Source of the DNA: Synergistaceae bacterium
Lineage (GTDB): Bacteria > Synergistota > Synergistia > Synergistales > Aminobacteriaceae
Reading direction: 5' to 3'
Assembly (NCBI GenBank): GCA_017450125.1
Contig: JAFSWZ010000014.1
Span: 1-64,000, forward strand
Length of the DNA stretch: 64,000 bases
This document shows, piece by piece, positions 1 through 64,000 of this stretch. The translations under genes and the position numbers were made by a program. How positions within the stretch are numbered: position 1 is the stretch's first letter; the number at the start of each line of letters is the position of its first letter. Under the pieces are notes generated by a model. It did not search any database, was not told where the DNA came from, and saw only the letters and a program-made list of their open reading frames with translations.

Positions 1-2
1 CT

Positions 3-3000
3 AGCCGAATCCCGTTCATCAACTCGCTGATATACAACCCGACTTCGCCGGACAGGTCATTCGTCAACAAAGACAGTGAACGCTCAATGTTCTTCAACTG
101 CGCGATTCCTGAGAGCCTTGCGCTTCCCAGCACTTCACCGAGCTTCGACATCGTGAAGATAGCTTCATGGAATCCCGTTTCGTCAACCGAGACAGTCAAC
201 GGGATAACTCACACGGTCTACAGGATTGAGGACAACCCTGCGTTGAAGCCTCTTGTCGGTGCTGGAGCGAACAGAATCGTCCGTCCTTCCGGCACATACG
301 AGGCCGCACTTGACTACACATCGCCATCATTCGACCAGCTCGGAACAACACGAGTGAACTCACCCGACATCGGAGCAATGGAGAAGGCTGTTACCGTTCC
401 AGTTCTCTCGGCGGACGCGAGCATTCATGTTGTCGTGAGCACCGAGATTACCCCTATCACGATAACTGACACCGAACCCAACAAAGCACTCACATGGACG
501 GTCAGCGGAGACATGCCTTCGGGAGTTGCGGCTTCAGAGGACGCAAACGGAATGACATACACCCTCAGCGGTGCGCCCGCGCAATGGGGAGATTACAGCT
601 TCTCAGTCATTGCCTCGAACGCGAAGGGCAGCCATGACGTGAAAGTCAGCGTAACCGTCTACACTCCTCCCGTTCTGCCGGACAGCGCAGACCTGAAACT
701 CATCAAGGGCGAGTCGTTCACGCAGACCATCTCCGCAGACTCGGGAAATCATCTTGTGTGGACAGCCAGCGGAGACATTCCGGCAGGGCTTGAGGTTGCA
801 AGCAGTGATGCAGGCCTAACCTTCAGCGGAACACCGACGGCGGCAGGAGATTATGAGTGTACGTTCACTGCCTCGAACTTGGCCGGAAGCGATGATGTTT
901 ACGTGAGAATGACAGTCTATGAAGTGCCCGTTCTGTCCGCGTCCTCTCTGGCAATTCACACGAGCAAGGATAAGGCTATGACCGTTCAGACCATCACGGC
1001 GACAGAAGGGAATCATCTTGCGTGGTCGGTAAGCGGGACTCTTCCGGCGGGGTTAAGTGTCGCCAGCTCGGACAACTCGGCAACCATCACAGGAACTCCT
1101 ACTGCGGCAGGGGATTACGCGTTCACTGTTACAGCGGCGAATTACGCGGGAAGTGCAGACGCGGCAGTAAGTGCTGTCGTCTATGAAGCTCCCGAACTGT
1201 CATCAAGCGCGCTCACGATTAACGCGGTAGAGAGTACAGCACTGGCGGCTCAGAGCGTGGCCATCAACGCAGGAAATCATCTAGCGTGGAGAATGACGGG
1301 GACGTTCCCAGACGGACTGAGATACACGAGCAGCGATACAACCTTCAGCATCAGCGGGACTCCTGCGGAAGGGGCGGCGGGAAGCTATGACTGTACATTC
1401 ACGGCCTCGAACTTGGCCGGAAGTGCGACGCTCAGGCTTAATGTCTCGGTGTACGCAATGCCCGTTTTGTCCGGCGACTCTGCAGTAACTGTCTACGAAG
1501 GCGAAGCGGTGAGCGCAACTGTATCCGCAGTCTCAGGGAATGATCTCGTGTGGACTAACAGCGGGACACTTCCTGACGGCTTGTCCGTGTCTGGCAGTGG
1601 CAACAGCTATACCATCAGCGGGACTCCTGCGGAAAGCACGAGAGGAATCTACGGCTACACTTTCACGGCGGAGAACTATGCTGGTGAAGCGACAAAAACA
1701 GTGATGATAAACGTACTCACCAAGAATTACGAGGTTAAGAGTGCGGATGTGTCATCGCCGACGACTCTTTCAGGCTTCCTTAACACTCTCTCGGCTGACC
1801 AGCTCGCGGCAATAGAGACCCTGAAGCTCAACGAGTACTTCACGGACTTGTCCGGCATCGAGAACCTGACGGGGCTCACAACGTTAGACCTCACCGAAGC
1901 AGCAGGGCTGACAGCAATAGACCTCAGCAGCAACGATGCGATTATGACGCTCGATATTGCGGGGAACAAGTCAGTTAAGGAGCTGAACATTTCGGGCGGG
2001 GCGTTCAAGCATGTCAACGCTGAGGAATGCTCTGCGCTCTCCGTACTGAACGCTGAAGACTGCGTAGGCCTCGAGACTTTGCTGTGCGCGTCATGCGACA
2101 TCAGCGAGCTTTATCTGTCAGGCTGTACCAGCTTGAGGATTCTGGACTTCTCTTTTAACGCAATAAGGAAGTTCAACGCGCAAGGCTTCACAGAACTGCA
2201 GACTCTGGAATGCGCCGGACAGGCAATTACCGTGCAGACGCTGTCGAGGGATTTTCCGTTACGCGACTTCCTGAGCCTCGCGAAGGTTTCAGTGGTTGAA
2301 GCTGAGCCCATCAATGTTGCTTCGGATGAAGTGAACGTGAAGGACATCACCGGCTTTGACGCTTCCGGCCAAGAGATAAGCGCGGACTACGACGAGCTTG
2401 CAGGAGTGGCGAAATTCGCTTCAGCACCTCACAGGGTAACGTACAACTACATCACCCGAGACGCTGAAAGCATGGACGTAACAATTTCGGAGTATGTAGA
2501 GCCTCCAGCACCTGCCAGCCCGGATGTTCCCGTACCTCCGACGAGCCCGGATGTTTCAGTTGACACGAAGCCTGAACCTGAGACAATAAACACGCAGGAA
2601 GAGGCAAGCCTCTCTGATGCGATAGACAATCTCACGCCAGAACAGGCGGCGGCAATAGAAACTCTGGTTGTCGGCGATAAAATCACGGATCTTTCCGGCC
2701 TCGAGAAACTCACCAACCTAGAGTCGCTGGATCTGACAAGTGCGGACTCGCTCACGGAAGTAGACCTTTCCGGCAACACGTCAGTTAAGGATGTAGACAT
2801 GACCGGCAATTCGTCAGTTACGACGCTCAATCTCGCTGGTTCTCACGTTGAGAGAGTGAATGCGGAAGGCTGTGCTTCGCTCGAGGAGGTCAACATTGAG
2901 GGCAACAAGACCATCAAGGAACTCAAGGTGAGCGGCACGAACATTTCTTCCCTGAACGCTAAGGACTGCGAGAACCTCGAAGTTCTTGAATGCGCGGCAA

Positions 3001-3506
3001 GCAGGGTAAGCAGCATGAATCTCGAGGGCTGCCGGAAACTGCGGAAGCTCGACTTCGGCGGAAATGCTGTCAGGCGATTCGATGCGGAAGGCTTCCCTGT
3101 GCTTGAGGAGCTTTTCTGCAGAGGACAGGAAGCAAGCGTGTCGACTCTGGGGCGGGTCTTCAGACTGCTCAACTTCATAATGTCAGCGCAGGTGTCGGGA
3201 GTTTCTGCTTCTGCCGACGGTGATAACAAGGTTCTGAACGTCAAGGGCTATGATGCGTCCGGCCAAGAAATAGCGTCGCAGTACAACCCGGAGACCGGCG
3301 AAGTTACGTTCGCAAGTGCGCCGTCAAGCATAACCTACGATTACGATACCGGCTTTGAAGGCGCATCGATGGACGTTACGGTTAGAGGGAGTGCCTCCGA
3401 AGAGACTGGCGATGTCGGAAGTCCGTCCGGCGGCTGCGATTCGGGAGCTGCGGCAATGGCGGTTCTCGCGCTCTCGGCGGTATTCGTTCTCTCGAAGAAG
3501 AAGTAA
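3..3506 (+). CDS. Large surface protein, 5' partial: beta-helix end, Ig-like repeats, two LRR blocks, Synergist-CTERM anchor
   Basis: The frame is open to base 3, so the true start lies outside the window; the first internal ATG is at 87. In residues counted from that ATG, about 1-100 look like the end of a parallel beta-helix, closing with PDIGAME as in choice-of-anchor Q proteins. Residues ~101-548 hold five ~88-residue putative-Ig (He_PIG-like) repeats, each starting near VPVLS or a variant. Leucine-rich repeats occupy ~556-740 and ~835-1010, separated by a Pro-rich linker (~800-830). The end (GGCDSGAAAM, hydrophobic helix, KKK) matches the Synergist-CTERM sorting type, so the protein is probably exported, processed and retained at the surface. 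Adhesion is an inference; no catalytic motif is visible. Confidence 0.85.
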   Translation, partial: SRIPFINSLIYNPTSPDRSFVNKDSERSMFFNCAIPESLALPSTSPSFDIVKIASWNPVSSTETVNGITHTVYRIEDNPALKPLVGAGANRIVRPSGTYEAALDYTSPSFDQLGTTRVNSPDIGAMEKAVTVPVLSADASIHVVVSTEITPITITDTEPNKALTWTVSGDMPSGVAASEDANGMTYTLSGAPAQWGDYSFSVIASNAKGSHDVKVSVTVYTPPVLPDSADLKLIKGESFTQTISADSGNHLVWTASGDIPAGLEVASSDAGLTFSGTPTAAGDYECTFTASNLAGSDDVYVRMTVYEVPVLSASSLAIHTSKDKAMTVQTITATEGNHLAWSVSGTLPAGLSVASSDNSATITGTPTAAGDYAFTVTAANYAGSADAAVSAVVYEAPELSSSALTINAVESTALAAQSVAINAGNHLAWRMTGTFPDGLRYTSSDTTFSISGTPAEGAAGSYDCTFTASNLAGSATLRLNVSVYAMPVLSGDSAVTVYEGEAVSATVSAVSGNDLVWTNSGTLPDGLSVSGSGNSYTISGTPAESTRGIYGYTFTAENYAGEATKTVMINVLTKNYEVKSADVSSPTTLSGFLNTLSADQLAAIETLKLNEYFTDLSGIENLTGLTTLDLTEAAGLTAIDLSSNDAIMTLDIAGNKSVKELNISGGAFKHVNAEECSALSVLNAEDCVGLETLLCASCDISELYLSGCTSLRILDFSFNAIRKFNAQGFTELQTLECAGQAITVQTLSRDFPLRDFLSLAKVSVVEAEPINVASDEVNVKDITGFDASGQEISADYDELAGVAKFASAPHRVTYNYITRDAESMDVTISEYVEPPAPASPDVPVPPTSPDVSVDTKPEPETINTQEEASLSDAIDNLTPEQAAAIETLVVGDKITDLSGLEKLTNLESLDLTSADSLTEVDLSGNTSVKDVDMTGNSSVTTLNLAGSHVERVNAEGCASLEEVNIEGNKTIKELKVSGTNISSLNAKDCENLEVLECAASRVSSMNLEGCRKLRKLDFGGNAVRRFDAEGFPVLEELFCRGQEASVSTLGRVFRLLNFIMSAQVSGVSASADGDNKVLNVKGYDASGQEIASQYNPETGEVTFASAPSSITYDYDTGFEGASMDVTVRGSASEETGDVGSPSGGCDSGAAAMAVLALSAVFVLSKKK

Positions 3507-3515
3507 CACGGCGAG

Positions 3516-3549
3516 TTCTCCCCTCTGTACAGCGCAGGGGGGAATTTCT
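3516..3549 (+). terminator. Probable intrinsic terminator after the surface protein
   Basis: A 9-bp stem pairs TTCTCCCCT with AGGGGGGAA (one G-T pair) around an 11-base loop and is followed by TTTCT. It starts ten bases after the stop codon. The U-tract is short. Confidence 0.55.
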
Positions 3550-3563
3550 ATGCAGAATGCTGG

Positions 3564-3572
3564 TGCTATAAT
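3564..3572 (+). promoter_or_regulatory. Extended -10 promoter element upstream of the MATE gene
   Basis: TGCTATAAT is a perfect TATAAT preceded by TG at the extended -10 spacing. No good -35 is visible. It lies ~110 bases before the MATE start and after the preceding terminator. Confidence 0.45.
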
Positions 3573-3682
3573 TTACTCAAGCTGTGCAGCTAGAATGCGT
3601 ACTGCGTCCTACGGTAAGTCCAGGCTTATTACGGGCAGACGCAATTTTTTTTTGTCGCCCGAAACATCATGAGGTGATAATC

Positions 3683-5083
3683 TTGAACTCCAGCATTTTC
3701 CTTGAACGCGAGCCGGTCAGCAGACTTCTCGTGAAGTATTCCGTCCCGTTAATCGTGTCCCTTCTCGTTGCGGCACTCTATAACATCGTCGACCAGATAT
3801 TTATCGCCAACGCACACTATCTCGGCTCTAACGGAAACGCCGCAAACAACGTAGTTTTTCCCCTCACAGTCATTGCTTTGGCTTTCACGCTGTTAATCGG
3901 CGACGGTGCATGTGCCTTCGTGAGCATGTCTCTCGGTTCGAGGCAGACGAAGCAGGCCGGTGATGCTGTCGGCAGTGCGGCTCTGCTGTCCGCGACGCTC
4001 GGGGTAATAATCGCGTGCGTGTACTGGCTGTTACGCGAGGAGCTCCTGACCTTCTTCGGCGGACGCGTGAATGACGAGACTTTCAGGCTTGCGATGGAAT
4101 ATTTTTCGTGGATAATTCCTGGTATTCCGTTCTATGTTTTCGGTCAGGCCATGAACCCGATAATCTCCGCCGACGGAAGCCCCGAGTACGTGATGTTCTC
4201 TACGCTTTGCGGTGCGGGCATCAACATTGTGCTTGACCCGCTGTTCATCTTCGGCTTCCACTGGGGAATGACGGGGGCGGCTGTCGCTACGATAATGGGG
4301 CAGATTTTCACGGCCTTGATGTCCCTGCGCTACCTCTCGAGGAAGATGAAGGCAGTAGACTTTTCCCGCAAGAACCTTCATTACAGCCCGCGCCTGATGA
4401 GGAGATACCTTCCTCTTGGCCTGTGCAGCTTCATTTCTCAGGTATCGATAGTTATCAGCGTTGCGGCGGTGAACATGATGATTCGGAAGTACGGCGCGCT
4501 TCACGAGGTTTTCGGCAAGCCGGAATTTTCCCAGATACCTATGGCAGTAATCGGCATCGTCATGAAATTCTTTCAGATAGTGATCTCCGTGTGCGTAGGA
4601 CTTTCCGCGAGCTGTACACCGATAACCGCCTACAACATCGGCGCGGGGCATCCTGAACGTGTGCGCAGTCTCTTCACGCTTCTTCTTGCGTGCGAGGCAG
4701 TGCTCGGTGCTGCGGCGTTCGTGATTGTTGAGGTCTTCCCGATGTACATTGCTGATTTGTTCGGAGCATCCGGCGAGAGCGTGTACTACATGGCTTTCAC
4801 GGTGCACAGCTTCAGGGTGTACCTGTGCCTTATCGTCCTTGCGTGCATCAATAAGGCCGCGTTCATCTTCATTCAGGCGATGGGCAGGGCGTGGACTTCT
4901 GCGGGGCTGTCCGTTGTGCGCGAGGTTGTGTTTGGTGCAGGGCTGACGGTGATTATGCCGATGTTCATGGGGCTCGAAGGCGTTTTGTGGTCAATGCCGG
5001 CCTCTGACGGGCTGACGTTCATTGTGTCGGCGGCTGTTATTGCGATGATTTACCGTGAGTTAGGCCAAGAAGTTGATGCTTGA
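3683..5083 (+). CDS. MATE family multidrug/metabolite efflux transporter
   Basis: This 466-residue polytopic protein resembles MATE exporters (cation-driven drug or metabolite antiporters of the inner membrane): about 12 hydrophobic segments in two halves, beginning LLVKYSVPLIVSLLVAALY and containing an NPIISADGSP-type motif after the fourth segment. I chose the TTG at 3683 because GAGGTG lies six bases upstream; the frame stays open to an ATG at 3584, but that would add a non-membrane leader with no good ribosome binding site. It is a single gene with its own promoter element. Family is secure; substrate is unknown. Confidence 0.88.
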   Translation: MNSSIFLEREPVSRLLVKYSVPLIVSLLVAALYNIVDQIFIANAHYLGSNGNAANNVVFPLTVIALAFTLLIGDGACAFVSMSLGSRQTKQAGDAVGSAALLSATLGVIIACVYWLLREELLTFFGGRVNDETFRLAMEYFSWIIPGIPFYVFGQAMNPIISADGSPEYVMFSTLCGAGINIVLDPLFIFGFHWGMTGAAVATIMGQIFTALMSLRYLSRKMKAVDFSRKNLHYSPRLMRRYLPLGLCSFISQVSIVISVAAVNMMIRKYGALHEVFGKPEFSQIPMAVIGIVMKFFQIVISVCVGLSASCTPITAYNIGAGHPERVRSLFTLLLACEAVLGAAAFVIVEVFPMYIADLFGASGESVYYMAFTVHSFRVYLCLIVLACINKAAFIFIQAMGRAWTSAGLSVVREVVFGAGLTVIMPMFMGLEGVLWSMPASDGLTFIVSAAVIAMIYRELGQEVDA

Positions 5084-5108
5084 CAAATCAAATACTGTGT
5101 TATAAATT
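5080..5108 (+). promoter_or_regulatory. Promoter for the DUF3793-flavodoxin pair
   Basis: A consensus TTGACA at 5080-5085, overlapping the end of the MATE gene, is followed by an AT-rich -10 (TATAAA after 15 bases or TAAATT after 17). Confidence 0.5.
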
Positions 5109-5149
5109 TTTACCCATCAAACAAACTCACGGACGAGGCAAAAACATCT

Positions 5150-5746
5150 ATGGCACACAAAGACGCAGATATTATCATGAGTTTCATGAGGTATGTCAGG
5201 GAATTACCGCCCGAACAGTTTTTGAGGAGTATGCTGTTATGTTTCTGTGCACCAACTATAGCAGGACTGAAGGCAGCAACTCTCCTCAACTTTAAGCGCG
5301 GTATTCATGAAGATATGCGTTCGTTGTGGCTTGAGCACGCTGACGAGTGGCTGTGTGCCCTAAATGTTCAGTGGGTCTTACTGAACAAACACGGCAGCAA
5401 CGCTCTCGTCCTTCTCTACAGGCGCGAGCTTCTGGCAGAGGCTCTCGGTTGTTCTGAGGCCTGCTCGATACTCAGGGAACACGGCTACCCTCTTCATGAC
5501 CTTGATGCGTGCCTTGAGTGCCTTCGCGGGAGACTGTGCGGGACGTTCCCTCACGAGATCGGGCTGTTCCTAGATTACCCGCCGGAAGACGTGAGAGGCT
5601 TCATCGAGAACAGAGCACCGAAACAGTTATCTTGCCCGTGCTGCTACTGGAAGGTGTACGGCAATGCGGAGGCAGCTCGGAGGAAGTTCCTGATGTACAA
5701 GCAGGCAGAGTGTGAAGCAGCCCGTAAGATTCTTGCGGGCGAGTAA
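5150..5746 (+). CDS. DUF3793 family protein
   Basis: This 198-residue cytoplasmic protein has the pattern of DUF3793 (PF12672): an N-terminal PTIAGLKAATLLNF-like segment, a VLLYRRELL core, then FPHEIGLFLDYPPEDVRGFIEN and a YWKVYG segment near the C-terminus. Biochemical role is not established. In anaerobes these genes are often next to a flavodoxin, as here (18-base gap), suggesting a shared redox or iron-related job. Cysteines cluster at CLECLRGRLCG and CPCC, which could bind a metal (inference). Confidence 0.85.
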   Translation: MAHKDADIIMSFMRYVRELPPEQFLRSMLLCFCAPTIAGLKAATLLNFKRGIHEDMRSLWLEHADEWLCALNVQWVLLNKHGSNALVLLYRRELLAEALGCSEACSILREHGYPLHDLDACLECLRGRLCGTFPHEIGLFLDYPPEDVRGFIENRAPKQLSCPCCYWKVYGNAEAARRKFLMYKQAECEAARKILAGE

Positions 5747-5764
5747 ATACATGGAGGCAGAGTT

Positions 5765-6184
5765 ATGGCGAAAGTACTTGTAGTGTATGTGTCGACAACG
5801 GGCAACACCGAGAAGATGGCGAACGTAATCGCTGATGCGGCGAAGGGTGCAGGGGCTGACGTAACCCTGAAGACGGTCGGAGAAGCCAGCGTTGACGAGC
5901 TTGCGGGCTATGATGTAGTGGCGTTCGGTTCTCCTGCGATGGGCGCGGAAGTCCTCGAGGAAGGCGAGATGGAGCCGTTCTTCAGTGAGGCAGAGGGCAA
6001 GATAAGCGGCAAGAAGGTCGCAGTGTTCGGGTCGTACGACTGGGGCGACGGCGAGTGGCTGAGGACGTGGGAGGACAGGTGCAAGGCCGCTGGTGCTGAG
6101 GTTGTGGCGAGCGTGAAGGCACATCTTGAGCCGGATGATGACGCTCTGGCGGAGTGCAAGGCGTTCGGAGCAAAGCTGGCGTAA
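5765..6184 (+). CDS. Flavodoxin
   Basis: A 139-residue flavodoxin, the usual length for the short-chain type. The FMN phosphate loop STTGNTEKMA is at ~10-19, the first isoalloxazine loop contains GSPAMGAEVLEE (~60), and the GSYDWGDGEW loop is near 97. It carries one or two electrons between cytoplasmic redox enzymes as a low-potential, iron-sparing substitute for ferredoxin. GGAGG lies upstream of the ATG. It is co-transcribed with the DUF3793 gene and followed by a clear terminator. Confidence 0.93.
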   Translation: MAKVLVVYVSTTGNTEKMANVIADAAKGAGADVTLKTVGEASVDELAGYDVVAFGSPAMGAEVLEEGEMEPFFSEAEGKISGKKVAVFGSYDWGDGEWLRTWEDRCKAAGAEVVASVKAHLEPDDDALAECKAFGAKLA

Positions 6185-6197
6185 TTACGTAAATTTT

Positions 6198-6235
6198 CCT
6201 CCCGTTGAAGGTTTGGCGGGAGGGTTTGTTGTTTC
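6198..6235 (+). terminator. Intrinsic terminator after flavodoxin
   Basis: A perfect 7-bp stem (CCTCCCG / CGGGAGG) with a 12-base loop is followed by GTTTGTTGTTT. Confidence 0.8.
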
Positions 6236-6239
6236 CCGC

Positions 6240-6948
6240 ACGGTCAAAGCGTTTCTTGGGGACACCGTAGACCAGGTACATGATGTCAGAGTCGTTGTCG
6301 TCATTGAAGTAGTCGTTGATGGCTACGAGCTCTCTGACCGCTTCGGGCTCTGCACTGTAAGCAAACTTCAGAGCCGCGCAAGCACCGATATTCAGGTTGG
6401 CGATTATCGCTGAAGCGCATATCACTTTCAGTAATGATCTATGTTGTTGTTGACCTCGAAGCCCTTGAACATTAGGCACACGTACATCAAGACGATGCCC
6501 GACACAGCGAGGAGTTTTGCTCGTCGGCGGCTTATGGTATCAGCGTCGATGTCCTGCGTGCACGCGAAGAACAGCATAAACAGCGGCCAGTAGAGCACTT
6601 CGGACATGAACGTCATAGCTATCATCATCTCAGGGAGAATAGCCGTGAAGATGGCGATGAAGTACTTTGTGCGCCTCCTGAGACCCAGTTCACCGGCAAT
6701 CAGCCAAGCAAATATCACGGACAGATTCATCAAGACTATGTTACCGAAACCCTATAGCTTTCAGACGCAGAACTACGTCTTTGATGGCAAAGAACGGCAT
6801 CAGTGCCAGCGAATAACCTATCTTCTGGTAATCAGACGCAAGTCCGCGAATAGTTCAGGACAGTATACTGCAGGACAACGTGAAGGAGTATGTTGCAGAT
6901 AACTAAGAGGAGGAGTCCTGCCGCGTCGTTATGCTTCTCAGTCTTCAT
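6240..6948 (-). pseudogene. Decayed polytopic membrane protein, probably glycan-related
   Basis: The minus strand holds pieces of one membrane protein in different frames. It starts with an ATG at 6948 (MKTEKHNDAAGLLLL), breaks near 6845, continues in another frame (SDYQKIGYSLALMPFF...), then in the 6733-6428 frame (LSVIFAWLIAGELGLRR to MFKGFEVNNN), and finally in a third frame ending near PKKRFDRAG at ~6240. At least two or three frameshifts are needed. Its start overlaps the stop of the preceding GT2 remnant by ATGA, so the two were an operon. A glycan polymerase or membrane glycosyltransferase is plausible from context; the family is not identified. Confidence 0.65.
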
Positions 6949-7180
6949 GAGCCTACACCTTCTTCCACCCGCCACCTGTTAATCTCCTGAAGCCGGAACT
7001 CAAATTCTCTGCGCTCCTTGTGCTTTATGGAGTTGCTGAAATTGTGGAAGGGGCTCTTGTTCTGCTGGAAGTAAGTTGAGGAAAGACGGCAGCCGGTTAC
7101 CATGCCAGCACCCTCCTCATGAACGTGGGCGTACATTTCCAGGCTGTCTTCTGCAGGGTAAGTGTCGTCGCCTGAACTAT
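6945..7180 (-). pseudogene. C-terminal remnant of a family 2 glycosyltransferase
   Basis: The remnant carries GDDTYPAED, then GAGMVTGCRLSSTYF and NKSPFHNFSNS, the conserved C-terminal half of GT2 enzymes that typically read ADGDDTYP and GDRLSSTYFxENKRPFHNFGN. The N-terminal half, with the nucleotide-sugar-binding region, is absent: upstream sequence near 7180-7259 no longer resembles the family. It ends with a TGA overlapping the start of the membrane-protein remnant. Confidence 0.7.
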
Positions 7181-7259
7181 TGTAGCACACAAGCAAGAAA
7201 TACGCCGGGCATATTACTACACGGCGTTAGAAATTAACGGAGCACAAACCTTCAGCAGG

Positions 7260-8177
7260 TTATACCCACTCGTCTATCTTCTTCCCGGATATACCCCACT
7301 CTACAAATTTCCCGCTGAGATTGCAATACCTGCAGGCAGGAATGGGCTCTGCAAGCCTGCGCAGAATCTCCTTCGCGCTCAGTTCTCCGTAAATGTCCAC
7401 AGAGTCGCTGTCTGTAATGAGGATGTCTTTCCTGAAGAAGTTTGAGAAGTGATGTACATGCGGCGCAAAGCAACAGGTATACAGCCTTCCATGACTAAGC
7501 GTGATGCAGTCGACAGAATGAGGGCATATCCCGAAGTTGATATTTATGTTGCTGTCTCCGGCAAGATTTACGGGACGTATGATGAACAAATCCCGTTCTT
7601 TGTCGCTTTGATTCCAAGCCCATCTGACTTGTACGCCGAACTTCAAAGCCGAGTCTCTTATTTTGTCTATAGGGAGATTTATCGGGTAGGCTGATATGAG
7701 TATGCCTGTATTGCTGTCGCGGCAGGACTCCCAGAAATCATCCTTCATTTGCGGCAGAAGTATGCCGTTCGTGAACACGGAGATTTCCCCATCAGAGAAA
7801 TTCTCTCTGGCAATCCTAACCAAAGTGCTGATCTCCGGGTGGAGCAGAGGCTCGCCGCCCATGAGCCATATGCGCTCGCATGTGTGGGAGAACACATCTC
7901 CCAGCCTAATGAAATCCCTGCGGAACTCCTCAACATCAACAAATTCCGGCCCGGCTAATGGTGAAAAGTTGCTGCATCCCCTGCAGTTCAGGTTGCAATG
8001 CTCAACGAGGTGCATTTCGAACTTCAGCTTTGCAGGTACTTTCTTCAGAGGCAGATGCAAGCACATCCTGATTCTGGCTGCAATAGACTTGATAAACATT
8101 CTGATGTGATCTAGTACAGGCAATACGGAGACAGGACAGATTCTCTTGAGGAAATTCCGAAGCCGCTGGATTACCAT
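7260..8177 (-). CDS. Radical SAM protein with SPASM-like C-terminus, glycan-locus type
   Basis: A 305-residue protein with a CNLNCRGC motif (C-x3-C-x2-C) at ~60-67 for the 4Fe-4S/SAM cluster, a GGEP motif near 107, and a C-terminal cysteine set (CPHSVDC, CC, CRYC) that may bind an auxiliary cluster. The fold and order match radical SAM/SPASM-like proteins. It sits just upstream, on the same strand, of two decayed glycan genes, so it may have acted on a surface polysaccharide or its precursor. Substrate unknown. The frame is intact although its neighbours are degraded. Confidence 0.8.
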   Translation of the reverse strand: MVIQRLRNFLKRICPVSVLPVLDHIRMFIKSIAARIRMCLHLPLKKVPAKLKFEMHLVEHCNLNCRGCSNFSPLAGPEFVDVEEFRRDFIRLGDVFSHTCERIWLMGGEPLLHPEISTLVRIARENFSDGEISVFTNGILLPQMKDDFWESCRDSNTGILISAYPINLPIDKIRDSALKFGVQVRWAWNQSDKERDLFIIRPVNLAGDSNININFGICPHSVDCITLSHGRLYTCCFAPHVHHFSNFFRKDILITDSDSVDIYGELSAKEILRRLAEPIPACRYCNLSGKFVEWGISGKKIDEWV

Positions 8178-8266
8178 ATTGTTCTACCTCTTTCAGCAAA
8201 ACAATACAGCGAAGTGTAAACAGGCGATATTATTCTTGTACAGGGAAAAACGGGACAGACTAAGCT

Positions 8267-8301
8267 ACTGCGAACTGCGAACTGCGAACTGCGAACTGCG
8301 A
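8267..8301. repeat. Five tandem copies of a 7-bp unit (ACTGCGA)
   Basis: Five perfect head-to-tail copies of ACTGCGA lie in the 237-base gap between the radical SAM gene and the end of aspS. No other gene or RNA is recognised in this gap apart from the aspS terminator. Confidence 0.95.
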
Positions 8302-8370
8302 ATATTATACGCACACGCGTTCATCACTGTCAACCTCCTTAATGCTGGGATTTCGGAGATTATATCATAA

Positions 8371-8403
8371 AAAATTTCCCCCCTGCTTTTGCCGGCAAGG
8401 GGG
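8371..8403 (-). terminator. Intrinsic terminator of aspS
   Basis: On the minus strand a 9-bp stem (CCCCCTTGC / GCAGGGGGG, one G-T pair) with an 8-base loop is followed by AAATTTTTT. Confidence 0.85.
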
Positions 8404-8414
8404 ATTGATGATTC

Positions 8415-10214
8415 TTACTCGTCCTTCACGACGCTGATTGCCAGCTCGTCTAGACGTTCCTGCTCCACTGCGTCAGGTGCACCGCTCATCAGGCACTGTG
8501 CCTTCTGCGTCTTCGGGAAGGCCATAACCTCGCGGATTGAGTTCCCTCCGCACAGAAGCATCACCAGCCTGTCAACGCCGAGAGCAATTCCGCCGTGAGG
8601 AGGAGTCCCGTAGCTCAGAGCGTCGAGGAAGAACCCGAAGCGTCTCTTGGCCTCCTCAGGAGTGATGCCCAAGCACTTGAACAGCCGCGCCTGAACATCC
8701 GGGTCGTGAATCCTGATTGACCCTCCGCCGACCTCGTTGCCGTTGAGTACGCAGTCATACGCGCGCGCAAGTGCATTCGCGGGGTCTTCGTCAAACGGTA
8801 TGTCGTTGTCGAGTGCAGGAGACGTGAACGGGTGATGCATTGCCTCCCAGCGTTTCTCCTCCGCACTCCACTCGAACAACGGGAAGCGCGTTACCCACAA
8901 GAACTGCCAGTTGTCCGGCGCGTTGTCGAATAGGTCTTCACGTGCCCGGCCAAGCTCCAGCCTCAGAGTTCCGAGAATCTCGCACGCCTTGCGTCTGGAC
9001 TCGTTCGCGACGATGAACAGCGCGTCATCAGGCTGCATTCCGCCGAGTTCCTTGACCTTCTCTGCGTCTTCGGGCTTCAGGAACTTCATCAGCGGCCCCT
9101 TAAGCCCGCCGTCCTTGTACAGGAAGTTAGCGAGTCCTGACGTGCCCAGCTTTATGGCACGGTTCTCGAGATCCAGTATCTCCTTGCGGGACATTGACGC
9201 TCCGCCCGGAAGCCTTAAGCCGCACACAACTCCTCCGGCCTCGAGAATCTTCCTGAACGGCTCAAACCCTGCGTTACGGAACGCATCGGCCAAGTCGCAC
9301 AGTTCCAGCTTCACGCGGAGATCCGGCTTGTCGCTCCCGAACCTGTCCATTGCTTCCCAGTAGGGCATACGCTTGAACGGTGTCGGAATGTCCACGCCCC
9401 TTATGAGCTTGAAGAGCCCCTTCATGTAGCCTTCCATGAGGGTCATGATGTCGTCCTCGACAATGTAGCTCATCTCTATATCTACCTGCGTGAACTCAGG
9501 CTGTCTGTCCGCGCGCAGGTCTTCATCCCTGAAGCACCGTGCTATCTGGTAATACCTGTCGAACCCGGAAATCATGAGTATCTGCTTGAACAGCTGCGGG
9601 CTCTGGGGAAGAGCGTAGAAGCATCCCTGATTCACCCTCGACGGCACGAGGTAATCACGCGCACCTTCTGGGGTTGCCTTTGTGAGCATCGGGGTCTCGA
9701 GCTCAACAAAATCACGCTCGCCGAGATACTGCCTCGTGTAGGCGTTAATCTTTGCGCGTGTGCGAAGGTTGAACTGCATCTTGTCCCTGCGGAGGTCAAG
9801 ATAACGGTATTTCAGCCTGATGTTCTCGTCGACGCTGTCGGTCTCGTCGCCTACCTCAAAGGGTAATGGCCTTGCCTTGCTCATAACGAGGAAGTCGCTC
9901 GCTACTATCTCGATTGTGCCGGTCTTGAGCTCGGGGTTGTCCGTGCCTTCGGGACGGATGCGCATCCTGCCCTTGACGGCTATGCAGTACTCGTTGCGCA
10001 GACGGGCGGCCTGCTCGTGAATCTCTCCGGCTTCCGGGTTGAAGACTACCTGAATCGGCCCTGTCCAGTCCCACACTTCAATGAAGATTATTCCGCCCAA
10101 GTCGCGGCGGGCACGTACCCAGCCGTTAGCTCTGACTTCTTGGCCAGCGTCTGACTCGGTGAATGTTCCGCAAAGTTTCGTCCTCTGCCAAGTCTTGTCG
10201 AATATTCTTGCCAA
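8415..10214 (-). CDS. aspS: Aspartate--tRNA ligase
   Basis: A 599-residue bacterial-type AspRS that charges tRNA-Asp with aspartate. It has an N-terminal OB-fold anticodon-binding domain (~1-110), class II motif 2 with [18 protein letters not shown] (~225), the bacterial GAD insertion (~290-420), and motif 3 with [13 protein letters not shown] (~550). Length is normal and the frame intact. The best start is a TTG at 10214, giving MARIFDKTW; the ribosome binding site is weak. Transcribed alone, with a terminator downstream. Whether it also charges tRNA-Asn cannot be told from sequence. Confidence 0.97.
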
Positions 10215-10259
10215 CTAATTACACGTTCCCTTCATGAATTATTGCGTATCAGCCTGAAT

Positions 10260-10265
10260 ATTATA
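10260..10265 (-). promoter_or_regulatory. Possible -10 element for aspS
   Basis: A perfect TATAAT on the minus strand lies ~46 bases upstream of the aspS start. No convincing -35 is seen at 16-18 bases. Confidence 0.35.
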
Positions 10266-10343
10266 GCGGTTTTACAACCTTATAGCTCCTGTGTTAATCA
10301 AGTAGGCGGCACAAGCTATATAACATGCGAACAAGGCGAAAAT

Positions 10344-10826
10344 TTAAGCCTTGAAGCTCTGTGCCTCAAGTTCAGCTTTTTCCTGTTCCAGACGTTCACG
10401 CTCCAGTTCCAGACACCGTAAAACTTTTTGTGCGGCATCCTCATAGCCGAGACTCTTCTGGAAAAAGTCTACAGCCTCCGTGTACTTCCCTTCGTCCGTC
10501 AGACTGCAGGCCTTGTCGTAATATTCCTGACGGCATCTGATGGAGGTCTCGCGGTAAGTTTCGAGAGTCGTCCTCAGTTCGTCATCCGCAAACTGCATAG
10601 CTTTGGTGAAATTTCTGTGTCCCTCAACCTTCACAGAACCGAGTCTGCTCTGATTAGCTGTCGCATCCAAGTTACTCATTCTAAGCTCTGCCATCAGTTT
10701 TCCGAGATACGCGCGGGCATTCTTCGGCTCGATGTCAAGCACTCTGTCGCAATACTCGTCGGCCTTCGCAAACTCCCCGTACCTCAAGCCCTGCACTGCA
10801 AGCCTGACACTTGAATACTGCCACCG
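10344..10826 (-). pseudogene. TPR-domain protein fragment lacking its N-terminus
   Basis: The segment encodes WQYSSVRLA, GLRYGEFAKADEYCDRVL and EPKNARAYLGKLMAEL, the TPR signature of cytoplasmic proteins that usually carry an N-terminal zinc ribbon and more repeats. Here the frame directly follows, in phase, the TGA of the AIR-synthase-like gene. The only start codon is a GTG at 10796 in the middle of the first helix. A second TPR-like helix pair (DKACSLTDEGKYTEAVDFFQKSLGYEDA) and a coiled-coil end follow. It is most likely the remnant of a longer gene; a short translated protein cannot be excluded. Confidence 0.55.
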
Positions 10827-11792
10827 TCAATCCTCCTCCTGTTCCTGCGCTAATATTCCCCATAACTCTTCGTGTGCGTCAAGCTGTACGCTGCTGTTGC
10901 CTTTCACGAACCTGCCTATTACGCTTGAGGTTACGCCTTCCTCCGACAACTTGGCCTGAGCCTGCGGGATGCTCTCCTGCGGAACAACAGCGAGCAGCAT
11001 TCCAGAAGAGATGAGATTTAGGGGGTTGAAGTCCAGTCTCTTGGCCGCCCTCATAGTCAGAGGTGATACCGGCACTTTCTCTCCTAACAGCTCAACTCCC
11101 AGCCCGCAAGCCTGTGATGTTTCGAGAAGCGCACCGTTTATGCCTCCTTCTGTAGGGTCATGCATGTAGCACGCGAACTCACGAAGAATCTTTGCTGGTT
11201 TCACTACTGACAGAGCATTTTTCCACGAGCATATTTCCGCCAGCTCTTCACGGGAGAACAGCCCCTCTAACAGTTCCGGCCTGTCGTGTGCGATTATGCT
11301 CATCCCCTCTAACCCTGCGTGTCCTGTCGCAATAACAGCGTCGCCCTCGCGGATATTTTTTGTGCTGAGCTCATACTTGGTCATTCCGAGCATCGTTGCT
11401 GACAGAACGGGGAAGTCATAACGGTCTGTAAGTTCTGTGTGGCCTCCGGCTACTGCTATGTTCATCTCTCTGCATGTCTCGTGAATCTCCTGCATTGTCG
11501 CGGCGATGAAGTCTGCTCCGAGCTTGTCGGGGACTATGAGGGTTACGACAATCCATGAAGGGTCTGCACCCTTGCAGGCTATGTCGTTGGCGTTGACGTG
11601 AACGAGGAGGCTTCCTGCACCCTTGACCGCACCAGTTACGGGGTCAGAGGCGGCGACGAGGATTCCTTCAGGGACACGGATTAACGCGGCATCTTCGCCG
11701 AGACCTCCGCCGACGAGCAGGTCTTCTCTGTGAGCTCCTGTGTAATTCAGGACTTTCTGCTTAAGAATATCAGGCTGTAACTTTCCGGGCAT
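10827..11792 (-). CDS. AIR synthase-related protein (PurM/HypE superfamily)
   Basis: A 321-residue protein of the PurM superfamily of ATP-dependent enzymes: GGLGEDAALI near the N-terminus (ATP-site Asp), a long VHVNANDIACKGADPSW segment (~70), AVAGGHTELTD (~115) and HDPTEGGINGALLE (~210). The HxEG/PTEGG pattern is closest to HypE-like AIR-synthase-related proteins. It lacks the Cys/Sec-Gly-Cys loop of SelD, and the HypE C-terminal cysteine is not seen, so the substrate is unknown. The start has GAAGGTGA upstream and lies 44 bases from the left prophage repeat. Confidence 0.8.
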   Translation of the reverse strand: MPGKLQPDILKQKVLNYTGAHREDLLVGGGLGEDAALIRVPEGILVAASDPVTGAVKGAGSLLVHVNANDIACKGADPSWIVVTLIVPDKLGADFIAATMQEIHETCREMNIAVAGGHTELTDRYDFPVLSATMLGMTKYELSTKNIREGDAVIATGHAGLEGMSIIAHDRPELLEGLFSREELAEICSWKNALSVVKPAKILREFACYMHDPTEGGINGALLETSQACGLGVELLGEKVPVSPLTMRAAKRLDFNPLNLISSGMLLAVVPQESIPQAQAKLSEEGVTSSVIGRFVKGNSSVQLDAHEELWGILAQEQEED

Positions 11793-11835
11793 TTAGTGAT
11801 TCACCTTCAGGGAGTTTTTTTGCACAGATTTTACC

Positions 11836-11874
11836 ACACGATGTCCCCGATTTTCCGCAACGTTAGGCCAAGTC
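11836..11874 (+). repeat. Left prophage attachment repeat (attL)
   Basis: This 39-bp sequence, beginning ACACGATGTCCCCG, is identical to 41535-41573 in the same orientation. Read on the minus strand it encodes LGLTLRKIGDIV of the TIGR02757 protein. Here that frame ends one codon later (TGG TAA) instead of continuing into the normal C-terminus. Confidence 0.9.
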
Positions 11875-11907
11875 CCTCTCATAATCTCATTGCTCGGAGG
11901 CTTTTAC

Positions 11908-14900
11908 ATGTTCAACGACAACTTACGCTCTCACCTCGACAACTTCAAGTCATCCCACTCCTGCATCGACTACCTCTCAACTCTCGGCTTCCACGTCCCA
12001 TTCGACGGTGCCCTCATCGTCACTCCCCGCCAAATCCGCCCAGACGATCATGACCCGTCCTTCTGCGTCCATCACTCCTTCTGCTACGACTTCGGCACAC
12101 GCACAAGCTACGACATCTTCGCCCTCGACATGCTCTTTCATCACAGGGACTTCCTCTCGAGTGTCGAAGCCCTCACAGGCCTACGCTTCACACAGTCCCA
12201 TTCCGCCATCGCAACAAACTGGGCTGAAGAACGCCAAAAGCTTGCCGACGACGTAAAGAAGTGGCACGAATGCCTGCTCACTAACCCCGTCATCCACCGC
12301 ATTGCGCAGGACAGAGACGAAGGCGCACTCGATTATTTGCTCGACAGAAAAATCACCTTAGACTTCATTAAGAAGGAACAGATAGGCTTCAATCCAGAAA
12401 CTAAACGCATCATCTTCCCTTACCGCAGAAACGGTCAGATTGTTTACATAGTTGGTAGAGATTTCTCCGGCCGGTGCGAGCTCCCTAAGGATGACCCGCG
12501 CAGGCATGATACCCCTAAGTACCAAAAGCTAAAGATTACCGACGCATTAGACCATTGCCCTTGGGGACTTCATACGCTCCATCCTAAGAAGTCGTCGCGG
12601 CATACCCCCTCAGATGACTTCTACGAAACCCCATACGCAGATGACCTAAAAGACGACACCCTGATCATCTGCGAGGGCATGGTCGATGTGGCGGTGTTTG
12701 CGCAAAACGGCTGGCAGTGCCTTTCTCCTATCGGCGGAACTTTCCGCAACGCCATCATCCCTGAAATCCTTGACATTGCCCGCCTGTTTAAGCGCGTGTT
12801 CATCTGCTTCGACAATGACGGCAAAGGCTCAGAGTTCCAGCGCAACTGGGCCCGCCGCCTGTTTGAAGCGCAAATTCCTTTTGTCTGCGGACACACTGCA
12901 GAGCAAGGTACTCCTAAGTTCGACGTTGCGGATTATTACCGCGCCGCGTGCAACAACTACAAGACCTCTGGACACAGGGACGAACAGGAGGCCGGTGCGT
13001 ACGCTCTGCAGGAGCTTGTCCGTCGTGCAGTGCCCGGCATCAGCGAGATATCGCGCTCACTCTACAGCCTGCAGAAAGTAGCAGAATTCCTCGAGCGCAG
13101 TGCACGCTACGCCACACGTTATGACCTGCTTGCACTGAAGCACGAGCTCAAACGCCGCACGCGCACATACACAGACCCATCGGGAAACACTCATGAAGTG
13201 CCCCTGTTCAGCAAGGAAGACCTGAACTTTATGTTTCAAGGGGCTTTCATGCCACCGCCAGAACAGGACACAGCCGATGAAGTCTGCGCACATCACACGC
13301 TGACCTACAGCATTGATGACGCGTTCTACGAGTTCAACGGCAACCACTGGGAGAAAAAGCATGAACAATTCGTTCGCCGTTATGTCTATTCTCTATTGGG
13401 CAAGAAAGCTAGCGACGGACGGGTCGGCAAGGTCATCAAAACCCTCAAAACCCGCATTGCTGATGACCGTGCCTTTGACACCGAGCACGTCTTTACGTTC
13501 ACAAATGGTGTACTCCTCCTTGATGAAGACGACGAGGCGGGCAACAAGGGCCGACTTGTACGTCCATCCCCCGAGTACCGCGCAACAATACACGTGGGGT
13601 ACAGGTACATCGCGGGAGCGCGAAGCCGTGAGTGGGAACAGTTTATAGATGAAGTCTGCTGTGGTGACGCGGCATTAGTTCGCGAACTGCAGAAGGCGTG
13701 CGGGAGTATCCTGATGTCCGACAACTCCTTGCACAAGATGTACTACCTCATCGGGGACGGGCGCAACGGCAAATCTACACTCCTGACGGTGTTGCGCTCA
13801 GTCTTCGGTGAGGGTAACGGCTCATCTGTCCGTCCTGACAGGATGGGCGAGGAGTTTGCTCCTATGGCGATGAAGGGCAAGCTCTACAACTTCTGCTTTG
13901 AGGGTGGCCGCTACCTCAAGGGCAGTGAAGAGACACTGAAAAGCATAGTGGCCGGAGACCCAATCATGGCGGCTCACAAAGGCGTTGATGCCGTAGAGTT
14001 CGTCCCGCGTGCAAAGTTATTCATCGCCGCGAACAACATGTTCAACGCGCGGGACTTGTCGGAGGGGTTCATTCAGCGTTTCGTGTTCTTCCCATTCAAC
14101 AACGTCTTTGAACACGGAGACCCTGAACTTGCAAAGAAACTCTGCTCTAACTTGGCCGGTATCTTCAACTGGTGCTTGGCCGGGTACAGACTATTAATGA
14201 AGGAAGGTTTTATCGAGTGTCCAGCGCAGAAGAGGACAAGGACGCGCTTTGTGGAACATATCGAACCGTTGCGAGTGTTCTTGCGCGAGACCTTTACAGG
14301 GAACTTCAATCAACGTCCGCTGGGGGACATGGTTACCTACAGCGAGTATCCCTCCTTAAAACAACTCTACTCATGCTACAAGAACTGGAGCTTGGATGCG
14401 GGGTACACCTACACGAACAGGGGGATATTCACGGAACGGTTACGCTTCTTAGCTCCACGCTTAGAGAGAGCCGACGGCCTCGAGGCACTGAGTGTACAGG
14501 AGATAGAGGGTCAGGAGTGCCTGATCATCCCGGAGATGGACGAGACGATTTACCACGCAGAGCAGGCGGGCGCGCTCAATACTGCCCATGCTGTGGTAGC
14601 CTCACGTCGCATGATAGAGAAGTTCAACCAGACACTGAATGCGGCTGTCGAAGCTCAGGAAGAGGCGGCCAAGACAACGGAGGTGATTAACACAAGGGAT
14701 GACGTACCGGAATGCTTCATCGTGCAGACGGCACAAAAAGAGGAAGTACAGGACAAAGAAGCAGCGGCTGATGAACGCCCACGCCCGCAGCCGGGTAATG
14801 GTGAACAGGGCACGGTTGCCGTTCGCGATAGTCAGCTAGGACTTGGGCTCGAGACGGGCAAGCCCCCAGTGAAGGGCAACGTTCGCGAACTTCCTGCGTA

Positions 14901-14937
14901 TGGCAGTGAAGAGTGGCTAAGGTCGTGGCAAAGCTGA
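11908..14937 (+). CDS. Phage primase-helicase (Toprim plus D5/P4-type SF3 helicase)
   Basis: A 1009-residue replication protein. The N-terminus (~1-95) resembles a CHC2-like primase domain without obvious zinc cysteines. A Toprim domain has ICEGMVDVAVF (~252) and CFDNDGKG (~300), the Glu and DxD metal ligands. The C-terminal half is a D5_N/P4-type helicase: Walker A GDGRNGKST (~617) and FIAANNMFNARDLSEGFIQRF (~700), the SF3 sensor/arginine region. It would prime and unwind phage DNA. I chose the ATG at 11908, eight bases after CGGAGG, not the TTG at 11890 that overlaps that site. It is the first gene inside the left repeat. Confidence 0.9.
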   Translation: MFNDNLRSHLDNFKSSHSCIDYLSTLGFHVPFDGALIVTPRQIRPDDHDPSFCVHHSFCYDFGTRTSYDIFALDMLFHHRDFLSSVEALTGLRFTQSHSAIATNWAEERQKLADDVKKWHECLLTNPVIHRIAQDRDEGALDYLLDRKITLDFIKKEQIGFNPETKRIIFPYRRNGQIVYIVGRDFSGRCELPKDDPRRHDTPKYQKLKITDALDHCPWGLHTLHPKKSSRHTPSDDFYETPYADDLKDDTLIICEGMVDVAVFAQNGWQCLSPIGGTFRNAIIPEILDIARLFKRVFICFDNDGKGSEFQRNWARRLFEAQIPFVCGHTAEQGTPKFDVADYYRAACNNYKTSGHRDEQEAGAYALQELVRRAVPGISEISRSLYSLQKVAEFLERSARYATRYDLLALKHELKRRTRTYTDPSGNTHEVPLFSKEDLNFMFQGAFMPPPEQDTADEVCAHHTLTYSIDDAFYEFNGNHWEKKHEQFVRRYVYSLLGKKASDGRVGKVIKTLKTRIADDRAFDTEHVFTFTNGVLLLDEDDEAGNKGRLVRPSPEYRATIHVGYRYIAGARSREWEQFIDEVCCGDAALVRELQKACGSILMSDNSLHKMYYLIGDGRNGKSTLLTVLRSVFGEGNGSSVRPDRMGEEFAPMAMKGKLYNFCFEGGRYLKGSEETLKSIVAGDPIMAAHKGVDAVEFVPRAKLFIAANNMFNARDLSEGFIQRFVFFPFNNVFEHGDPELAKKLCSNLAGIFNWCLAGYRLLMKEGFIECPAQKRTRTRFVEHIEPLRVFLRETFTGNFNQRPLGDMVTYSEYPSLKQLYSCYKNWSLDAGYTYTNRGIFTERLRFLAPRLERADGLEALSVQEIEGQECLIIPEMDETIYHAEQAGALNTAHAVVASRRMIEKFNQTLNAAVEAQEEAAKTTEVINTRDDVPECFIVQTAQKEEVQDKEAAADERPRPQPGNGEQGTVAVRDSQLGLGLETGKPPVKGNVRELPAYGSEEWLRSWQS

Positions 14938-15386
14938 AGCACTTATTCAGGACAGCGAAAAGTCTGCTTTACCGTTTCCCCCTGAACCTGATGCGGCTTC
15001 AGGAGCTACAGCAGGCGATAGCACAACAGCGCACACAGCTTGACGTACAAGCACACAGCTACGAGGCACAGACAGCCTCAACGGGCACGCACTCAGACCC
15101 CGTAGCACTGCTAGCCCTCAGGGTGATGTCGATGGAGGAACAGCTCCGCCGCATCGAACAGCGCGTAGTCCCGGTGCTCCGTCTCCGCAACCGTCTGAAG
15201 AACAGCGGAAGCGAGGACGAACGGGTACGCTTCTACATCATGGAGCTGTACTACTTTGAGGATATAGACATGGTTACGGTCATGCTCCACCTGTACAAAC
15301 GGAGCATAGGTTACATGAGGCGGCAGAAACGTAAACTGCTAGAACAACTTGTAGAGGAGGTTGAGAAGTTCGGTAATTCACTCTGA
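14913..15386 (+). CDS. ArpU/DUF1492-like phage late-gene regulator
   Basis: A 157-residue basic protein whose last ~60 residues (DERVRFYIMELYYFEDIDMVTVMLHLYKRSIGYMRRQKRKLL) resemble a sigma region-4-like helix-turn-helix, as in ArpU/DUF1492 phage regulators that sit just before terminase genes. The middle holds a coiled coil. It overlaps the primase end by 25 bases; GTG codons at 14913 or 14925 are possible starts. Probable role: activating late transcription (inference from family and position). Confidence 0.6.
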   Translation: MAKVVAKLKHLFRTAKSLLYRFPLNLMRLQELQQAIAQQRTQLDVQAHSYEAQTASTGTHSDPVALLALRVMSMEEQLRRIEQRVVPVLRLRNRLKNSGSEDERVRFYIMELYYFEDIDMVTVMLHLYKRSIGYMRRQKRKLLEQLVEEVEKFGNSL

Positions 15387-15676
15387 GTATGTTTGCGGAT
15401 ACACAAATTTCATTGAGGGTATATTCTATGGACAATGGCGAAAGTGTAGGAAGACACTCCTTCGACAAATGCTATAAAGGTTTCTAGCAAGTAATGCAAC
15501 ACAGACCCTCTCTGAAACCTGTCCTCAGGGAGGGTTATGTGTATCCTGTAGTCATCCCTCTTTAGCGCAGGTACTGGGCAACGGGGGGGCGGATTGCGGG
15601 GGCGCGCTAGCGGGACACCCCGATTTTCAGCTAGTTACAGCGAAAAAAAGATTTCGTTGAAGGAGTAGAGAGCCAG
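15387..15676. other. Noncoding gap before the packaging genes; candidate cos/regulatory region
   Basis: An 11-bp stem (ACCCTCTCTGA / TCAGGGAGGGT, one G-T pair, 9-base loop) lies at about 15506-15536. A very GC-rich stretch with a G7 run and GGGGGCGCGC follows at about 15580-15610. Phages with GpA/Nu1-type terminases cut at cos sites close to these genes, so this is the best cos candidate. A 19-codon ORF at 15428 is not convincing. Confidence 0.4.
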
Positions 15677-15847
15677 ATGATAGAGAAGACATGCCCGTTC
15701 TGCGGGAGCGACAGAGTGATAGTAACGTCGACAGAGCGGTATCAGCGTTTCTGCGTCAAGTGCATGGACTGCGGGGCACGCGGCCCTGTGAAGTCAAACG
15801 ACGAGGCGGCGATGTACGCGTTCAACAAGAGGCTGGGGGACGGCTAG
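15677..15847 (+). CDS. Small zinc-ribbon protein, Lar-like restriction alleviation family
   Basis: A 56-residue protein starting MIEKTCPFCGSDRV, with a second cysteine pair C-x2-C-x2-CGARGP. CPFCG near the N-terminus followed by CxxCGA and an AxxxFNKR end is the pattern of Lar-type proteins, which in some phages moderate host restriction. GGAGTAG precedes the start. Function here is a family inference. Confidence 0.7.
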   Translation: MIEKTCPFCGSDRVIVTSTERYQRFCVKCMDCGARGPVKSNDEAAMYAFNKRLGDG

Positions 15848-15849
15848 CG

Positions 15850-16080
15850 ATGTACTTTAGACGACGCAGGAAGGGAGTACTTCCCCCCGACTGGGTAATG
15901 AAGCGCATAAGGTGCTTGCGGTCCCCCCTGTTAAACAAGGCCGAGATAGCCCGCCGCATCGGGAAGTCTAGGGACTGGGTAATTGACATAGTCCACGAGC
16001 CTTTCAGAACATCACAGACAACGTACAACCTGATAGCGGAGCTGTTCAAGTGGCCGCAATGGGACGATGATGACAACTAA
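15850..16080 (+). CDS. Small helix-turn-helix phage protein
   Basis: A 76-residue basic protein. The segment LLNKAEIARRIGKSRDWVIDIVH (~30-52) reads as a helix-turn-helix, followed by a Trp/Asp-rich end. It starts two bases after the Lar-like gene, and its stop overlaps the next start as TAATG, so translation is probably coupled to packaging genes. A DNA-binding role near the terminase is inferred. Confidence 0.65.
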   Translation: MYFRRRRKGVLPPDWVMKRIRCLRSPLLNKAEIARRIGKSRDWVIDIVHEPFRTSQTTYNLIAELFKWPQWDDDDN

Positions 16081-16454
16081 TGAGCAAAGAGACACACGAA
16101 GCATACGAGCAGGCCAAGACGGAGCTGGCGTATGCGCAAACGGACAAAATCCGTTTCAAGCTGGCGCAGGAGCAGGGGCAGTACGTCCTGAAAGAGGATG
16201 TCGAGAAAGCCCATGCGGAAGAAGTGGTGCGAGTAAGGACAAAGCTTTTGGCCGTGCCCGCAAGATTGACACCGCAAGTTACTGGCTTGACGAACCCCGC
16301 GCAAGTATATTTGCTGCTTTCTTCGGTGATTGATGAAGTGCTGAATGAATTAGCCTTGCCGGAGAAGCAGGAAGAACAGGACGAACAGGATGAGCCGGAT
16401 GACACGGGAGCTGTACCTTCCGCCGCCGACACTTACAGTGAGCGAGTGGGCTGA
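16080..16454 (+). CDS. Terminase small subunit-like protein (Nu1/DUF1441 type)
   Basis: A 124-residue protein with a helical, charged N-terminus (AYEQAKTELAYAQTDKIRFKLAQEQGQYV), a VPARLTPQVTGLTNPAQVYLLL core and an acidic tail. This matches the C-terminal part of Nu1-type small terminase subunits, which bind cos and recruit the large subunit. It overlaps the large subunit gene by 65 bases. The DNA-binding part may be supplied by the preceding HTH protein (inference). Confidence 0.7.
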   Translation: MSKETHEAYEQAKTELAYAQTDKIRFKLAQEQGQYVLKEDVEKAHAEEVVRVRTKLLAVPARLTPQVTGLTNPAQVYLLLSSVIDEVLNELALPEKQEEQDEQDEPDDTGAVPSAADTYSERVG

Positions 16455-18183
16455 CGGTTACCGTTACCTGTCATCGGAGGCTTCCGCAGAGCCCGGGAAG
16501 TGGCACACATCGCGTGCCCCGTACCAGAAGGCGATGATGGACGCAGTAAAGGAGAACGAACGCGTCGTAATCATGACAGCGGCGCAAGTCGGGAAGAGCG
16601 AAGTACTCCTGAACACATTGGGGTACTTCGTGCATTATGACCCGTGCCCGATACTGATGGTACAGCCGACGCTCGAGATGGGAGAGGCCTTCAGCAAGGA
16701 GAAGATAGCCCCGATGATAAGGGACACACCGGCCCTTTCCCGCCTGATAGAACAGAAAGCCCGCACCCGCGACAACAACATCAGGTACAAGCACTTCAGC
16801 AACAGCGCGATACTCTCAATCACCGGCGCAAACAGCCCTGCAGGTCTTGCATCACGGAGCGTGCGAGTGCTGCTGTGCGATGAGGTAGACCGTTACCCCG
16901 AGAGTGCGGGCAAAGAGGGAGACCCGTTATCGATAGCGATGAAGCGAACAAGCACGTTCTGGAACAGGCATATCGTGATGGTGAGCACCCCCACAATGAA
17001 AGGCATTTCGCGAATTTACCCCGAATTTGAATCATCGACGCGCGACGAATGGATGACGCACTGTCCTACGTGCGGGGCGGCGCAACCCTACACGTTCGAC
17101 GCAATGCTGTGGCGAGATAGGACAATCCCAGTAATGAGGTGCGCTTCATGCGGTGCGGAGCATGACGAGCATACGTGGAAGGTTCAGCCTCACGAATGGA
17201 TGTCGCAGGCGGCGAGTGATGTTCGGGGTTTTCACCTGAATGCGTTTGCGTCGGTCTGGAAGACTTGGCCGGAGCTTGTGCGTGATTACAGCGAGGCGTA
17301 CAACACTGGGCCCGAAAGGCTTCAGACATGGATAAACACGGTGTTAGGCGAGCCGTACGAGAACGCAGAGGGTGTAATAGAGGTAGAGAGCATAAACGAG
17401 AACTGCGAGCCCTACGAGGCTGAAGTACCTGATGACGTGCTGGTCTTGACGTGCGGAGTGGACACGCAGGATGACAGGCTCGAGCTTGAAGTAGTAGGCT
17501 GGGGATTGGGCGGGCAGTCATGGGGGATAGAGTACAAGATAATCTACGGCAACACGGGCACAGCGGACGTGTGGAATGACCTTGATGCGTACTTAAGCAG
17601 GGAGTTCAAGAAGGCGAACGGCGAGGGGATGATAATCTCCTGTACGTGCATAGACAGTGCAGGGCATTCAACCGAGCAGGTGTACAAGTTCTGTTTGCCC
17701 CGACTTAAGCGGCGTATCTTCCCGATAGTAGGACGCGGGCAATGGGGCACGCCATCAGTGCGCAAGCCAACCCGCAACAACCGCTACCGTATCCCGCTGT
17801 TCACGCTCGGAGTTGGGACGATAAAGGGAACGCTTCATGCAAGGCTGAAGGCGCAGAAAGGCGAGCCGGGCTACTGCCACTTTCCGAAAGACCCAAAGCG
17901 GGGGTACGATGAAGTGTACTTCGCAGGGTTGTTAAGTGAACGCATGGTAGTGAGGCGTACCAGAGGGAGAGAGACCGTGCGCTGGGAGCTCAGGAGCGAC
18001 AAGACGCGCAATGAGCCACTGGACTGCCGGGTGTACGCGATGGGGGCGTTCGAGATACTTGACCCTGATTTGCGGAAGCACGCGCTCGGGATGGTGAAGG
18101 CTGTTAAGCCCGTGATCACGGAGAAACAGAGTGCCCCTGTAGCACGGAAGCGCAGGGTAGTAAGGAGGGGTTTATCATGGTGA
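16390..18183 (+). CDS. Phage terminase large subunit, GpA family
   Basis: A 597-residue packaging ATPase/nuclease of the lambda GpA family. Walker A-like TAAQVGKSE is near 63-71, and Walker B VLLCDEVDRYP near 160-170. A zinc-binding insert (CPTCG ... CASCG) sits at ~225-260. The C-terminal nuclease half starts near GVDTQDDRLELEVVGWG and contains CIDSAGH. Length is typical. It pumps DNA into the prohead and cuts concatemers. Confidence 0.93.
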   Translation: MSRMTRELYLPPPTLTVSEWADGYRYLSSEASAEPGKWHTSRAPYQKAMMDAVKENERVVIMTAAQVGKSEVLLNTLGYFVHYDPCPILMVQPTLEMGEAFSKEKIAPMIRDTPALSRLIEQKARTRDNNIRYKHFSNSAILSITGANSPAGLASRSVRVLLCDEVDRYPESAGKEGDPLSIAMKRTSTFWNRHIVMVSTPTMKGISRIYPEFESSTRDEWMTHCPTCGAAQPYTFDAMLWRDRTIPVMRCASCGAEHDEHTWKVQPHEWMSQAASDVRGFHLNAFASVWKTWPELVRDYSEAYNTGPERLQTWINTVLGEPYENAEGVIEVESINENCEPYEAEVPDDVLVLTCGVDTQDDRLELEVVGWGLGGQSWGIEYKIIYGNTGTADVWNDLDAYLSREFKKANGEGMIISCTCIDSAGHSTEQVYKFCLPRLKRRIFPIVGRGQWGTPSVRKPTRNNRYRIPLFTLGVGTIKGTLHARLKAQKGEPGYCHFPKDPKRGYDEVYFAGLLSERMVVRRTRGRETVRWELRSDKTRNEPLDCRVYAMGAFEILDPDLRKHALGMVKAVKPVITEKQSAPVARKRRVVRRGLSW

Positions 18184-18407
18184 TGAGCAGGCGTGCGCTG
18201 TTGCAGTCTCGGCTGAACGAGTACTACAAGGCGGAACATGAAGTGAAGATAAACGGTCAGACGGTAGAGCTCGAAGGGATGAGGATTACGAGAGCGTCAT
18301 TAACGGACTTGCGGAAAGAGATAAGAAACTTGGAGAACGAGTTGGAGGAGCTGGAAAAGACGATGGAGCGGCCAAGACGGCGGATAAGGGCGGTAGTGCC
18401 ATTATGA
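18177..18407 (+). CDS. gpW/DUF6148-like head-tail joining protein
   Basis: A 76-residue protein starting VMSRRALLQSRLNEYYKAEHEVKINGQTVE, with RITRASLTDLRKEI and a final Glu-rich helix. The YY-AE, NGQ and ltRasL pattern matches the small gpW/DUF6148 family that lies between terminase and portal. It overlaps both neighbours by a few bases. Confidence 0.75.
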   Translation: MVMSRRALLQSRLNEYYKAEHEVKINGQTVELEGMRITRASLTDLRKEIRNLENELEELEKTMERPRRRIRAVVPL

Positions 18408-19860
18408 CACATAAAATCACGAACAGCGGCTACAGCGAGCACGGAGCATCGAGGCGCAAGACATCATTAATCCGCTGGAACGCACAGAGCAAGTCCCCCC
18501 ATGAAGACATTTCACAGAATATCGAGCTTTTGCGTGAACGTTCACGAGACCTTTACGCAGGGGGCGGGCCTTTAGGCAGGGGCGCGATAGACAGAGTCGT
18601 CCTGAACGCCTTAGGAGCAGGTCTGAAGCTGAACGTACGGATTGACCCCGAACAGTTAGAGATGGACACGGAGCAGGCAGCCAAGTGGGCGGCCAAGACA
18701 GAGGGGGAGTTCGACTTCTGGGCAAGCTCAAAGAACGCGGACTTCAACCATGAGCTGAACTTCTACGAACTGCAGGTGTTAGCGTTAAAGAGCATACTGC
18801 TGGACGGGGAGGTCTTAGTCCTGCTCAACTGGGGAGAAACGACGCGGCGGGACCCTTACGGAATGACCGTTCACCTGATAGAGGCCGAACGCATAGAGAC
18901 TCCCGCGCCTCACGCACAGAAGCTAGTTGATGAGGGGGTACAGCTTGACGAACAAGGGCGAGTGATCGGCTACTGGGTAACGAACCGCAACCCCAACGCG
19001 GAACTTCCGGGCCAACCGGCCAAGACGTACGAGCTAGTTGATGCAGGTGTAAGGGTACTTCATCTCTTTCAGCGTGAACGCATAGGCCAGCACAGGGGAG
19101 TGCCGTTCCTTGCGCCGGTGCTTGAAGTGCTGAAGCAGTTAAGCCGCTACACTGATGCTGAGTTGATGGCGGCTGTAGTCAGCGGAATGTACGCAGTGTT
19201 TTTTGAGCACGAGCCGCGCGAGGACGGGGCATACGGCTCTGAGGAGTACGCGTCAGAAGAAGGTTTCGGTGAAACGCCGGGCCTTGAAGGCCTCACAACA
19301 GAGATGATGTACGGCTCAGTCATGGACTTGCCGGAGGGGGTAAAAGCGACAAGTCTTTCGCCGGGCCGTCCCAACCAGAACTTCAACCAGTTCATAGAGA
19401 GCCTAGCGCACCAGTTAGGGGGGCACTGGGCATTCCGCAGGAGCTGCTGTTCCTGCACTTCACGGCGAGCTATTCCGCAAGCAGGGGAGCATTGCTCGAG
19501 GCATGGAAGCTGTTCAAGTATTGGCGGGCATGGTTTGCGCAAGAGTTCTGTCAGCCGGTGTATGAGGCATGGCTGGACATCGCGGTGATGACGGGCCGGA
19601 TAGACGCGCCGCTGTACATGAAGGACGCGTACTACCAGAAGCTGTACTCATGGGCGGAATGGGTAGGTCCAGCACAAGGACAGCTCAACCCCGTTCAGGA
19701 GGTCGAGGCCTCTGTGATGAAGATACAGCACAACCTAAGCACGTACCAGCGCGAATGCGGAGAACTTACGGGCGAGGACTGGGACTTGGTGATGAGCACA
19801 TTAACCCGAGAGAGGGGAAAGATAGATGTACAAGATAACGAACGAGAACGGCAGGGCTGA
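18404..19860 (+). pseudogene. Lambda-family phage portal protein, one frameshift at a G6 run
   Basis: Residues from 18404 (SLIRWNAQSKSPHEDI, LYAGGGPLGRGAIDRVVLNALGAGLKL, HLIEAERIETP, HLFQRERIGQHRGVPFLAPVLEVL) are a typical lambda-family portal, the ring that connects head to tail. The frame breaks after IESLAHQLG at GGGGGG (19418-19423). The rest, ALGIPQELLFLHFTASYSAS and WKLFKYWRAWFAQ to the stop at 19860, is in the -1 frame. One extra G would restore a ~485-residue protein of normal length. It may be a real mutation, a homopolymer sequencing error or, less likely, programmed frameshifting. Confidence 0.85.
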
Positions 19861-20632
19861 GCTCCTGCTGTACAGCCTCATTGAGGGCGGAACGACAGCG
19901 GGCAACATCCTGAAGCAGCTCCGCAACGTCGAGGGGGAAATCACGCTCCGAATAAACTCCGACGGGGGCGAAGCCTTTGACGCGATAGCCCTCTACAACT
20001 ACCTTAAGCCGAAGGGCATTGACGTAGTGGTTGATGGCATTTGCGCCAGCGCGGCAAGCATTGTGGCGATGGCCGGAGAGCACATCACGATGATGCAGGG
20101 TAGCATGATGATGATACACAACCCCTGCAGTCTGGTTTACGGGGACAGCGAGACCCACAAGGGAGAAAGCGACGTGCTCAACAAGCTCCGCGACCAGATG
20201 GCTGACATCTACGCCGAACGCACGGGGATGACGCGCGACACGATAATCACCCTTATGGACGCAGAAACATGGATGACCGCTCAGGAGGCCGTAAACACCG
20301 GCTTTGCCGACGCTGTGGAGAGCGTGATAACCGTAACCCCTCTTGTAGGGCCCCTGCCTGTTGACGAAGAGATAGAGTTCACGGACAGATACGCGGAAGG
20401 GGTAAAGGCGGAGCGTGAGAGGCTACGAGCTCTCGACGAACTCATGACCCCCGAAAGGTCTGCCGTCATCAACGCGGCCAAGTACGAGACGGGGCAGACA
20501 GCGCAGGACATCGCACTAACCCTGCTGAAGTCGGACAGGGGGCGGACATCAAGCATAAACAGCCTTCCATTGGAGGCGAAAGCAGACCCGGCCGTTCACG
20601 TAAGCGAGATACTTAAGAGACTGAGAGGCTAA
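19826..20632 (+). CDS. ClpP-related head maturation protease
   Basis: A 268-residue serine protease of the ClpP-like phage type that processes head proteins. The N-terminus has LRINSDGGEAFDAIALYNYL, the nucleophile Ser75 lies in GICASAASIVAMAG, and His98 in MMIHNP. The C-terminal ~80 residues after the protease fold are helical and probably serve as scaffold, as in other phage ClpP fusions. It overlaps the portal end by 35 bases. Confidence 0.9.
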   Translation: MYKITNENGRAELLLYSLIEGGTTAGNILKQLRNVEGEITLRINSDGGEAFDAIALYNYLKPKGIDVVVDGICASAASIVAMAGEHITMMQGSMMMIHNPCSLVYGDSETHKGESDVLNKLRDQMADIYAERTGMTRDTIITLMDAETWMTAQEAVNTGFADAVESVITVTPLVGPLPVDEEIEFTDRYAEGVKAERERLRALDELMTPERSAVINAAKYETGQTAQDIALTLLKSDRGRTSSINSLPLEAKADPAVHVSEILKRLRG

Positions 20633-20637
20633 AGACA

Positions 20638-21021
20638 ATGTCAGACACAACATACACCAGAAGTTACACGCAAATTCAGGATATACCCGCCCCTGATGAC
20701 CTTGTGTCGGGCTGGTTCACCGCAAACCCGATAAACATCGCTTCCGACGGAGGCTTAAAGCGCGGTACGCTCCTGATGAGCAACGGGGACAACATCTTCA
20801 CCCCCGCCGAAAAGGCCGGCATAGCCAACGCCTACGAGCTAGCGATACTCTGTGAGGACATCCCCGACGACGCTACGGAATGCGCCGCAACAGCGTACTT
20901 CACGGGCTTAATCAACGGGGCATCAATCATCCTGCCGTACGAGACGGACAGCGACGTGCATTCAGAGCTGATAGAGGCGGCACGTCCCGCACTGAGACGC
21001 TCGGGCTTCACGATTATATAG
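20638..21021 (+). CDS. Head decoration protein (gpD-like)
   Basis: A 127-residue protein between the protease and capsid genes, where lambda-type phages encode the decoration protein that stabilises the expanded capsid. It has LKRGTLLMSNGDNIF, ALAILCEDIP-type and TAYFTGLINGASI segments and ends GFTII, consistent with the family. Start has only a weak ribosome binding site. Confidence 0.75.
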   Translation: MSDTTYTRSYTQIQDIPAPDDLVSGWFTANPINIASDGGLKRGTLLMSNGDNIFTPAEKAGIANAYELAILCEDIPDDATECAATAYFTGLINGASIILPYETDSDVHSELIEAARPALRRSGFTII

Positions 21022-21031
21022 AGGTGGAACG

Positions 21032-22060
21032 ATGAACGATTACTATGACGCTAAATACCTGCGGGCAGCCATAACCAAGATAACGCCTGCACGCCTATTC
21101 TTCAGGAACAGGTTTTTCACCGAAAGCATGACATTTCCCACAAAGACAGTAACCTTTGAGTACGCAAAGAACACGCGAGCCCTTTTGCCGTTCAGTGATG
21201 ACCACATGCCCAGCCCGCCGGTCAAGCGCAATCCCTATCAGGCCTTGACGTTCACCGCGCCGCTGTTGTCTGGGTCAAGGACGATAACGGCCGACACTCT
21301 AGCACAGAAGCTCATCGGGGAGAGCCCGTACAACTCGGGCATGTCTATGGATGAACGCGCTGAGGAACTTGCGCTGCGGGACTTGATGGAGCTCACGGAC
21401 GCTCTCTACAAGCAGGAGGAGTACATGTGCGCGCGCCTTAAGCAGGACGGGAAATTCACGGTGAACGCAACGGGACTGAACACGACGATAGATTACGGTT
21501 TCACCCAAATAGAGACCGTAGCGAGTGCGAACAAGTGGGGAGCAACGTCTGACGTACTGGGTTACCTCACGAAGAAGGCGCGGGAGCTCCGCAAGAACGG
21601 GATAAATCCCGACATGCTGATAGTAGGGCACGACGCAAGCGAGGCACTCTGCAACAACGAGGGCGTGTTGAAGCTCCGTCATGACCAGTTCGTTGACATT
21701 CCCGCTCCTGCCAGCCTTGAAGACGGCGTTACGTTCGTCTGCAGGCTTAGAGCACCGGGCTTGTACCTGAACGTCTACGAGTACGATGAGTACTACGAGG
21801 ACGAAGACGGGGACTTACAGCCGATGATTGACCCGAAAACGGCTATATTGCAGAGTTCACGGGAGCACAACATGATGTTGCACGGAGCAGTACTGCACAT
21901 AGACACGCGGACAGGGGGGTACGTGAGCGAGATGAGGGAGTACGTGCCCTACGTCGTTACGCATGAAGACCCGCCCGTACGGAAGCTGATTGTGTCATCA
22001 AGGACACTGCCCATGCCGACGGACATAACTTCATGGATTACCCTGAAGAACGTAATCTAA
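21032..22060 (+). CDS. Major capsid protein (lambda gpE family)
   Basis: A 342-residue protein with the gpE-family pattern: RFFTESMTFPTKTVTFEYAKNTRALLPF near the N-terminus, a VKRNPYQALTFTAPLL segment, NPDMLIVGHDAS in the middle and YEYDEYYEDEDG before the end. Length and position are typical. It has a GAGGTGG ribosome binding site and builds the capsid shell. Confidence 0.92.
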   Translation: MNDYYDAKYLRAAITKITPARLFFRNRFFTESMTFPTKTVTFEYAKNTRALLPFSDDHMPSPPVKRNPYQALTFTAPLLSGSRTITADTLAQKLIGESPYNSGMSMDERAEELALRDLMELTDALYKQEEYMCARLKQDGKFTVNATGLNTTIDYGFTQIETVASANKWGATSDVLGYLTKKARELRKNGINPDMLIVGHDASEALCNNEGVLKLRHDQFVDIPAPASLEDGVTFVCRLRAPGLYLNVYEYDEYYEDEDGDLQPMIDPKTAILQSSREHNMMLHGAVLHIDTRTGGYVSEMREYVPYVVTHEDPPVRKLIVSSRTLPMPTDITSWITLKNVI

Positions 22061-22395
22061 CCGGCTGGAACTTACGCGCAATCTTTGACGAGCCCGAGCC
22101 CGACTACATGGAGGCTGAAGTGTTCTTCTCGGCCTTCGGGAAGTACCGCGACATCAACAATCACAGAGTACACTGCATACTGACTTCACCGAAACACAGC
22201 ACACTAACCGCCTACACGGACAGCACCGACGGAGTTCACAGGATAACCGCCATTCTCATCGTGAGGAAGTGCGATGTGTCGGGAATTCGGCAAGGTGCGA
22301 GCCTGTGCGTAGACGGGACGGACTACATCGTTGCTGGGGTAAGTTCGCCCTTGAACGAGGTTACGCGCATTGAGCTGGAGGGGTACTCAGGATGA
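22033..22395 (+). CDS. Head-tail joining protein (gpFII-like)
   Basis: A 120-residue protein overlapping the capsid gene end by 28 bases. The order capsid, this gene, gpZ-like, terminator-like matches the lambda/P2 connector block. Segments such as VHCILTSPKHSTL and GASLCVDGTDYIVAGVSSP resemble the small beta-barrel head-tail joining proteins with DGxxYxV. Assignment rests mainly on position. Confidence 0.6.
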   Translation: MDYPEERNLTGWNLRAIFDEPEPDYMEAEVFFSAFGKYRDINNHRVHCILTSPKHSTLTAYTDSTDGVHRITAILIVRKCDVSGIRQGASLCVDGTDYIVAGVSSPLNEVTRIELEGYSG

Positions 22396-22928
22396 TCCGC
22401 ATAAACGTAACATCGCAGACAGCTGACTTACGGACACTACAGGCTTTGCCGTCTCAACTGCAGAAGGCACTAGGGCTAGCCCGTCGGGACGCGATAAAGA
22501 CGCTCTACGGTTACGCGGCCAAGTTAACGGCCGAGCAGAACTACATCACGCAGAGCGAAGTGAAGAAGGCCACGCGCATAGAGCCTACGGGGCTTCGAGT
22601 GCGTAGCGGCATGCGTGCTCTCGACAAGTACAAGGTTTCACCAAAAGCACCAAGAAAACGCGGCTATCCCCTCATGGGTGCGGTGAAACGCGGCGGCCTT
22701 AAGCCTCTCGGTGCTAACGCGTTCCTTAAACGTAGCGGCGGAAAGTGGCGGCCTTATGTGCGCATCACGCCTGACCGCAAGCCCTACAAGCTTCTGTACG
22801 GGCCCTCCATCGCCCAGCTGGTCGGGAGCGAAAACAACCTACCTCTGATTGAGGAACGTGCGCACGAGCTGTTCACGAACAGGGCAAAGTACTGGACAGA
22901 CCGGCTCACAGGAGGACGCAGGAAATGA
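22392..22928 (+). CDS. Tail completion protein (gpZ-like)
   Basis: A 178-residue, very basic protein (ALGLARRDAIKTLYGYAAKLTAEQNYITQSEVKKATRI at the N-terminus, YGPSIAQLVGSENNLPLIEERA toward the end). The LYGPSIAQ motif and overall pattern match the minor tail protein Z / HK97 gp10-type family, which completes the tail at the head-proximal end. Overlaps both neighbours by 4 bases. Confidence 0.72.
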   Translation: MIRINVTSQTADLRTLQALPSQLQKALGLARRDAIKTLYGYAAKLTAEQNYITQSEVKKATRIEPTGLRVRSGMRALDKYKVSPKAPRKRGYPLMGAVKRGGLKPLGANAFLKRSGGKWRPYVRITPDRKPYKLLYGPSIAQLVGSENNLPLIEERAHELFTNRAKYWTDRLTGGRRK

Positions 22929-23464
22929 ACGCAAAACTATTGATGAATGACCTTGTGGCACTGTTAAAGCAGGAGTTCGCGGGGTACATGTTGCTGAACA
23001 AGTCGGAGGAGCTCACGGAGCTTCACGTCTACGCGCAGTACATCCCCCAGCCCGAAGGGGTAACGTTCGGAGAAACGGGGCTGAAGAGCTACACGGAGGG
23101 GGATTACGCGGCACATTTCCCGAGCATAACGGTGCGCATCGGGGAGATGACGGACAGCGAGGAGCACTCGTTAATTCAGAGCGCGGTGAAAGTTAACCTT
23201 CTTTTCGGTGTAGTGGACAAGTCGCCGGAATGTACGGGATGGGCTGATTTGCTGGACATTCAGGAAAAGCTACGGGGCTGTCTGCTGGAACATCGGGTAC
23301 TTGGCCGCAAGCACATTCTGCGCATGCCCGTGAAGGCTAGGCTGAACGAGTGCGAGACTTGGCCGGTGTACTTTGGGGAGATGGAGCTGTTGTACGAGAG
23401 CGGGCGGCCGGTGATGAACAGCGAGTACGTGTACAGGCCCGCGATGATGACAAGGGAGAGATAA
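22925..23464 (+). CDS. Probable tail terminator protein
   Basis: A 179-residue protein starting MNAKLLMNDLVALLKQEFAGYML, followed by FPSITVRIGEMTDSEEHSLIQSAVKVNLLFGVVD, an alpha/beta pattern seen in tail terminator proteins (gpU-like). Position between gpZ-like and sheath supports this; the family was not recognised directly. Confidence 0.55.
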   Translation: MNAKLLMNDLVALLKQEFAGYMLLNKSEELTELHVYAQYIPQPEGVTFGETGLKSYTEGDYAAHFPSITVRIGEMTDSEEHSLIQSAVKVNLLFGVVDKSPECTGWADLLDIQEKLRGCLLEHRVLGRKHILRMPVKARLNECETWPVYFGEMELLYESGRPVMNSEYVYRPAMMTRER

Positions 23465-23468
23465 CACA

Positions 23469-23720
23469 ATGGACGAACAGACAAACATTCACGCAATATA
23501 CGTCGGCCCGACGATCGCGAAGCTCGGGCTCATCAGAAACCAAGTGTTCCTAGACGGACTGCCCGGCCACATCACAGCCCTGCAGGAAGAGTACCCGGAG
23601 CTAGACGAGCTAATCGTTCCCGTAGAGGGTTGTTCAAGTGCGCTGGACGCGGCCAAGACAAAGGGCACGCACATACATCACGCGGCACAGAAACTCAAAG
23701 AGAAGGCAGGTGTCAGGTAA
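23469..23720 (+). CDS. Small conserved phage protein of unknown function
   Basis: An 83-residue protein (MDEQTNIHAIYVGPTIAKLGLIRNQVF) directly before the sheath, with stop and next start adjoining. Small proteins with xYVGPTIxxLGLxxNqvF and a central pair of acidic helices occur at this place in Mu/P2-like tails. No motif gives a function. Confidence 0.6.
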   Translation: MDEQTNIHAIYVGPTIAKLGLIRNQVFLDGLPGHITALQEEYPELDELIVPVEGCSSALDAAKTKGTHIHHAAQKLKEKAGVR

Positions 23721-24965
23721 ATGTCATTCAGGCATGGCGTGTACAAGCAGGAAGTACCGACGAGCATTATTGCCCCCGCACAGGGAGAGGCCGGACTTCC
23801 CGTCATAATAGGTACAGCCCCCGTACATGAAGCAGATAGCGAGTGCGTCAACATTCCGCGCCTGGTCTACACGTACGAAGAGGCTGTAGAGATATTTGGT
23901 TTTTCAGAGGACTGGGATAATTATACCCTAAGTGAGTTCATTTACTCACAGTTCGCGCTCTTCGGGCAAGCTCCGTGCGTGCTAATCAACGTCTTTGACC
24001 CGGCCAAGCACAAGGACAGTTCCGGCAAGCCCGACCCGTCAAAAGTTACGGCCGCAGACATCATCGGGGGCGTGAACACCACAACCAACACCACAACCGG
24101 CCTCGAGCTCGTCAATGAAGTGTTCCCGCGTTTCAGGCTTGTTCCCGGAATAATCGCGTGCCCCAAGTGGAGCGAAAATCCCGGTGTGGCCGCCGTGATG
24201 CGCGCTAAGGCCGACGCGGTCAACGGGCTGTTCACGTGCATATGCGTGCTGGATATCCCCAGCGATAACAGCGGCGTAACGAACTACACGGCCGCTCCGC
24301 AGTGGAAAGAGCGCAACAACTACGTTGCAGAGCATGAAGTAGTCTGCTGGCCTAAGGTTTCGCTGGACGGCAAGGTCTTTCACATGTCGACACAGCTTGT
24401 AGGCCTCATGAACAAGGTTGACGGCGCGCATGACGACATACCCTACAAGTCCCCGAGTAACGAGCTGTTGCAGATGGACGCGTGCGTTGCGGGCGGGAAA
24501 GAGATACTTTTAGGGCTCGAGCAGGCGAACTACCTGAACAGTCAGGGCATTGTTACTGCGTTGAACTGGATAGGCGGATGGCGGGCTTGGGGCAACAGAA
24601 CAGGGTGCTACCCGGCCAAGACAGACGTAAAGGACTGCTTCATCGCGGTGCGTCGGATGTTCGACTATCTGGGCAACCAGTTCATCCTGACGTTCTGGCA
24701 GCAGACTGACCAGCCCATGACCGCACGCCTTGTGCGAACTATCGTGAACACCTTCAACATGTACCTGAACAGTCTTGTTGCGCGTGAGATGCTGTTAGGG
24801 GCTAGGGTGGAGTTTCGGGAAGACGAGAACATGTACACTGACTTGATGAACGGCATTCTGAAGTTCCACATCTTCATCACGCCGCCTGTTCCGGCTGAAG
24901 TGATTGAGGGTATCTTTGAGTATGATCCCGAGTACCTGCAGGTCTTGTACAACGCGTTGAGCTAA
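23721..24965 (+). CDS. Phage contractile tail sheath protein
   Basis: A 414-residue tail sheath of the P2/Mu type: FRHGVYKQEVPTSIIAP at the N-terminus, TAPVHEADS, LSEFIYSQFALFGQAPCVLINVFDP and a C-terminal GARVEFREDEN...GILKFHIFITPPVPAEVIEG segment. It forms the contractile outer tube around the inner tail tube. Full length. Its stop is one base from the end of a convergent small gene. Confidence 0.93.
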   Translation: MSFRHGVYKQEVPTSIIAPAQGEAGLPVIIGTAPVHEADSECVNIPRLVYTYEEAVEIFGFSEDWDNYTLSEFIYSQFALFGQAPCVLINVFDPAKHKDSSGKPDPSKVTAADIIGGVNTTTNTTTGLELVNEVFPRFRLVPGIIACPKWSENPGVAAVMRAKADAVNGLFTCICVLDIPSDNSGVTNYTAAPQWKERNNYVAEHEVVCWPKVSLDGKVFHMSTQLVGLMNKVDGAHDDIPYKSPSNELLQMDACVAGGKEILLGLEQANYLNSQGIVTALNWIGGWRAWGNRTGCYPAKTDVKDCFIAVRRMFDYLGNQFILTFWQQTDQPMTARLVRTIVNTFNMYLNSLVAREMLLGARVEFREDENMYTDLMNGILKFHIFITPPVPAEVIEGIFEYDPEYLQVLYNALS

Positions 24966-24966
24966 A

Positions 24967-25161
24967 TCATTTTGTTATGAGGTAGAGGATAAACCCAACG
25001 CCGAGCTGTACTACGACAAGCAGAATGCCCAGTATCGAGAAGCCCCACGACACAAAAGACTTCAGGTCATCAATCCTGTTGTTGAGGTTGTTCGTCTCCT
25101 GAATGACGATGTCTATATCTTTGTCGTGCAGGTCTTTACGGACGAAGTCATTATCATTCAT
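24967..25161 (-). CDS. XhlA-like small coiled-coil membrane protein
   Basis: A 64-residue protein on the strand opposite to the late genes: an acidic/Asn-rich coiled-coil helix (VIQETNNLNNRIDDLKSF) followed by one transmembrane segment (SILGILLVVVQLGVGFIL). This is the layout of haemolysin XhlA-type proteins. GAGGT precedes the ATG at 25161. It is second in a two-gene minus-strand cassette between sheath and tube genes. Confidence 0.7.
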   Translation of the reverse strand: MNDNDFVRKDLHDKDIDIVIQETNNLNNRIDDLKSFVSWGFSILGILLVVVQLGVGFILYLITK

Positions 25162-25165
25162 GGAG

Positions 25166-25321
25166 CTACCTCGACAGAAGCCACACGGTGAACGCACCTG
25201 CGGCAATCCAGGCCGACGCGATAAAGGCCATCTGCCGCCAAAAATCGCGCCACAGTTTCCTGCGCCATTCGTCATACGGAAGGACAGGATGACGGCGTTT
25301 GAGCTTTTCACGGATACTCAT
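25166..25321 (-). CDS. Small single-span membrane protein
   Basis: A 51-residue protein starting MSIREKLKRRHPVLPYDEW, with a basic amphipathic N-terminal half and one C-terminal membrane helix (MAFIASAWIAAGAFTVWLL). ATGAGGTGAAAGCT upstream of the ATG is a strong ribosome binding site. It ends four bases before the next minus-strand start, so the pair is an operon. Function unknown. Confidence 0.65.
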   Translation of the reverse strand: MSIREKLKRRHPVLPYDEWRRKLWRDFWRQMAFIASAWIAAGAFTVWLLSR

Positions 25322-25364
25322 AGCTTTCACCTCATAAATTGTTCAGGGATAAGGAGATTATAGC

Positions 25365-25889
25365 ATGCCTAACATCATACCTGAGAAGGTACTAAACTTT
25401 AACGTATACGCAGACGGCGGCCGCTTAATGGGCATTGCCGACGGAAACTTCCCGCCCCTCGAGCTGATGACGGCCGAAATCAAGGGCGCGGGCATAGCAG
25501 GAACTATCGACGCTCCGGGACTGGGACAGTTCGGTTCGCTGGTCATCACGCTGAACTGGCGGCTGACAACGCAAGACTACTGGGAACTTGGAGCACCGGG
25601 CGGGCACATTCTGGACATGTACGCGGCCGGACAGCAGATTGATGCGGGGACGGGAGACCTCATCGCGACGAGAATTCACGTGTTCGCGAAAGCTTTCACG
25701 AAGAAGATGGACCCGGGCAAGCTGGACGTAGTAGCGACGCAGGACGCTTCGACAGAGCACGAAGTGTACTACATGAAGGCCGATATAGACGGGCTTGAAG
25801 TGCTGGAGATAGACAAGATGAACTACATGTACAGGGTGAACGGCGTAGACTATCTTGAAGATGTCCGCGCCGCTCTGGGAATGAGGTAG
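25365..25889 (+). CDS. Major tail tube protein (P2 FII family)
   Basis: A 174-residue protein with the FII-family pattern: IPEKVLNFNVYADG at the N-terminus, PPLELMTAEIKGAGIAGTID, and a C-terminal KADIDGLEVLEIDKMNYMYRVNGVDYLEDVRAALG. It forms the inner rigid tube through which DNA passes. Separated from the sheath gene by the inserted minus-strand cassette. Confidence 0.93.
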   Translation: MPNIIPEKVLNFNVYADGGRLMGIADGNFPPLELMTAEIKGAGIAGTIDAPGLGQFGSLVITLNWRLTTQDYWELGAPGGHILDMYAAGQQIDAGTGDLIATRIHVFAKAFTKKMDPGKLDVVATQDASTEHEVYYMKADIDGLEVLEIDKMNYMYRVNGVDYLEDVRAALGMR

Positions 25890-25893
25890 CACG

Positions 25894-26208
25894 ATGAAGA
25901 TTGAACTCACCAAGCCGATACGCTACAAGGACACAGACATACAGACACTCGACCCTGACTTCGAAAGCCTCACAGGACGCGACCTCATCGACGCAGAAAA
26001 AGCCCTCCGTGCGCAGGGTCAAACCTTCTCCGCGTGGGAGTTCTCACGGAGCTACTTAGCGGCCATCGCGGCACGTGCCTGCGGGCTTCCCCGTGAAGTC
26101 CTCGAGGACATGAACGTTACTGACTTCACACGCATCACACTTGAGGCGGCGGCTTTTTTGGGCGGACAGGCCTCTGCGGCCTCAACGCAAACAAATTCCG
26201 ACGACTAA
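25894..26208 (+). CDS. Tail assembly chaperone gpE-like (zero-frame product)
   Basis: A 104-residue protein (LTKPIRYKDTDIQTLDPDFESLTGRDLIDAEKAL ... AAIAARACGLPREVLEDMNVTDFTRIT). It sits between tube and tape-measure genes, where all long-tailed phages encode the tail assembly chaperone that guides tape measure and tube polymerisation. A slippery heptamer near the 3' end allows a longer -1 product. Confidence 0.85.
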   Translation: MKIELTKPIRYKDTDIQTLDPDFESLTGRDLIDAEKALRAQGQTFSAWEFSRSYLAAIAARACGLPREVLEDMNVTDFTRITLEAAAFLGGQASAASTQTNSDD

Positions 26209-26372
26209 TCTTCGCGCTGGCTCTGAGTGAAGCTCACACGGGCATTGATGTGTGGCTGGGCATGACACTTCCTGAACTCTCAGAGTGGTGCTCCATCATC
26301 ACGGAGCACTACAAAAAACAACATACAGCACAAAACCCCAGAACAGCGCACCAAAGAACAGCGCACCAATAA
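25894..26372 (+). CDS. Tail assembly chaperone gpE-E' fusion by -1 frameshift
   Basis: The longer product shares residues 1-88 with gpE, shifts at TTTTTTG (26154-26160) and continues GRTGLCGLNANKFRRLIFALALSEAHTGIDVWLGMTLPELSEW to the TAA at 26370-26372. The second part has the expected helical pattern with a conserved Trp pair, and lacks its own start. Its last ~24 codons overlap the 3' end of an opposite-strand gene and read as a low-complexity tail (TAHQRTAHQ), which suggests the original end was altered by that insertion. Confidence 0.78.
26154..26160 (+). promoter_or_regulatory. Slippery heptamer for programmed -1 frameshifting (T TTT TTG)
   Basis: In the zero frame the bases read GCT TTT TTG GGC, so the X-XXY-YYZ heptamer is T TTT TTG in correct phase. 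Slippage by -1 opens a 70-codon extension. Location in the chaperone gene before the tape measure is the classical position. Confidence 0.8.
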
Positions 26373-26538
26373 CATTGAATGCTAATTTAAGCAGACGGGT
26401 TGAAAGCCTGTTGTTGAAGTCTTTCTCGAAGGCTTCAACATTCCGGCGGTAACGCGTCCAGTCTTCCCCTTCAAGGCCGCCGATATACTCCTTGAAGGGG
26501 TCATGATAACAGCGTCTGTAACTGTCATGAATACTCAC
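26299..26538 (-). CDS. Small opposite-strand membrane protein
   Basis: A 79-residue protein, GTG start at 26538 with GGGGTG upstream: a charged, Tyr/Asp-rich helical first half (DPFKEYIGGLEGEDWTRYRRNVEAFEKDFNNRL) and a C-terminal transmembrane helix (VIGALFFGALFWGFVLYVVF). It lies on the strand opposite to the late genes, overlapping the frameshifted chaperone end. Layout resembles the other minus-strand small genes here. Confidence 0.6.
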   Translation of the reverse strand: MSIHDSYRRCYHDPFKEYIGGLEGEDWTRYRRNVEAFEKDFNNRLSTRLLKLAFNVIGALFFGALFWGFVLYVVFCSAP

Positions 26539-26604
26539 AGCAATACACCCCGCAAAATTGATGATGGAATGCAGAAATCTTAACAGAAAGGAGGCCTGTA
26601 GTAT

Positions 26605-28947
26605 ATGGCTAAAATCTTGGAACTGGCTGTAAATCTTTCGATGCTGACCAGCGGCAACCTCATTCCCGAAGCCACTAAAGCGGGTCAGGCCATAGCCGCA
26701 CTGCAGACAAGGGCTAAAACGCTTCAGGCCGCCACACGGCAGATTGAGGGCTTCCAGAAACAGCGCGCCTCATTGGAACAGCTCCGCGAGAAAATGGGGC
26801 AGGCTCGTGAACGCGTCAGAGTACTGCGCGAAGAGTTCAGCAAGACTAATGCCCCTACAGCAGCAATGCGCAAGCAGTTCGCAGACGCACAGAGACATGC
26901 GGGCATGCTGGAGGCGAAGTTCCAGACGCAGAGACAGAGGCTTGCCGAGCTGAACAGTGAGCTGATGAAAAGCGGCATCAACACCCGAAACCTGACAGGC
27001 GAACAGCAGAAGCTAGCCGCCGCGTCGGACAAAGTTAAAGCCGCTCAGGACCGCCTAGCGAACGCACAGAGCAAATTTGCGCAGATACGGGGACAATTGA
27101 GCTGGGACAACATGAAGAATGACCTCATTACGTCCCTTGCTCTAATCAAAACCTTTCAGGCACCTATAAAGGTTGACATGGATTTTGAGCAGGCGATGGC
27201 TCAGGTCAACTCTGTAGCCGCGCTCACTCAGGAACAGTTCACTTCACTGCGCAAACAAGCCCTCGAACTCGGAAGCTCGACGCAGTTCACGGCAACGCAG
27301 GCCGCCGCATCACAGGAAGTACTAGCCCGCGCCAATCTGAAGCCGCAGGAGATACTGGTAGCCCTGCCTCACATTCTGCAGACTGCTGGGGCTGAAGGCA
27401 TGGACATTTCACAGGCCGCAGACATCCTCATCAACGTCACGAAGAACATGAACCTTCCCATAAGCGAGATGGGGCGGGTTGCCGACGTAATGGCCTACAC
27501 ATCTGCGCACTCCAACACGAACATTGCGCAGTTAGGTGAGGCAGCACTCAAAGCCGCAGGGCCTTTCGCGTCAATGGGCGGCAGTGTTGAGGAGCTGATG
27601 GCGACGCTCGGGGCTATGAGCAACACAGTACGCGGAGCTGAGGCGGGAACTGCGTTATCGAGTGTCCTCCGCAGGCTCGGCTCTGACCCCGCTCAGGCAC
27701 GCAACGAGTTATCACGTTACGGCATCAGAACGCAGACGCGCAAAGGAGACTTTGCACCGTTCGCGGAAATCATCGCGCAGGTTGCACTGAAGGGCGAAAA
27801 GTTAGGCTCAAAGACAGCCGCAAGAATGAGGGGCAACATTTACGGGCAGTTCGGCGCGCAGATGCAGGGACTTGAACGCACCCTCATGAACGGGGAATAT
27901 TCCGAGCTTCTGGAAGGGACGCAGAAGAAGAGAGACGGTGCGTCTAGCCGGATGAACGCAACACGCAACGACACTCTTAAGGGAGACATTACGTCGCTGG
28001 GTTCGGCGTGGGAAGGCCTGATGATACGTATCGGCAAGGCACTAGACCCGATAAACAGGTTTTTCACGCAGACGCTCACTAAGGGTGTGCAGAAGCTCAA
28101 TGAGATTATTGACACGATGGGCCCGTTCGCAGATTTGATTGCGCAGGCCGCCTATTTTATCGGGGGCTTCATGGTGCTTCGGACCGTCTGGAAGTACCTA
28201 TCTCTCTCAGTTCAGGCCTTCAAGGCGTTCATTGAGCTGAAAGGTGCAATCACTGCCATTGAGGGGGCTACGTCAGCGTTCGGGGGGTTGAGCTCAATGC
28301 TCAGCGGGCTGGGGGCAATCATCATGGCTCACCCCGTCATCGCAATAGGTACGCTCGTTGCAGGTGCTGTCGCTCTGGCCATCGCTAACTGGGATACCCT
28401 CAAAGAATGGTGGGCATCATGGGTACTGCCTAACGTCTGGGAGCCGTTGGCGCGTTGGTGCGAGGAAACTATCTCGTACCTTAAAGGGATATGGGAAGGC
28501 TTCACTAATTGGCTGTCTAACCTCAACCCCTTCAAGAACTGGGACAAACCCAGCGTTGACTTGGCCGCAGGCAAAGCGGCTGTACGGAGCGGGACTGTCC
28601 AGAACCTTGCTCCGAGCTACATGCAGGCTCACGCAACGGGAGGCATACTCACAACGCCACACATCGGGCTTGTTGCGGAAGACGGCCCCGAAGCAGTCAT
28701 ACCCTTGCGGGACAAAGCGCGCGGTGTTCCCTTGCTGATGCAGGCCGCTGAACTGCTCGGCGTAACTCCTGCGGCGGGAGGTTATCTCTCTCCGTCCGCT
28801 TCATCACCCGCTCCTGCAACCGTGAACATCACAGTGAACGTTCAGGGCAACTCAGAGGACGCGGGGCTTGCTGAAAGGATTGCGGCGGCTGTGAGGGACG
28901 CACTGTCGGACATCATGAGCCTCGAGGAGAGGGTGAGTTATGCCTAG
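26605..28947 (+). CDS. Phage tail tape measure protein
   Basis: A 780-residue tape measure protein that sets tail length. Residues ~30-170 are coiled coil; ~190-470 match the TP901-type core (FEQAMAQVNSVAALTQEQFTSLRKQALELGSSTQFTATQAA, GAEAGTALSSVLRRLG). Hydrophobic segments follow at ~515-600, and a C-terminal domain has LVAEDGPEAVIPL. A strong AAAGGAGG lies upstream of the ATG. Length is in the range for P2-like tails. Confidence 0.93.
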   Translation: MAKILELAVNLSMLTSGNLIPEATKAGQAIAALQTRAKTLQAATRQIEGFQKQRASLEQLREKMGQARERVRVLREEFSKTNAPTAAMRKQFADAQRHAGMLEAKFQTQRQRLAELNSELMKSGINTRNLTGEQQKLAAASDKVKAAQDRLANAQSKFAQIRGQLSWDNMKNDLITSLALIKTFQAPIKVDMDFEQAMAQVNSVAALTQEQFTSLRKQALELGSSTQFTATQAAASQEVLARANLKPQEILVALPHILQTAGAEGMDISQAADILINVTKNMNLPISEMGRVADVMAYTSAHSNTNIAQLGEAALKAAGPFASMGGSVEELMATLGAMSNTVRGAEAGTALSSVLRRLGSDPAQARNELSRYGIRTQTRKGDFAPFAEIIAQVALKGEKLGSKTAARMRGNIYGQFGAQMQGLERTLMNGEYSELLEGTQKKRDGASSRMNATRNDTLKGDITSLGSAWEGLMIRIGKALDPINRFFTQTLTKGVQKLNEIIDTMGPFADLIAQAAYFIGGFMVLRTVWKYLSLSVQAFKAFIELKGAITAIEGATSAFGGLSSMLSGLGAIIMAHPVIAIGTLVAGAVALAIANWDTLKEWWASWVLPNVWEPLARWCEETISYLKGIWEGFTNWLSNLNPFKNWDKPSVDLAAGKAAVRSGTVQNLAPSYMQAHATGGILTTPHIGLVAEDGPEAVIPLRDKARGVPLLMQAAELLGVTPAAGGYLSPSASSPAPATVNITVNVQGNSEDAGLAERIAAAVRDALSDIMSLEERVSYA

Positions 28948-29149
28948 CTACAAGACAACAAGCGGTGACACATGGGACTTCATCGCGTACAAGGCCTACA
29001 ACGGGTTAGGGGGAGAAAAGCTCACGAGCCTGCTTATTGAGGCTAACCCCCAGTACAGAGAGACGGTTATCTTTAAGGCGGGCGTTGTGCTTGAAGTCCC
29101 GGAGGCGTACATTCCCGCGTCAAGGACTTTGCCCCCATGGATGAGATGA
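28940..29149 (+). CDS. Tail protein X (gpX, LysM-like)
   Basis: A 69-residue protein (YKTTSGDTWDFIAYKAYNGLGGEKLTSLLIEANPQY ... FKAGVVLEVPE) with the LysM-like fold signature GDTWDxIAyxaYg and L.eANP of P2 gpX. It overlaps the tape measure end by 8 bases. gpX caps the tail inside the baseplate hub region. Confidence 0.9.
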   Translation: MPSYKTTSGDTWDFIAYKAYNGLGGEKLTSLLIEANPQYRETVIFKAGVVLEVPEAYIPASRTLPPWMR

Positions 29150-29166
29150 GAGGAGAGATTTACCAC

Positions 29167-29541
29167 ATGGCTGTTGATACGAAGAACTTTAAGGTGAAAG
29201 AATTTGCGTGCAAGTGCTGCGGCTGGAACATCATTGACCAGAGGCTGATTAACATGTGTCAGGCCTTGCGCGATGAATTAGGCGTTCCCGTCAAGGTGAA
29301 CAGTGGGTGCAGGTGCAACAAGCACAACGCTGAAGTCGGCGGCGTACGGAACAGCACGCACACTCGGGGATTAGCGGCGGACTTGTCATGCTCTCTTGGA
29401 GCGGGGGCACTGTTCGCGGCGGCCAAGAAACTGCATGCGGCGGGCAAGCTCAATGATTTGTCGTACTGCATAAAGTACTCACGCTGGATACACATTGACT
29501 GCGGCGGGGCTCGAAAGCGTTTGTGGGAGGATAGGACGTGA
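29167..29541 (+). CDS. Endolysin-like peptidase M15 (D-Ala-D-Ala carboxypeptidase family)
   Basis: A 124-residue M15_3-type peptidase that would cut peptidoglycan stem peptides at lysis. The zinc site is visible as HTRGLAADLS (His and Asp) and WIHIDCGG (His); VPVKVNSGCRCNKHNAEVGG is the conserved entry segment. Two N-terminal cysteine pairs (CKCCGW) are typical of this subgroup. I chose the ATG at 29167, ten bases after GAGGAGAG; the frame is open to an ATG at 29137. Confidence 0.88.
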   Translation: MAVDTKNFKVKEFACKCCGWNIIDQRLINMCQALRDELGVPVKVNSGCRCNKHNAEVGGVRNSTHTRGLAADLSCSLGAGALFAAAKKLHAAGKLNDLSYCIKYSRWIHIDCGGARKRLWEDRT

Positions 29542-29738
29542 TGATTGATGCCCGGCTTCTTTTTGATGTGCACTTTCAGCAAGGGAAAAGGGCTAAGGAT
29601 ACGCTTCCTGCACCGGTTCATGCCGAAGAGGCTAATCATCATGTCCCGCCTGCTCCGCCGGGTGAAGGATGGCATACTGAGGAAGAACAGATAGGCAGTG
29701 TTGAGCACCGTTACAGAAGACTTATAAAAAGCTATTAG
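29541..29738 (+). CDS. Short phage protein of unknown function, possibly truncated
   Basis: A 65-residue frame (MIDARLLFDVHFQQGKRAKDT ... EHRYRRLIKSY) starts at a TGATG overlap with the endolysin stop and has GGGAGG at a good distance. Nothing in it is recognised. It ends just before the IS607 element, so it may be the 5' piece of a gene cut by the insertion or by an associated deletion. Confidence 0.4.
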   Translation: MIDARLLFDVHFQQGKRAKDTLPAPVHAEEANHHVPPAPPGEGWHTEEEQIGSVEHRYRRLIKSY

Positions 29739-29749
29739 CTTTGAGCTCA

Positions 29750-29990
29750 AAACTAACTTCTCTGCTCCATTCCTCATTCATAGCGCTCGCTTTCACGGTG
29801 TTACTGCTACTTGCGTTTGGTGTAACGCTCCAGAGGCTTTAATTCCCGACTAACGTATCGGTACATATCAATATTCTCGTGTCAGTGAAATGTTATTGAT
29901 TGTCCATAATGGTATAAATTCATGCTGGCGTTCAGGTCTCGGTCTATCACTGCACCGCAGTGCTCGCATCGATATATCCTGTCTGACAGC
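29750..29990 (-). ncRNA. Predicted omega RNA of TnpB (approximate)
   Basis: TnpB-linked guide RNAs overlap the 3' end of tnpB and run to the element's right end. The corresponding stretch here spans the zinc-finger codons of tnpB and ~130 noncoding bases after its stop. The location is inferred from the family; I did not derive a fold. Confidence 0.35.
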
Positions 29991-31060
29991 TTCAAGTCTG
30001 CCTTCTTGCGTCCGCATACTGAACACAATTTGCTCGACGCGTAGTATCTGTCTGCCGTGATAAACCTTATGCCGCACCAGTCGCACTTGTATCGCATTAT
30101 CCTGTAGAACTCTGCTAACTTCTGCTCCTGTACAGCCTTCGCCAGATGTCTGTTCTTCATCATGCCAGCTACATTCAAGTCCTCCATGACTATGAAACTT
30201 GGCTCTCGCTTCACTATCTCGGTCGTGGCTTGATGTATATGATTGGCTCTGATGTTCGTCAGCCGATGGGTTAGCTTCAAAAGCTGGTGTTCGCTCTTTA
30301 TAATGTTACGTGTCTTCCTGTAACTTTCTCCTTTCTTGTTCTTAGTGTATTTGCGTGAGATTTTGCGCTGTAACCGGCGCACCTTTTTCTTCAGCCGTCT
30401 CACTCGGCTTGTCTTGTTGATGTTCTTGTAGACGTGCCCTGAACTACATACCGCAAGTTCTTTCACGCCTAAGTCAATCCCGATGCCGTCGTGCGTATTC
30501 TCTGCTGGAGCTTTGTCCTCAACCTCAATTCCTACCGTCAAAAACCAGTGAAGCCCGTCGAATGATACGCGGGGATTAAAGTATTTTGTGTCCTGCGGGA
30601 TACGGTCGTGCTCGGCAAGCCTGAACCAGTTAGCGCACTGGCGGCTCTTCTTCCTGCTGAGAGCTATGCTCTCCAGTTTCACGTGTGTCTGTGTGAACTT
30701 TATCTTCACGGGGTCAACGTAAAAGCTGGGCTTGCTACGTTTACGGCTCTTATACTTGGGAGGCTGGGATAAACCCTTGAAGAACTTTATGTACGCATCA
30801 GCGGCATCCTTGATGGCCTGCTTGCACACGTTGTTGCTGATTGTGTACAGCCATGCGTTTTTAGGCTCTCGCTTGAACTGCGTAAAACGTTTTCGGAGTT
30901 CGTAATCCTGCAAGAACTTTCCGCCTGCTTCACGAGTTCTCTTCTCTTCAGCCAATGCCCAGTTATAAGCGAACCGTGCCGTTCCCGCGAACTGGAACAG
31001 GCGTGTTCTTTGCCGGTTGTTGGGAATTAGCATGACACGGATGGTCTTAATCATCTTCAT
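29882..31060 (-). CDS. tnpB: TnpB RNA-guided nuclease (IS607 type)
   Basis: About 392 residues, full length. The N-terminal domain (IKTIRVMLIPNNRQRTRLFQFAGTARFAYNWAL) is the conserved TnpB start. RuvC catalytic residues are all visible: Asp in GIGIDLGVKELAV (~200), Glu in FIVMEDLNV (~300) and Asp in DRDLNASMNL (~380). The zinc finger has CSVCG and CEHCG. It overlaps the recombinase gene by a few bases, as usual in IS607. TnpB cuts DNA guided by an omega RNA and helps retain the element. It appears active. Confidence 0.92.
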   Translation of the reverse strand: MKMIKTIRVMLIPNNRQRTRLFQFAGTARFAYNWALAEEKRTREAGGKFLQDYELRKRFTQFKREPKNAWLYTISNNVCKQAIKDAADAYIKFFKGLSQPPKYKSRKRSKPSFYVDPVKIKFTQTHVKLESIALSRKKSRQCANWFRLAEHDRIPQDTKYFNPRVSFDGLHWFLTVGIEVEDKAPAENTHDGIGIDLGVKELAVCSSGHVYKNINKTSRVRRLKKKVRRLQRKISRKYTKNKKGESYRKTRNIIKSEHQLLKLTHRLTNIRANHIHQATTEIVKREPSFIVMEDLNVAGMMKNRHLAKAVQEQKLAEFYRIMRYKCDWCGIRFITADRYYASSKLCSVCGRKKADLKLSDRIYRCEHCGAVIDRDLNASMNLYHYGQSITFH

Positions 31061-31664
31061 CACCAGCGTCCGCTAGTTCCTGTATCAACTTCTTGGCTTT
31101 ATGAGCTCGTTTGCCTTGTAATTTACAGCTAAAGACTGTGATTATCTGTATCAAGTCTTCTACGAGCTCCTGCTGTTCAGTTTTTTCCACATGGTCAATG
31201 ACTTCTATCTCGCATTGATGTAGGGTTGCGAACTCTTCAACAAGTTCAAAGCCGAAGCGCAGAAGCCTGTCTTTATACAAGATTACGACTTTATCGACGC
31301 GGTTGCTGTTTATCAGCTCTATCAGTTCTAAGAGGCCTTTGTTGCGGTAATTAATTCCGCTCCCGATGTCTCGAATTATCCTGAATGGCCTACCTTGTGC
31401 TAACAAATACGTCTGCATGTTCTCGCACTGTCGGTTGAGGTCATCCTTCTGTTTGTGGCTTGATACGCGGCAGTAACCGATTGTTATTCTCTTCTCCCGC
31501 CGGACGTTGGTAATTTCGTCAAGCTGTTCCTGTGAATAGTAGCGGTATCCGTTCGATGCAGTGTGATGGGGTTTGAGCTTCCCTGTCCTATCCCAGTTCC
31601 GAAGAGTTTGCGGGGTAACGCCCAGCAGTTTGGAGAACACGCGGATAGAGTAATATCGTGTCAT
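31047..31664 (-). CDS. tnpA: IS607-type serine recombinase (transposase TnpA)
   Basis: A 205-residue protein: N-terminal MerR-like helix-turn-helix (YYSIRVFSKLLGVTPQTLRNWDRTGKL), then the small serine-recombinase domain with the nucleophile Ser in GYCRVSSHKQKDDL (~67) and RLLRFGFELVEE. It catalyses transposition of the element with little target specificity. ATG at 31664 chosen because AGGAGGTG lies just upstream. Confidence 0.93.
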   Translation of the reverse strand: MTRYYSIRVFSKLLGVTPQTLRNWDRTGKLKPHHTASNGYRYYSQEQLDEITNVRREKRITIGYCRVSSHKQKDDLNRQCENMQTYLLAQGRPFRIIRDIGSGINYRNKGLLELIELINSNRVDKVVILYKDRLLRFGFELVEEFATLHQCEIEVIDHVEKTEQQELVEDLIQIITVFSCKLQGKRAHKAKKLIQELADAGDEDD

Positions 31665-31755
31665 CGTAAGCACCTCCTGAATAAATTATACAAGAGATAA
31701 CTTATAATAACAACAATATATTTACAATATATTATAGATTTAATCTATCTGTTTA

Positions 31756-32085
31756 CTACCCCCACTCCGCTTCACGTTCTCGTAGCTCGGACTTGATGAT
31801 GTCCTTCACATCGCGGTAACTCAATCCGCCGTGCGGGGACTGATCATGATTGCGACCCTGCACTATGGGGATTGCTCCCACAATGAACGCTATCATCGCA
31901 AAGCCCCAGTACACCGTAGTCTGCACCCAGTCTATACGGTCGGTGTTGTGCTGTACCTCGATAGATAACGTCTCGATACGGCGTTCTACTGCGGCTACGC
32001 GGGCTTCCAGATGGTCAAGCCGTTCGCCTAACGCAGTTACCTTGCCGTCTATCGCTATGAGTATCTCTCTGTCGGAGCTGGTCAT
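31756..32085 (-). CDS. XhlA-like coiled-coil membrane protein, copy C
   Basis: A 109-residue protein: MTSSDREILIAIDGKVTALGERLD at the start, a long coiled coil (LEARVAAVERRIETLSIEVQHNTDRID), one membrane helix (TTVYWGFAMIAFIVGAIPIV) and a charged cytoplasmic-type tail (DIIKSELREREAE). The first ~30 residues are almost identical to copy B. Its ATG overlaps the stop of copy B (ATGA). Family role in XhlA is membrane-associated lysis; here it is unknown. Confidence 0.7.
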   Translation of the reverse strand: MTSSDREILIAIDGKVTALGERLDHLEARVAAVERRIETLSIEVQHNTDRIDWVQTTVYWGFAMIAFIVGAIPIVQGRNHDQSPHGGLSYRDVKDIIKSELREREAEWG

Positions 32086-32160
32086 GCTGATTTCTCCTCT
32101 CTGTCATGAGACGGCGGAATGTACACAGGAACTTGGATGATGTACGGCGCAGGAACAGGC
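31997..32160. repeat. 164-bp near-identical direct repeat, copy 1
   Basis: Matches 32344-32507 with a constant offset of 347 bases and only about ten mismatches. It spans the end of copy B and the beginning of copy C. Confidence 0.9.
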
Positions 32161-32432
32161 GACTTGTCATCATGCCGTCTGTCGGACAGCCACAGGTACA
32201 GCGCGGTGAACACGCCTAGTGCCGCAAGGAAAATGCCTATCGCACCAAGCACCCAGTAAACAGCAGTCGTCAGTGAAGCTATCTCACTGCGCATGAGACG
32301 CTGTTCTTCGCGGACTTCACGCAGGCCGGTTTCCAGCACATCCACGCGGGCCTCCAGACGGTCAAGCCGTTCGCCTAACGCAGTTACCTTGCCGTCTATC
32401 GCTATGAGTATCTCTCTGTCGGAACTCGTCAT
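32082..32432 (-). CDS. XhlA-like coiled-coil membrane protein, copy B
   Basis: A 116-residue protein with the same N-terminus as copy C, a coiled coil (LEARVDVLETGLREVREEQRLMRSEIASL), one or two membrane segments (AVYWVLGAIGIFLAALGVFTALYLWL) and the C-terminal segment PAPYIIQVPVYIPPSHDREE shared with copy A. Starts on the ATGA overlap with copy A; GAGAGGAGA precedes it. It looks like a recombinant of the flanking copies. Confidence 0.72.
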   Translation of the reverse strand: MTSSDREILIAIDGKVTALGERLDRLEARVDVLETGLREVREEQRLMRSEIASLTTAVYWVLGAIGIFLAALGVFTALYLWLSDRRHDDKSPVPAPYIIQVPVYIPPSHDREEKSA

Positions 32433-32507
32433 GCGGACTTCTCCTCTCTGTCATGAGACGGCGGAATGTACGCAGGAACTTGGATGATGTACGGCGCAGG
32501 AACAGGC
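32344..32507. repeat. 164-bp near-identical direct repeat, copy 2
   Basis: Partner of 31997-32160. It spans the end of copy A and the beginning of copy B, so the repeat unit is tail of one gene plus head of the next. Confidence 0.9.
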
Positions 32508-32815
32508 TTATCCTCTTTCGGTGTTCCGCGCGACGGCCTTAATGCCATTGCCGCAAGGAAGACACCAACCGCACCAAGCACCCAGTACACACTGTGCTGT
32601 AGCGTCTGCTGGTCGTGCTTGATTATCGTTATGTCCTGCTCTACCGCACCAAGACGGGCCTCTATCCTGTCAAGGCGCGTCTCTATACCGTCAAGGCGGT
32701 GCATCAACGCTTCATCACGGCCCGCAGGTCGCAGTACTAATCCCTCAGCCCTGTACTGGATACCGTCAATCTCTACGTAAATTATTCTGTCGGAGCTAGT
32801 CATCATCATCATCAT
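32429..32815 (-). CDS. XhlA-like coiled-coil membrane protein, copy A
   Basis: About 128 residues. The start is a run of five ATG codons, so the exact initiation point is ambiguous by up to four residues. After TSSDRIIYVEIDGIQYRAEG come a coiled coil (ALMHRLDGIETRLDRIEARLGAVEQ), a membrane helix (SVYWVLGAVGVFLAAMAL) and the PAPYIIQVPAYIPPSHDREE tail. First gene of the three-gene minus-strand operon inserted before the gpI gene. Confidence 0.7.
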   Translation of the reverse strand: MMMMMTSSDRIIYVEIDGIQYRAEGLVLRPAGRDEALMHRLDGIETRLDRIEARLGAVEQDITIIKHDQQTLQHSVYWVLGAVGVFLAAMALRPSRGTPKEDKPVPAPYIIQVPAYIPPSHDREEKSA

Positions 32816-32867
32816 CTTTCTTTCGTTGGGGGAATGAGGCCATTATATCACGCAGGAGGTGAGACAC

Positions 32868-33623
32868 GTGAAAGACCTCTACTCTCTATCCCTCAACGAC
32901 ATTACACCCCGCAACATCGCTGAAGACAGCAACATTTCAGCCCTGATCGCGGCGATTGACCCCGAACTTCAAGCCCTCTCACGGGGCAGCCTCGAGGCAT
33001 TAATCTGGGCGCGCATCGACGAGCTCCCCGAGAACGTCATTGACCTGCTGGCTTGGCAGTTGCACGCGGACTTCTACGACTTGGCCGGAACTCTGGACGT
33101 TAAGCGCAAGGCCGTAAAAGACAGCCTCAAGTGGCACATGCACAAGGGCACTGTCTGGGCAATCAAGGACGCTCTCAGGCAGATTGACGTTGAGGCTACG
33201 TTCAGGCATTGGCACGACACAGGCGGTGAGCCCTACACGTTCGACCTTAAGGCCATCGTAGGCGGCGAGTTCTACCGTACTACGGGACGGGACAAACTGC
33301 AGAGCTCCATTCACCGCGCAATAGAGGAGAGCAAGGCCGCACGCAGTCTCATGAATGACCTCGACATCCGCATTGAAGTGGAAGATGACGCGGAACTTGC
33401 TACGGCAACCGTCAGCCTCGAGACAAGGGATGTCGCTTTAGGAGTGAATTTAGACGACATGCAGGAATTATTGTTACAGTTCGAGAAACGAATAATCAGC
33501 CGCATTGATTCGTACGAGAGCACGATACTTGCTGACCTCACAGCACAGCAGGCCGCGATTAACGCACGGCTTGACGCTATCATGGACATGCTACGCTGGA
33601 AGGACATGGAGGACGCTGAATGA
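32868..33623 (+). CDS. Baseplate protein gpI (phage tail protein I)
   Basis: A 251-residue protein starting at GTG 32868, six bases after AGGAGGTG: VKDLYSLSLNDITPRNIAED, IDELPENVIDLLAWQLHADFYD, KWHMHKGTVWAIKDALRQID and FRHWHDTGGEPYTFDL are the gpI family signature. It joins the wedge of the contractile-tail baseplate. The C-terminal ~60 residues form a coiled coil not typical of the family. gpJ, which normally precedes it, is absent. Confidence 0.88.
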   Translation: MKDLYSLSLNDITPRNIAEDSNISALIAAIDPELQALSRGSLEALIWARIDELPENVIDLLAWQLHADFYDLAGTLDVKRKAVKDSLKWHMHKGTVWAIKDALRQIDVEATFRHWHDTGGEPYTFDLKAIVGGEFYRTTGRDKLQSSIHRAIEESKAARSLMNDLDIRIEVEDDAELATATVSLETRDVALGVNLDDMQELLLQFEKRIISRIDSYESTILADLTAQQAAINARLDAIMDMLRWKDMEDAE

Positions 33624-34786
33624 ACGGCCTCATCATCACAAACGCAGGCCTTAACCTGCTAGCGAAAGCTATCACTGGCAAGACACTGAACTTCACAAAG
33701 TGCGTCTGCGGTGATGGCTGGTTAGGCACGCGCAACCCCAAAGAACTTACCGCCCTCATCTCACAGAAACGCGAGCTCAGCATTCAGCGCATGACCGTTG
33801 CGTCTGTCGTTGGAACTGCGGAGTTCTTCCTCGAGATGACAAACAAGGGGCTGACGACGGGGTTTTTCGTGAGAGAGTTCGGCCTGATTGCCCGAGACCC
33901 TGACACTAACGCCGATGTCCTTTACGCTTATTGCAACAAGGGCAACGACGCAGGATACATTGAGCCCGACAATAACGTTGACCAGATAAATTACACGCTC
34001 TCTCTTGTTACGGTGATAGACCAAGCAAAGCACGTTACGGCCGTCATCAACAACACCAACCAGTACGTTACGTACGCGCGCCTTGACCAGAGATTTGATG
34101 ACCTCTACGCGCCCTACACAACCCCTGCGGGCTTCTGGACTACAGCACCTTCAGGCGACAAGAGACTGCGTCCCATAACCATACCGCAGACAAAAGAGCT
34201 CCTGCTTGGAGGCATTGAACCCGCCGCTCTCGACAAACGACTTGAACGCGTTGAGGACGCTCTCTCTGAGTTGTGGCTTGCGGTTGAGACACAGCAGGAC
34301 TTCGACGGTTTTTCGCACTTCATGGCCGAAGACTTCACGAACACGTCGATGATTGACACATTCCGCACGGACATGATTAAGGTTACGGCGGGGAGCTGGA
34401 CGGCGGAGGCAGAGCCTGCAGACGGGCTTATCCCCGGAAGCTGGTACTGGCTCACGGACGGCGTTAGTTCAGAGCGCGTTCAGGTTACGGCGATCACAGA
34501 GGGCAAGAACTCTGTTACGCTGAAGTTCGACGGGCCGGTCATGAACACCTACCGCACGGACGGGACAATACTTTGCCGGACGACGGCCAAGATAACGGAC
34601 GGAGAGGCTACGGGAGCGGGGGTGCTGAGCGTAAAGGTGTGGCCTGCAAATTTTGAGTGGTACGGCCTCAACACAAGCACTGATTTCAACAGGTACTTTG
34701 AGTTCTCCGTCGCTGATGTCGGTCGATACACGCTCTCGGGGTTCGCTAAGATTACGGGCGTGGATTACCTCATGCTTGCTGAGTAA
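33620..34786 (+). CDS. Tail fibre protein with N-terminal tail-collar domain
   Basis: A 388-residue protein. Residues ~1-160 (GLIITNAGLNLLAKAITGKTLNFTKCVCGDGWLG, FFVREFGLIARDPDTNADVLYAYCNKGNDAGYI) are the phage tail-collar fibre domain (DUF3751) that attaches gpH-type fibres to gpI. The rest is beta-rich and has no recognised domain. It overlaps the gpI gene by 4 bases. Host recognition role is likely. Confidence 0.85.
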   Translation: MNGLIITNAGLNLLAKAITGKTLNFTKCVCGDGWLGTRNPKELTALISQKRELSIQRMTVASVVGTAEFFLEMTNKGLTTGFFVREFGLIARDPDTNADVLYAYCNKGNDAGYIEPDNNVDQINYTLSLVTVIDQAKHVTAVINNTNQYVTYARLDQRFDDLYAPYTTPAGFWTTAPSGDKRLRPITIPQTKELLLGGIEPAALDKRLERVEDALSELWLAVETQQDFDGFSHFMAEDFTNTSMIDTFRTDMIKVTAGSWTAEAEPADGLIPGSWYWLTDGVSSERVQVTAITEGKNSVTLKFDGPVMNTYRTDGTILCRTTAKITDGEATGAGVLSVKVWPANFEWYGLNTSTDFNRYFEFSVADVGRYTLSGFAKITGVDYLMLAE

Positions 34787-34801
34787 TGGAAGGTGATTGT
34801 T

Positions 34802-36529
34802 ATGGCGAGAAGAACTTTTGACGCTAACATCAGGGCACTGCTTCACTTCGACTTCCCCTACTACGGGGAAACAGGAGACGGCCTCAGAGACGAGATAGGG
34901 CTGTTCACGTGGAGGCGGCAGGGGGGAGCGAAACTTGCGGGCAAAGAGATACCCTGCGACGAGCTCACCTCGGGTGTGCCGAAGTTCGGGTACAGGTGCT
35001 TGTACACCCGCAACGAAGCACAGTACATCACCGGCCAATCCTCTAATCACCCAGTGTTCACAAGCATTGTGGAGATATCCTGCTGGGTGCGCCCAATAAG
35101 CTTAGCGGGCGGCCTTATCTCACAGCTGAACTCTTCTGCAGGGTTGCCGCGCGTTCTCCTCAGGCTTGACGGTCAGGTTAGGCCGCAGATTGTCATCAAC
35201 GCTTTCTCTGTTGAGCCGGACATCTCTCTTACGCTCAACACATGGGCGTTCATCCGCGCGCGCGTAGACATCACGAACAAGACGGTAACAATCATCATCA
35301 ACGGCGGAACACCCTACGTGTACACGGGGATAGACAGTCTTTCCGCCATGCAGATTGGGAGCATAAACGTAGGCGGCCTCGACGGCATGATAGATGAGTT
35401 CTGCTTGTCGGCGGGAGCTGAAGACGGCGTTCCCGCATCACCGCGACAGGGCACTCTGAACGTCTACGACATCGGGGGCTTCGGCACTGGCGAACTCGGG
35501 GACGTTACCGTGAAGAAACGTACCCCCATATCAAGCGCGTGCTGTATCACGGGGTTTTCCCTGAAGACAGCTACTTACAGCAAGAAACGCACGATGTCTC
35601 TCGGCAAGCTTGCCGCTGGCTGGGAAGTCATGTTGCTCAACAACGAAACGGGCAAGTACCAGTTCACGAGGATAGAGAGCATGACCGACACGGAGATAAC
35701 TTTCACGGACGCAATCACTATCGGGAGCGGCAGTGTTCAGTGCGTGAGCGTACCTAACTTCAACACTCTCACAGTTACGGATGAAGGCGTGCTCATTCCT
35801 CCGATGTGGACTGACTCATACCAGAGCGGAGGCATTATCGCTTTCAGGTGCAAGGGGGACTGCTACGTTGACGGCCGGATACACACGCACGCTTTCGGGC
35901 GGGCACGAACTGACCTGCGGGCAATAAGTCATCCCCAGCTCATCGACAACTTCATCGTGAACAGCGGCGGCGGTATCTTCATCGCATGCGGTGGAACTTT
36001 CACGGCGACATCATACGCACGGATAGGCGCGAACTGGTCGGGAGCAGGCAAGGGAGGCGCACCCGTTCTCGGAGGCGGTGGCGGTGATGGCGGAGCTGGT
36101 TACGGAGGAGCGGGAGGTTCTGACACCGACAACTCAGGCTTAGGCGGCAAGGGCGGCGTAGGCGGAGGCGGCGGCGCAGGAGACGGCGCATCAGGAGGAG
36201 ACGCAGGCACTTCGGGAACAGGCGGCTACGGAGTCGACCTCACAGGCGAAACTTGCAGGGGCGGTACTCAGGCCTCAACAACCGGCGGCAATTCCCCCGA
36301 CGCTACGGGAGACCTCGATACAGGAGGCGGCGGCGCAGGAGGGAATTCCGGCAGTGCAGGAGACGCACCCGGCCAAGCCTCAGGAGCATGCCTCATCCTC
36401 ATCGCACAAAAAGTACGCGCCGACGAAAACGCCATCTCTACAGGCGGCAAGGGCGGAAGCTCAAGCGCAAACGCAAGCGGCGGAAGCGGTACGGGCTTCT
36501 GTTACATAGCTACACAATCATACGCATAA
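34802..36529 (+). CDS. Tail fibre/adhesin: LamG-like domain and poly-glycine region
   Basis: A 575-residue protein. Residues ~1-210 resemble a concanavalin/LamG sandwich (DANIRALLHFD near the start, NTWAFIRARVDITNKTVTIIINGG, IGSINVGGLDGMIDEFCLS). Residues ~420-550 are extremely Gly-rich (GGGGGDGGAGYGGAGG and similar), as in tail fibres with polyglycine-II helical tips. The end is FCYIATQSYA. ATG at 34802 follows GGAAGGTGA. Likely receptor-binding fibre. Confidence 0.75.
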   Translation: MARRTFDANIRALLHFDFPYYGETGDGLRDEIGLFTWRRQGGAKLAGKEIPCDELTSGVPKFGYRCLYTRNEAQYITGQSSNHPVFTSIVEISCWVRPISLAGGLISQLNSSAGLPRVLLRLDGQVRPQIVINAFSVEPDISLTLNTWAFIRARVDITNKTVTIIINGGTPYVYTGIDSLSAMQIGSINVGGLDGMIDEFCLSAGAEDGVPASPRQGTLNVYDIGGFGTGELGDVTVKKRTPISSACCITGFSLKTATYSKKRTMSLGKLAAGWEVMLLNNETGKYQFTRIESMTDTEITFTDAITIGSGSVQCVSVPNFNTLTVTDEGVLIPPMWTDSYQSGGIIAFRCKGDCYVDGRIHTHAFGRARTDLRAISHPQLIDNFIVNSGGGIFIACGGTFTATSYARIGANWSGAGKGGAPVLGGGGGDGGAGYGGAGGSDTDNSGLGGKGGVGGGGGAGDGASGGDAGTSGTGGYGVDLTGETCRGGTQASTTGGNSPDATGDLDTGGGGAGGNSGSAGDAPGQASGACLILIAQKVRADENAISTGGKGGSSSANASGGSGTGFCYIATQSYA

Positions 36530-36576
36530 CTACCTAGCTTTTAGCACTCGAACACTCTGACCGCTAAAATTTCACG

Positions 36577-36620
36577 AAAAAAAGTGCAATTCTCCTGAGC
36601 AGGAAGTTGTACTTTTTTTT
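36577..36620. terminator. Bidirectional-type terminator after the fibre gene
   Basis: An A7 run and a T8 run flank an imperfect stem (AAGTGCAATTCTCC with GGAAGTTGTACTT, 4-base loop), so it could stop transcription from either side. Confidence 0.75.
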
Positions 36621-36676
36621 ACACAATTTTGGCACACGAGCAGAGAGACTGCTAAAACGTACGGAGAATTACTTAC

Positions 36677-38137
36677 ATGAGCAACATATCAATTGACCCT
36701 ATACGCTGGCAGACAGACACTCTCAGCACATACGCTGAAGGCATGCTCGTTACGACAGACAGCGCACCGATGGACTTGTCGAGCGCAAACACGGTAACAG
36801 GCATTGAGGTGAGTGGCTACCAGCCCGACGGCACATCGCGTTACGTGGCCTTCAAGGTGAGGGGGCAGTGGGGGAGATTAACGGGCTCTGGGACATTCAG
36901 CGCATTCAGCACGAACAAGGCGGACATGAACACTCTCAGGGCCTACGGCAATACCCCTGAAGAATTAACAGCCCTGACGAACGTACCAGCACTTGCGGGG
37001 CAGAAGTTCGGCATTGCACTTGGCCTGAGCACAGACGATCTGAGCAGGCACATTCCGCTCATCTCACTGACCTTCAAGTGCCGGAGCACGGAGATACAGT
37101 ACACAACATCGCAGTACTCCCCGCGCTACGACTTGGCCGCCGATGCACAGGTGATAAACATCTGGGCTGAAGCAGAGGGACAGCGGGATGGTATGTGCAA
37201 CGTTTACGCACAGTACACAGCCCCTGACGGGCACTTGTCCGAGTGGACACCTATAAGCGACATGGCGGGTGTTTGCGCAAAAGCAGTCCAGCTCCGAGCA
37301 GACTTCTCAGTCCAGAGAGTAGGAGCGGCTATTCCTGACCGCGTCAATCTTGGCGTGGTGAAAGTTATTTACGCTACGGGGGGCGTGGTAATTCCGGGCT
37401 CGAGCGAGAGCGAACTGATCACGAAGACGGAGGACTGGTACATGCCGGTGCATTCCTGCAGGGTAACGGTCAACCACAGCGAACTTGAAGGAAGCACGCT
37501 GAAACTGTACGCGTCATTCCGCCCCGCCCCCGAAAGAGTAACGGGCACAACGCTGGGCACAGGCACAGGAGCAAGACAGACCTTCACGCTCCTGCACAGG
37601 ACGGGCATAAGGCCGGACGGCTTTCAGCTGTACTACGACGGCGAGCCCGCAGTAACGGACTTTGAGGTGGACGGACAGCAGGGCACAGTGTCATGCACAG
37701 CCCCTGTAGGCACAATCATTACGTGCGATTACGAGTGTGGCTGGAGTGCTGAAGAGTGGCAAGAACTACCACTAACCTCACGGTACGACATGGGCACGCA
37801 CATGAAATCCGAGTACCGGCTTGCAGTTCACGGAAACACGGACACATGCTGTGCACTGAGGGCAGTAACAACGACAGAAAGCGGCGTGATCTACGGGGAG
37901 GCTTTAGGCGCGGGGACAGGCCGTCAGAAAACCTACAAGCTCAAACATCCCGTAAAGGGCGGCGAAGTGAAACTTATCGTGAACGGCACACAGCTTTCAG
38001 AGAAGTACTTTGCTCTTCATGAAGACGCACAGCACATCACAGCGTCCGTAACAGCCGGGCAAGCCATAACAGCCAATTACGAATGGCAGAGCAATCCGCC
38101 ATCAATCTACCAGATAGAAGCAGTGTTCAGCGAATGA
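36677..38137 (+). CDS. Phage structural protein of unknown function
   Basis: A 486-residue beta-rich protein in the fibre region. Two copies of a ~90-residue module start near VTGTTLGTGTGARQTFTLLH and YGEALGAGTGRQKTYKLKH; each ends with xVTAGQxITxxYE or a variant, like the repeated domain of tail-fibre and appendage proteins. No catalytic motif. Probable fibre or baseplate-appendage component. Confidence 0.6.
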   Translation: MSNISIDPIRWQTDTLSTYAEGMLVTTDSAPMDLSSANTVTGIEVSGYQPDGTSRYVAFKVRGQWGRLTGSGTFSAFSTNKADMNTLRAYGNTPEELTALTNVPALAGQKFGIALGLSTDDLSRHIPLISLTFKCRSTEIQYTTSQYSPRYDLAADAQVINIWAEAEGQRDGMCNVYAQYTAPDGHLSEWTPISDMAGVCAKAVQLRADFSVQRVGAAIPDRVNLGVVKVIYATGGVVIPGSSESELITKTEDWYMPVHSCRVTVNHSELEGSTLKLYASFRPAPERVTGTTLGTGTGARQTFTLLHRTGIRPDGFQLYYDGEPAVTDFEVDGQQGTVSCTAPVGTIITCDYECGWSAEEWQELPLTSRYDMGTHMKSEYRLAVHGNTDTCCALRAVTTTESGVIYGEALGAGTGRQKTYKLKHPVKGGEVKLIVNGTQLSEKYFALHEDAQHITASVTAGQAITANYEWQSNPPSIYQIEAVFSE

Positions 38138-38149
38138 GAGGTGAGAACG

Positions 38150-38221
38150 ATGAGCACACAGCGCAGACCAAAGCCAATACCCATTCCCGAGCCTGAACAG
38201 AAAGAAGGTGAGGAAGAATGA
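38150..38221 (+). CDS. 23-residue Pro/Glu-rich peptide, translationally coupled
   Basis: ATG at 38150 follows GAGAGGTGAG; the frame encodes MSTQRRPKPIPIPEPEQKEG and ends EEE. Its TGA overlaps the next ATG. It may be a leader that couples translation rather than a functional protein. Confidence 0.4.
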   Translation: MSTQRRPKPIPIPEPEQKEGEEE

Positions 38222-38904
38222 GCAGGCCTAATTTCAGCGTCAAACACGTAGAGACACAATCCCAGCTTCCGGCCAAGCTAACGAAAGGGCGCGCGTACTT
38301 TGTCGATGACGAACAAATCATCATCGTTGATCACGGTTACGGCCCGGTAACATACGGCGGCAAGGTAGGAGCACAAGGCATACCCGGCGAACCTTTGCCG
38401 GTGATACAGGCACAGATAGACAGCCTGAGTGAAGCGTCATTGAAGATGCAGAACTACATGTGGGAAGAAAGCGAGTACGTCCGCACACATGATGAACGCC
38501 TTGAAGGTCTTGTCGATGACGCGCGTACAGAACTGCAGGCGCAGGTAGACCAGACAGCGAACGCGATACTGACTCTCACAGCACTGCTTCACGAGAAGTT
38601 CAACCAGTACGACAACGCAGTTTCAACGCTGGCCAAGACAATCGGCGAGATGTACCCCGACCCGCAGGAACAGTCCTACGATGACCCGCTGGACAACGAA
38701 ACACTGTCAACAGAGGCGGGTACATGGACAATTCAACAGACGAACTTGAAGGACGGCACCATCGTCTTAGAGTTAGAGGCGCAGGAACTCCTGATTAACA
38801 CGCTAACAACCGGCGACCGCGTCGAGTATGACGGTACGGACTGGAAGGTAGCGGACAAGCAGGAGACGGACGGGTTTATCACCCTAACATTAACCAATCT
38901 ATAA
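38218..38904 (+). CDS. Putative short tail fibre/spike protein
   Basis: A 228-residue protein: a compact N-terminus (FSVKHVETQSQLPAKLTKGRAYFVDDEQIIIVDHG), a short collagen-like GAQGIPGEPLP, a coiled coil (~75-150) and a beta C-terminus. FVDDEQIIIVDHG resembles attachment domains of phage fibres. Function is inferred from layout and position. Confidence 0.55.
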   Translation: MSRPNFSVKHVETQSQLPAKLTKGRAYFVDDEQIIIVDHGYGPVTYGGKVGAQGIPGEPLPVIQAQIDSLSEASLKMQNYMWEESEYVRTHDERLEGLVDDARTELQAQVDQTANAILTLTALLHEKFNQYDNAVSTLAKTIGEMYPDPQEQSYDDPLDNETLSTEAGTWTIQQTNLKDGTIVLELEAQELLINTLTTGDRVEYDGTDWKVADKQETDGFITLTLTNL

Positions 38905-38916
38905 GGAGGAACTATA

Positions 38917-39471
38917 ATGCCTACGTACGGAATTAACGGAACAACCCTCAACCTCGAACACCTTGTGTTCAAGTGCAACAACGCGGCGAACTGGAGCGCG
39001 GACTATGTTCTTGCGGCGGGCGAACTCGGAGTAGAGCTCGACACCAAGAAGGTGAAGCTGGGCGACGGCTCAACAGTATGGAGCGAGCTGGGGTACTACA
39101 GCGACCCCGTAGTAAGCGGCCTCGTCGAGACTCTTACCGGCCGCGTAACCACAGCAGAAGGCACGCTGACATCACTGGGCACGCGCATGGACACTGCGGA
39201 GGGCAACATCACCTCACACGGGACGCGCCTTGACACAGCAGAGGGCAACATCACCTCACAGGGCACGCGCCTCACGACAGCTGAAGACGACATCGACGCA
39301 GTAGAGGGCAGACTTGATACTGCAGAGGCCGACATCGACGCGCTCGAGGCAAAGGACACGACGCACGAGTCGCGCATGACAGCGATTGAAGGTGTCAACA
39401 CAGCACAGGGAGGGAGGTTAGACGCGCTCGAGGCCATAACGACCATCAGCGCGAATCCCTTTTCTGCATAA
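38917..39471 (+). CDS. Tail fibre with Mtd-type N-terminal domain and coiled-coil heptads
   Basis: A 184-residue protein. Residues ~10-60 (FKCNNAANWSADYVLAAGELGVELDTKKVKLGDGSTVWSELGYY) match the N-terminal attachment domain of major tropism determinant and hyaluronidase-like fibres, with the GELGvexDTkKvKlGDGsxxWxxLxYY signature. Residues ~70-170 are an eleven-residue-type repeat of TAEGNITSxGTRLDTAE forming a coiled coil. GGAGGA precedes the start. No C-type lectin domain is attached in this gene. Confidence 0.75.
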   Translation: MPTYGINGTTLNLEHLVFKCNNAANWSADYVLAAGELGVELDTKKVKLGDGSTVWSELGYYSDPVVSGLVETLTGRVTTAEGTLTSLGTRMDTAEGNITSHGTRLDTAEGNITSQGTRLTTAEDDIDAVEGRLDTAEADIDALEAKDTTHESRMTAIEGVNTAQGGRLDALEAITTISANPFSA

Positions 39472-39481
39472 CTGGTCTGTG

Positions 39482-39571
39482 ATGCAGGCGCGGCTTGAGG
39501 CACTAGAAGGGCTCGTAGTTGACGTGAAAGACCTCGTGAACAGCGTAATCGGCAACTTCGAGCGTACATAA
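39482..39571 (+). CDS. 29-residue coiled-coil peptide
   Basis: MQARLEALEGLVVDVKDLV plus a short tail continues the heptad style of the preceding fibre but in a different frame and without a good ribosome binding site. It could be a small gene or the displaced end of the fibre. Confidence 0.3.
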   Translation: MQARLEALEGLVVDVKDLVNSVIGNFERT

Positions 39572-39577
39572 GAACAT

Positions 39578-39606
39578 AGCCCCCTATAACAGGGGGGCTG
39601 TTTTTA
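39578..39606 (+). terminator. Intrinsic terminator in the fibre region
   Basis: AGCCCCCT pairs with AGGGGGGCT (one bulged G) around ATAAC and is followed by GTTTTT. Confidence 0.75.
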
Positions 39607-39622
39607 GGGAGATGATAAGAAA

Positions 39623-40900
39623 ATGGCAACGGATTATTCAAGGTGGTACAGAGTAGGGCAGTGCGCCGTAACCTACAACAGCAAGGCCGTTACGGGAACG
39701 AGTACCTATTGGAGCGCGTCAGGGCTGTTACCGGGGGACTTATTCACGACGGACAACGGGGCGACGTTCTACGAAATCGACACGGTAACGGACAACACGC
39801 ACATAACGTTAAAGACGGCTTACACGCAGGGTACGGACAGCGCGAGCTCGTACGCGATAGTTCGCAACTTCACGGCGACGATGCCCGCACAGGTAGCGGC
39901 GCAGACGAGCGACCTTCTGCTGGACATGAGGCGATACCTCGATAACGACACGCAGACTCTGAGGGGCAAGAGTGCGTACGAAATCGCCGTAGCGAAGGGC
40001 TACACGGGCACAGAATCGCAGTGGTTAGAGAGCCTCATCGGGGCTGGGCAGTGGAACACGCTTGATGCGCGCACAGCGATACTCTCAGAGATGGCCGGTC
40101 CGACGCACAACAGCATTTTCAGGGGCAAGGACTTGGGCTCAACGATAACGGCCGCGCAGTACAACGCCATCAAGAACGGGACGTTCGATGACCTGTACAT
40201 CGGGGATTACTGGACGTTCGACGGGATAAAGCACCGCATAGCGCACATCGACTACTACTACGACAGGGGAACGGGCTTCAACCCTACGGTCCAGCCCGGC
40301 GACATAGCCGCGAAGGGGTACGTGTACAACGCCTCCCGCACCCCCCATCACGTGATTCTGCTACCCGACGCGTCGATAATCACGGGCAAGTGGCACACTG
40401 AGGACACAATTCTGCAGGGTTACTACGGGACGAACTTCTGGAACGAGATACTGCCGCAGATCTACACGAAGCTTGCGGGCTACGTTGGAGCAGAGCACCT
40501 TCTGGAGTTCCAGCAGACGATGGCGAGCAAGATGAACGACGCGCACACGCAGGTGGGTTACACGACGCAGTACGTAATGGCGGGTCTGCTGAGCGTGCAG
40601 GAGCTGTTCGGTTACCCGAGCGTGAACAAGCGGAGTGAGAACTACACGAACATAGACAATATCTGGTGGACGGAGGAGTTTGCGCTGTTCCGCCTAGCGC
40701 CGCAGTACAGGTACAAGGTGGTCGGCTGCTGCCTGCGGGACATACAGGGCTGGTCGTCGTACTACGGGTGCCTACAGCCGCAATTGCTGTGGGTTTACGG
40801 CCAGGTCGCGGGGATGAACAGCGGCATGATGCAGAGCTTCATCACGCAGGACGTGTCGAGTGGTTTCCGGCCGTACTGGGGCGTAGCGGTGTACAACTAA
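39623..40900 (+). CDS. Large tail fibre/receptor-binding protein
   Basis: A 425-residue protein. Residues ~1-85 (YSRWYRVGQCAVTYNSKAVTGTSTYW, GDLFTTDNGATFYEIDTVTDNTHITL) are a fibre attachment domain found in many tail proteins. GKSAYEIAVAKGYTGTESQWLESL (~114-138) is the collagen-like linker motif. The C-terminus ends SSGFRPYWGVAVYN, a GxRPxxxV ending seen in DUF6273/C-type-lectin-like receptor-binding domains; this last point is weak similarity. It is the last large prophage gene and has its own start signal after a terminator. Confidence 0.7.
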   Translation: MATDYSRWYRVGQCAVTYNSKAVTGTSTYWSASGLLPGDLFTTDNGATFYEIDTVTDNTHITLKTAYTQGTDSASSYAIVRNFTATMPAQVAAQTSDLLLDMRRYLDNDTQTLRGKSAYEIAVAKGYTGTESQWLESLIGAGQWNTLDARTAILSEMAGPTHNSIFRGKDLGSTITAAQYNAIKNGTFDDLYIGDYWTFDGIKHRIAHIDYYYDRGTGFNPTVQPGDIAAKGYVYNASRTPHHVILLPDASIITGKWHTEDTILQGYYGTNFWNEILPQIYTKLAGYVGAEHLLEFQQTMASKMNDAHTQVGYTTQYVMAGLLSVQELFGYPSVNKRSENYTNIDNIWWTEEFALFRLAPQYRYKVVGCCLRDIQGWSSYYGCLQPQLLWVYGQVAGMNSGMMQSFITQDVSSGFRPYWGVAVYN

Positions 40901-40919
40901 GGGAGGAGAGTGAGCAGGA

Positions 40920-41204
40920 ATGAGCAAGCTGAAGCTGAGCGGCGGTCGAGAGGTTGAGTGCGAGCGCAACGGTGACTTCTGGGAGTGTGCCGAGCCTGTA
41001 ACGCGTTCGGACCTTGACGGAGTGAGCGTTGTTGATGACGACGGGAGCGTAGTCTTGGCCGGAGCCCTCGAGGTGCAGGCGGTGAGCAACGTCGGGGGAA
41101 AGTGCGGTGTGTGGCTTGAGGCGATGAGCGCGGAGAAGCTGAAGTTGGAGAAGGCTGCGGCGGATATAGAGTACGTCGCGATGATGGCGGGGGTGGAACT
41201 GTAA
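40920..41204 (+). CDS. Small phage protein of unknown function
   Basis: A 94-residue protein (MSKLKLSGGREVECERNGDFWEC). The early part is beta-rich, the end a helix (LEAMSAEKLKLEKAAADIEYVAMMAG). Its TAA overlaps the next ATG. Position before an XkdX-like gene suggests a fibre accessory or chaperone. Confidence 0.55.
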   Translation: MSKLKLSGGREVECERNGDFWECAEPVTRSDLDGVSVVDDDGSVVLAGALEVQAVSNVGGKCGVWLEAMSAEKLKLEKAAADIEYVAMMAGVEL

Positions 41205-41344
41205 TGAGCGAGTTTGCGCTGAAAGTGAAGAGATGGTACGTGCTGGGGCTGTGGAGTGAACAGCGGGTACGCGAGGCAGTAGCACAAGGGAAGCTGAGTG
41301 CGGAGGAGTTCAAGGCGATAACGGGGAAGGGACTTCTGGGGTAA
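41204..41344 (+). CDS. XkdX-like small tail protein
   Basis: A 46-residue protein: VKRWYVLGLWSEQRVREAVA followed by GKLSAEEFKAITG. This is the XkdX pattern (aromatic, LGLWxxxxVxxxVxxGxLTxexYxxITG) found at the end of tail operons. Coupled to the preceding gene through TAATG. Confidence 0.75.
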   Translation: MSEFALKVKRWYVLGLWSEQRVREAVAQGKLSAEEFKAITGKGLLG

Positions 41345-41356
41345 GGTAAGAGATGA

Positions 41357-41406
41357 AGCAGGTGTGTAACTTTGAGACAGGTTGCATGCCTGCTAATTTT
41401 TTTTGT
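41357..41406 (+). terminator. Probable terminator at the end of the prophage late operon
   Basis: AGCAGG at 41357 can pair with CCTGCT at 41389-41394 (inner alternative CAGG/CCTG) and eight T residues follow at 41397. The stem is short, the U-tract strong. Confidence 0.5.
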
Positions 41407-41418
41407 GGTATAATGTGC

Positions 41419-42192
41419 CTATCCAGAGAAAGAACTTGAAATAGCGCGGATGCCTAACCTAGTGAGTGGGAAGTCGAACTTCACGGGGTCGGAAGGGCAG
41501 AAGAGGCGGAAAGAGGAAGTAATTTGCTTAGCGGACACGATGTCCCCGATTTTCCGCAACGTTAGGCCAAGTCTAAGTGCTATTCGGTGCATGTGCACAT
41601 CTGTCGGCACAATAAGTTCGCTGGGCTTCAGGACTTCCCAGCCGCCGGGATCTACATCTTCCTTCCTTACCATCCACCTTAAGTACAAGAACAGTCTCTT
41701 ACATGCGCTGCCATCCTTAGGGGCTGAGATTAACGAGAACGAACCAGCCGCTTTGTTGCGTGATAACCTCTCCGCAAACTTGTCCATCCCGGAAAATATA
41801 TCCCCGTCAGACTTGCGCAGACAATCTCCCGCAAATGCCTCGATGCTGTCATATTCCCTGAGCACTTCCGTCATGTTCCTCAGCAGGTTGTTCATGTCCC
41901 GTGCTGTCGTAAAACGGTGCTTGAAGTCTTTAGGCAATATGTCAGGATTGTCGTTGTTCAGCAGAAATTCATGCGGATGCTTACCTAGACGCGACAAGAC
42001 CTTCTCCGTGCTCTTCATGATCTGTGCCACGCGGCCGTACGCCAGCGACGAAGCCACAAGTCCCGTTATCTCCCTGTCCCTCACGTCGTCGTAGTTGTAC
42101 AGGAAAAACAGCGGGTCAGGGTTGACTATCTCCCTGCGCGCGTAAACATAGTACATCCCCTCAAGAAACGCCTTCAGCTTATCCTTCTCCAT
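41419..42192 (-). CDS. TIGR02757 family protein, 3' end on the prophage side of attR
   Basis: A 257-residue protein of the TIGR02757/DUF2400 family: YNYDDVRDREITGLVASSLAYGRVAQIM, LFLYLRWMVRKEDVDPGGWEVLKPSELIVPTDVHMHRIALRLGLTLRK, and SDPVKFDFPLTRLGI near the end. Function is not established; the middle resembles helix-hairpin-helix glycosylase folds. The prophage repeat covers codons for LRLGLTLRKIGDIV, so the last 39 residues come from the element side. The protein appears complete. ATG at 42192 gives MEKDKLKAFL. Confidence 0.85.
   Translation of the reverse strand: MEKDKLKAFLEGMYYVYARREIVNPDPLFFLYNYDDVRDREITGLVASSLAYGRVAQIMKSTEKVLSRLGKHPHEFLLNNDNPDILPKDFKHRFTTARDMNNLLRNMTEVLREYDSIEAFAGDCLRKSDGDIFSGMDKFAERLSRNKAAGSFSLISAPKDGSACKRLFLYLRWMVRKEDVDPGGWEVLKPSELIVPTDVHMHRIALRLGLTLRKIGDIVSAKQITSSFRLFCPSDPVKFDFPLTRLGIRAISSSFSG
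41535..41573 (+). repeat. Right prophage attachment repeat (attR)
   Basis: Identical over 39 bases to 11836-11874, same orientation. Lies inside the TIGR02757 gene in a conserved segment. Confidence 0.9.
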
Positions 42193-42200
42193 TGTGCCCA

Positions 42201-42232
42201 AAAATTCAGGGGAGCGTCATTCCACCCCCCTG
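42201..42232 (-). terminator. Probable terminator of the ferritin operon
   Basis: On the minus strand CAGGGG pairs with CCCCTG and is followed by AATTTTTGG. Confidence 0.55.
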
Positions 42233-42241
42233 CTCGTCCGC

Positions 42242-42730
42242 TTAACGCCCGGCAAGTTCACGGTCAACTGTGTAGACACCGTGCTTGTCCGTGCCCAGAA
42301 ATTCCAGCTTGCTCACGATACCGCTGGTGTTGTCCTCTTCCTCCATCTGCTCGTCAACGTACCACTGAAGCATTGACTGCGTCGCGTAATCCTTCTCGCT
42401 TATGGCAAGGTCAACCAGCTTGTAGATGCGGGAGGTTACGTACTGTTCATGAGCATAGGCCGCCTTGAACGCCTCCAGTGCGTCAGCGTAGGCCTCTTTC
42501 GGCTTCGCAACGTCGGGGATGATTACCCGTGCTCCGCGCTCGTAGATGTAGGCGATGAACTTCTCCGCGTGCTCGACCTCCTCGCTGTACTGCTTGCGCA
42601 TCCAGTGGGACATTCCGTCGAGACCTTCCGCCTTGAAGTAGGCCGACATCGCAAGGTAGATGTACACAGAATCGTACTCGGCCTTGATCTGGTCGTTGAT
42701 GGCAGAGACCATCGCGTCGGAAATCTTCAT
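42242..42730 (-). CDS. Non-haem bacterial ferritin
   Basis: A 162-residue ferritin: four-helix pattern with AINDQIKAEYDSVYIYLAMSAYFKAEGLDG (first ferroxidase helix with Glu ligand), the EEVEHAEKFIAYIYERG helix with the E-x2-H ligand pair (~50-53), and QWYVDEQMEEEDN with further Glu ligands. It oxidises and stores iron as a 24-mer, limiting Fenton chemistry. Its ATG overlaps the superoxide reductase stop (TAATG), so the two are co-translated. Confidence 0.93.
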   Translation of the reverse strand: MKISDAMVSAINDQIKAEYDSVYIYLAMSAYFKAEGLDGMSHWMRKQYSEEVEHAEKFIAYIYERGARVIIPDVAKPKEAYADALEAFKAAYAHEQYVTSRIYKLVDLAISEKDYATQSMLQWYVDEQMEEEDNTSGIVSKLEFLGTDKHGVYTVDRELAGR

Positions 42731-43095
42731 TACGCCTCAGCCTTCCAGAGACCGTGCTTGTTGCAGTACTCACGCGCTACAGTACCGGCCTTGATGTTCC
42801 CGAACTCTGCCGCAGGTGCTTCGCCGGGCTTCAGGAACTGGCGGCACACACGCTCGCCGTTGATGACCTCGATCCACTCGATGTAGTGATCTTCCGCCAT
42901 AGGATGAGCGACGCTCCCTACCTTCACCGTCTGGCCGTCGAACGCAGGCACGTGCTTCTCCGTTGCCGCGTCGGTAGTGTTCTCCTTGAGCTCACGCATA
43001 GGCTCGCCGCAGCACACCAGCTGGCCGCCTCCGACGTGCATAACCTCAACGATGTTGCCGCACTTGGCACACTTGAATACGCTTAACTTCTCCAT
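42730..43095 (-). CDS. Superoxide reductase (desulfoferrodoxin, two-iron type)
   Basis: A 121-residue protein. The N-terminal desulforedoxin centre has Cys9, Cys12, Cys28 and Cys29. The catalytic Fe(His)4Cys centre shows His48 (EKHVP), His64 and His70 ([13 protein letters not shown]), and the CNKHG motif near the C-terminus. It reduces superoxide to peroxide without making oxygen, the anaerobe's alternative to superoxide dismutase. First gene of the operon with ferritin. Confidence 0.95.
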
Positions 43096-43178
43096 GATAC
43101 TTTTACCCCCTGTGAATTATTGATGGAATGCTAGAATAATATCATGCGCATGTGAATTACTCAAAGGGGGAACGTTTC

Positions 43179-44213
43179 ATGAAGAGAAGGGCATTCATTC
43201 TGACGGAGATACTTACCGGGCTGATGCTGCAGTCCATGTTCATCATCACGCTGTTCGGAGCGTTCTACATGCTGCTGACGTTCGGGACGAGTACACAGCA
43301 GACGTTGGCGGCGAATGATTCGGGGCAGACGGTTATCAATTACGTGGACAACAGGATACGCAACGCCGGGCTTGGGCTGTGGAAGTGCGGGAGTCCTCTG
43401 GGTGTGGCTGAAGCGTTAGGGCTGACGCAGGGCACACCGACGATGACGGCTCTGACGACCCCGAAAGGCGGCGGCTATATACCGTTCGACCTGCCGGTGG
43501 CTGTGCTGTCGTCGGAGAAGGGAAGCATCGGCAGTGTGCTCGTTACTGTGTCGGAGGACGGAGTGTATGAGGGGAATGTTCTTGTGCTGCTCCATGCCCA
43601 CAAGGATAACGACAAGAATCTTGCCGTGCTGAAGAAGAGCGTGGCTAGCAGCGACGCAGTAATAGCGGCAGGCGGAAACGAGACCTTCAAGTTCATAAAG
43701 TTTGGTGAGAAGCTCACGACTAACTTCAGTTTCTTACAGATGAACGCTAACATCAAAGGCTGGGCTGTTACGGAGGCTTCAGGTGTACCGTTCCGCGTGA
43801 GGGATTATCAGCAGGTAGATACAAAAAAGTCGTACAACTTTTCCATATATTCTCCGTACAAGGGGGTAACTATTCACCCGATGAGCGAGCTCCTCAACCT
43901 CGAGTGCCAGAAGCTCTGGGCGGAAAGCAACAGCTTCTACTTCGCGAACATAGACGACAGCGGCACAAACTGGAACAAGCACCCCCACACCTCCGGCATC
44001 CTCGAACTCCACATGACGCTTGACACCAAACCCGCAATCCCAATCCTCGACCTGCAGGTTCTCGTGAGCGAAGGCCTCCGCGACGACGGACAGACAACTT
44101 CATGCCCGCCGAACTGGCCGAGCTCCTACTGGAAGAGCGAGTTCGGACAGCACAGGGTTCACGTCTCGCAGGCCGCGTGGAAGCTCTACAACCTTGCGCC
44201 TCTGTTCCATTAG
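43179..44213 (+). CDS. PilW-like type IV pilin-like protein
   Basis: A 344-residue protein. ATG at 43179 follows AAAGGGGGAACG; an upstream in-frame start at 43152 is less likely. The N-terminus KRRAFILTEILTGLMLQSMFIITLFGAFY is a prepilin-like short basic leader and hydrophobic helix, with Glu at the position expected for +5 (cleavage likely before FILTE). The following region (GQTVINYVDNRIRNAGLGLW) matches PilW-type minor pilins. The rest is a large periplasmic/extracellular domain. Likely part of a type IV pilus or pseudopilus, but no neighbouring pilus genes are seen. Confidence 0.75.
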   Translation: MKRRAFILTEILTGLMLQSMFIITLFGAFYMLLTFGTSTQQTLAANDSGQTVINYVDNRIRNAGLGLWKCGSPLGVAEALGLTQGTPTMTALTTPKGGGYIPFDLPVAVLSSEKGSIGSVLVTVSEDGVYEGNVLVLLHAHKDNDKNLAVLKKSVASSDAVIAAGGNETFKFIKFGEKLTTNFSFLQMNANIKGWAVTEASGVPFRVRDYQQVDTKKSYNFSIYSPYKGVTIHPMSELLNLECQKLWAESNSFYFANIDDSGTNWNKHPHTSGILELHMTLDTKPAIPILDLQVLVSEGLRDDGQTTSCPPNWPSSYWKSEFGQHRVHVSQAAWKLYNLAPLFH

Positions 44214-45556
44214 CCGAGAACGCCGGACAGTGCACCGCTTACGTGCGACACCCTGACTAGCTCGATGCCCGAGAACTTCACCTGTTCCCGCGAACTAACT
44301 ACAGCAGCGTGAAACCCCAGACGTGCCGCCTCGCGCAAACGGAGTTCAATCCGCGTTACAGGCCTGACTTCCCCCGCAAGCCCAACCTCGCCCAGCCAGC
44401 AGATCCCGGGCTTCAGGGGAATGTTCTTCAATGCAGAAGCTATCGCCGCACATGCCCCCAAATCCGCGCTCGGGTCTTGAAGGCTCAATCCCCCAGCAAC
44501 GTTGATATACAGGTCGTGATTGTTCGTCGAAACACTGCACCGCCTATCGATTACCGCCGTCAAAAGCTGGAAACGGTTAAGCTCAATTCCGCGCGATGTC
44601 CTGCGTGGGTAAGGAAATGTCGTCCGCACTGCGAGTGTCTGAATCTCCGCCGCAAGAGGCGTGCTCCCCTCGAGGGCTATCGTCATCGCTACCCCCGCAA
44701 CGGCGGAGTCATCCCTGTTCCAGTAAAGCCCGCTCTTGTCGGTTACGGGAGAAAGCCCGTCCTCCTTCATCTCGAACACTCCAAGTTCATCGGTGTTGCC
44801 GTAACGGTTCTTCTGCGCACGAAGCATCCTGTATGAAGAGTAGCCCTCGCCCGAAAAGTTCAGCACAGTATCTACCATGTGTTCAAGCATCATAGGCCCG
44901 GCTATCTTCCCGTCTTTCGTGATGTGGCCGATAAGCACCGCAGGAATGTTCTTCTCACGCGCGCAGTCAATCACACGCTGGGCAACTGCACGAACCTGCG
45001 TTACTGTTCCCGGCCAGCCCGAAGCTCCTTCTGTGCTCATTGCCTGAACGCTGTCCAGCACAAAGAACGCAAACTCCCTGCCGTCAAGGTTACGTAACGC
45101 GTCCTCGATGTCAGAGCCGGAGTACAGGTAGAGGTTCTCTGTTGCAGTGTTGAGCCTAGCTGCCCGAAGTGCTACCTGAGCATCACTCTCCTCGCCCGAA
45201 ATGTACAGAACAGGAGCGTTGTAGTTTTTCGCGACGCTTCCCGCCGCCTGAAGCAGAAGCGTAGACTTCCCGATGCCGGGCTGTCCTCCGATTAACACGA
45301 CTCCGCCGGGCACTAACCCTCCGCCGAGTACACGGTCAAGCTCGCTGATGCCCGTAGTGATTCTCTGCGGTGGCGCAACATCGAGGGCACTGATTACCTG
45401 AACGCGCGGGGATGAAGACACTGCCGCAGGCTTCGGCGAGTCGTCGAACTCCTCGAACGTTCCCCACGAACCGCATGAAGGACATTTGCCGGTTTTGGTG
45501 GTCGTGATGTGTCCGCATTCTACGCAAATATATTTTGTGATTTTCGTGTTTGCCAT
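44210..45556 (-). CDS. radA: DNA repair protein RadA/Sms
   Basis: A 448-residue protein: N-terminal zinc finger CVECG/CPSCG (~8-30), RecA-like core with Walker A GGQPGIGKSTLL (~92), Walker B-like FFVLDSVQAM (~170), the RadA-specific KNRYGNTDELGVFEM (~258) and a C-terminal Lon-protease-like domain without active-site function. It remodels recombination intermediates and promotes branch migration. Convergent with the pilin-like gene by four overlapping bases. Confidence 0.96.
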   Translation of the reverse strand: MANTKITKYICVECGHITTTKTGKCPSCGSWGTFEEFDDSPKPAAVSSSPRVQVISALDVAPPQRITTGISELDRVLGGGLVPGGVVLIGGQPGIGKSTLLLQAAGSVAKNYNAPVLYISGEESDAQVALRAARLNTATENLYLYSGSDIEDALRNLDGREFAFFVLDSVQAMSTEGASGWPGTVTQVRAVAQRVIDCAREKNIPAVLIGHITKDGKIAGPMMLEHMVDTVLNFSGEGYSSYRMLRAQKNRYGNTDELGVFEMKEDGLSPVTDKSGLYWNRDDSAVAGVAMTIALEGSTPLAAEIQTLAVRTTFPYPRRTSRGIELNRFQLLTAVIDRRCSVSTNNHDLYINVAGGLSLQDPSADLGACAAIASALKNIPLKPGICWLGEVGLAGEVRPVTRIELRLREAARLGFHAAVVSSREQVKFSGIELVRVSHVSGALSGVLG

Positions 45557-45605
45557 AATATATAATCATACTATGCATACAAAATTTTTCAGAGGGGGAA
45601 TAACG

Positions 45606-46865
45606 TTGCACGCTATCGAGAAGATTCTAATGAAGAACAGCGGCAGAAGCTCCATACAGACCGGCGAAATCGTCAGCGCAAAAATAGACTTTGCCGAGAT
45701 TAATGACCTCTACCTTCAGACGGTGTACTCGTTCTACGAGATGGGAGGCCAGCACGTCTGGGACAACACGCGTTGTGCGTTCGTGTTCGACCATTACGCA
45801 CCGTGCCCGGACATCAAGAGTGCGAAGAACCACAAGGCTATGCGTGAGTTCGCCATCAAGAACAACCTCAAGTATCACTTCGACACCAACACCGGCGTGT
45901 GCCATCAGGTCTTGGCCGAAGCAGGGTTAATCTATCCCGGAATGATTGTCGTCGAGACTGACAGCCACACCACGACACAGGGAGCTTTCGGCGCGATGGG
46001 CACAGGCTGCGGAGCTACGGACATGGCAACAATACTGATGACCGGCGAGCTGTGGTTCAGAGTGCCGGAGGTCATCGAGGTCAGGCTTGAGGGTGAAGCA
46101 CCCAAAGGCGTTTTCCCGAAGGATGTTGTGCTTGCGGTGCTCGGACGGATAAGAGCAGACGGGGCAGTCTACAAGGCTATAGACTTCACGGGGAGCTACG
46201 TTGACGCGCTCGGTGTCGCGGGGAGAATGACGATCTGCAACATGGCCGTTGAGATGGGAGCGAAGACCGCCTACATGCAGCCGAATCAGGAAGTGCTGGA
46301 TTTCGTGGGCAAACGTGCGGTGCGTCCGTTCGAGGTTCAGTTCACGGACAAGGGGTATCACTACGCAGAAAGCTACGTGTTCGACGTGAGCACTCTCGAG
46401 CCGGAGCTGGCCTGCCCGTCAAGCGTCGAGAACGTTCACACGCTCGCAAGTGTCGTCGCGCAGGGAGAAGTGAAGCTCAATCAGGGGTACATAGGCTCAT
46501 GCACTGGCGGAAGAGTTGAGGATATTGCGGTTGCGGCCAAGATTCTGAGGGGCAAGCACATTCCAGAGTACACGCGGCTTGTAGTGATTCCTGCGTCGCG
46601 CGAGGTAATGCTCGAGTGCATCGCTAGGGGCTACATCACTGACCTCATGAATGCCGGAGCAACTATCTCGACTCCGGGCTGCGGTGCGTGTCTCGGTGCT
46701 CATGAGGGTATTCTTGCGCCCGGCGAAGTCTGCATTACCAGCACCAACAGGAACTTTCCGGGACGTATGGGCTCGACGGAAGCGAAGATGTACCTTGCCA
46801 GCCCTGCGACGGTTGCGGCGAGCATGGTGAACGGGAAAATCACAGACCCGCGCGAATTTCTCTAG
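45606..46865 (+). CDS. 3-isopropylmalate dehydratase/homoaconitase-type large subunit
   Basis: A 419-residue aconitase-superfamily large subunit. TTG at 45606 chosen because AGAGGGGGA lies at the right distance; an ATG at 45573 is possible. DHYAPCPDIKSAKNHKAMREFA, VETDSHTTTQGAFGAMGTGCGATDMA, the cluster cysteine in NQGYIGSCTGGRVEDI (~298) and the pair in TPGCGACLGAHEG (~358, 361) are visible. It hydrates/dehydrates a 2-hydroxy-tricarboxylate via its 4Fe-4S cluster. The short form resembles LeuC2/homoaconitase enzymes; no leuA or leuB lies nearby, so isopropylmalate, homoaconitate and dimethylmalate are all possible substrates. Confidence 0.88.
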   Translation: MHAIEKILMKNSGRSSIQTGEIVSAKIDFAEINDLYLQTVYSFYEMGGQHVWDNTRCAFVFDHYAPCPDIKSAKNHKAMREFAIKNNLKYHFDTNTGVCHQVLAEAGLIYPGMIVVETDSHTTTQGAFGAMGTGCGATDMATILMTGELWFRVPEVIEVRLEGEAPKGVFPKDVVLAVLGRIRADGAVYKAIDFTGSYVDALGVAGRMTICNMAVEMGAKTAYMQPNQEVLDFVGKRAVRPFEVQFTDKGYHYAESYVFDVSTLEPELACPSSVENVHTLASVVAQGEVKLNQGYIGSCTGGRVEDIAVAAKILRGKHIPEYTRLVVIPASREVMLECIARGYITDLMNAGATISTPGCGACLGAHEGILAPGEVCITSTNRNFPGRMGSTEAKMYLASPATVAASMVNGKITDPREFL

Positions 46866-46877
46866 AGGAGGCAGACA

Positions 46878-47381
46878 ATGAAGACTGTACTTACAGGCAA
46901 ATGTATAGTAATCGGCGACAACATCGACACTGACCAGATATATCCGGGCCGTTTCCTCGCAATCACTGACCCGAAAGAGATAGGCTCTCACTGCCTCTGC
47001 GGAGTCAGCGAGGACATTTCCCCTAACTTTCCGCAGGGAGGTTTCGTTGTGGCGGGGCGTAACTTCGGGTGCGGGTCGTCGCGCGAACATGCTCCGATTG
47101 CACTGCTCAACATGGGAGCAGTCGCGGTCTTGGCCGACTCGTTCGCACGGATATTCTTCAGGAACGCCGTAAATCTCGGACTCCTGCCCATAATCTGCAA
47201 GGGGTTAAGCCAGCACGTCAAGGCCGGACAAACTTTGACGCTCGACCTCGACAAAGGAACAGTGAAGGTTGAGGAGACAGGAGAAGAGTACGAGTGCGAG
47301 AAGCTGGGGGAACAGGCGATGAAGATTCTGGAAGCCGGAGGGATTAAGCCTCTGATGCGGGCAAGGTTCGCAGGGAAATAG
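46878..47381 (+). CDS. 3-isopropylmalate dehydratase-type small subunit
   Basis: A 167-residue small subunit partner: GDNIDTDQIYPGRFLAITDP near the start, AGRNFGCGSSREHAPIALLNMGAVAVLADSFARIFFRNAVNLGLLP in the middle, giving the substrate-binding SSREHA loop. Twelve bases after the large subunit, with GGAGG upstream. Its 3' end overlaps the convergent HxlR gene by 38 bases. Confidence 0.9.
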   Translation: MKTVLTGKCIVIGDNIDTDQIYPGRFLAITDPKEIGSHCLCGVSEDISPNFPQGGFVVAGRNFGCGSSREHAPIALLNMGAVAVLADSFARIFFRNAVNLGLLPIICKGLSQHVKAGQTLTLDLDKGTVKVEETGEEYECEKLGEQAMKILEAGGIKPLMRARFAGK

Positions 47382-47697
47382 CTTCCTTGTAGGATTTTCC
47401 CCAGTCCTCCATAACGTGAAGCACGGGCTTTAACGTCATGCCCAGTTCGCTCAGCTGGTACTCAACGCACGGAGGCCGAGAGTTATAGACCTTGCGGGAA
47501 ATCAGCCCGTCAAGTTCCATCGAGCGCAGGGATTCAGTGAGGACTTTATGGCTTATGCCGGACAGACTGCGCTTGAGCTCGTTGAACCTGCAGGGCTTTA
47601 TGAGGAGCTCGCGGATAACAAGCAGCTTCCATTTGCTGCCGATTAACTGTATTGCTGTTGCGGCCGGACATTCCGGGAGTTCGTGTTTGTGAATCAT
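47344..47697 (-). CDS. HxlR/DUF24 family redox-type transcriptional regulator
   Basis: A 117-residue winged-helix protein: QLIGSKWKLLVIRELLIKPCRFNELKRSLSGISHKVLTESLRSMELDGLISRKVYNSRPPCVEYQLSELG is the DUF24 signature. Cys10 in ECPAA is at the conserved N-terminal position used for thiol sensing in DUF24 regulators such as HypR and YodB. It is divergent from the CGG-peptide operon (100-base spacer), whose last gene is a nitroreductase, the typical DUF24 target. A TATAAT only ~9 bases before its ATG suggests a very short leader. Confidence 0.9.
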   Translation of the reverse strand: MIHKHELPECPAATAIQLIGSKWKLLVIRELLIKPCRFNELKRSLSGISHKVLTESLRSMELDGLISRKVYNSRPPCVEYQLSELGMTLKPVLHVMEDWGKSYKEAISLRTLPASEA

Positions 47698-47735
47698 AGT
47701 ACTGATTATACATGCGGTTACAAATTAGTGCGTTC

Positions 47736-47764
47736 TTGCGGGATTACGTGATGTTGTCTATCAT
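47736..47764 (+). promoter_or_regulatory. Candidate promoter of the CGG-peptide operon
   Basis: TTGCGG at 47736 and TATCAT at 47759 are separated by exactly 17 bases and lie ~34 bases before the peptide start, in the divergent spacer with the HxlR gene. Confidence 0.5.
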
Positions 47765-47797
47765 GCGGAGCAAAATCATTCACAGGAGGCAGCATCA

Positions 47798-47932
47798 ATG
47801 GCACTCAAAGACTTAGCAGACTGGGGCAGCAAGGCTTCATCATGCGGAGGACAGAAACCGTCGGCTTGCGGCGGAAAGAAAGACGTATCATGCGGAGGAA
47901 GCAAACCCTCAGCTTGCGGCGGAAAGAAATAA
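47798..47932 (+). CDS. 44-residue CGG-repeat peptide, putative radical SAM substrate (RiPP precursor)
   Basis: A 44-residue peptide: leader-like MALKDLADWGSKAS, then four Cys-Gly-Gly units spaced about eight residues (SSCGGQKP, SACGGKKD, VSCGGSKP, SACGGKK). The repeat has the form (S/A)CGG-x-K. AGGAGG lies eight bases upstream. The layout, with a radical SAM/SPASM gene directly after it, fits ACGX-repeat type RiPP precursors, as far as I recall that family. Cysteines would be sites of thioether or other crosslinks (inference). No leader protease or exporter is seen nearby. Confidence 0.75.
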   Translation: MALKDLADWGSKASSCGGQKPSACGGKKDVSCGGSKPSACGGKK

Positions 47933-47940
47933 CTGACACG

Positions 47941-47970
47941 ATACCCCGTTCACAAGGCGGGGTATATTTG
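47941..47970 (+). terminator. Attenuator-like hairpin between peptide and radical SAM gene
   Basis: A perfect 8-bp stem ATACCCCG/CGGGGTAT with a 9-base loop ends in a weak ATTTG. It would give partial termination and also covers the region just before the radical SAM start, lowering enzyme level relative to peptide. Confidence 0.6.
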
Positions 47971-47975
47971 TGCAC

Positions 47976-49007
47976 ATGCGATACTTCTCGTTTCAGTGGC
48001 ACATCACCGACGAATGCGACCAGCGGTGCAAACACTGCTACATATACTCAGGCGAAAACACACACGCTCCCGAGAGCATGACGCTTGACGGCATTCAGCG
48101 CGTGTTCTCGAACTGCCTGAACTTCTGCGGGACTTTCGGGCGGATACCATACTTCTACATTACGGGAGGAGACCCGATACTTCACCCAAACTTCTGGGAG
48201 CTCCTCGAAACTTTCCATGAACACAATATAGGCTTCTCGATTCTCGGCAACCCCTTCCACATTGACGCGGACACCTGCAGAAGGCTTAAGGTTCTCGGCT
48301 GTGAGAAGTACCAGCTCTCGATTGACGGCCTCCGTGAGACGCACGACTACTTCAGGAAGCCGGGCTCATTCGACGCGACATTGAACGCCGTCAAGACCAT
48401 CAACGATGCCGGAATATGCTCGGTCATAATGTCTACCGTCTCAGGCCGGAACATTCACGAGATACCGGGCGTGATTGATGTCGCTGTAGAGCGTGATGCT
48501 GAAGTGTTCTCGTTCGCGCGGTACTGTCCGACACACGAAGGCGAGACCAACGGCATAACTCCGAGTGAGTACCGCGAATTTCTCGGACTGTGCGACGAAA
48601 AGTTCAGGTATTACGAGAGCAGGGGCTGCCGGACATACTTTGACCGCAAAGACCACCTGTGGACCCTATACGATCACGGGCGGGGACGATTCACGATACC
48701 AGAATCCGCCGAACGTGGCATAATTTACGGCGGGTGCAACTGCGGAAACGCTCATTTGACCATCCTTCCGACGGGAGAGGTTTACGCCTGCAGAAGGGTC
48801 AAGGGCAGCAAGGTAGGCAATGCATTAACTGACAGACTCGCTGATTTGTGGCTGAATGAGATGGAACGTTACAGGGAATATAATAGATTCGTGAAGTGTT
48901 CGAGGTGCGAGCTATTGGCATATTGTCGCGGATGCCCTGCAGTCGCTACAGGAACACACGGAGATTTTTACGCGGAAGACCCGCAATGCTGGAAGGAGAT
49001 ACAATGA
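47976..49007 (+). CDS. Radical SAM/SPASM peptide maturase
   Basis: A 343-residue enzyme (ATG 47976; GTG 47970 also possible, no strong ribosome binding site). The radical SAM cluster motif is CDQRCKHC (~14-21); YITGGDPILHP (~63) and LSIDGLRETHDYFR (~117) follow. The C-terminal SPASM-type region has CNCGNAHLTILPTGEVYACRR and CSRCELLAYCRGCPA with a last Cys in DPQCW, ligands for auxiliary 4Fe-4S clusters. Such enzymes modify Cys-containing peptides. Its TGA overlaps the nitroreductase ATG. Confidence 0.88.
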   Translation: MRYFSFQWHITDECDQRCKHCYIYSGENTHAPESMTLDGIQRVFSNCLNFCGTFGRIPYFYITGGDPILHPNFWELLETFHEHNIGFSILGNPFHIDADTCRRLKVLGCEKYQLSIDGLRETHDYFRKPGSFDATLNAVKTINDAGICSVIMSTVSGRNIHEIPGVIDVAVERDAEVFSFARYCPTHEGETNGITPSEYREFLGLCDEKFRYYESRGCRTYFDRKDHLWTLYDHGRGRFTIPESAERGIIYGGCNCGNAHLTILPTGEVYACRRVKGSKVGNALTDRLADLWLNEMERYREYNRFVKCSRCELLAYCRGCPAVATGTHGDFYAEDPQCWKEIQ

Positions 49008-49585
49008 TGGACATTATAGACGTAATCAGGACGAGGCACTCAATCAGGAAATACTTGGCCAAGCAGATAGAGCGCGGAGACCTCGAGAAAATCATAGAGG
49101 CCGGGCTTCGCGCACCGAACGCAGGCGGACGGCAGGGAAGCATAATCATCGGCATTCACGACGCAAGACTCGCCGAGCTTGTCGGGAAGCTCAACGTTGC
49201 ACAGTTCGACAGGTCTGCGCTTCTGGGCAGCTATGTCTCTGATGAACAGCCCAGCATCATCGATGACCCGTCAATCAAGAGCGGGTTCTACGGTGCTCCG
49301 TGCGTGTGCGCGGTCTTCGGGCCGGAGGATTTTCTGTACAGCGTGGCGGATGCGTTCTGCTGTGCCGAGAACATGATTCTTGAGGCTCACTCAATCGGGC
49401 TGTCGTCATGCATAGTTGCGAGAGGCGAGGAGACTTTCACCAGCCCCGAAGGCCGGAAGCTCCTGAAGGAGTGGGAGATTCCCGAAGGCTACACGGCAAG
49501 ATGCTTCGTGCTGCTGGGGTATATTGACGGTCCTGAACCTTCCCCCAAGAAACTGCATGAAGGAAGATTCAGGATTGTGGGGTAA
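49004..49585 (+). CDS. Nitroreductase family flavoprotein
   Basis: A 193-residue FMN-dependent oxidoreductase: MMDIIDVIRTRHSIRKY (FMN phosphate contacts R-x-SxR), LRAPNAGGRQ, then CAENMILEAHSIGLSSCIVA and a C-terminal LGY segment. It starts on the ATGA overlap with the radical SAM gene, so it is translationally coupled and probably acts in the same pathway, for example as a reductase or dehydrogenase on the peptide, or as an electrophile reductase controlled by the HxlR regulator. Confidence 0.9.
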   Translation: MMDIIDVIRTRHSIRKYLAKQIERGDLEKIIEAGLRAPNAGGRQGSIIIGIHDARLAELVGKLNVAQFDRSALLGSYVSDEQPSIIDDPSIKSGFYGAPCVCAVFGPEDFLYSVADAFCCAENMILEAHSIGLSSCIVARGEETFTSPEGRKLLKEWEIPEGYTARCFVLLGYIDGPEPSPKKLHEGRFRIVG

Positions 49586-49610
49586 TCGCCGCAATGGGAA
49601 GGCTGAAGGT

Positions 49611-49639
49611 TTGACAAAATAGGGGATTGTTGCTATATT
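49611..49639 (+). promoter_or_regulatory. Promoter of tRNA-Arg
   Basis: Consensus TTGACA at 49611-49616, a 17-base spacer and TATATT at 49634-49639 preceded by TGC, 19 bases before the mature tRNA. Confidence 0.85.
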
Positions 49640-49658
49640 CTTACGGTTGAACTTTTCA

Positions 49659-49734
<76 letters not shown>

Positions 49735-49781
49735 TCACAAACATTCACCGCATAAATTATCACGAAGGGAATTTTCGCTGT

Positions 49782-50726
49782 ATGTCTGTCTCTGACCGCA
49801 TCGCAAAACTGAAGCATTATTACGCGTGGAGAATGAACAAGACACGTTTCCAGCCCCACAGCAGAATAAGTTTCAGCAGAACGCCCTACATCATACGGAG
49901 AGAAGCTGACGATGTCGGACTGTTCTCCTACTTCATCACCATTCTCGGCGGGATAGACTATGCCGACCGCAAGGGCTATATCCCTGTTGTCGATATGAAG
50001 AATTACCCCAACGCGTATCTGTACCCCTCCGAACTTGGCCAAGTGAACGCGTGGGAATACTACTTTGAGCAGCCCGGTAACGTTGCGCTTGATGAAGCAC
50101 TCTCATGCAGAAAATATATTCTCGGCAAGGACTCGGCGTGTTTGTCCCGTCCTTCGCAATCTGCAGAGTTCTTTTACGGGCTTGACGGAAAGCTGGATTA
50201 CTGGCGCGGACTGTGCAGAAAGTATATCCGCTTCACTCCTGCAGTGCTCGAACGTCTCGGTGAGCTCCGCCGGAAAGCAGAAAGCAGAAGAGTGCTCGGC
50301 GTTCTGGTCAGAGGGACGGACTACGCTGCCTTGAAGCCTAAAGGCCACCCGATACCTCCGACAGCAGAACAGGCAATCGCTAAAACCCGTGAGGCTCTGC
50401 AGGAAGAAGGCTTTGATGCAGTGTACCTCGCTACTGAAGACAAAGTGATACTCGCACAATTCCGTGATGCTTTCGGGGATAAGCTGATGCTTCCTGATGC
50501 TGATTACCTCGATTATAATTACGACAATCCGAAATATCTGCCGTATGTTCAGGCATCAAGGGCAAACGACAAATACCTTCGCGGGCTGGAATATCTCGTG
50601 TCAATGCTGTTCCTGAGCAGGTGCGCAGGGTTCATCACTTCACCGACGAGCGGATCAACAGGTGTTGTGTGCCTCTCTGAAGGCTTTGAGTACCTCTATG
50701 TGTTCGCTCTCGGAGAATACCCGTAA
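49782..50726 (+). CDS. Fucosyltransferase-like glycosyltransferase
   Basis: A 314-residue protein. The C-terminal half holds VLGVLVRGTDYAALKPKGHPIPPTAEQAIAKT (~170-200), the R-G-TDY donor-binding signature of alpha-1,6-fucosyltransferase-like/NodZ-superfamily enzymes, followed by AVYLATEDKVILAQFRDAFGDKL and a SPTSGSTGV loop. It probably adds a sugar from a GDP-sugar to a surface glycan or glycoprotein. No transmembrane helix. Stands alone after the tRNA. Confidence 0.72.
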   Translation: MSVSDRIAKLKHYYAWRMNKTRFQPHSRISFSRTPYIIRREADDVGLFSYFITILGGIDYADRKGYIPVVDMKNYPNAYLYPSELGQVNAWEYYFEQPGNVALDEALSCRKYILGKDSACLSRPSQSAEFFYGLDGKLDYWRGLCRKYIRFTPAVLERLGELRRKAESRRVLGVLVRGTDYAALKPKGHPIPPTAEQAIAKTREALQEEGFDAVYLATEDKVILAQFRDAFGDKLMLPDADYLDYNYDNPKYLPYVQASRANDKYLRGLEYLVSMLFLSRCAGFITSPTSGSTGVVCLSEGFEYLYVFALGEYP

Positions 50727-50727
50727 A

Positions 50728-50753
50728 AACAAGCCCCGCACCTTTGTACGGGA
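50728..50753 (-). terminator. Terminator of the M48 protease operon
   Basis: Minus-strand stem AGTCCCG/CGGGGCT (one G-T, 10-base loop) followed by TGTTTTTA. Confidence 0.65.
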
Positions 50754-50762
50754 CTCTGTGTA

Positions 50763-51815
50763 TCACTTGAAGAATTTTGACGTTGGATGTTTGGCTCTCG
50801 CTAGGTTTATTGCCCTCATCAGGTTCTCACGAATCTTATCGGGAGGAGTTACCCCCTTCACCTGCCCCGCCGTAAAATGATTCCCTATGTACAGCGTACC
50901 GTTCACTATGTGCAGTTCATACGGTGCAAGCTCAAGCTGTAAGTACTTGTCCAGAGTTTCCCGCATTCCCGAAAGCACAGCCCTGACCTCCGCCGTCTTG
51001 TTCCCCGTCGCAACTGCAAGCCCGTCAACCGTCAGCTGAAGGTTGTTCCCGCTCTCCTTGATGTCGGTTCTGAGGAGACCCAGAGAGTACTTGCGCTCAA
51101 TGGGTATCTTGCGCTCGTGCAAGGTCTTCACCGCCGCATCAAGCCTCTTCGGAGTGTCCGGGTGGTTCATGTAAATTCCGTACTCGATTATAGGCTGTTT
51201 GTACTCCTGCTCCATGAAGTGCTCGAACAGCGTAACCATTCCCGTCGGCGAGTACCCGGATTGTATGAGTGCCTCAAGCCCCAGCCGGTCAGCTTCTGCC
51301 TCAAGCTCCCGCGTGTATGAGCTTGTGATGGCAACCTGCGCAACCTGAGCAAGGATTATCGGTGCGGCAGCTCCCCCGCTGAGGAGCATTACAGCCAGCG
51401 CACCCAGCGTAACCTTGTTGCTCTCCGCCGCCATCCGCAGACTGTGCTTCCTGTCCGCGTGAATCATTTCGTGTGCCATTACCGCCGCAAGTTCCGAGTC
51501 AGTCTTCAGCGCGTCGACTATTCCCGTCGTGAAGAAGATAAACCCTCCAGGTAAGCAGAAGGCGTTGATGGCTTCGGTCTTCACGAGACGTACTTCCCAC
51601 TTTATGCGACGGGACATGAACGGTTCAAGACGTGCCGCTATCATCTCCAGCTTCGAGACAGCCGCAGGGTCTGCAGTTATAGGCCACTCCTCGCTGATGC
51701 GCGCCATAGCCTTGCGTCCTATCTCTACTTCCTTCGCCAAGTCAGGGTCAGGCTCAGCGCAGAAAGCGCATCCCGCGCACACGAGCACAAGGATTACCGC
51801 AATAAACTTCCTCAT
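50763..51815 (-). CDS. Exported M48 family metalloprotease (lipoprotein candidate)
   Basis: A 350-residue protein with an N-terminal signal (MRKFIAVILVLVCAGC) that could be cleaved before Cys16 by signal peptidase II or after CAFCA by signal peptidase I. The zinc motif HEMIH (~115), the third ligand in ELEAEADRLGLEAL (~170) and MNHPDTPKRLDA match M48/Oma1-BepA-like proteases of the periplasm. Role: quality control of envelope proteins (family inference). Its ATG overlaps the flgN stop by four bases. Confidence 0.88.
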   Translation of the reverse strand: MRKFIAVILVLVCAGCAFCAEPDPDLAKEVEIGRKAMARISEEWPITADPAAVSKLEMIAARLEPFMSRRIKWEVRLVKTEAINAFCLPGGFIFFTTGIVDALKTDSELAAVMAHEMIHADRKHSLRMAAESNKVTLGALAVMLLSGGAAAPIILAQVAQVAITSSYTRELEAEADRLGLEALIQSGYSPTGMVTLFEHFMEQEYKQPIIEYGIYMNHPDTPKRLDAAVKTLHERKIPIERKYSLGLLRTDIKESGNNLQLTVDGLAVATGNKTAEVRAVLSGMRETLDKYLQLELAPYELHIVNGTLYIGNHFTAGQVKGVTPPDKIRENLMRAINLARAKHPTSKFFK

Positions 51816-52309
51816 ATCATCGACCCTCCCATACGCGCATAGCTCGCGGCGGCGTTCTGTCCCTGTACGCGCGTAACCATCTGGCTTCTGAGGCCGCTCT
51901 TGAACTTGTCCAGCTCGTTTATCGCGTCGTCCTCTGCACGGATTATGCTCCCGGCCAAGTCCCGGCTCTCCTCGATGAGCGCAGGAAGTTCCTCGTCGTC
52001 AGGGTACAGGTCAAGCAGATACCTCCCGAATCCCTCAGGGAAGTTCATGCCGTTCGGGGCTGAGTGAAGGCCTGCCTGCTCAAGAAGGTCCTTCCAGCCG
52101 TCCGCAAGAAGCTGGAGCTGTGAGATTATGCCGTCTTTCTGTTCCAGCAGGTCAAACAGCTCGTCCATATCACCATTAAGGACAATGGCCTCAAGTTCCC
52201 TCGAGATCATTGCCCTTAACGTCCGGCATAAACTTATCTCACGCCGTATGAGTTCCTTTGCCTGTGTCAGTACGCTATCCTGCAAGCGTGAATGTTCCTG
52301 CTTTAACAT
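51812..52309 (-). CDS. FlgN-like flagellar export chaperone
   Basis: A 165-residue all-helical protein (LKQEHSRLQDSVLTQAKELIRREISLCRTLRAMISRELEAIVLNGDMDELFDLLEQKDGIISQL) matching FlgN-type chaperones, which hold hook-associated proteins FlgK/FlgL before export. ATG at 52309 chosen; the frame is open further upstream into the fliS 3' end. It overlaps fliS by 35 bases. Confidence 0.7.
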   Translation of the reverse strand: MLKQEHSRLQDSVLTQAKELIRREISLCRTLRAMISRELEAIVLNGDMDELFDLLEQKDGIISQLQLLADGWKDLLEQAGLHSAPNGMNFPEGFGRYLLDLYPDDEELPALIEESRDLAGSIIRAEDDAINELDKFKSGLRSQMVTRVQGQNAAASYARMGGSMI

Positions 52310-52847
52310 TTTTCGCTGTCCCCTGAGCCGCAGCTCCTGCAGGAGGGTATGCCGACGGTGCTCTTGCCGGTGCGGGCTCCGGCTTCCTGCCCTCAACCTC
52401 AGCTACTGCCGCCGCCAGGTCCTGATCCTCAGGATGCGCCGCCTGATACTCCTTCAGCAGCTTCACCAGTGCTTCCTCCCACGTCTGCTTGAGTTCCTCG
52501 AGCATTCCGCAGACCGTCCTGATGTTCTCGGGCTCTTTCTTGATGTTCGCGTCAACAAGAAGCTGGTACATGTACTCATAGAGCTGCATGAGCTTTTCCG
52601 CAACTTCCCCGCCCTTCTCGCGGTTCAACGTAACCATGAGCTCGCGGATAACTTCCTGAGCGCGTATCGTCTCCCTGTTGGCGAGGTCGTAGTCCGGAGA
52701 ACCGCCGTTCGTCTTGCCGAGAAGTGCATTCTCCGCAGTGTGGCAGGCCTTTATTCCGATGTCGTAGGTGATGAGAAGGAGCTGTTCCTTCGTCGCCGTT
52801 GAAATTCTCGTCGCCTGATAGGTGAACTGTGCATTAGGATTTACCAT
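52275..52847 (-). CDS. fliS: Flagellar export chaperone FliS
   Basis: A 190-residue protein: NAQFTYQATRISTATKEQLLLITYDIGIKACHTAENALL at the start is the FliS signature, with a four-helix core to ~125. It binds the flagellin C-terminus and prevents premature polymerisation. A ~60-residue Pro/Ala-rich extension follows, longer than the usual ~130-residue FliS. It leads an operon with flgN and the M48 protease. Confidence 0.9.
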   Translation of the reverse strand: MVNPNAQFTYQATRISTATKEQLLLITYDIGIKACHTAENALLGKTNGGSPDYDLANRETIRAQEVIRELMVTLNREKGGEVAEKLMQLYEYMYQLLVDANIKKEPENIRTVCGMLEELKQTWEEALVKLLKEYQAAHPEDQDLAAAVAEVEGRKPEPAPARAPSAYPPAGAAAQGTAKNVKAGTFTLAG

Positions 52848-52934
52848 AAAACTGACCCCCTGAATTGTTCTTGTGTTATTGGTTTCTGCAAAGAATATCG
52901 GTTAGGGATTTCTGCACTTTTAACACAACGCGGC

Positions 52935-54845
52935 CTAAACGTCAAGATTTTTCACTTCACCGGCGTTCGCTATGATGAACTGCCTGCGCGGTTCTACCTT
53001 GTCGCCCATCAGAATGTCGAAGTACTCATCAGCAAGAAGGTTGTCGTCGAGCTCTACCCTCTTGAGGATTCTGTTTGCCGGGTCCATCGTGGTTTCCCAC
53101 AACTGCTCGGGGTTCATCTCGCCTAGCCCCTTGTACCTCTGGACGCTGACCTTCGACGGGTCTGCGGCACTCTCGATGTGCTCGCGAAGTTCACGGTCGG
53201 TGTAGCAGTAGTTCACGGTCTTTCCGTACTGCACGCGGTAGAGCGGAGGCTGTGCGAGGTACAGATAACCCTGCGAGAGGAGCTCCGGCATGTGGCGGTA
53301 GAAGAACGTCAGAAGCAGCGTAGCTATGTGTGCACCGTCGACATCGGCATCCGTCATGATGATAATCTTGTGGTAACGCAGTTTGCTTGCGTCGAACTCA
53401 CTGCCGATCCCGCATCCCAGTGCCGTAATGATGGTCTGAATCTCCCTGTTGCTCAGCATTCTGTCCATCTGTGCCTTCTCGACGTTGAGGATTTTTCCCC
53501 GCAGAGGCAGAATAGCCTGAAACTTCCTGTCGCGCCCCTGCTTTGCGCTTCCGCCTGCACTGTCGCCCTCGACTATGTACAGCTCGGTGTTCTCCGCCTT
53601 CTTCGACGAACAGTCAGCAAGTTTGCCCGGAAGACTCATCCCCGACATTGCACCCTTGCGGACGAGCTCGCGCGCTTTCTTGGCCGCCTCACGTGCCCTT
53701 CTCGCACGTATCGCCTTCTCCGCGATGGGTCTGACGATCTCCGGCCTGTCCTCGAACGCAGAGATTAACCCCTCGTAGATGAACGAGTCCACTGCTCCCC
53801 TAACTTCGCTGTTACCGAGACGTGTTTTTGTCTGTCCCTCGAACTGCGGTTCGCTGAGCCTCACCGACAGCACGCAGGTCAGCCCTTCTTTGAGGTCATC
53901 GCCGCTGAGGTTCTCTTCCTTGTCGCGGAGAATCTTCCCCGTCCTTGCCGCCTCGTTGATTGCGCGGGTCAGAGCCGTGCGAAGCCCCACAAGGTGAGTT
54001 CCGCCCTCTATCGTGTGTATCAGGTTCGCGTAGGTGTACATGTGCTCCTGATAGCCGTCGTTGTACTCAAAGCCCAAGTCTATCGAGATGTTGTCCCGCG
54101 TTCCCGAAAGCACTACGGGTTCGTTGAAGAGTGCCGTCCTGTCGCGGTCAATGTACTTCACGAATGCCCCGATGCCTCCCTTGAAGAAGTACTCGCGGCT
54201 GTCGTTCGTGCGCTCGTCGAGAACAGAAATCTTCAAGCCCGGATTCAGGAAGGCTAATTCCTTGAAGCGGCTCTTCAGCGTATCAAGAGAGTGGTGGACT
54301 TCCTCGAAAATCTCCTTGTCCGGCAGATAGTCTATACGAGTGCCCTGCCAGTCTGCGGGTGAGCCCTCGCTCAGGTCAGTAACAGGAACTCCGCGCTCGA
54401 AACGCTGGGTCTTCGCGATGCCGTCGCGCGCAATCGTAACCACTAACCATTCAGACAGCGCATTTACGACAGACACGCCGACTCCGTGAAGCCCGCCTGA
54501 GACCTTGTACGCTCCCTGCCCGAACTTTCCGCCCGCGTGAAGCACCGTAAGCACGACTTCGCTCGTCGGCCTGCCGTTGTAGGGGTGAGGGTCTGTAGGG
54601 ATGCCGCGCCCGTTGTCCTGCACAGTGATGCTCTCGTCGCGGTGAATGGTAATCTGTATTTCGTTGCAGAAGCCCGCCATCGCTTCGTCGACAGCGTTAT
54701 CTACAACTTCATAGACTAGGTGATGAAGCCCGCGCGTTGATGTGTCGCCGATGTACATTCCGGGACGCTTCCTGACGGCTTCAAGACCTTCCAGAACCTT
54801 TATGCTTTCTGCTCCGTAATCATTTACATGCTGCTGTGATTCCAT
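52935..54845 (-). CDS. gyrB: DNA gyrase subunit B
   Basis: A 636-residue type IIA topoisomerase subunit. GHKL ATPase domain: VVDNAVDEAMAG (~47), VQDNGRGIP (~76), GGKFGQGAYKVSGGLHGVG (~105). Transducer ~230-390. Toprim: YIVEGDSAGGSAKQGRDR (~422) and IIMTDADVDGAHI (~500). It ends with the usual gyrase tail (KNLDV). With GyrA it introduces negative supercoils. Length is normal for the short bacterial GyrB. Confidence 0.97.
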   Translation of the reverse strand: MESQQHVNDYGAESIKVLEGLEAVRKRPGMYIGDTSTRGLHHLVYEVVDNAVDEAMAGFCNEIQITIHRDESITVQDNGRGIPTDPHPYNGRPTSEVVLTVLHAGGKFGQGAYKVSGGLHGVGVSVVNALSEWLVVTIARDGIAKTQRFERGVPVTDLSEGSPADWQGTRIDYLPDKEIFEEVHHSLDTLKSRFKELAFLNPGLKISVLDERTNDSREYFFKGGIGAFVKYIDRDRTALFNEPVVLSGTRDNISIDLGFEYNDGYQEHMYTYANLIHTIEGGTHLVGLRTALTRAINEAARTGKILRDKEENLSGDDLKEGLTCVLSVRLSEPQFEGQTKTRLGNSEVRGAVDSFIYEGLISAFEDRPEIVRPIAEKAIRARRAREAAKKARELVRKGAMSGMSLPGKLADCSSKKAENTELYIVEGDSAGGSAKQGRDRKFQAILPLRGKILNVEKAQMDRMLSNREIQTIITALGCGIGSEFDASKLRYHKIIIMTDADVDGAHIATLLLTFFYRHMPELLSQGYLYLAQPPLYRVQYGKTVNYCYTDRELREHIESAADPSKVSVQRYKGLGEMNPEQLWETTMDPANRILKRVELDDNLLADEYFDILMGDKVEPRRQFIIANAGEVKNLDV

Positions 54846-54937
54846 GTGATATATATTGTTAGCTCCTTTGCTGGGATAAAGAGATTATAGCATTGTGGTA
54901 TCATTGCGGAAAAATTTTCGGGAAAGACGGTGAACTT

Positions 54938-55363
54938 ATGGCAAGAGTGAGCACGGCAACAATCCGCGTGCGTTATGCGGAGACCGACAAGATGGGAGTT
55001 GCGTATCACGGGCACTATCTGGACTGGTTCGAGGTCGGCAGGACGGAATACTGCAGGCAGAGCGGGAAGACTTATCTTGAGTGGGAAGGTGAAGGGATAA
55101 TGCTTCCTGTTGTTGAGGCACACTGCAGGTACAAGTCCTCGCTGTACTATGATGACGAGGTAGTCATAGAGACCACGATAACGAAGCTCTCGCGTGTAAG
55201 CGTAGTGTTCTCGTACAAGGTATACAACAAGGCGACGGGGCACTTGGCCGCAGAGGGCTACACGAAACATGCATTTGTGTCGTCGGACGGAAAGCTCTTG
55301 AAGGACGGCAATCCTCTTCAGGAGAGCCTGAGCGTCATCATGGAGGGAGAACAGGACAGGTGA
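54938..55363 (+). CDS. Acyl-CoA thioesterase, YbgC/4HBT hotdog family
   Basis: A 141-residue hotdog-fold protein: IRVRYAETDKMGVAYHGHYLDWFEVGRTEYCRQSG contains the catalytic Asp of the 4HBT family in RYAETDKMGVxxxxxYxxWFE. It hydrolyses acyl-CoA or acyl-ACP thioesters. ATG at 54938 chosen. It is convergent with the lipid-like operon, ending one base from the KAS III stop, so it may release products of that pathway (inference). Confidence 0.88.
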   Translation: MARVSTATIRVRYAETDKMGVAYHGHYLDWFEVGRTEYCRQSGKTYLEWEGEGIMLPVVEAHCRYKSSLYYDDEVVIETTITKLSRVSVVFSYKVYNKATGHLAAEGYTKHAFVSSDGKLLKDGNPLQESLSVIMEGEQDR

Positions 55364-55364
55364 A

Positions 55365-56339
55365 TCACTCCCTGCCCTGAACGTTGCTGAGGTCAACAAC
55401 ACAGCCTCCCCACGACAGGCCTACACCGAAACCTGCCAGCATTACGCGCCGGAGATTCGCGCTGTCGTTCTGTCTGAGGAGGTCGCGGACGGCTATCGGA
55501 ACAGACGCTGATACTGTGTTGCCGTAGTCTGTTACGTCGTTCCAGAAGGGGAGACCCTGAAGGCCGCACTTTTCCTGAAGGAAGCCGAGCATCATCTTAT
55601 TTGCCTGATGGAAGACGTAGTAATCTATCTCTTCACGCGTTAATGATGACTTGGCCAAGACTTCATCGAGCATCACGGGCACGGCATCAAGCGCGAACTC
55701 CATTATTCCCGCCCCGTCCATGTACAGATCTCTGTTCGTCCTGACGTTGCCGAAAGCGTCGGTGTACTCCTGAAGCTCCGTGCTGGAGTATGAATGCCTC
55801 GCTCCTCCTACAGGAACAATCAGCTTCTCCGCACCGCTCCCGTCCGTCCCGTACACAAAGCCGTAAATCCCTTCACTCTCCGCCTCAACCCCGCTCACCA
55901 GAGTAGCCGCCGCACCGTCCCCGAAAAGCGGGCGTGTCGCGTTGTCCTTAGGGCTGATGTGCCTGCTGTAGGTCTCTGAGGTCAGGAGAAGGACATTCTT
56001 TGCCTGCCCGGACTCGATTAATCCTTTGGCGAGGCCGAGACCGTAGACGTACCCTGAACACCCGAGATTGACATCAACAGCTCCGCATGTCTTCGGGAGA
56101 CCCAGCCTGTCCTGAATTATACATGCGGTTGTGGGCAGGAAATAGTCCGGCGACTGCGTGCAGAGAATCACGAAATCTATTAGTCCCCCCCCCCCGTCAG
56201 TAATTCCCGCAAAGAGATTCTCGGCGGCTTTCACTGCCATGTCTCCTGCGGTCATTCCGGGCGGACAGATTCGCCGGCGTTCGATGCCCGTCTTCTTCCG
56301 AAGGCGCGCGTTCGTGTTCTCCTCGACGACTTCGGGCAA
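55365..56339 (-). CDS. 3-oxoacyl-ACP synthase III-like enzyme 1, carries G11 tract
   Basis: A KAS III/FabH-type condensing enzyme: Cys in VDVNLGCSGYVYGL, His in YYVFHQANKMML and Asn in DYGNTVSASVP give the full C-H-N triad. The first standard start is a TTG at 56339, but the frame upstream (KAYITGINYY) looks like the native N-terminus, with ATA at 56370-56372 where ATG is expected. An 11-G run encodes part of TDGGGGLID (~50). It would condense an acyl-CoA starter with malonyl-ACP. Last gene of a seven-gene operon. Confidence 0.85.
   Translation of the reverse strand: MPEVVEENTNARLRKKTGIERRRICPPGMTAGDMAVKAAENLFAGITDGGGGLIDFVILCTQSPDYFLPTTACIIQDRLGLPKTCGAVDVNLGCSGYVYGLGLAKGLIESGQAKNVLLLTSETYSRHISPKDNATRPLFGDGAAATLVSGVEAESEGIYGFVYGTDGSGAEKLIVPVGGARHSYSSTELQEYTDAFGNVRTNRDLYMDGAGIMEFALDAVPVMLDEVLAKSSLTREEIDYYVFHQANKMMLGFLQEKCGLQGLPFWNDVTDYGNTVSASVPIAVRDLLRQNDSANLRRVMLAGFGVGLSWGGCVVDLSNVQGRE
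56185..56195. repeat. Homopolymer G11/C11 inside KAS III gene 1
   Basis: Eleven consecutive C on the plus strand (G on the coding strand), in frame with the intact gene. A gain or loss of one base would truncate the enzyme. Confidence 0.95.
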
Positions 56340-56368
56340 GTAGTAATTTATTCCCGTTATGTATGCTT

Positions 56369-57118
56369 TTATGCTGAATACCCCCCGTCAACAACAAAAC
56401 TCTTCCCGTTTATCCCGCACGAATCATTGCTCAGCAGGAACATCACGGACTGGCTGATGTACTCCGGCTTCCCCTTGCCAAGAAGATGTCCGGCCAAGAC
56501 ACCGGCAGTGTCATTCATCGCGGCTATTTCGCGGGTCAGCGGAGTGTCCACCCAGCCCGGAAGAATGCTGTTCACCCTGTGTCCGCCCGCCGAGAGCTCC
56601 TGTGCCAGCGAACTCACTGCACCATTCATCGCAGACTTGGCCGAAGCGTAGACGGTTTTGCCCTTGTCGGCAGTCAGCGCAGAGACAGACGAGAACAGCA
56701 CCGTAGACGTAGGAGCCTCCGAAAATTCTGGACTTGTTATGATGCGAAGAAACTCGATGCCTGCCCAGAAACTTGTGTCCATAATCTCATGCCCCCCCCC
56801 CCCGTAAGCAAAATTACGCAGAGGAGTAAGAGCGTCTATACCTGCCGCGTGTACTCCGCCTTTCAGCCTGCCGTGCTCCCTGACGAATGAAGCTATCGCG
56901 TCCTCGAGGGCTTGTGTGTCGCACACGTCGAGAGATGCCGTGAAGATGCGTGATGGTGCAATGTTACGCAGGGCTCCGAGACGTTCTGCGTTCCTGCCTA
57001 TGCCCAGAACAACTGCTCCGGCCTCCGCAAGGTCAAGGGCAACCTGTCTGCCTATCCCCGATGACGCGCCTGTAACTGCGTAACGTTCGCCCGAAAAATC
57101 GTAGATTACTCTGCTCAT
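56369..57118 (-). CDS. Short-chain dehydrogenase/reductase 1, carries G12 tract
   Basis: A 249-residue SDR, FabG-like: TGASSGIGRQVALDLAEAG (NAD(P)-binding glycine loop, ~16), catalytic Ser in LFSSVSAL, Tyr and Lys in YASAKSAMNG (~160), ILPGWVDTPL and a C-terminal INGKSFVVDGGYSA. Likely reduces the 3-ketoacyl-ACP made by the linked synthases. Twelve G encode GGGG in NFAYGGGGHEIM, where the paralogue next door has DRERA, so the tract is a local replacement. ATGA overlap with SDR 2. Confidence 0.9.
   Translation of the reverse strand: MSRVIYDFSGERYAVTGASSGIGRQVALDLAEAGAVVLGIGRNAERLGALRNIAPSRIFTASLDVCDTQALEDAIASFVREHGRLKGGVHAAGIDALTPLRNFAYGGGGHEIMDTSFWAGIEFLRIITSPEFSEAPTSTVLFSSVSALTADKGKTVYASAKSAMNGAVSSLAQELSAGGHRVNSILPGWVDTPLTREIAAMNDTAGVLAGHLLGKGKPEYISQSVMFLLSNDSCGINGKSFVVDGGYSA
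56792..56803. repeat. Homopolymer G12/C12 inside SDR gene 1
   Basis: Twelve consecutive C on the plus strand; the gene is in frame at this length. Confidence 0.95.
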
Positions 57119-57861
57119 GATAAATATCCTCCGTCAACTACTACGTTGCTGCCAGTTATCCAGCACGACGCATCACTGAGCAGGAACAGCACCATCTTGC
57201 TGATGTATTCCGGCCTGCCCGCACCAAAAAGATGCTTCGCTATGACGGCCTCGATTTCCGGGCTCGTCTCGAACTGCCCCGTCATTCCCGTAACCGTCCA
57301 GCCGGGAAGGATACTGTTGACGCGGTGCTTCTTGGCGGCGATCTCCTTCGCGGCACACTTCACTGCTGTGTTGACGGCGGATTTTGCGGCCGCGTAGGCG
57401 AACATCCCCTTAGCTGGATGGAGGGAGTATTCCGACGAGAAGAGCACCGTAGACGTTCCGGGATTGCCGTACTTCGCGCGCGTGATGAGCTGGAGGAGGT
57501 TCATCCCTGCCCAGAAGCTGACGTTCATTATCTCGTGCGCACGCTCACGGTCATAGCTCCGCAGGGGTGTCGTGTCGCTTATCCCCGCCGCGTGAACCCC
57601 TCCAGACAACTTGCCGTGCTCCGCGACGAAGCTCGCAATGGCATCCTCGAGAGCCTCAGAGTCGCAGACATCCAGCGATGCCGTGAAGATGTTTTCGGGG
57701 TGGGAGAGCCTGACCTCCTCGAGACGTTCTGCGTTCCTCCCAACAGCAAGAACACACGCTCCGGCTTCCGCGAGCTCGAGCGCGACCTGACGGCCTATTC
57801 CCGACGAAGCTCCCGTAACGACAAACTGTTCGCCAGAGAAGTCATAAGTTACCTTGCTCAT
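57115..57861 (-). CDS. Short-chain dehydrogenase/reductase 2
   Basis: A 248-residue SDR paralogue of SDR 1: TGASSGIGRQVALELAEAG, Ser in LFSSEYSL, YAAAKSAVN with Tyr and Lys, ILPGWTVTGM and GSNVVVDGGYLS. A complete Ser-Tyr-Lys set. Probably a second ketoreductase of the pathway, or an enoyl-type reduction partner. Overlaps KAS III 2 and SDR 1 by ATGA at both ends. No homopolymer tract. Confidence 0.9.
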   Translation of the reverse strand: MSKVTYDFSGEQFVVTGASSGIGRQVALELAEAGACVLAVGRNAERLEEVRLSHPENIFTASLDVCDSEALEDAIASFVAEHGKLSGGVHAAGISDTTPLRSYDRERAHEIMNVSFWAGMNLLQLITRAKYGNPGTSTVLFSSEYSLHPAKGMFAYAAAKSAVNTAVKCAAKEIAAKKHRVNSILPGWTVTGMTGQFETSPEIEAVIAKHLFGAGRPEYISKMVLFLLSDASCWITGSNVVVDGGYLS

Positions 57862-58856
57862 GATAAATACACCTCTCTAGTCTTTGTGCCCGAGAAGTCA
57901 GCGAGACACACTCCGACAGACAGACCCACACCAAAACCGCAGCACAGTACACGCTGATGCTTGGCCGCGTCCGTGCGCACAATCACTGAGGGTATGGAGG
58001 CTGATGATTCGTTGCCGATGTCGCCGGAAGTGAACGGCATCTTCTCGCGCGGAACTCCGAGTTTGTCGGCCAGGCTGTCCAGTATCAGCTTGTTGGCCTG
58101 ATGGCAGGCGTAGAGGGTAATGCTGTCGCGGGTGAGGCTGTTGCGTTCCATGAAGGAAGTGATGGCTTCAGGGACTTCGTTCATCGAGAAGTTGAGTATC
58201 TCCACGCCGTCAAGGTAGATGTAGCCGTCCCGTTTGGGGCTGGGAGTGATTCTGCTCCGGCTGTTCTCCATTATGACAACGCCGTACTTTTCCCCGTACG
58301 TGGCGAAAGCAAAAGGTATATCCTGCCCTCCGGGCGTTACGAGGATTGCTGAAGCTCCGTCGCCGTAGATGCACCGCGAAGCCCTGTCGTCGGGGTCTGT
58401 AATTCTGCTGTTCGTGTCCCCGCAGCCCAGCAGCACTGGAGCTCCGAGACGGCTCGACATCATCGCAGCGACGTACAGTCCCCTCACGAATCCCGAGCAC
58501 CCCTCGCTGATGTCAATGCATATGACGCTGTTGCTCAGGCCTAGTTTGTGCTGGAGGACGTGGCTTGTGGCAGGCATGTCGTAGTCAGGAGTCTTCGAGA
58601 CGAACACGAGCCCCGCAACCTCTTCACGCCTGCGCCCCTCTAGAATCTTCCCAGCTGCCTCCGCGAACAAGTCTGCTGTGGTTACACCCTCAGGAGCGAT
58701 CCTCAGCGAGGAGAAACCCGTGCTCTTGGCCAAGCGGGCGGCGGTCTTCTCGTTGAGGAGGTTGGGAGCGTATTCCGCGAGAGAGAACGTCTGCGCAGGA
58801 AGTGCACACACTATCTCCGCAACGTCTACGCCCCTGACACAGTCGAACACCGGCAT
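57858..58856 (-). CDS. 3-oxoacyl-ACP synthase III-like enzyme 2
   Basis: A 332-residue KAS III paralogue with full triad: Cys in DISEGCSGFVRGL, His in LYACHQANKLIL, Asn in DIGNESSASIPSV. It is only loosely similar to enzyme 1, so the two probably act on different acyl chains or steps. Begins two bases after the ACP stop. The order ACP-KAS-SDR-SDR-KAS resembles small dedicated fatty-acid/polyketide-like assembly lines. Confidence 0.9.
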   Translation of the reverse strand: MPVFDCVRGVDVAEIVCALPAQTFSLAEYAPNLLNEKTAARLAKSTGFSSLRIAPEGVTTADLFAEAAGKILEGRRREEVAGLVFVSKTPDYDMPATSHVLQHKLGLSNSVICIDISEGCSGFVRGLYVAAMMSSRLGAPVLLGCGDTNSRITDPDDRASRCIYGDGASAILVTPGGQDIPFAFATYGEKYGVVIMENSRSRITPSPKRDGYIYLDGVEILNFSMNEVPEAITSFMERNSLTRDSITLYACHQANKLILDSLADKLGVPREKMPFTSGDIGNESSASIPSVIVRTDAAKHQRVLCCGFGVGLSVGVCLADFSGTKTREVYLS

Positions 58857-58858
58857 AG

Positions 58859-59077
58859 CTACTCAGCCTGAAGCAGGTTGTACAGGTCGCGAATGCTCAC
58901 GCAGTCCCTGATCAGCGCAGGAGCAAGCCTCTTTCCGCACGAAGAGTTCGCGAACGCCGCGAAGCTCACGATGCTTAAACTGTCCCACTCCTCAACGTCT
59001 GCAAGCACTGTGTCCATCGTTACGCTCTCGTTGTCGAGGATTTCCCTGATTTTCGCTGTAAAGTCTTTCTCGTTCAT
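58859..59077 (-). CDS. Acyl carrier protein
   Basis: A 72-residue ACP: acidic, helical, with the phosphopantetheine-attachment Ser in VEEWDSLSIVSF (EWDSL motif, ~31-35). It would carry the growing acyl chain for the linked synthases and reductases. A dedicated ACP inside the operon supports a specialised acyl product rather than housekeeping fatty acid synthesis. Confidence 0.88.
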   Translation of the reverse strand: MNEKDFTAKIREILDNESVTMDTVLADVEEWDSLSIVSFAAFANSSCGKRLAPALIRDCVSIRDLYNLLQAE

Positions 59078-59101
59078 GATAGTACCTCCGTTAATGTTGG
59101 G

Positions 59102-59935
59102 TTAGTAGTTGGTGCCGTTGAAGTCCATCGAGTTGGTGTCTGCCCTGTAGATCGGCGGCACAATGTCCATGACCTGCTCTGCCGCTCCCATTGTGTACTG
59201 GGACACGTGAGCCGTCTTGCGGCTGCCGAGTATTCCCGGCGTAAGAGAGTAGTACAGGTACGGCATGAGCCTGCTTGCGCGCGGAAATCTCTCCGCGAAC
59301 TTCGGGCTGACCTCGCCGAATATCCTTCCTGACGGAACAATGTTCTTGATCCTGCGCTTGAGCACGAAATAGCACTTGCCGTTCACGGTCAGGACAGCGG
59401 CGTTCCTCTGCGTGAACGAGAAATTCTCCGCGTACTCGTCGCTGATGTAGGGCATACTCTTCAGGAAGTCGTCGGTGAGGCCGCGATAGAAGCGCAGGTA
59501 GTATTCCGCCAGCACCCAGCCCGCCGCGCGGTTCACCGGGTGAGCCATCTTGCCGGGAAAACCGTAGATGCGTGCGTTGGGGTAGTGCTTCCCGAGCTCG
59601 TCGTAGAGAGAGTAGAGCATGTCGAGGACATAGCCGCCTTTGCGGACAGACGGCATTGTCGCGAAGTCGCACATCTGGAACGCAATCCGGCCGTCGAGGT
59701 CATTCCGCCAGGCTCCCCAAGTGGCGATGGGCTTGTCTTCACGGTAGACCACGATGATGAAGCTCTTGCCGTAGCAGTTGGCCTCGAACTTCCTGCGCAT
59801 GTAGTCAAGGTCGAAGTGATCCACGAATACGGTGTTGCAGACATCGCAGTAGTCCTGCGCGGTTTTGTCGGTGATTTCGCCTGACCACTCAATGGCCAGC
59901 TTCTCGCCGCGTTCTTCTGAAAGCGTAATAATCAT
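59102..59935 (-). CDS. Acyltransferase-like (GNAT-fold) protein
   Basis: A 277-residue protein starting MIITLSEERGEKLAIEW at 59935 on an ATGA overlap with the deacetylase gene. Segments FIIVVYREDKPIATWGAWRND, FATMPSVRKGGYVLDMLYSLYDEL and ARIYGFPG fit a GNAT core with the acyl-donor pocket after a beta strand. Next to a dedicated ACP and a deacetylase, it may transfer the acyl chain to an amino sugar (inference). No closer family recognised. Confidence 0.6.
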   Translation of the reverse strand: MIITLSEERGEKLAIEWSGEITDKTAQDYCDVCNTVFVDHFDLDYMRRKFEANCYGKSFIIVVYREDKPIATWGAWRNDLDGRIAFQMCDFATMPSVRKGGYVLDMLYSLYDELGKHYPNARIYGFPGKMAHPVNRAAGWVLAEYYLRFYRGLTDDFLKSMPYISDEYAENFSFTQRNAAVLTVNGKCYFVLKRRIKNIVPSGRIFGEVSPKFAERFPRASRLMPYLYYSLTPGILGSRKTAHVSQYTMGAAEQVMDIVPPIYRADTNSMDFNGTNY

Positions 59936-61732
59936 CTCTTCTTGCTGCCTCCAAGTTTCTTGATAATCTTGGACATTACCTGCTTCGCTGTGTAGATAAT
60001 GCCCCTCTTCCTCAGCATGTACCAATAGCTCTGGAAACGCTGCTTCTGCCTCACACGGAACTTCACGCGGTTGAGCTTCTTCTGTTCCGCCGCAAGCCTC
60101 GAACGCAGGCCGTCCATGTATTCGCGGCTGCGTGCCCTGAAGACCGCCCGACAGTACAGCCCGCCTTCACACGATGCAGTTACCGCAACATCCCCCGAGC
60201 CCTCGAACACAAGCCTTCCGTCCTCCAGACGCGCAGAACCCTCGACCTCCCAGCTGACCGGCGCATCAGTGCGGTACTGGTAGCACTCAAGCGGGATGCT
60301 CTGCTCGTCCGGGTCTCTGTCGTACTCGTAGACAAAATTCCCGCCGCTCGTTATCTGGATGAACGGCCTCACTACGGCTTCCTGTTCCGCCTGAGCGAAG
60401 AACTCAGCCTCCGCAAGTCCCGACTCACTGCTTCCCTGCGCGAGAACTTTTATCCGGCACTCGGTTACGCCCTGCTGTTCGGGAATCTCGAGAGTGAGGG
60501 GCAGACCTTCCGCAGGCAGAGGCCCGGCCTCAACGCTGTAGCCTGTGTTCATGCTCACGGAGACTTTCTGCAGAGGCACGCCGTCAACGTTGCCCCACAG
60601 CCTTACGAGCGAGATTGTCTGCGGTTCGTCCCACGAAAAGACGAGCTCCTTCACGGTGTCGTCCGCATCAGGAATCCACAGGTAGTTCTCCCACTTCGGG
60701 GTGTCGGAGTCAACTTCGGAGACGTTCAGCAGACGGAAATCTTTTGCGCAACCGGCATTCCCTGATGAGGCCGAGACTTTTGCGCGGAAGCTCAGGCTGT
60801 CAGTGCGCCGCCGCCAGAAGACTTCGTCGGCGTTGATTACGCGCTCTGCCTGAATGAACGCATCCTGAGAGACATGCTGACGCAGTGCCCGCTCGAGGAT
60901 GTTGCCCTCGAAGATAGGCCTGCTCGCTTCAGGGACGGGGAAACGCACGCGGTCTTCCCAAGAGTAGTACGACGTTCCGACTATCTTCTTGTCGTAGCTC
61001 TGCGTGTGTCCGGGCTCAGGCCTGACGGTTGACAGCAGGAACGTAGAGCTGAACAGGTCGGGCTCTCCATTCCAGCCTATGCAGTACGCGAACCTCCTGA
61101 AGACTTCGGGCAGGTAATCGTTGCCAGGTCTGGACAATATTTCTCCCATCACCTCGTCGAACGAGAGGGAAAGCATCCTGTGGTCTGCGTGCCAGTCGAA
61201 GTCTACGGCGAGAATGACATCAGCCCTGACGTGAAGGATGAGCTCCTTCAAGTCCTGCAAGTAGTTCCTGCGCGTGTAGGGGCTGTGCTGTTTGCGTGTC
61301 AGGTACGCAAAGTCCGTGAACCCCGCCGCTCCGTAGGTCTCTGTGTGGCCGCTGGCTGAAGTTATGGGGTTGTCCTTAGCGTAGAAGATGTGCCCGGTCT
61401 CTGAGTTGTTGAGGGTTTCGGCAAAAGCAAGGCAGAAGATGTGCGAGCGGTCGAGGCCAAGAACCTGCAGAGAGTTTGCGGCTTCACTTATGCGTACCTC
61501 GAACGAGTACCAGTCGTAATAATCCCCGCTGTTGGCGAACGCGACAAAGACTTCTGCACCTGCATGAATGAAATTCTGGATGGAGTTTGCTGCTACGTTG
61601 ATTTCGTCGTCCTGATGGGGTACTAGTACTAGAACTTTTCTTCCTGCATAAGAATCATCGAAGAATGAATCACAATAATGGTCAGGTCTGGTCTGGTCTG
61701 GTCTGGTCAAAATCGTAGCGTTTCACAGCCAT
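59932..61732 (-). CDS. PIG-L family deacetylase with C-terminal domains; reading frame phase-variable at the 5' end
   Basis: PIG-L type zinc deacetylase of N-acetylated sugars: VLVLVPHQDDEINVAANSIQ (His-x-Asp-Asp zinc motif) and DFDWHADHRMLSL (second His). After ~220 residues come a beta-sandwich like F5/8 (SLVRLWGNVDGVPLQKVS) and an Ig-like segment, then a basic helical tail. The best start is ATG at 61732 (AAAGGA upstream). In that frame translation stops after 16 codons because of a GACCA-type pentanucleotide repeat; the long frame begins only at TTG 61710. One more repeat unit would join them. First gene of the operon. Confidence 0.8.
61681..61709. repeat. Pentanucleotide tandem repeat at the 5' end of the deacetylase gene
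   Basis: Four perfect copies of GTCTG (plus strand) flanked by two partial copies. Five is not a multiple of three, so any copy change alters the frame between the ATG at 61732 and the deacetylase body. Confidence 0.95.
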
Positions 61733-61754
61733 TTTGTCAAGTCCTTTCTGCAAA

Positions 61755-61789
61755 ATATATTCCCTCCGGCCAAGTTATGACCAGAGGGA
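61755..61789 (-). terminator. Intrinsic terminator of hpf
   Basis: Minus-strand stem TCCCTCTGG/CCGGAGGGA (one T-G pair, 11-base loop) followed by ATATATTTTG. It separates hpf from the deacetylase gene. Confidence 0.7.
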
Positions 61790-61804
61790 TAACCGTTAAT
61801 TCTC

Positions 61805-62338
61805 TTACCTTACCGGCTCAAGGAGGCCGTAGCTGTTCTCCCCGCGCTTGTAGATGACGTTGATTTCTCCTGTCGCGGCGTTCTGGAACATGAAGAACTC
61901 GTGCCCAACTAACTCCATCTGCATTGCCGCTTCTACGGGGTCCATCGGGTGAAATTCCACCTTCTTGACCTTGTCGATTGCGGGAACATTGCCGTCAGCC
62001 TCTGCCGTCTCCTCAAGGCTGAACGTGAACTCTGTGTCCGCGCCTAACTGTGCCTTGTCCTTAAGGTATGAGTTGTACTTCTTGATTCTGCGCTCCAAGT
62101 TCTTGAGCGACTGGTCGAATGCCGTCCTCATGTCCGTTGCGTCTTCCTCAGCACGGAGAATTACGCCGTTGGCATTTGCGGTGGTTTCGACGTTGAAGCT
62201 GCCCTTGTGATGCGTAACAACTATCTGGCAGTTCAGTATCTTGCGGAAGAACTTCTCGAGCTTGGAGATCTTCTTCTCCATGTAGTCCCTGAGTTTGTCG
62301 TCAACAGTTGCGCCGCGCTGTACAAACCGAACTTCCAT
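61805..62338 (-). CDS. hpf: Ribosome hibernation promoting factor, long form
   Basis: A 177-residue protein: N-terminal beta-alpha domain with MEVRFVQRGATVDDKLRDYMEKKISKLEKFF, which binds the 30S decoding site, and a C-terminal dimerisation domain with VEFHPMDPVEAAMQMELVGHEFFMFQNAATGEINVIYKR. The two-domain long form makes 100S ribosome dimers in stationary phase. ATG at 62338 follows AGGAGGTG. Confidence 0.95.
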   Translation of the reverse strand: MEVRFVQRGATVDDKLRDYMEKKISKLEKFFRKILNCQIVVTHHKGSFNVETTANANGVILRAEEDATDMRTAFDQSLKNLERRIKKYNSYLKDKAQLGADTEFTFSLEETAEADGNVPAIDKVKKVEFHPMDPVEAAMQMELVGHEFFMFQNAATGEINVIYKRGENSYGLLEPVR

Positions 62339-62391
62339 AAACAGCACCTCCTGAAAAGTTGAATAGCTGGATGCACATATTATACTAGATT

Positions 62392-63450
62392 TCAGCCCTT
62401 AATCCCCAGTGAAATGACATGCTCCAAATCTTCAGCCTTTACCTGTTTCACCGTGCACTGCCCTATCCCGCACGGAACTACCATGTCGACGACCCTGCCC
62501 CACGATTTTGCAGCTGTACGGGCAATGTCAGCGGCCTTGTACTTCACGCAGTTGTCGGGAAGATTGTGGGCATTCAGTGCGGTGATGATTCGTCCTGCTG
62601 TGTCCTCAGAGCACCAGCCCATCTTGGCCGACGCACGCGCGGTTATGCCGATGCCCTGAGCGGTCGCGAGGCCGTGCTGAATTCCGTAGCCGCTCAGCGC
62701 ACCGATCGCGCTCCCTACGACGCAGCCCAGCTTCAAGCCCCTGAGCCTTCCTTCATCGCCTGCGATTGACGCGCGGAACTTTATGCACTCCTCAATGACT
62801 CTCTCTATTCCGTCGGGCTCTATCTTCCTCGTGAACAGCCTGAACATCTCTTCCCCGCTGACTATTGCGGTCTTGAGGGCTTCGGCGAGGCCGCTCCTGT
62901 ACTCGTCGTCGGGAAGTGTCTTGAGGCAGTCGGTGTCGCACAGGACGAGCGAGGGGGTGCAGGACATTCCGGCCAAGTTCTCGCCTGCCGAGAGGTTGAC
63001 GCGCGCATAATTCCCGGCGGAAGCCTTGACCATCGCGGCAAGAGTTGTCGGGACGAGCACGAGCCTTACTCCACCGAGATAGCACGCGGCGGCAAAACCT
63101 GCTGCGTCGCACACGACACCTCCGCCGAGAGCGACGACTACGCACTGCTTCGAGAGCCCGAGAGCTGCCATGTCCTCGAGGAGCTTCTCGATGAGGCCGA
63201 AATTCTTTGTGCCTTCGTGCGAACCTATCAGCAGCTCGCAGATTCGCAGGCGCGTGCCTTCGGACTTCGGACACTCTTTGGCGTTGATGATGACGTTCTG
63301 CAGGTACAGGCCCGAGACCTTCTCGTCGGTAATCAGCGCAATTTCGTGCTCCTTCTCGTCGCTGAGCCTGAGGACTTCGAGCCCGATACGTTCCACGAGA
63401 CCCTTGCGTATCTTGATGCTGTAGCTGCTACCTTTAACGTTTGCCGACAT
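62392..63450 (-). CDS. 3-dehydroquinate synthase-like protein with altered active site
   Basis: A 352-residue member of the dehydroquinate synthase superfamily: ITDEKVSGLY, VVVALGGGVVCDAAGFAAACYLGGVRLVLVPTTLAAMV (NAD loop) and SGLAEALKTAI (Glu metal ligand) are present. The segment after that normally reads DxSVGGK, here KASAGNYARVNL. The usual GHTxGHAxE metal site is replaced by GCVVGSAIG, though the later YGIQHG His remains. It may have changed substrate or lost catalysis. ATG at 63450 follows GGGGGAG. A complete AroB elsewhere in the genome would be expected. Confidence 0.75.
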   Translation of the reverse strand: MSANVKGSSYSIKIRKGLVERIGLEVLRLSDEKEHEIALITDEKVSGLYLQNVIINAKECPKSEGTRLRICELLIGSHEGTKNFGLIEKLLEDMAALGLSKQCVVVALGGGVVCDAAGFAAACYLGGVRLVLVPTTLAAMVKASAGNYARVNLSAGENLAGMSCTPSLVLCDTDCLKTLPDDEYRSGLAEALKTAIVSGEEMFRLFTRKIEPDGIERVIEECIKFRASIAGDEGRLRGLKLGCVVGSAIGALSGYGIQHGLATAQGIGITARASAKMGWCSEDTAGRIITALNAHNLPDNCVKYKAADIARTAAKSWGRVVDMVVPCGIGQCTVKQVKAEDLEHVISLGIKG

Positions 63451-63471
63451 GTTTACACTCCCCCAATAACA

Positions 63472-63509
63472 AAGCACCCTCCGAGCTGTTTACTGCCCGA
63501 AAGGTGCTT
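63472..63509 (-). promoter_or_regulatory. 15-bp leader hairpin upstream of the dehydroquinate synthase-like gene
   Basis: On the minus strand AAGCACCTTTCGGGC pairs fully with GCTCGGAGGGTGCTT (three G-T pairs) around AGTAAACA. It ends ~10 bases before the ribosome binding site, so it could control translation or act as an attenuator. Confidence 0.6.
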
Positions 63510-63679
63510 AGTTGTTCTGTGTGTATTTTGTGCAATCAGCGAGTCCTTACGTCAGCATACAGCAACAATCCCTCTGGAAGTAATACCAGCGGGTAAAGTT
63601 AAAGCCGAAATTTGCTGATGCAAGGTTGATAGTGTGCACCGTTAATACATTCTCCGTGTGAAAAAATTTAGATAGATGA

Positions 63680-63708
63680 ATAATCACACATTCCGGCGTA
63701 AATGTCAA
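63680..63708 (-). promoter_or_regulatory. Candidate promoter with ~220-base leader
   Basis: Minus-strand TTGACA (63703-63708), a 17-base spacer and GATTAT (63680-63685). It lies between the upstream gene's terminator and the dehydroquinate synthase-like gene. Apart from the hairpin at 63472-63509, the 312-base gap from 63451 to 63762 shows nothing else. Confidence 0.6.
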
Positions 63709-63712
63709 GGGT

Positions 63713-63755
63713 AAAAAAAACACCCCGCCCGGGGTTTTTCCGGACAGGGTGGGTA
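63713..63755 (-). terminator. Strong intrinsic terminator of the window-edge gene
   Basis: Minus-strand 12-bp stem CACCCTGTCCGG/CCGGGCGGGGTG (two G-T pairs), 7-base loop, followed by eight T. Confidence 0.88.
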
Positions 63756-63762
63756 TTATTTG

Positions 63763-64000
63763 CTACTCAGCCTCGATTGCGATAACGGGCTGGTAGGTTA
63801 CGCCGTTCCTGAGCCAAGGAGCTACTACTATCTTGCGGCTTGCAGGAACTGTCTCGATTGCCGCGCCGTCCTCGTCGTAGAAGTCAGCGATCTTGTCGTC
63901 CTCAACTTCAGGAGCATTCTGCGGGAAGGCGATGTAGACGAGCTTTGCGCCCTCAGTTGCCTTCTCTTCGTCCAGCTCGGCCTCGAAGTCCTGAACCTGA
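63763..64000 (-). CDS. C-terminal part of an unidentified protein (5' partial)
   Basis: The minus strand is open from the window edge to a TAG at 63763-63765. The last 78 residues include VQDFEAELDEEKATEGAKLV, FYDEDGAAIETVPASRKIVV and WLRNGVTYQPVIAIEAE. It is acidic and beta-rich, compatible with the end of a surface or cell-wall-binding protein. No family recognised. A strong terminator follows. Confidence 0.7.
   Translation of the reverse strand, partial: QVQDFEAELDEEKATEGAKLVYIAFPQNAPEVEDDKIADFYDEDGAAIETVPASRKIVVAPWLRNGVTYQPVIAIEAE

Follow-up and report, generated by a model that had tools for sequence, protein, structure and literature searches.

Radical SAM/SPASM enzymes of the ACGX system and their partner peptides have already been given family names (TIGR04340 for the enzyme and TIGR04341 for the ACGX-repeat peptide), but the family is unstudied; a literature search gave no paper on ACGX together with radical SAM or on TIGR04340, and the term "ACGX" otherwise appeared in unrelated uses. 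The nearest characterized relative of the maturase described here is SbtM, which converts Cys to a thiooxazole. With respect to regulation, the one-Cys DUF24 repressors YodB, CatR, and HypR of Bacillus subtilis sense quinones, diamide, and HOCl via a conserved N-terminal Cys, and their regulons include azo- and nitroreductases (PMC6943732). SirTM/Zn-Macro systems have been tied to oxidative-stress responses, and an extended SirTM/Zn-Macro operon acts on lipoyl-GcvH-L beside two oxidoreductases (PMC4518038, PMC11490716). The targets of SirTM/Zn-Macro pairs outside the lipoyl operon are a stated open question (PMC11490716).

Here, we analyzed a stretch of 64,000 nucleotides from a Synergistaceae bacterium (the window). 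A preliminary description had proposed a three-gene unit at 47798-49585, in which a peptide gene is followed by genes for a radical SAM/SPASM enzyme and a coupled nitroreductase. The three genes were confirmed, the latter two with domain matches (PF04055, PF13186, and PF00881) and an ATGA overlap, while the divergent HxlR gene and an operator-like box had been overlooked; the HxlR gene belongs to the unit. The features of the cassette are as follows.

47344..47697, minus strand: HxlR/DUF24-family regulator, divergent (117 aa; PF01638, 105 bits)
47717..47738, plus strand: operator-like box GTTACAAATTAGTGCGTTCTTG, conserved across cassettes
47736..47764, plus strand: putative promoter TTGCGG-17-TATCAT with a weak -35, overlapping the operator-like box
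47784-47789, plus strand: Shine-Dalgarno sequence AGGAGG of the precursor gene
47798..47932, plus strand: ACGX-type precursor peptide (44 aa; MALKDLADWGSKASSCGGQKPSACGGKKDVSCGGSKPSACGGKK)
47941..47964, plus strand: intercistronic hairpin between the peptide and maturase genes
47976..49007, plus strand: radical SAM/SPASM maturase, ACGX system (TIGR04340, PF04055, PF13186)
49004..49585, plus strand: nitroreductase-family FMN reductase (193 aa; PF00881, 74.4 bits)

We favor, by a modest preference, the reading that this cassette is a thiol/electrophile-stress response of the ACGX system and that its product is an intracellular peptide with modified cysteines.

Gene organization and distribution

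Scanning of GTDB genomes for the maturase gave at least 510 relatives, and 80 loci from rumen Synergistaceae and gut Clostridia were examined. Across these loci, the unit consists of a divergent HxlR gene and the genes for an ACGX peptide, a radical SAM enzyme, and a reductase. In the genus of the window species, where approximately 20 of 43 genomes carry the maturase family, the HxlR/peptide/maturase/nitroreductase block recurs with changing neighbors. Absence of the peptide gene next to orthologous maturases had been named as the observation that would speak against a maturation unit; instead, a precursor was present in 77 of the 80 loci, which are from other genomes. Because the peptide and the gene order recur both in the genus and in these distant loci, the peptide is not a chance ORF. 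No exporter or protease family recurred near the cassette in the 80 loci, nor did a C39 peptidase or an immunity gene, and the lack of protease and exporter, which had been considered unusual, is thus the norm of the family.

Apart from the window species, a single further genome (G245) has the cassette after leuD, and other species carry other genes at this site. A fixed insertion site after leuD was therefore rejected, and the position of the cassette is variable. The scattered occurrence and the variable site fit a transferable unit. A tRNA-Arg (CCT) gene lies at 49659-49734, directly downstream of the cassette; in relatives without the cassette at this position, no tRNA gene was detected up to 1.5 kb from leuD. 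In several Synergistaceae (L033, L036-L039, and L042), the cassette is flanked by genes for a MerR regulator most similar to NmlR and an aldo/keto reductase, which are again genes of the aldehyde/electrophile type. A clostridial-type ACGX cassette was also present on a 4745 bp contig (L047) of a Candidatus Brocadia (planctomycete) MAG. Because this contig is short and falls inside the clostridial clade, it is probably contamination and was left out of the taxonomic spread.

The precursor peptide

The window peptide consists of the leader MALKDLADW and four (S/A)CGG repeats. Its translation has Cys at positions 16, 24, 32, and 40, a spacing of exactly 8 residues, in agreement with the earlier description of a 44-residue peptide with four evenly spaced CGG units. 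The peptide gave no match to TIGR04341 (cut-off, 28 bits) up to an E value of 10, and the precursor of a near relative in the Synergistaceae (L040) scored 14.4 bits, below the cut-off, whereas four clostridial precursors scored 59-144 bits. Because the TIGR04341 cut-off is not reached, the window precursor is classed as an ACGX variant, namely the SCGG/ACGG variant of Synergistaceae that escapes the partner model. Its repeats are SCGG/ACGG with basic linkers while the clostridial repeats read ACG(S/T)ACGA(G/S)DKPEEKPA, but a MAL...W leader and (A/S)CGX repeats encoded directly upstream of the maturase gene are common to both.

In the 66 complete precursors, Cys is followed by Gly in 383 of 386 cases, and the residue preceding Cys is Ala or Ser at 375 of the 383 Cys-Gly sites. 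The leader form MAL..L..W is shared by nearly all precursors, and the repeat number varies freely between them (3-13 Cys each). No selenocysteine precursor with TGA in place of a Cys codon was established in the 80 loci, three of which had no readable precursor, one of these starting at a contig edge.

The radical SAM maturase

Although the maturase ORF had been listed at 47970-49007 with a GTG start, orthologues start at the ATG at 47976. With a score of 561.5 bits, the protein exceeds the 400-bit cut-off of TIGR04340, "radical SAM/SPASM domain protein, ACGX system", and contains the Pfam domains Radical_SAM (PF04055) and SPASM (PF13186). The CxxxCxxC motif (C14/C18/C21) and the SPASM Cys residues (C254/C272/C308/C311/C317/C320/C338) are invariant across 39 homologues. 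Judged by its sequence, the maturase is a clear member of the ACGX family. A search with the ACGX models, which had been suggested earlier, therefore supported a peptide-maturation unit of the ACGX kind through the maturase but not through the peptide.

The runner-up model was SbtM (TIGR04082), which was matched over the full length at 168.9 bits, under the cut-off of 350. Further families scored near 110 bits, and the scores against PapB/ranthipeptide (NF047865; 50.6 bits, cut-off 340) and SkfB/sactipeptide (TIGR04403; 50.7 bits, cut-off 300) maturases were also under the cut-offs; with these enzymes the window maturase has the fold alone in common. SbtM is likewise a radical SAM/SPASM enzyme for Cys/Sec peptides, but its model has approximately 190 extra N-terminal positions, and no selenocysteine precursor was seen at the window system. 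Since the kinship lies far under the SbtM cut-off (169 vs 350), the chemistry of the maturase may differ, and the Cys modification is perhaps thiooxazole-like by analogy with this distant relative.

The product might instead be mainly a metal-handling peptide (Cu, Zn, Hg) that resembles thiooxazole metallophores/bufferins and is induced upon an attack of metals or oxidants on thiols. Copper binding is known for thiooxazole peptides (PMC12668002, PMC12538549), and the many evenly spaced CG motifs, with 3-13 Cys per precursor, as well as the distant SbtM kinship, are consistent with such a function. However, the neighborhoods of the cassettes show no recurrent metal transporter or regulator specific for metals, and copper stress is less obvious in obligately anaerobic gut hosts. 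We regard a mainly metal-handling role as unlikely.

An AlphaFold (AF2) model of the maturase (pLDDT 90.6, pTM 0.90) was closest to CteB, anSMEcpe, ChlB, SuiB, and SkfB (Z 24-26, rmsd 2.9-3.7, 271-316 residues). As the structural alignments start past the N-terminal ~90-100 residues of CteB and SuiB, the model leaves no room for a leader-binding domain of the CteB/SuiB type. This fold neighborhood, together with the combination of peptide and radical SAM enzyme that is the usual layout of sactipeptides and ranthipeptides, would suit an exported RiPP (bacteriocin or signal) with its protease and exporter encoded elsewhere in the genome. Nevertheless, we consider export very unlikely, given that exporter, C39 peptidase, and immunity genes are not recurrent in the 80 loci, that the precursor has no double-Gly leader site, that precursors are of much the same kind although the number of repeats varies, and that the cassette regulator is of the redox type. 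The intracellular site of action suggested in the preliminary description is probably right.

Two maturase relatives above the TIGR04340 cut-off (L028:10478-11542 of G011, 447 bits; L128:4289-5356 of G237, 444 bits) adjoin Nif11-like precursors with a double-Gly leader, and L028 additionally has a putative C39-peptidase ABC exporter, as read from its sequence. TIGR04340 alone is thus no guarantee of an ACGX precursor.

The exchangeable reductase

The nitroreductase ORF had been listed from 48896, but the ATG at 49004 is the start in its homologues. This ATG overlaps the maturase stop codon (ATGA), and the two genes are therefore tightly coupled. Orthologues of the window nitroreductase that occupy the same slot in other cassettes are 57-83% identical to it, and members of a second nitroreductase subfamily found in the slot are 38-44% identical. 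Among 79 loci with room, the slot held a nitroreductase in 60, a quinone-oxidoreductase (QOR)-like protein in 14, neither in 5, and both in none; the nitroreductase partner is accordingly not unusual, contrary to the preliminary description. The QOR slot protein is a PIG3-like zinc-type quinone oxidoreductase unrelated to the nitroreductase. On the maturase tree, at least 10 changes between the nitroreductase and QOR states were counted, a soft figure because many forks of the tree are open, and when QOR was counted against all rows, branches with 95% support forced a minimum of 5 changes.

The ATGA overlap and the near-constant position of the reductase gene directly downstream of the maturase gene could instead indicate a peptide-tailoring enzyme. 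In this scheme, modeled on FMN dehydrogenases that act on azolines, the nitroreductase or QOR would oxidize or reduce a dehydrogenated or heterocyclic residue made by the radical SAM enzyme. Non-homologous reductases can share one tailoring role in RiPP pathways, as exemplified by the dehydroalanine reductases. On the other hand, the slot has been swapped many times between two unrelated folds among close maturases and is empty in 5 loci with room, and the replacement of one NAD(P)H reductase by an unrelated one makes more sense if the enzyme detoxifies electrophiles than if it carries out a single peptide-tailoring step. In addition, the window nitroreductase gave no match to the SagB-type peptide dehydrogenase model TIGR03605 up to an E value of 10, by which its identity as a TOMM-type dehydrogenase was rejected. 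SagB-type azoline dehydrogenases also have a nitroreductase fold and adjoin a peptide-modifying enzyme, but the window system differs from them in its exchangeable slot and in having no recurring cyclodehydratase nearby. Pairs of HxlR and nitroreductase are, moreover, typical quinone-stress units (PMC6943732). A tailoring function of the reductase thus seems rather unlikely to us.

The HxlR regulator and the operator-like box

The window HxlR protein has an N-terminal redox-type Cys10 (PECPAAT) in addition to Cys36 and Cys76, and scored 101.6 bits against the RrpB model, under the cut-off of 175. Of the 72 loci with enough upstream sequence, 63 have an HxlR gene. The N-terminal Cys (Cys10 column) is invariant in all 66 cassette HxlR proteins and is the sole Cys in 50 of them, whereas the window protein has two more. 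The window protein thus combines the HxlR domain and the conserved N-terminal Cys by which one-Cys DUF24/HxlR redox regulators are recognized in sequence. As in the YodB/CatR/HypR systems, an HxlR gene with this Cys adjoins a nitroreductase gene and a shared box lies in the promoter region, but the cassette regulon also contains a radical-SAM peptide, the modification of which is predicted here.

In the window, the operator-like box has the form GTTAC-n6-GTGCGTTCTTG and a single match, which is also the only exact one in the 2.16-Mb genome. Its core, GTGC[CG]TnCTT, is present in 53 of 57 intergenic regions of cassettes, and of the 14 core matches across 18 clostridial genomes, 10 are located at ACGX cassettes (0 in the reversed control). 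Because the promoter TTGCGG-17-TATCAT was read by eye and was not listed by a consensus promoter scan, its assignment is tentative. The 43-nt gap between the peptide and maturase genes folds into a hairpin (-18.0 kcal/mol, z -6.5), and 92% of 63 loci have a gap hairpin with a z value under -2. Such a hairpin would favor the output of peptide over that of enzyme.

Association with SirTM and Zn-Macro

Downstream of clostridial cassettes, we found varying sets of genes for a PNPOx-ferredoxin fusion, a macrodomain protein-ADP-ribose hydrolase, and a SIR2-family protein, with at least one of these in 35 of 54 loci that have more than 4 kb downstream. In the PDB, the cassette SIR2 protein matched only SpySirTM (5a3a, 265 bits) and a fungal macro-SirTM fusion, and the best matches of the cassette macrodomain (8rsi, 5kiv, 8rsl, 8rsm, and 8rsn) are members of the Zn-Macro group. 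In the order of G043 (Yanshouia), a SirTM gene occurs in 8 of 8 genomes with ACGX compared with 17 of 139 without, and in the order of G042 (Blautia) in 6 of 10 compared with 36 of 186. Pooling of the two clostridial orders gave 14/18 vs 53/325 (p = 6e-8, a statistic that ignores shared ancestry), and the SirTM and ACGX genes lie within ~8 kb of each other in 8 of the 14 co-occurring clostridial genomes. In Synergistota, SirTM is present in 15 of 24 maturase-bearing genomes compared with 18 of 164 others, mostly unlinked to the cassette.

The window locus has no SirTM and Zn-Macro genes. A SirTM-type SIR2 gene of the window genome (G000:C29:72917-73738; L134:6412-7239) is on a contig other than that of the cassette and adjoins a gene whose product matched no Pfam family; SirTM follows a macrodomain gene in sister genomes. 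No cassette-type operator was found at the SirTM gene on C29, and this, like its location on another contig, counts against the stress-response reading. An HxlR box common to unlinked clostridial SirTM genes was also considered and dropped, because the core matches in the 18 genomes are not at such genes. In another member of the Synergistota (G309), an operon at L126:3496-8530 comprises HxlR, the box, SirTM, the maturase, the nitroreductase, and a Zn-Macro macrodomain, as well as an exported SagB-like nitroreductase-fold protein (TIGR03605, 44.6 bits, below the cut-off); no ACGX peptide was found in this operon.

Like the extended SirTM/Zn-Macro operon, the clostridial cassettes pair SirTM, Zn-Macro, and an NAD(P)H oxidoreductase with a candidate sulfur-bearing carrier, but they have no recurrent GcvH-L/LplA2 and the candidate carrier is the ACGX peptide. 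It is conceivable, if quite improbable, that the matured ACGX peptide replaces the lipoyl-GcvH-L of staphylococci/streptococci as the carrier of a SirTM/Zn-Macro circuit, with the nitroreductase or QOR as redox partner. The radical SAM enzyme would then install a reactive group, which SirTM and Zn-Macro would switch by ADP-ribosylation. In the window species, the pair is unlinked to the cassette.

Proposed role of the cassette

The stress-response reading is supported by the Cys present in 66/66 HxlR proteins, the cassette-specific box, the exchange of the reductase, the SirTM/Zn-Macro linkage, and the lack of a recurrent exporter, while the fact that HxlR proteins respond to other signals too counts against it. 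From the computed gene content, invariant residues, and associations, we infer the regulation, chemistry, and activity as follows. As in its family, HxlR would repress the divergent promoter until its N-terminal Cys is oxidized or alkylated. The derepressed transcript would then yield much peptide and, past the hairpin, less maturase and reductase, as the gene arrangement suggests. The radical SAM/SPASM enzyme would modify the Cys of the (A/S)-C-G-X repeats, and the product may remain intracellular and offer many sites for thiol/redox reactions or metal binding. The exchangeable reductase encoded next to the maturase may meanwhile remove quinones or other electrophiles, or recycle the system. 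In gut Clostridia, this stress response would additionally recruit the SirTM/Zn-Macro pair.

Members of the ACGX family are common among gut anaerobes, with at least 510 relatives in one scan. A physiological role that can be tested is suggested by the conserved regulator and box, the exchange of the reductase, and the association with SirTM/Zn-Macro. The ACGX peptide is also a candidate target of SirTM/Zn-Macro pairs found outside the lipoyl operon.

Follow-up and report, generated by a model that had tools for sequence, protein, structure and literature searches.

What does a bacterium build with a seven-gene cluster that holds its own acyl carrier protein (ACP), two condensing enzymes and two reductases, and what do long repeat tracts do inside three of the genes? 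Our answer, held with moderate confidence, is an accessory glycan-modification operon in which a hydroxyacyl group would be built on the private ACP, a PIG-L protein would deacetylate a sugar and a GNAT protein would reacylate it, with the tracts acting as switches. The genes occupy one strand (minus) of the window (the whole 64 kb stretch of DNA that was analysed) and run from 61732 to 55365 in the order PIG-L, GNAT, ACP, KAS III type A (KAS3a), SDRa, SDRb and KAS III type B (KAS3b), an order and orientation that an earlier preliminary description had given and that the re-derived coordinates bear out.

The genes are closely spaced, with 24 bp between GNAT and ACP and 2 bp between ACP and KAS3a. 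ATGA overlaps, reported previously at four of the six junctions, are present at three (PIG-L/GNAT, KAS3a/SDRa and SDRa/SDRb only), while the fourth, SDRb/KAS3b, reads ATAA, so that KAS3b would start with ATA where its close homologues start with ATG. Outside the operon, a convergent thioesterase gene (TIGR00051; 54893..55363, plus strand) and the gene for ribosome hibernation factor HPF (61805..62347, minus strand) form the left and right boundaries of what is, relative to relatives, an insertion: the corresponding gap in genomes G083, G057 and G048 lacks the cassette. A promoter-like site (TTGACA-17-TACGAT at 61740) overlaps the deacetylase start, and the numbers of promoter-like sites (5 versus a shuffle mean of 3.1) and terminator-like sites (5 versus 6.0) are near the shuffle means. 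FliS and FlgN-like genes 2.5 kb away were considered as a link to flagellin; the link is weak since both adjoin gyrB, and G066 has a similar gene order beside its own gyrB (judged from sequence starts). The host is described as a gut-type bacterium.

The private ACP (58859..59077, minus strand; 72 aa) carries an EEWDSLS motif and scores below every Pfam cut-off; its assignment rests on size, the DSL motif and identity to the ACP-sized proteins adjoining KAS3b homologues in G072 (51%) and G087 (63%). The housekeeping AcpP is encoded separately, as the sole TIGR00517 match (G000:C28, in the present draft genome) and away from the operon, and FabF is also encoded elsewhere. Both condensing enzymes, KAS3a (57858..58856, minus strand) and KAS3b (55365..56372, minus strand), score over the PF08545 and PF08541 cut-offs and conserve Cys-His-Asn. 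The two SDRs (SDRa, 57115..57861; SDRb, 56369..57118; both minus strand) are 60% identical, score over the PF13561 and PF00106 cut-offs and conserve Ser-Tyr-Lys, consistent with a predicted role as ketoacyl-ACP reductases. The draft genome, which is 97% complete, yielded no other KAS III. A housekeeping FabH role for the KAS III pair was considered and dropped: 11 of the 43 genus genomes have a KAS III match and the remaining 32, some of them incomplete, have none. In a tree, types A and B form two clades that pair across phyla, with KAS3b grouping, alongside G072 and G087, among Negativicutes sequences. The private ACP and the KAS III pair support the dedicated acyl group proposed previously.

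The de-N-acetylase gene (59932..61732, minus strand) encodes a PIG-L family protein (PF02585, 52.5 bits; cut-off 28.2) with a C-terminal extension matching DUF7402 below cut-off. Its PHQDDE and HADH motifs, read by eye, are presumably metal-site-like, and known PIG-L/LmbE enzymes act on sugars. PIG-L was found in 4 of 185 phylum genomes; three genus members carry orthologues in genomes that have no KAS III match, and the protein therefore has a use apart from the acyl group. The gene that follows (59102..59935, minus strand) encodes a 277-aa protein that is probably a GNAT-fold acyltransferase, a call that draws on a low-confidence model and fold searches. No family is over its cut-off (PF13527, 14.2 bits versus 25, E 0.044), no solved structure was matched by sequence (best E 0.16), and tblastn gave weak matches to GNATs of three Haloterrigena plasmids (E 6e-4 to 3e-3). 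The structure model from two sequences has low confidence (mean pLDDT 52.7) and can be used for residues 1-149 at most; over these residues, the 50 matches listed per fold search were almost only acetyltransferase or GNAT-like entries, scoring among the matches listed a TM of ~0.3 of the query and a Z of up to 9.4. A model built without an alignment was useless (pLDDT 37). The GNAT was found in 2 of the 185 phylum genomes.

The three tracts of the preliminary description are present. SDRb contains a G12 tract (56792..56803, minus strand; C12 on the plus strand) and KAS3b a G11 tract (56185..56195, minus strand; C11 on the plus strand), with both genes in frame. These are the only G/C runs of at least 8 in the 64 kb, where 0.011 runs of at least 11 are expected (first-order Markov formula), and three close KAS3b homologues have no G run longer than 6 within the gene. 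In the deacetylase, a GACCA tract (61679..61708, minus strand; TRF 6.0 copies, 92% match), made up of four perfect consecutive units and imperfect flanking ones, falls after codon 8. From the ATG at 61732, which is preceded by a Shine-Dalgarno-like AAAGGA, a stop follows after 16 codons, and by frame arithmetic the gene is out of frame (OFF) in this assembly; we retain this ATG as the start because the orthologues in G083 and G046 are in frame from the matching ATG. The tracts of the orthologues differ between species (G054, G083 and G046; one genome per species). The three operon tracts all lie inside reading frames and are longer than chance, and a unit change would, by the same arithmetic, truncate the protein. 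The genus is rich in tracts of G11 or longer (29 in this genome), and glycan and surface genes are among the other tract loci (judged by eye). Repeat tracts in three operon genes could switch them on and off, with the variation in length between cells being a part of the model that we infer. The up to eight states suggested previously are a matter of arithmetic; the distinct products are probably fewer.

The features just described can also be read as damage. On this account, the cassette is a horizontally transferred islet that is being lost, the frameshift and the ATA codon are lesions and the tracts are incidental. The out-of-frame deacetylase and the KAS3b start fit decay as well as switching, and the absence of the cassette from the matching gap in three relatives and the Negativicutes placement of KAS3b speak for acquisition. 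However, the other six genes are full length (with the start codon of KAS3b in doubt) and conserve their catalytic residues, the deacetylase frame is lost within a repeat tract also present in the G054 orthologue, and of nine further stretches with a KAS III gene that were examined across the genus, six likewise contain poly-G runs. We therefore consider decay unlikely.

The glycan-modification reading draws on what surrounds the core set (ACP, KAS III and SDR) elsewhere. The complete set was found in one of the 185 phylum genomes, the only one in which GNAT and PIG-L occur together, while linkage of ACP, KAS III and SDR recurs widely, across phyla and often adjoining amino-sugar genes. Among the best 80 KAS3b loci, an SDR lies somewhere in 57, an ACP in 46 and a second KAS III in 36; 45 have a DegT aminotransferase and 53 a PglD/GNAT-type acyltransferase, and neither of these two was found in 22. 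A complete pseudaminic-acid cluster of Propionispira has the core flanked by pseH and pseI (in the order pseB,C,F,G,H - ACP - SDR - KAS III - pseI), and all six pse genes are over curated cut-offs. Pseudaminic acid was rejected as the sugar here, PseI (TIGR03586) having no match at E 1e-40 in this genome and matches in 3 of the 43 genus genomes. G056 and Fretibacterium sp. (G087) each have a GNAT preceded by a deacetylase of an unrelated family (PF01522); in G087, ACP, KAS III and SDR follow and the GNAT is again below the Pfam cut-off. A relative of the operon in G088 has KAS III, SDR, ACP, SDR, AMP-binding, GNAT, LuxE and LuxC. The deacetylase-GNAT pairing and the Propionispira arrangement make the earlier proposal of an acyl group on an amino sugar plausible.

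In the model proposed here, both KAS III proteins would act with both SDRs to assemble a short hydroxyacyl chain on the operon's own ACP; one round would yield 3-hydroxybutyryl, and two rounds 3,5-dihydroxyhexanoyl. PIG-L would take the N-acetyl off a surface-glycan sugar or its precursor, the GNAT would transfer the hydroxyacyl from ACP onto the freed amine, and slippage in the tracts would switch the deacetylase, the second reductase and KAS3b, so that cells would differ in sugar N-acylation. Against this model stand the lack of any glycosyltransferase, nucleotide-sugar or sugar-aminotransferase gene in the operon (family profile comparison of its genes), the PIG-L genes in genomes lacking KAS III, the low-confidence GNAT, the out-of-frame deacetylase and ATA start of KAS3b, the single occurrence of the full set and the 22 KAS3b loci mentioned above. 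Given the positions of the tracts in the deacetylase, SDRb and KAS3b, slippage might also tune which acyl is displayed (acetyl, 3-hydroxybutyryl, 3,5-dihydroxyhexanoyl or a keto form) as well as turning it on or off. This extension is improbable; KAS3b may be the priming enzyme, as it is the sole type of KAS III in many relatives' modules, and its loss would then stop the chain.

The glycolipid or surface lipid suggested in the preliminary description, in which a lipid-like acyl chain is put on a lipid-linked amino sugar, uses protein families (ACP, KAS III, SDR, deacetylase and acyltransferase) known in lipid pathways, and its intermediates could pass to the housekeeping FabF. By the same family profile comparison, the operon encodes neither a dehydratase nor an enoyl reductase, and it has no elongation KAS; the lack of the first two makes a short hydroxyacyl likelier than a lipid; many KAS3b relatives, including the one in the complete pse cluster, lie beside aminotransferases and PglD/PseH-type acyltransferases. 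A lipid product is thus not supported and seems very unlikely. Equally doubtful is a small secreted or signalling metabolite, a short polyketide-like acyl placed on an amine by the GNAT. In its favour, sets of KAS III, ACP and ketoreductase are known in secondary metabolism and the operon lacks a glycosyltransferase; against it, the core elsewhere often has sugar genes as neighbours and known PIG-L enzymes act on sugars.

If the glycan-modification model is true, poly-G contingency genes act on a surface-sugar acyl group in Synergistota; for this phylum, the matches listed in the open-access literature include no report of phase variation. The operon would also supply a candidate enzyme set for hydroxyacyl amides formed after deacetylation rather than via an aminotransferase, and the recurring KAS III A/B pair makes one-round versus two-round chemistry directly testable.

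The claim that no described system combines these parts was wrong for the core, of which three systems use a like version. In the account of Flavobacterium psychrophilum in PMC6519341, wfpC-wfpG are O-polysaccharide R-group genes, the 3,5-dihydroxyhexanoyl amide on Qui2NAc4N being seen by NMR and the gene roles being the authors' prediction. They resemble the operon in combining an ACP and a ketoacyl-ACP reductase with two different ketoacyl-ACP synthases, and their acyltransferase would be the counterpart of the probable GNAT; they differ in that this acyltransferase is a PglD homologue, the amine arises by a PglE/PglF route and one reductase is described (PMC6519341); the likeness is by description, the sequences compared here being from other Flavobacterium loci. 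In Pseudomonas syringae, the viosamine island (vioA, M, T, S, B, R and acp) places N-3-hydroxybutyryl on the flagellin amino sugar viosamine; as reported in PMC3927599, vioA, vioB, vioT and vioR mutants lose the modification, while the roles of vioS and acp rest on homology. It shares an ACP, a KAS III (vioS) and a ketoacyl-ACP reductase (vioR) with the operon, and its acyltransferase, vioB, would correspond to the probable GNAT; its amine comes from the aminotransferase vioA, it is described with one KAS III and one reductase, and it has a glycosyltransferase and a methyltransferase (PMC3927599). The group II flagellin glycosylation islands of Aeromonas, as outlined in PMC7874193, likewise hold an ACP (orf1) and a reductase (orf2) amid flagellin glycan genes, with an AMP synthetase (orf3), luxE and luxC; the operon lacks this LuxC/LuxE/AMP-ligase route, whose gene types occur in the G088 relative. 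For switching, the nearest likeness is Campylobacter jejuni Cj1295, where poly-G phase variation governs an acyl-type modification (di-O-methylglyceric acid) of a flagellin amino sugar, with tract-length variants and product established by experiment according to PMC3068675; Cj1295 is a different gene from those of the operon, whose tracts are known here from sequence. A literature search for PIG-L with hydroxybutyryl and ACP, or for Campylobacter acpP2/fabH2, found no paper. Apparently new are the substitution of a PIG-L deacetylase for an aminotransferase, the complete gene set and the presence of three tracts in one operon.

The operon consists of seven minus-strand genes flanked by a convergent thioesterase gene on one side and the HPF gene on the other: a PIG-L deacetylase (61732-59932), a GNAT-like protein (59935-59102), an ACP (59077-58859), a type A KAS III (KAS3a, 58856-57858), two SDR ketoreductases (SDRa, 57861-57115; SDRb, 57118-56369) and a type B KAS III (KAS3b, 56372-55365). 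We read it, with moderate confidence, as a putative system for phase-variable N-acylation of a surface sugar. Of the four ATGA overlaps assigned in the preliminary description three are present, the fourth being ATAA, while the GNAT-ACP and ACP-KAS3a junctions have no overlap. The KAS3b start may be weak or damaged, since close homologues begin MKAYI at a codon that is ATA here.

No G/C runs of at least 8 occur in the 64 kb window other than the G11 tract in KAS3b and the G12 tract in SDRb; a first-order Markov formula gives an expectation of 0.011 runs of at least 11. By frame arithmetic both frames are open at the present length and are truncated by a change of one or two bases in either direction. 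G runs longer than 7 are absent from the whole gene in three close homologues of KAS3b and in four SDR homologues, and a more distant SDR of another Synergistota genome (G059) has its own G11 at a different position. The GACCA repeat lies eight codons past the deacetylase ATG, and the frame as assembled reaches a stop after 16 codons, so that the gene reads OFF as assembled. The PIG-L orthologues of G083 (short degenerate repeat) and G046 (no repeat) are both in frame, and the contig of G054 ends within the sixth copy of its repeat, after five complete ones. In L098:7310-13729 the G083 orthologue adjoins an alpha-amylase-family gene and, by eye, flagellar hook-like genes.

Long G tracts extend well beyond the operon. 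The source genome holds 36 G-runs of at least 9, 29 of them at least 11 (26 of the 30 inspected), and their hosts, judged by eye from sequence starts with profile searches for the window's own genes only, include glycosyltransferase-like and pilin-like genes and others whose role is unclear. Four G11-G13 runs spaced about 1 kb apart (C23:62057-65054; L076-L079, L107) lie, by eye, in three tandem glycosyltransferase-like genes and a membrane-protein-like gene. Expression of a flagellin (959 aa, recognized by eye from its N-terminus; L105:7618-10497) may itself be switchable, as a G12 run (L080, C24:15547) sits 57 nt upstream of its ATG. At least one G11 tract occurs in 95 of 185 genomes of the phylum, comprising 38 of 43 in the genus (up to 51 tracts, G063) and 57 of 142 outside it (highest 33 in G156 and 16 in G149). 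Stretches bearing KAS III, with bounds of our choosing, were taken from 10 of the 11 genus genomes with KAS III (G053 left out); seven, the window included, have at least one run of 9 or more, and 13 of the 14 runs have G on the operon's strand, some lying in neighbouring genes rather than in KAS III genes. Elsewhere in the window, a perfect heptamer repeat of about five copies (8267-8302) follows, by eye, a TTGACA/TATAAT-like promoter upstream of a minus-strand radical SAM gene (7260-8177), and prophage genes for terminase gpA, a lambda-type portal and a minor tail protein are found at about 16390-28947.

On gene order the operon is an accessory insertion, because the gyrB-HPF interval of G083, G057 and G048, in which gyrB, thioesterase and HPF follow in succession with only small ORFs in between, holds no operon-like genes. 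This interval (L110-L116) varies across the genus: by eye, G068 has a LicD-like gene, while G054 and G084 have other genes; in G063 a homologue of the window's radical SAM gene (56%) lies between gyrB and thioesterase. The preliminary description had proposed looking for the same gene order in other Synergistota. The full set does not recur, GNAT (2/185 genomes) and PIG-L (4/185) coinciding only in the source genome and the other PIG-L genomes (G046, G054, G083) having no KAS III match, whereas linkage of ACP, KAS III and SDR does, in G087 and G072. G087 (Fretibacterium sp., L131) has, in this order, a polysaccharide deacetylase, a GNAT (PF13527, 21.8 bits, under the cut-off of 25), ACP (63%), KAS III (68%) and SDR (66%); G072 has an aminotransferase, a formyltransferase, a GNAT, ACP, SDR and KAS III. 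A GNAT homologue in G056 (37%) lies directly 3' of a polysaccharide deacetylase, on a short contig with no ACP or KAS III. The acyl core is thus retained, and what varies is the step that produces the amine.

Eleven of the 43 genus genomes have a KAS III (PF08541) match; in the source genome (a 97% complete draft) matches were found only within the operon, AcpP and FabF being on another contig. Since KAS III is without a match in 32 of the 43 genomes, and in 22 of the 30 whose completeness is 90% or more, fatty-acid initiation in the genus may proceed without FabH. In a family search of the operon's genes, dehydratase, enoyl reductase and elongation KAS were all absent. The products within reach of the operon's enzymes alone would therefore be 3-hydroxyacyl or 3,5-dihydroxyacyl groups rather than a saturated chain, although the housekeeping system could still take over intermediates.

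Similar sets of genes occur in other phyla. Genomes were scanned with an alignment of KAS3b, and the 80 top-ranking of 585 confirmed matches were examined as loci of up to 17 kb: 57 have an SDR, 46 an ACP, 36 two or more KAS III, 45 a DegT aminotransferase and 53 a PglD/GNAT-type acyltransferase, with one or other of the last two in 58 and neither in 22. Eighteen control loci from the genus (195 kb) have none of these genes bar two acyltransferase matches in one locus, a comparison made weak by the difference in organisms. In Propionispira raffinosivorans the row reads pseB, pseC, pseF, pseG, pseH, ACP, SDR, KAS III, pseI, all six pse genes exceeding NCBIfam cut-offs; the sugar of the source genome is probably another than pseudaminic acid, as a profile search found no pseI match there. 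A KAS III tree of 103 rows, left from 144 after thinning at 80% identity and rooted by midpoint only, splits into a KAS3a side of 37 rows and a KAS3b side of 66 (support 100/99). Seventeen of the 20 contigs with two or more rows have exactly one of each type, including Photobacterium, Paenibacillus, Bacteroidota, Selenomonadaceae, G059 and the window; the exceptions are G057, with a long-branched type B beside two of type A, G167, where both are type A, and L192, where both are type B. The window's KAS3b groups with G072 and G087 inside an otherwise Negativicutes clade, suggesting transfer between gut bacteria.

Finally, top-ranked open-access literature matches included no report of phase variation in Synergistota, or of an acyl core, switch and PIG-L deacetylase together. 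Passages of four papers that either name Synergistetes or review phase variation (PMC2996958, PMC11868660, PMC3711429, PMC3234257) report none in the phylum; one only counts 218 frameshift-gene predictions in two Synergistetes genomes (PMC3711429). Acylation gene sets are described from several bacteria: the P. syringae viosamine island, leading to N-3-hydroxybutyryl viosamine on flagellin (PMC3927599); F. psychrophilum wfpC-wfpG, proposed to account for a 3,5-dihydroxyhexanoyl amide that NMR revealed (PMC6519341); Aeromonas group II islands with ACP, reductase, luxE and luxC (PMC7874193); and A. baumannii psaG/H, with a predicted 7-N-hydroxybutanoyl pseudaminic acid (PMC6586298). Hydroxybutyryl amides are also borne by several marine surface polysaccharides (PMC3210612), and in C. 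jejuni the acyl-type modification of a flagellin sugar is subject to poly-G switching through Cj1295 (PMC3068675). From these gene sets and Cj1295, the acyl core and the switch are therefore each already known.

Follow-up and report, generated by a model that had tools for sequence, protein, structure and literature searches.

The locus examined here lies on the minus strand of a 64,000-nucleotide stretch of Synergistaceae DNA, referred to below as the window. It encodes a deacetylase-like protein of about 590 residues (592 amino acids from TTG 61710; positions 59932–61710). This frame carries a PIG-L domain (PF02585) scoring 52.5 bits against a curated cut-off of 28.2 (E = 9e-14) and shares an HxDDE-type motif with the PIG-L/GlcNAc-PI de-N-acetylase family; its C-terminal half is without assignment. 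It is preceded on the same strand by a compact leader comprising a Shine-Dalgarno-like AAAGGA (61742–61747) that is conserved across the leader alignment, a −35-like TTGACA box (61735–61740), an ATG (61730–61732), an inner −10-like box, TACGAT (61712–61717), located 17 nt from TTGACA, and a pentanucleotide tract of six units (61679–61708). The tract is composed of four perfect GACCA units (61708–61689), a variant GACCT (61688–61684), and a final GACCA (61683–61679).

Translated from the ATG, the leader reads MAVKRYDFDQTRPDQT and stops after 16 codons at a TGA (61682–61684, minus strand) supplied by the variant unit GACCT. The deacetylase frame sits one frame over and opens at TTG 61710, which has no ribosome binding site. 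The initial annotation of this DNA had described both frames in these terms, and all coordinates agree on the minus strand. It had counted four repeat units, which holds for the perfect GACCA copies but not for the tract as a whole, where six units stand in tandem. Its proposal that one unit more, or two fewer, would join the ATG to the long frame is borne out in silico: one added unit gives 601 codons from ATG 61732, compared with 16 for none and 37 for two. The locus thus has the attributes of a contingency locus, namely a tandem repeat whose period is not a multiple of three within the 5′ coding region and a full-length product from one phase in three. The deacetylase gene appears to be out of frame (OFF) in the one consensus assembly available, a type of record that can miscount repeats.

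Perfect arrays of period 4–9 with at least 3.5 copies occur twice in the window, as the GACCA tract and as a heptamer tract at 8267–8302, and are absent from 30 Markov-1 surrogates of the window. Because none of the 30 surrogates holds a comparable array, the GACCA tract is not attributable to chance. A tandem repeat of 42 bp in about three copies, with a period that is a multiple of three, is also found at 39150–39294.

Approximately 70 bp separate the deacetylase leader from the preceding ORF (61805–62347). A consensus scan places a candidate outer promoter, TGGTCA-18-TATATT, at 61754–61783 on the minus strand (9 of 12 consensus positions), overlapping a terminator-like hairpin (61789–61761) of the upstream gene. 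On the other side, the gene at 59102–59935 (minus strand) starts at ATG 59935, which overlaps the deacetylase TGA as ATGA, and is probably coupled to it; this gene, searched in its longer form from 60025, has no Pfam match. The remainder of the likely transcription unit (55365–59077, minus strand) contains a small ORF, two ketoacyl-ACP synthase III-like genes, and two short-chain dehydrogenases. The small ORF (58859–59077, minus strand) gave no Pfam hit and would be an acyl carrier protein by context only. From this gene order, the deacetylase is the probable head of an operon that continues with the ATGA-overlapping gene and then the synthase-like and dehydrogenase genes. An Rfam scan detected neither a small RNA nor a riboswitch at the deacetylase locus; its only matches, both elsewhere in the window, were to tRNA and to a RAGATH-18 RNA (29770–29836, minus strand, 60.2 bits).

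Among 61 genomes searched, the deacetylase protein is found in three: the window's own (G000), G028 (63% identity), and G010 (57%, held over its length). At the G028 locus, five GACCA units are present and the contig breaks off inside the repeat. The G010 ortholog possesses the same leader followed by a decayed repeat, AACCA GACTA GACCA GACCG, and its leader ATG is in frame with the protein for 593 codons (MQNRAIINQTRPDRYDSSFF...). In addition, the position of the rival start, TTG 61710, is occupied by TTA in G010. Judged by its sequence, the G010 locus is a natural ON version of the window locus. Since its ATG is in frame and TTA replaces TTG, translation likely begins in truth at the leader ATG, with the window locus likely in the OFF phase, suggesting that in the ON phase the window protein would begin at ATG 61732.

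The second array in the window belongs to another leader of the same kind (8304–8340, minus strand), with AAGGAGG at 8340–8334, TTGACA at 8333–8328, ATG at 8324–8322, and TATAAT at 8309–8304. It is followed by a heptanucleotide tract of about five CGCAGTT units (8267–8302, minus strand) that is presently in an OFF phase. The putative target is a radical SAM gene (7260–8177, minus strand), and control would be exerted by coupling, with the open leader phase ending at TAA 8173–8171, over the ATG at 8177. This locus is therefore of the coupled type described below, currently in a closed phase. The heptamer switch (8171–8340, minus strand) adjoins aspS, and related species hold different downstream genes at the aspS site.

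Across loci, the standard leader has a fixed order of extended −10, Shine-Dalgarno, TTGACA, NTG start, TATAAT-like box, and repeat. Leaders of pentamers and heptamers align as [A]AGGA[GG]-TTGACA-NTG (within about 2–12 nt)-...-TATAAT-repeat. In the window's own 2.16-Mb genome there are 21 leader-plus-repeat loci with 16 different units of 5, 7, or 13 nt. The pattern AAGGA-N1-3-TTGACA has 12 matches in this genome, nine of which are leaders. A sequence-only model (R1), built from 72 leaders and ending at the TATAAT-like box before the repeat, gives 24 matches at E up to 1; these are followed by a repeat of at least two copies in 18 cases, by a 13-nt unit recognised by eye in one, and by no repeat in five. 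The total of 21 loci includes two found by pattern only (C29:61346 and C23:48446). GACCA in three or more copies occurs at two further sites in this genome, one before a glycosyltransferase 2 gene, where it is in frame for 339 codons and hence ON, and one preceding a sulfatase-family gene.

Model R1 has matches at E up to 0.02 in 38 of 43 genomes of the genus and weak matches in 2 of 38 family genomes outside it. GACCA repeats of three or more units are found in 17 of the 43 genus genomes, at about 49 loci after merging the matches listed, and (CGCAGTT)n in 21; the reversed-pattern control was discarded for GACCA searches because reversed GACCA is a rotation of GACCA. The records behind the GACCA matches listed are goat-gut Synergistaceae metagenome-assembled genomes (MAGs) and one uncultured Fretibacterium. 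A similar leader with five GACCA units and a contig end is present in a MAG from another phylum, Eubacterium sp. RGIG4867 from roe deer rumen (L210), representing either transfer or mis-binning. Likewise, two loci, L056 (G061) and L068 (G028), are identical over 1.7 kb in MAGs of two species, a probable result of mis-binning or very recent transfer. In G033, two loci (L091 and L092) have the same leader type followed by a repeat in reverse orientation, (TGGTC)7; these two and the identical pair were left out of some counts. A phage origin of the leader is unsupported, as the strict leader pattern had 0 matches in viral contigs.

The association was evaluated in 60 further R1 leaders, selected irrespective of any repeat and taken in order among the matches listed, loci already included in the collection being omitted. 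A repeat directly follows the box in 53 of them (at least three copies in 44), compared with a mean of 2.9 (maximum 6) for shuffled tails and 2 of 60 for sequence 300 nt upstream. With periods of 4–14 allowed, 33 of the 53 repeats have period 7 and 20 have period 5, and the repeat starts within −2 to +3 nt of the TATAAT-like box in 50 of 53. All loci examined together hold 51 different 5- or 7-nt units, a tally that scanned periods 5, 7, and 13 only, so the restriction to periods 5 and 7 rests on the 60-leader set. In 50 of these 51 units, a sense-strand stop is absent in every frame; letter-shuffled units average 45.1 without a stop, and 17 of 5000 shuffles reach the observed value. The spacer contains an NTG in 129 of 140 leaders; the repeat-to-box distance in that set was determined by its selection and was not used.

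The consequences of each phase were followed in 130 leaders, of which 40 are not evaluable (16 with a contig end, nine with no recognised start, eight with a stop before the repeat, and seven with no repeat), some of the missing starts and early stops being script artefacts. The 90 evaluable leaders comprise 47 in which one phase joins the leader to a long frame, 38 that are coupled, and five that are neither. A locus was considered coupled if the stop of its longest phase falls no more than 20 nt from the start codon of an ORF, the usual arrangement being ATGA. As a control, the two shorter phases of non-fused loci are coupled in 2 of 86 cases (Fisher P = 1e-24), suggesting that in some loci translational coupling to a downstream start codon would switch the gene. 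A Shine-Dalgarno-like motif is present at 33 of the 38 coupled starts. Present phases are distributed as 25 open, 35 needing one more unit, and 30 needing two more, which fits equal shares (P = 0.43); these loci come mostly from MAGs, with one consensus genome per species, and tracts of 4–6 units may be assembly-limited. One locus, L062, has been broken by a point mutation that places a TAG in the first repeat unit.

The commonest Pfam families among the 90 controlled ORFs are glycosyltransferase 2 (11), radical SAM (9), glycosyltransferase 1 (7), and acyltransferase 3 (6), with GT61, GT11, DUF1919, methyltransferases, and polysaccharide pyruvyltransferase among the groups of three or four. 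This tally covers the best 25 of 64 Pfam families, and three of the 90 ORFs, from loci in the "neither" class (L367, L381, and L390), are probably unrelated neighbours. Judged by family name, the targets would largely build or decorate surface glycan, and a PIG-L deacetylase fits this set.

Unit number differs in one pair of related loci. In two species, near-identical loci carry 3.0 (G012, L344) and 15.6 units (G035, L346), with 93.5% identity across the 1,558 bp that precede the repeat, matching sequence for 53 bp after it, and 67.7% identity beyond; this is the one clear inter-species pair, a second (L350/L351) being cut by a contig end. The G010 ON ortholog, the recurrent leader, and these differing unit numbers support the initial annotation in its reading of the layout as translational phase variation by slipped-strand mispairing, which is the best-supported interpretation of the deacetylase locus.

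Genes downstream of the leaders also vary. At 43 pairs of sites with a conserved upstream flank, and counting pairs with enough sequence, homology extends further upstream in 20 of 31, compared with 8 of 36 for the first 0.9 kb downstream (P = 0.0006) and 6 of 21 for 2.1–4.5 kb downstream (P = 0.02). Leader spacers from one genome resemble each other more than do those of orthologous sites (14.2 vs 9.2 of 17 positions for heptamer leaders, 8.8 vs 6.4 for pentamer leaders), a difference reached by 0 of 5000 label permutations for heptamers and 2 of 5000 for pentamers. These comparisons therefore indicate that downstream genes change at fixed sites while the leaders evolve in concert, with gene conversion, inversion, and ordinary gene turnover as candidate routes. 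In the 20-contig assembly G030, 4 of 11 leaders are no more than 150 bp from a contig end (the start of C2 and the ends of C4, C7, and C10). Such breaks fit alternative junctions in a heterogeneous population or long repeats, but also ordinary assembler behaviour, and were not used as evidence.

The leader contains two promoter-like elements. An exact TATAAT is located about 30 nt before TTGACA in 60 of 129 leaders, compared with 4.5 after shuffling, and the outer extended −10 is an exact TGnTATAAT in 55 of 129; an outer promoter of this kind suits a translational model. The inner element, a box that departs from TATAAT by at most one mismatch and is separated from TTGACA by a spacer of 16–18 nt, is present in 100 of 129 leaders (controls: 1, 6, and 0 of 129). 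This near-perfect sigma-70 pair would start RNA inside the repeat, for which the translational model offers no explanation, and it may either have a role in the switch or be a second, minor promoter. A speculative and probably mistaken extension views the leader as a purpose-built mutability cassette, in which the inner pair makes RNA polymerase open and scrunch the first repeat units, promoting slippage and inter-leader recombination. The genus would then possess about 20 hypermutable sockets that are interchangeable, with a 5- or 7-nt unit particular to each and a mutation rate set by a promoter, and downstream genes would be swapped between them. The conserved pair before each repeat offers a direct way to ask if repeats are destabilised by transcription initiation.

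Taken together, the GACCA tract is very probably a contingency-locus switch, one of about 21 in its genome built on a shared leader and acting by fusion or coupling. Transcription would begin upstream of the leader, with ribosomes loading at AAAGGA and starting at ATG 61732, and slipped-strand mispairing during replication would alter the number of GACCA units. Where that number equals 1 modulo 3 (4, 7, and so on), the leader frame would enter the PIG-L deacetylase; with other numbers it would stop within about 16–37 codons, leaving the deacetylase off and, probably, the following gene coupled to it as well. The six units of the window would place the sequenced cell in the OFF state. Leaders elsewhere would work alike, their units being interchangeable and 5 or 7 nt long (13 nt in one case), and at coupled loci a leader frame ending on the gene's start codon would switch that gene by translational coupling. 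Slippage would then be the cause of switching, protein would be lost in OFF cells, and the benefit may be a varied cell-surface glycan.

Several other explanations can be weighed against this one. Constitutive production of the deacetylase could begin at TTG 61710 or some other weak start, with the repeat neutral. TTG 61710 does open the long frame, and a TTG stands at the box/repeat junction in many leaders, yet it lacks a ribosome binding site, and the ON ortholog in G010 has TTA there and begins its protein at the leader ATG. The frequent spacer NTG and the selection on one leader phase seen at coupled loci also argue against a neutral repeat, making this reading very improbable. Still less probable is an assembly or consensus error in a truly intact frame, or a dying pseudogene. 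MAG consensus, error-prone repeat counts, and point-mutated loci such as L062 favour this view; however, the 592 codons past the repeat are intact, the ortholog remains 57% identical over its length, and near-equal phases over 90 loci are unlike random error in otherwise ON genes. The least probable alternative is phase-variable transcription attenuation like that of Streptococcus gallolyticus pil1, in which a leader ribosome opens a terminator. The pil1 system likewise relies on a repeat inside a leader frame with phase-dependent length (PMC3894217), and the coupled loci do have their repeat inside a leader ORF with a ribosome binding site and start codon. Terminator-like hairpins, on the other hand, occur in 3 of 38 coupled leaders against 2.2 expected, and folding z-scores average +0.46, indicating no excess of either, so attenuation was rejected for coupled loci; at the window locus, which is fused, an attenuator would be superfluous.

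Two further explanations assign the repeat a different primary role. If the inner TTGACA-N16-18-TATAAT were the main promoter, RNA would start in the repeat, which would then act on transcription or on the RNA itself. The high frequency of the inner box and the tight placement of the repeat beside it favour this idea, but a transcript of this kind would lack both Shine-Dalgarno and NTG, so that fused genes would lose their start and be untranslatable, and it would offer no account of the Shine-Dalgarno, the NTG, or the outer extended −10. A promoter-only reading was therefore rejected as the main mechanism, and we consider the idea improbable. There is a minor but appreciable chance that the repeats serve mainly as recombination anchors, swapping downstream genes between fixed leader sites, with phase variation secondary. 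The contrast between upstream and downstream homology and the likeness of spacers within genomes are consistent with this role, although it leaves phase-specific fusion and coupling unexplained; moreover, many loci show turnover of accessory genes, and flanks of a length that would distinguish cargo turnover from rearrangement are few. The translational switch has its own weak points, as 5 of 90 loci match neither mode and the inner TTGACA/TATAAT pair is unaccounted for.

The best-known cases of repeat-based phase variation come from host-adapted Proteobacteria, where a single type of repeat is often preferred. The uncultured Synergistaceae genus described here, from goat gut and related samples, instead seems to use one leader with dozens of 5- and 7-nt units, often on surface-glycan genes, and appears to flip surface-sugar genes at random across the genus. 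Since one leader pattern locates the switches of a genome, metagenomes could reveal which of them are ON or OFF. GACCA repeats in Brachyspira, Endomicrobium, and other bacteria outside the phylum (28 loci, from at least 119 stretches) lie mostly at gene ends or between genes, without the leader, and represent a different system. The exceptions are L210, described above, and a Brachyspira alvinipulli locus (L233:171–1871, minus strand), which has an ATG, 11 GACCA units, and then 567 open codons that include an N6/N4 DNA methylase domain, all behind a different leader, and is likely an independent phase-variable methyltransferase.

The closest parallels are found in two other species; the leader/repeat combination itself was not found described in the CC0, CC BY, and CC BY-SA literature of PubMed Central. 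In Haemophilus influenzae, contingency loci such as lic, mod, and hsdM carry simple sequence repeats of non-3n period near the ORF starts of surface and lipopolysaccharide genes, and pentamers of few units can switch, the (GACGA)4 tract of hsdM being reported to do so at high rates (PMC2651432, citing Zaleski 2005). These repeats are mostly tetramers at individual gene starts, whereas here about 50 pentamers and heptamers stand behind one leader, at about 20 loci in the window's genome, and include a coupled mode. The same source describes heptamer tracts in the promoters of hmw1A and hmw2A that modulate transcription (PMC2651432); heptamers likewise occupy the 5′ region here, but in the proposed mechanism it is the ribosome that would read the repeat. 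The GCAGA leader peptide of S. gallolyticus pil1/pil3 places a pentamer in a leader frame with its own ribosome binding site and ATG, so that phase sets leader length and hence the downstream gene (PMC3894217). Leader translation there opens a terminator hairpin, whereas here hairpins show no excess and the long frame fuses to the gene or stops on its start codon. Repeat-driven translational phase variation is thus a known principle, and what is new is its unusually standardised form, with one leader, interchangeable 5- and 7-nt repeats, about 20 loci in the window's genome, and both fused and coupled modes.
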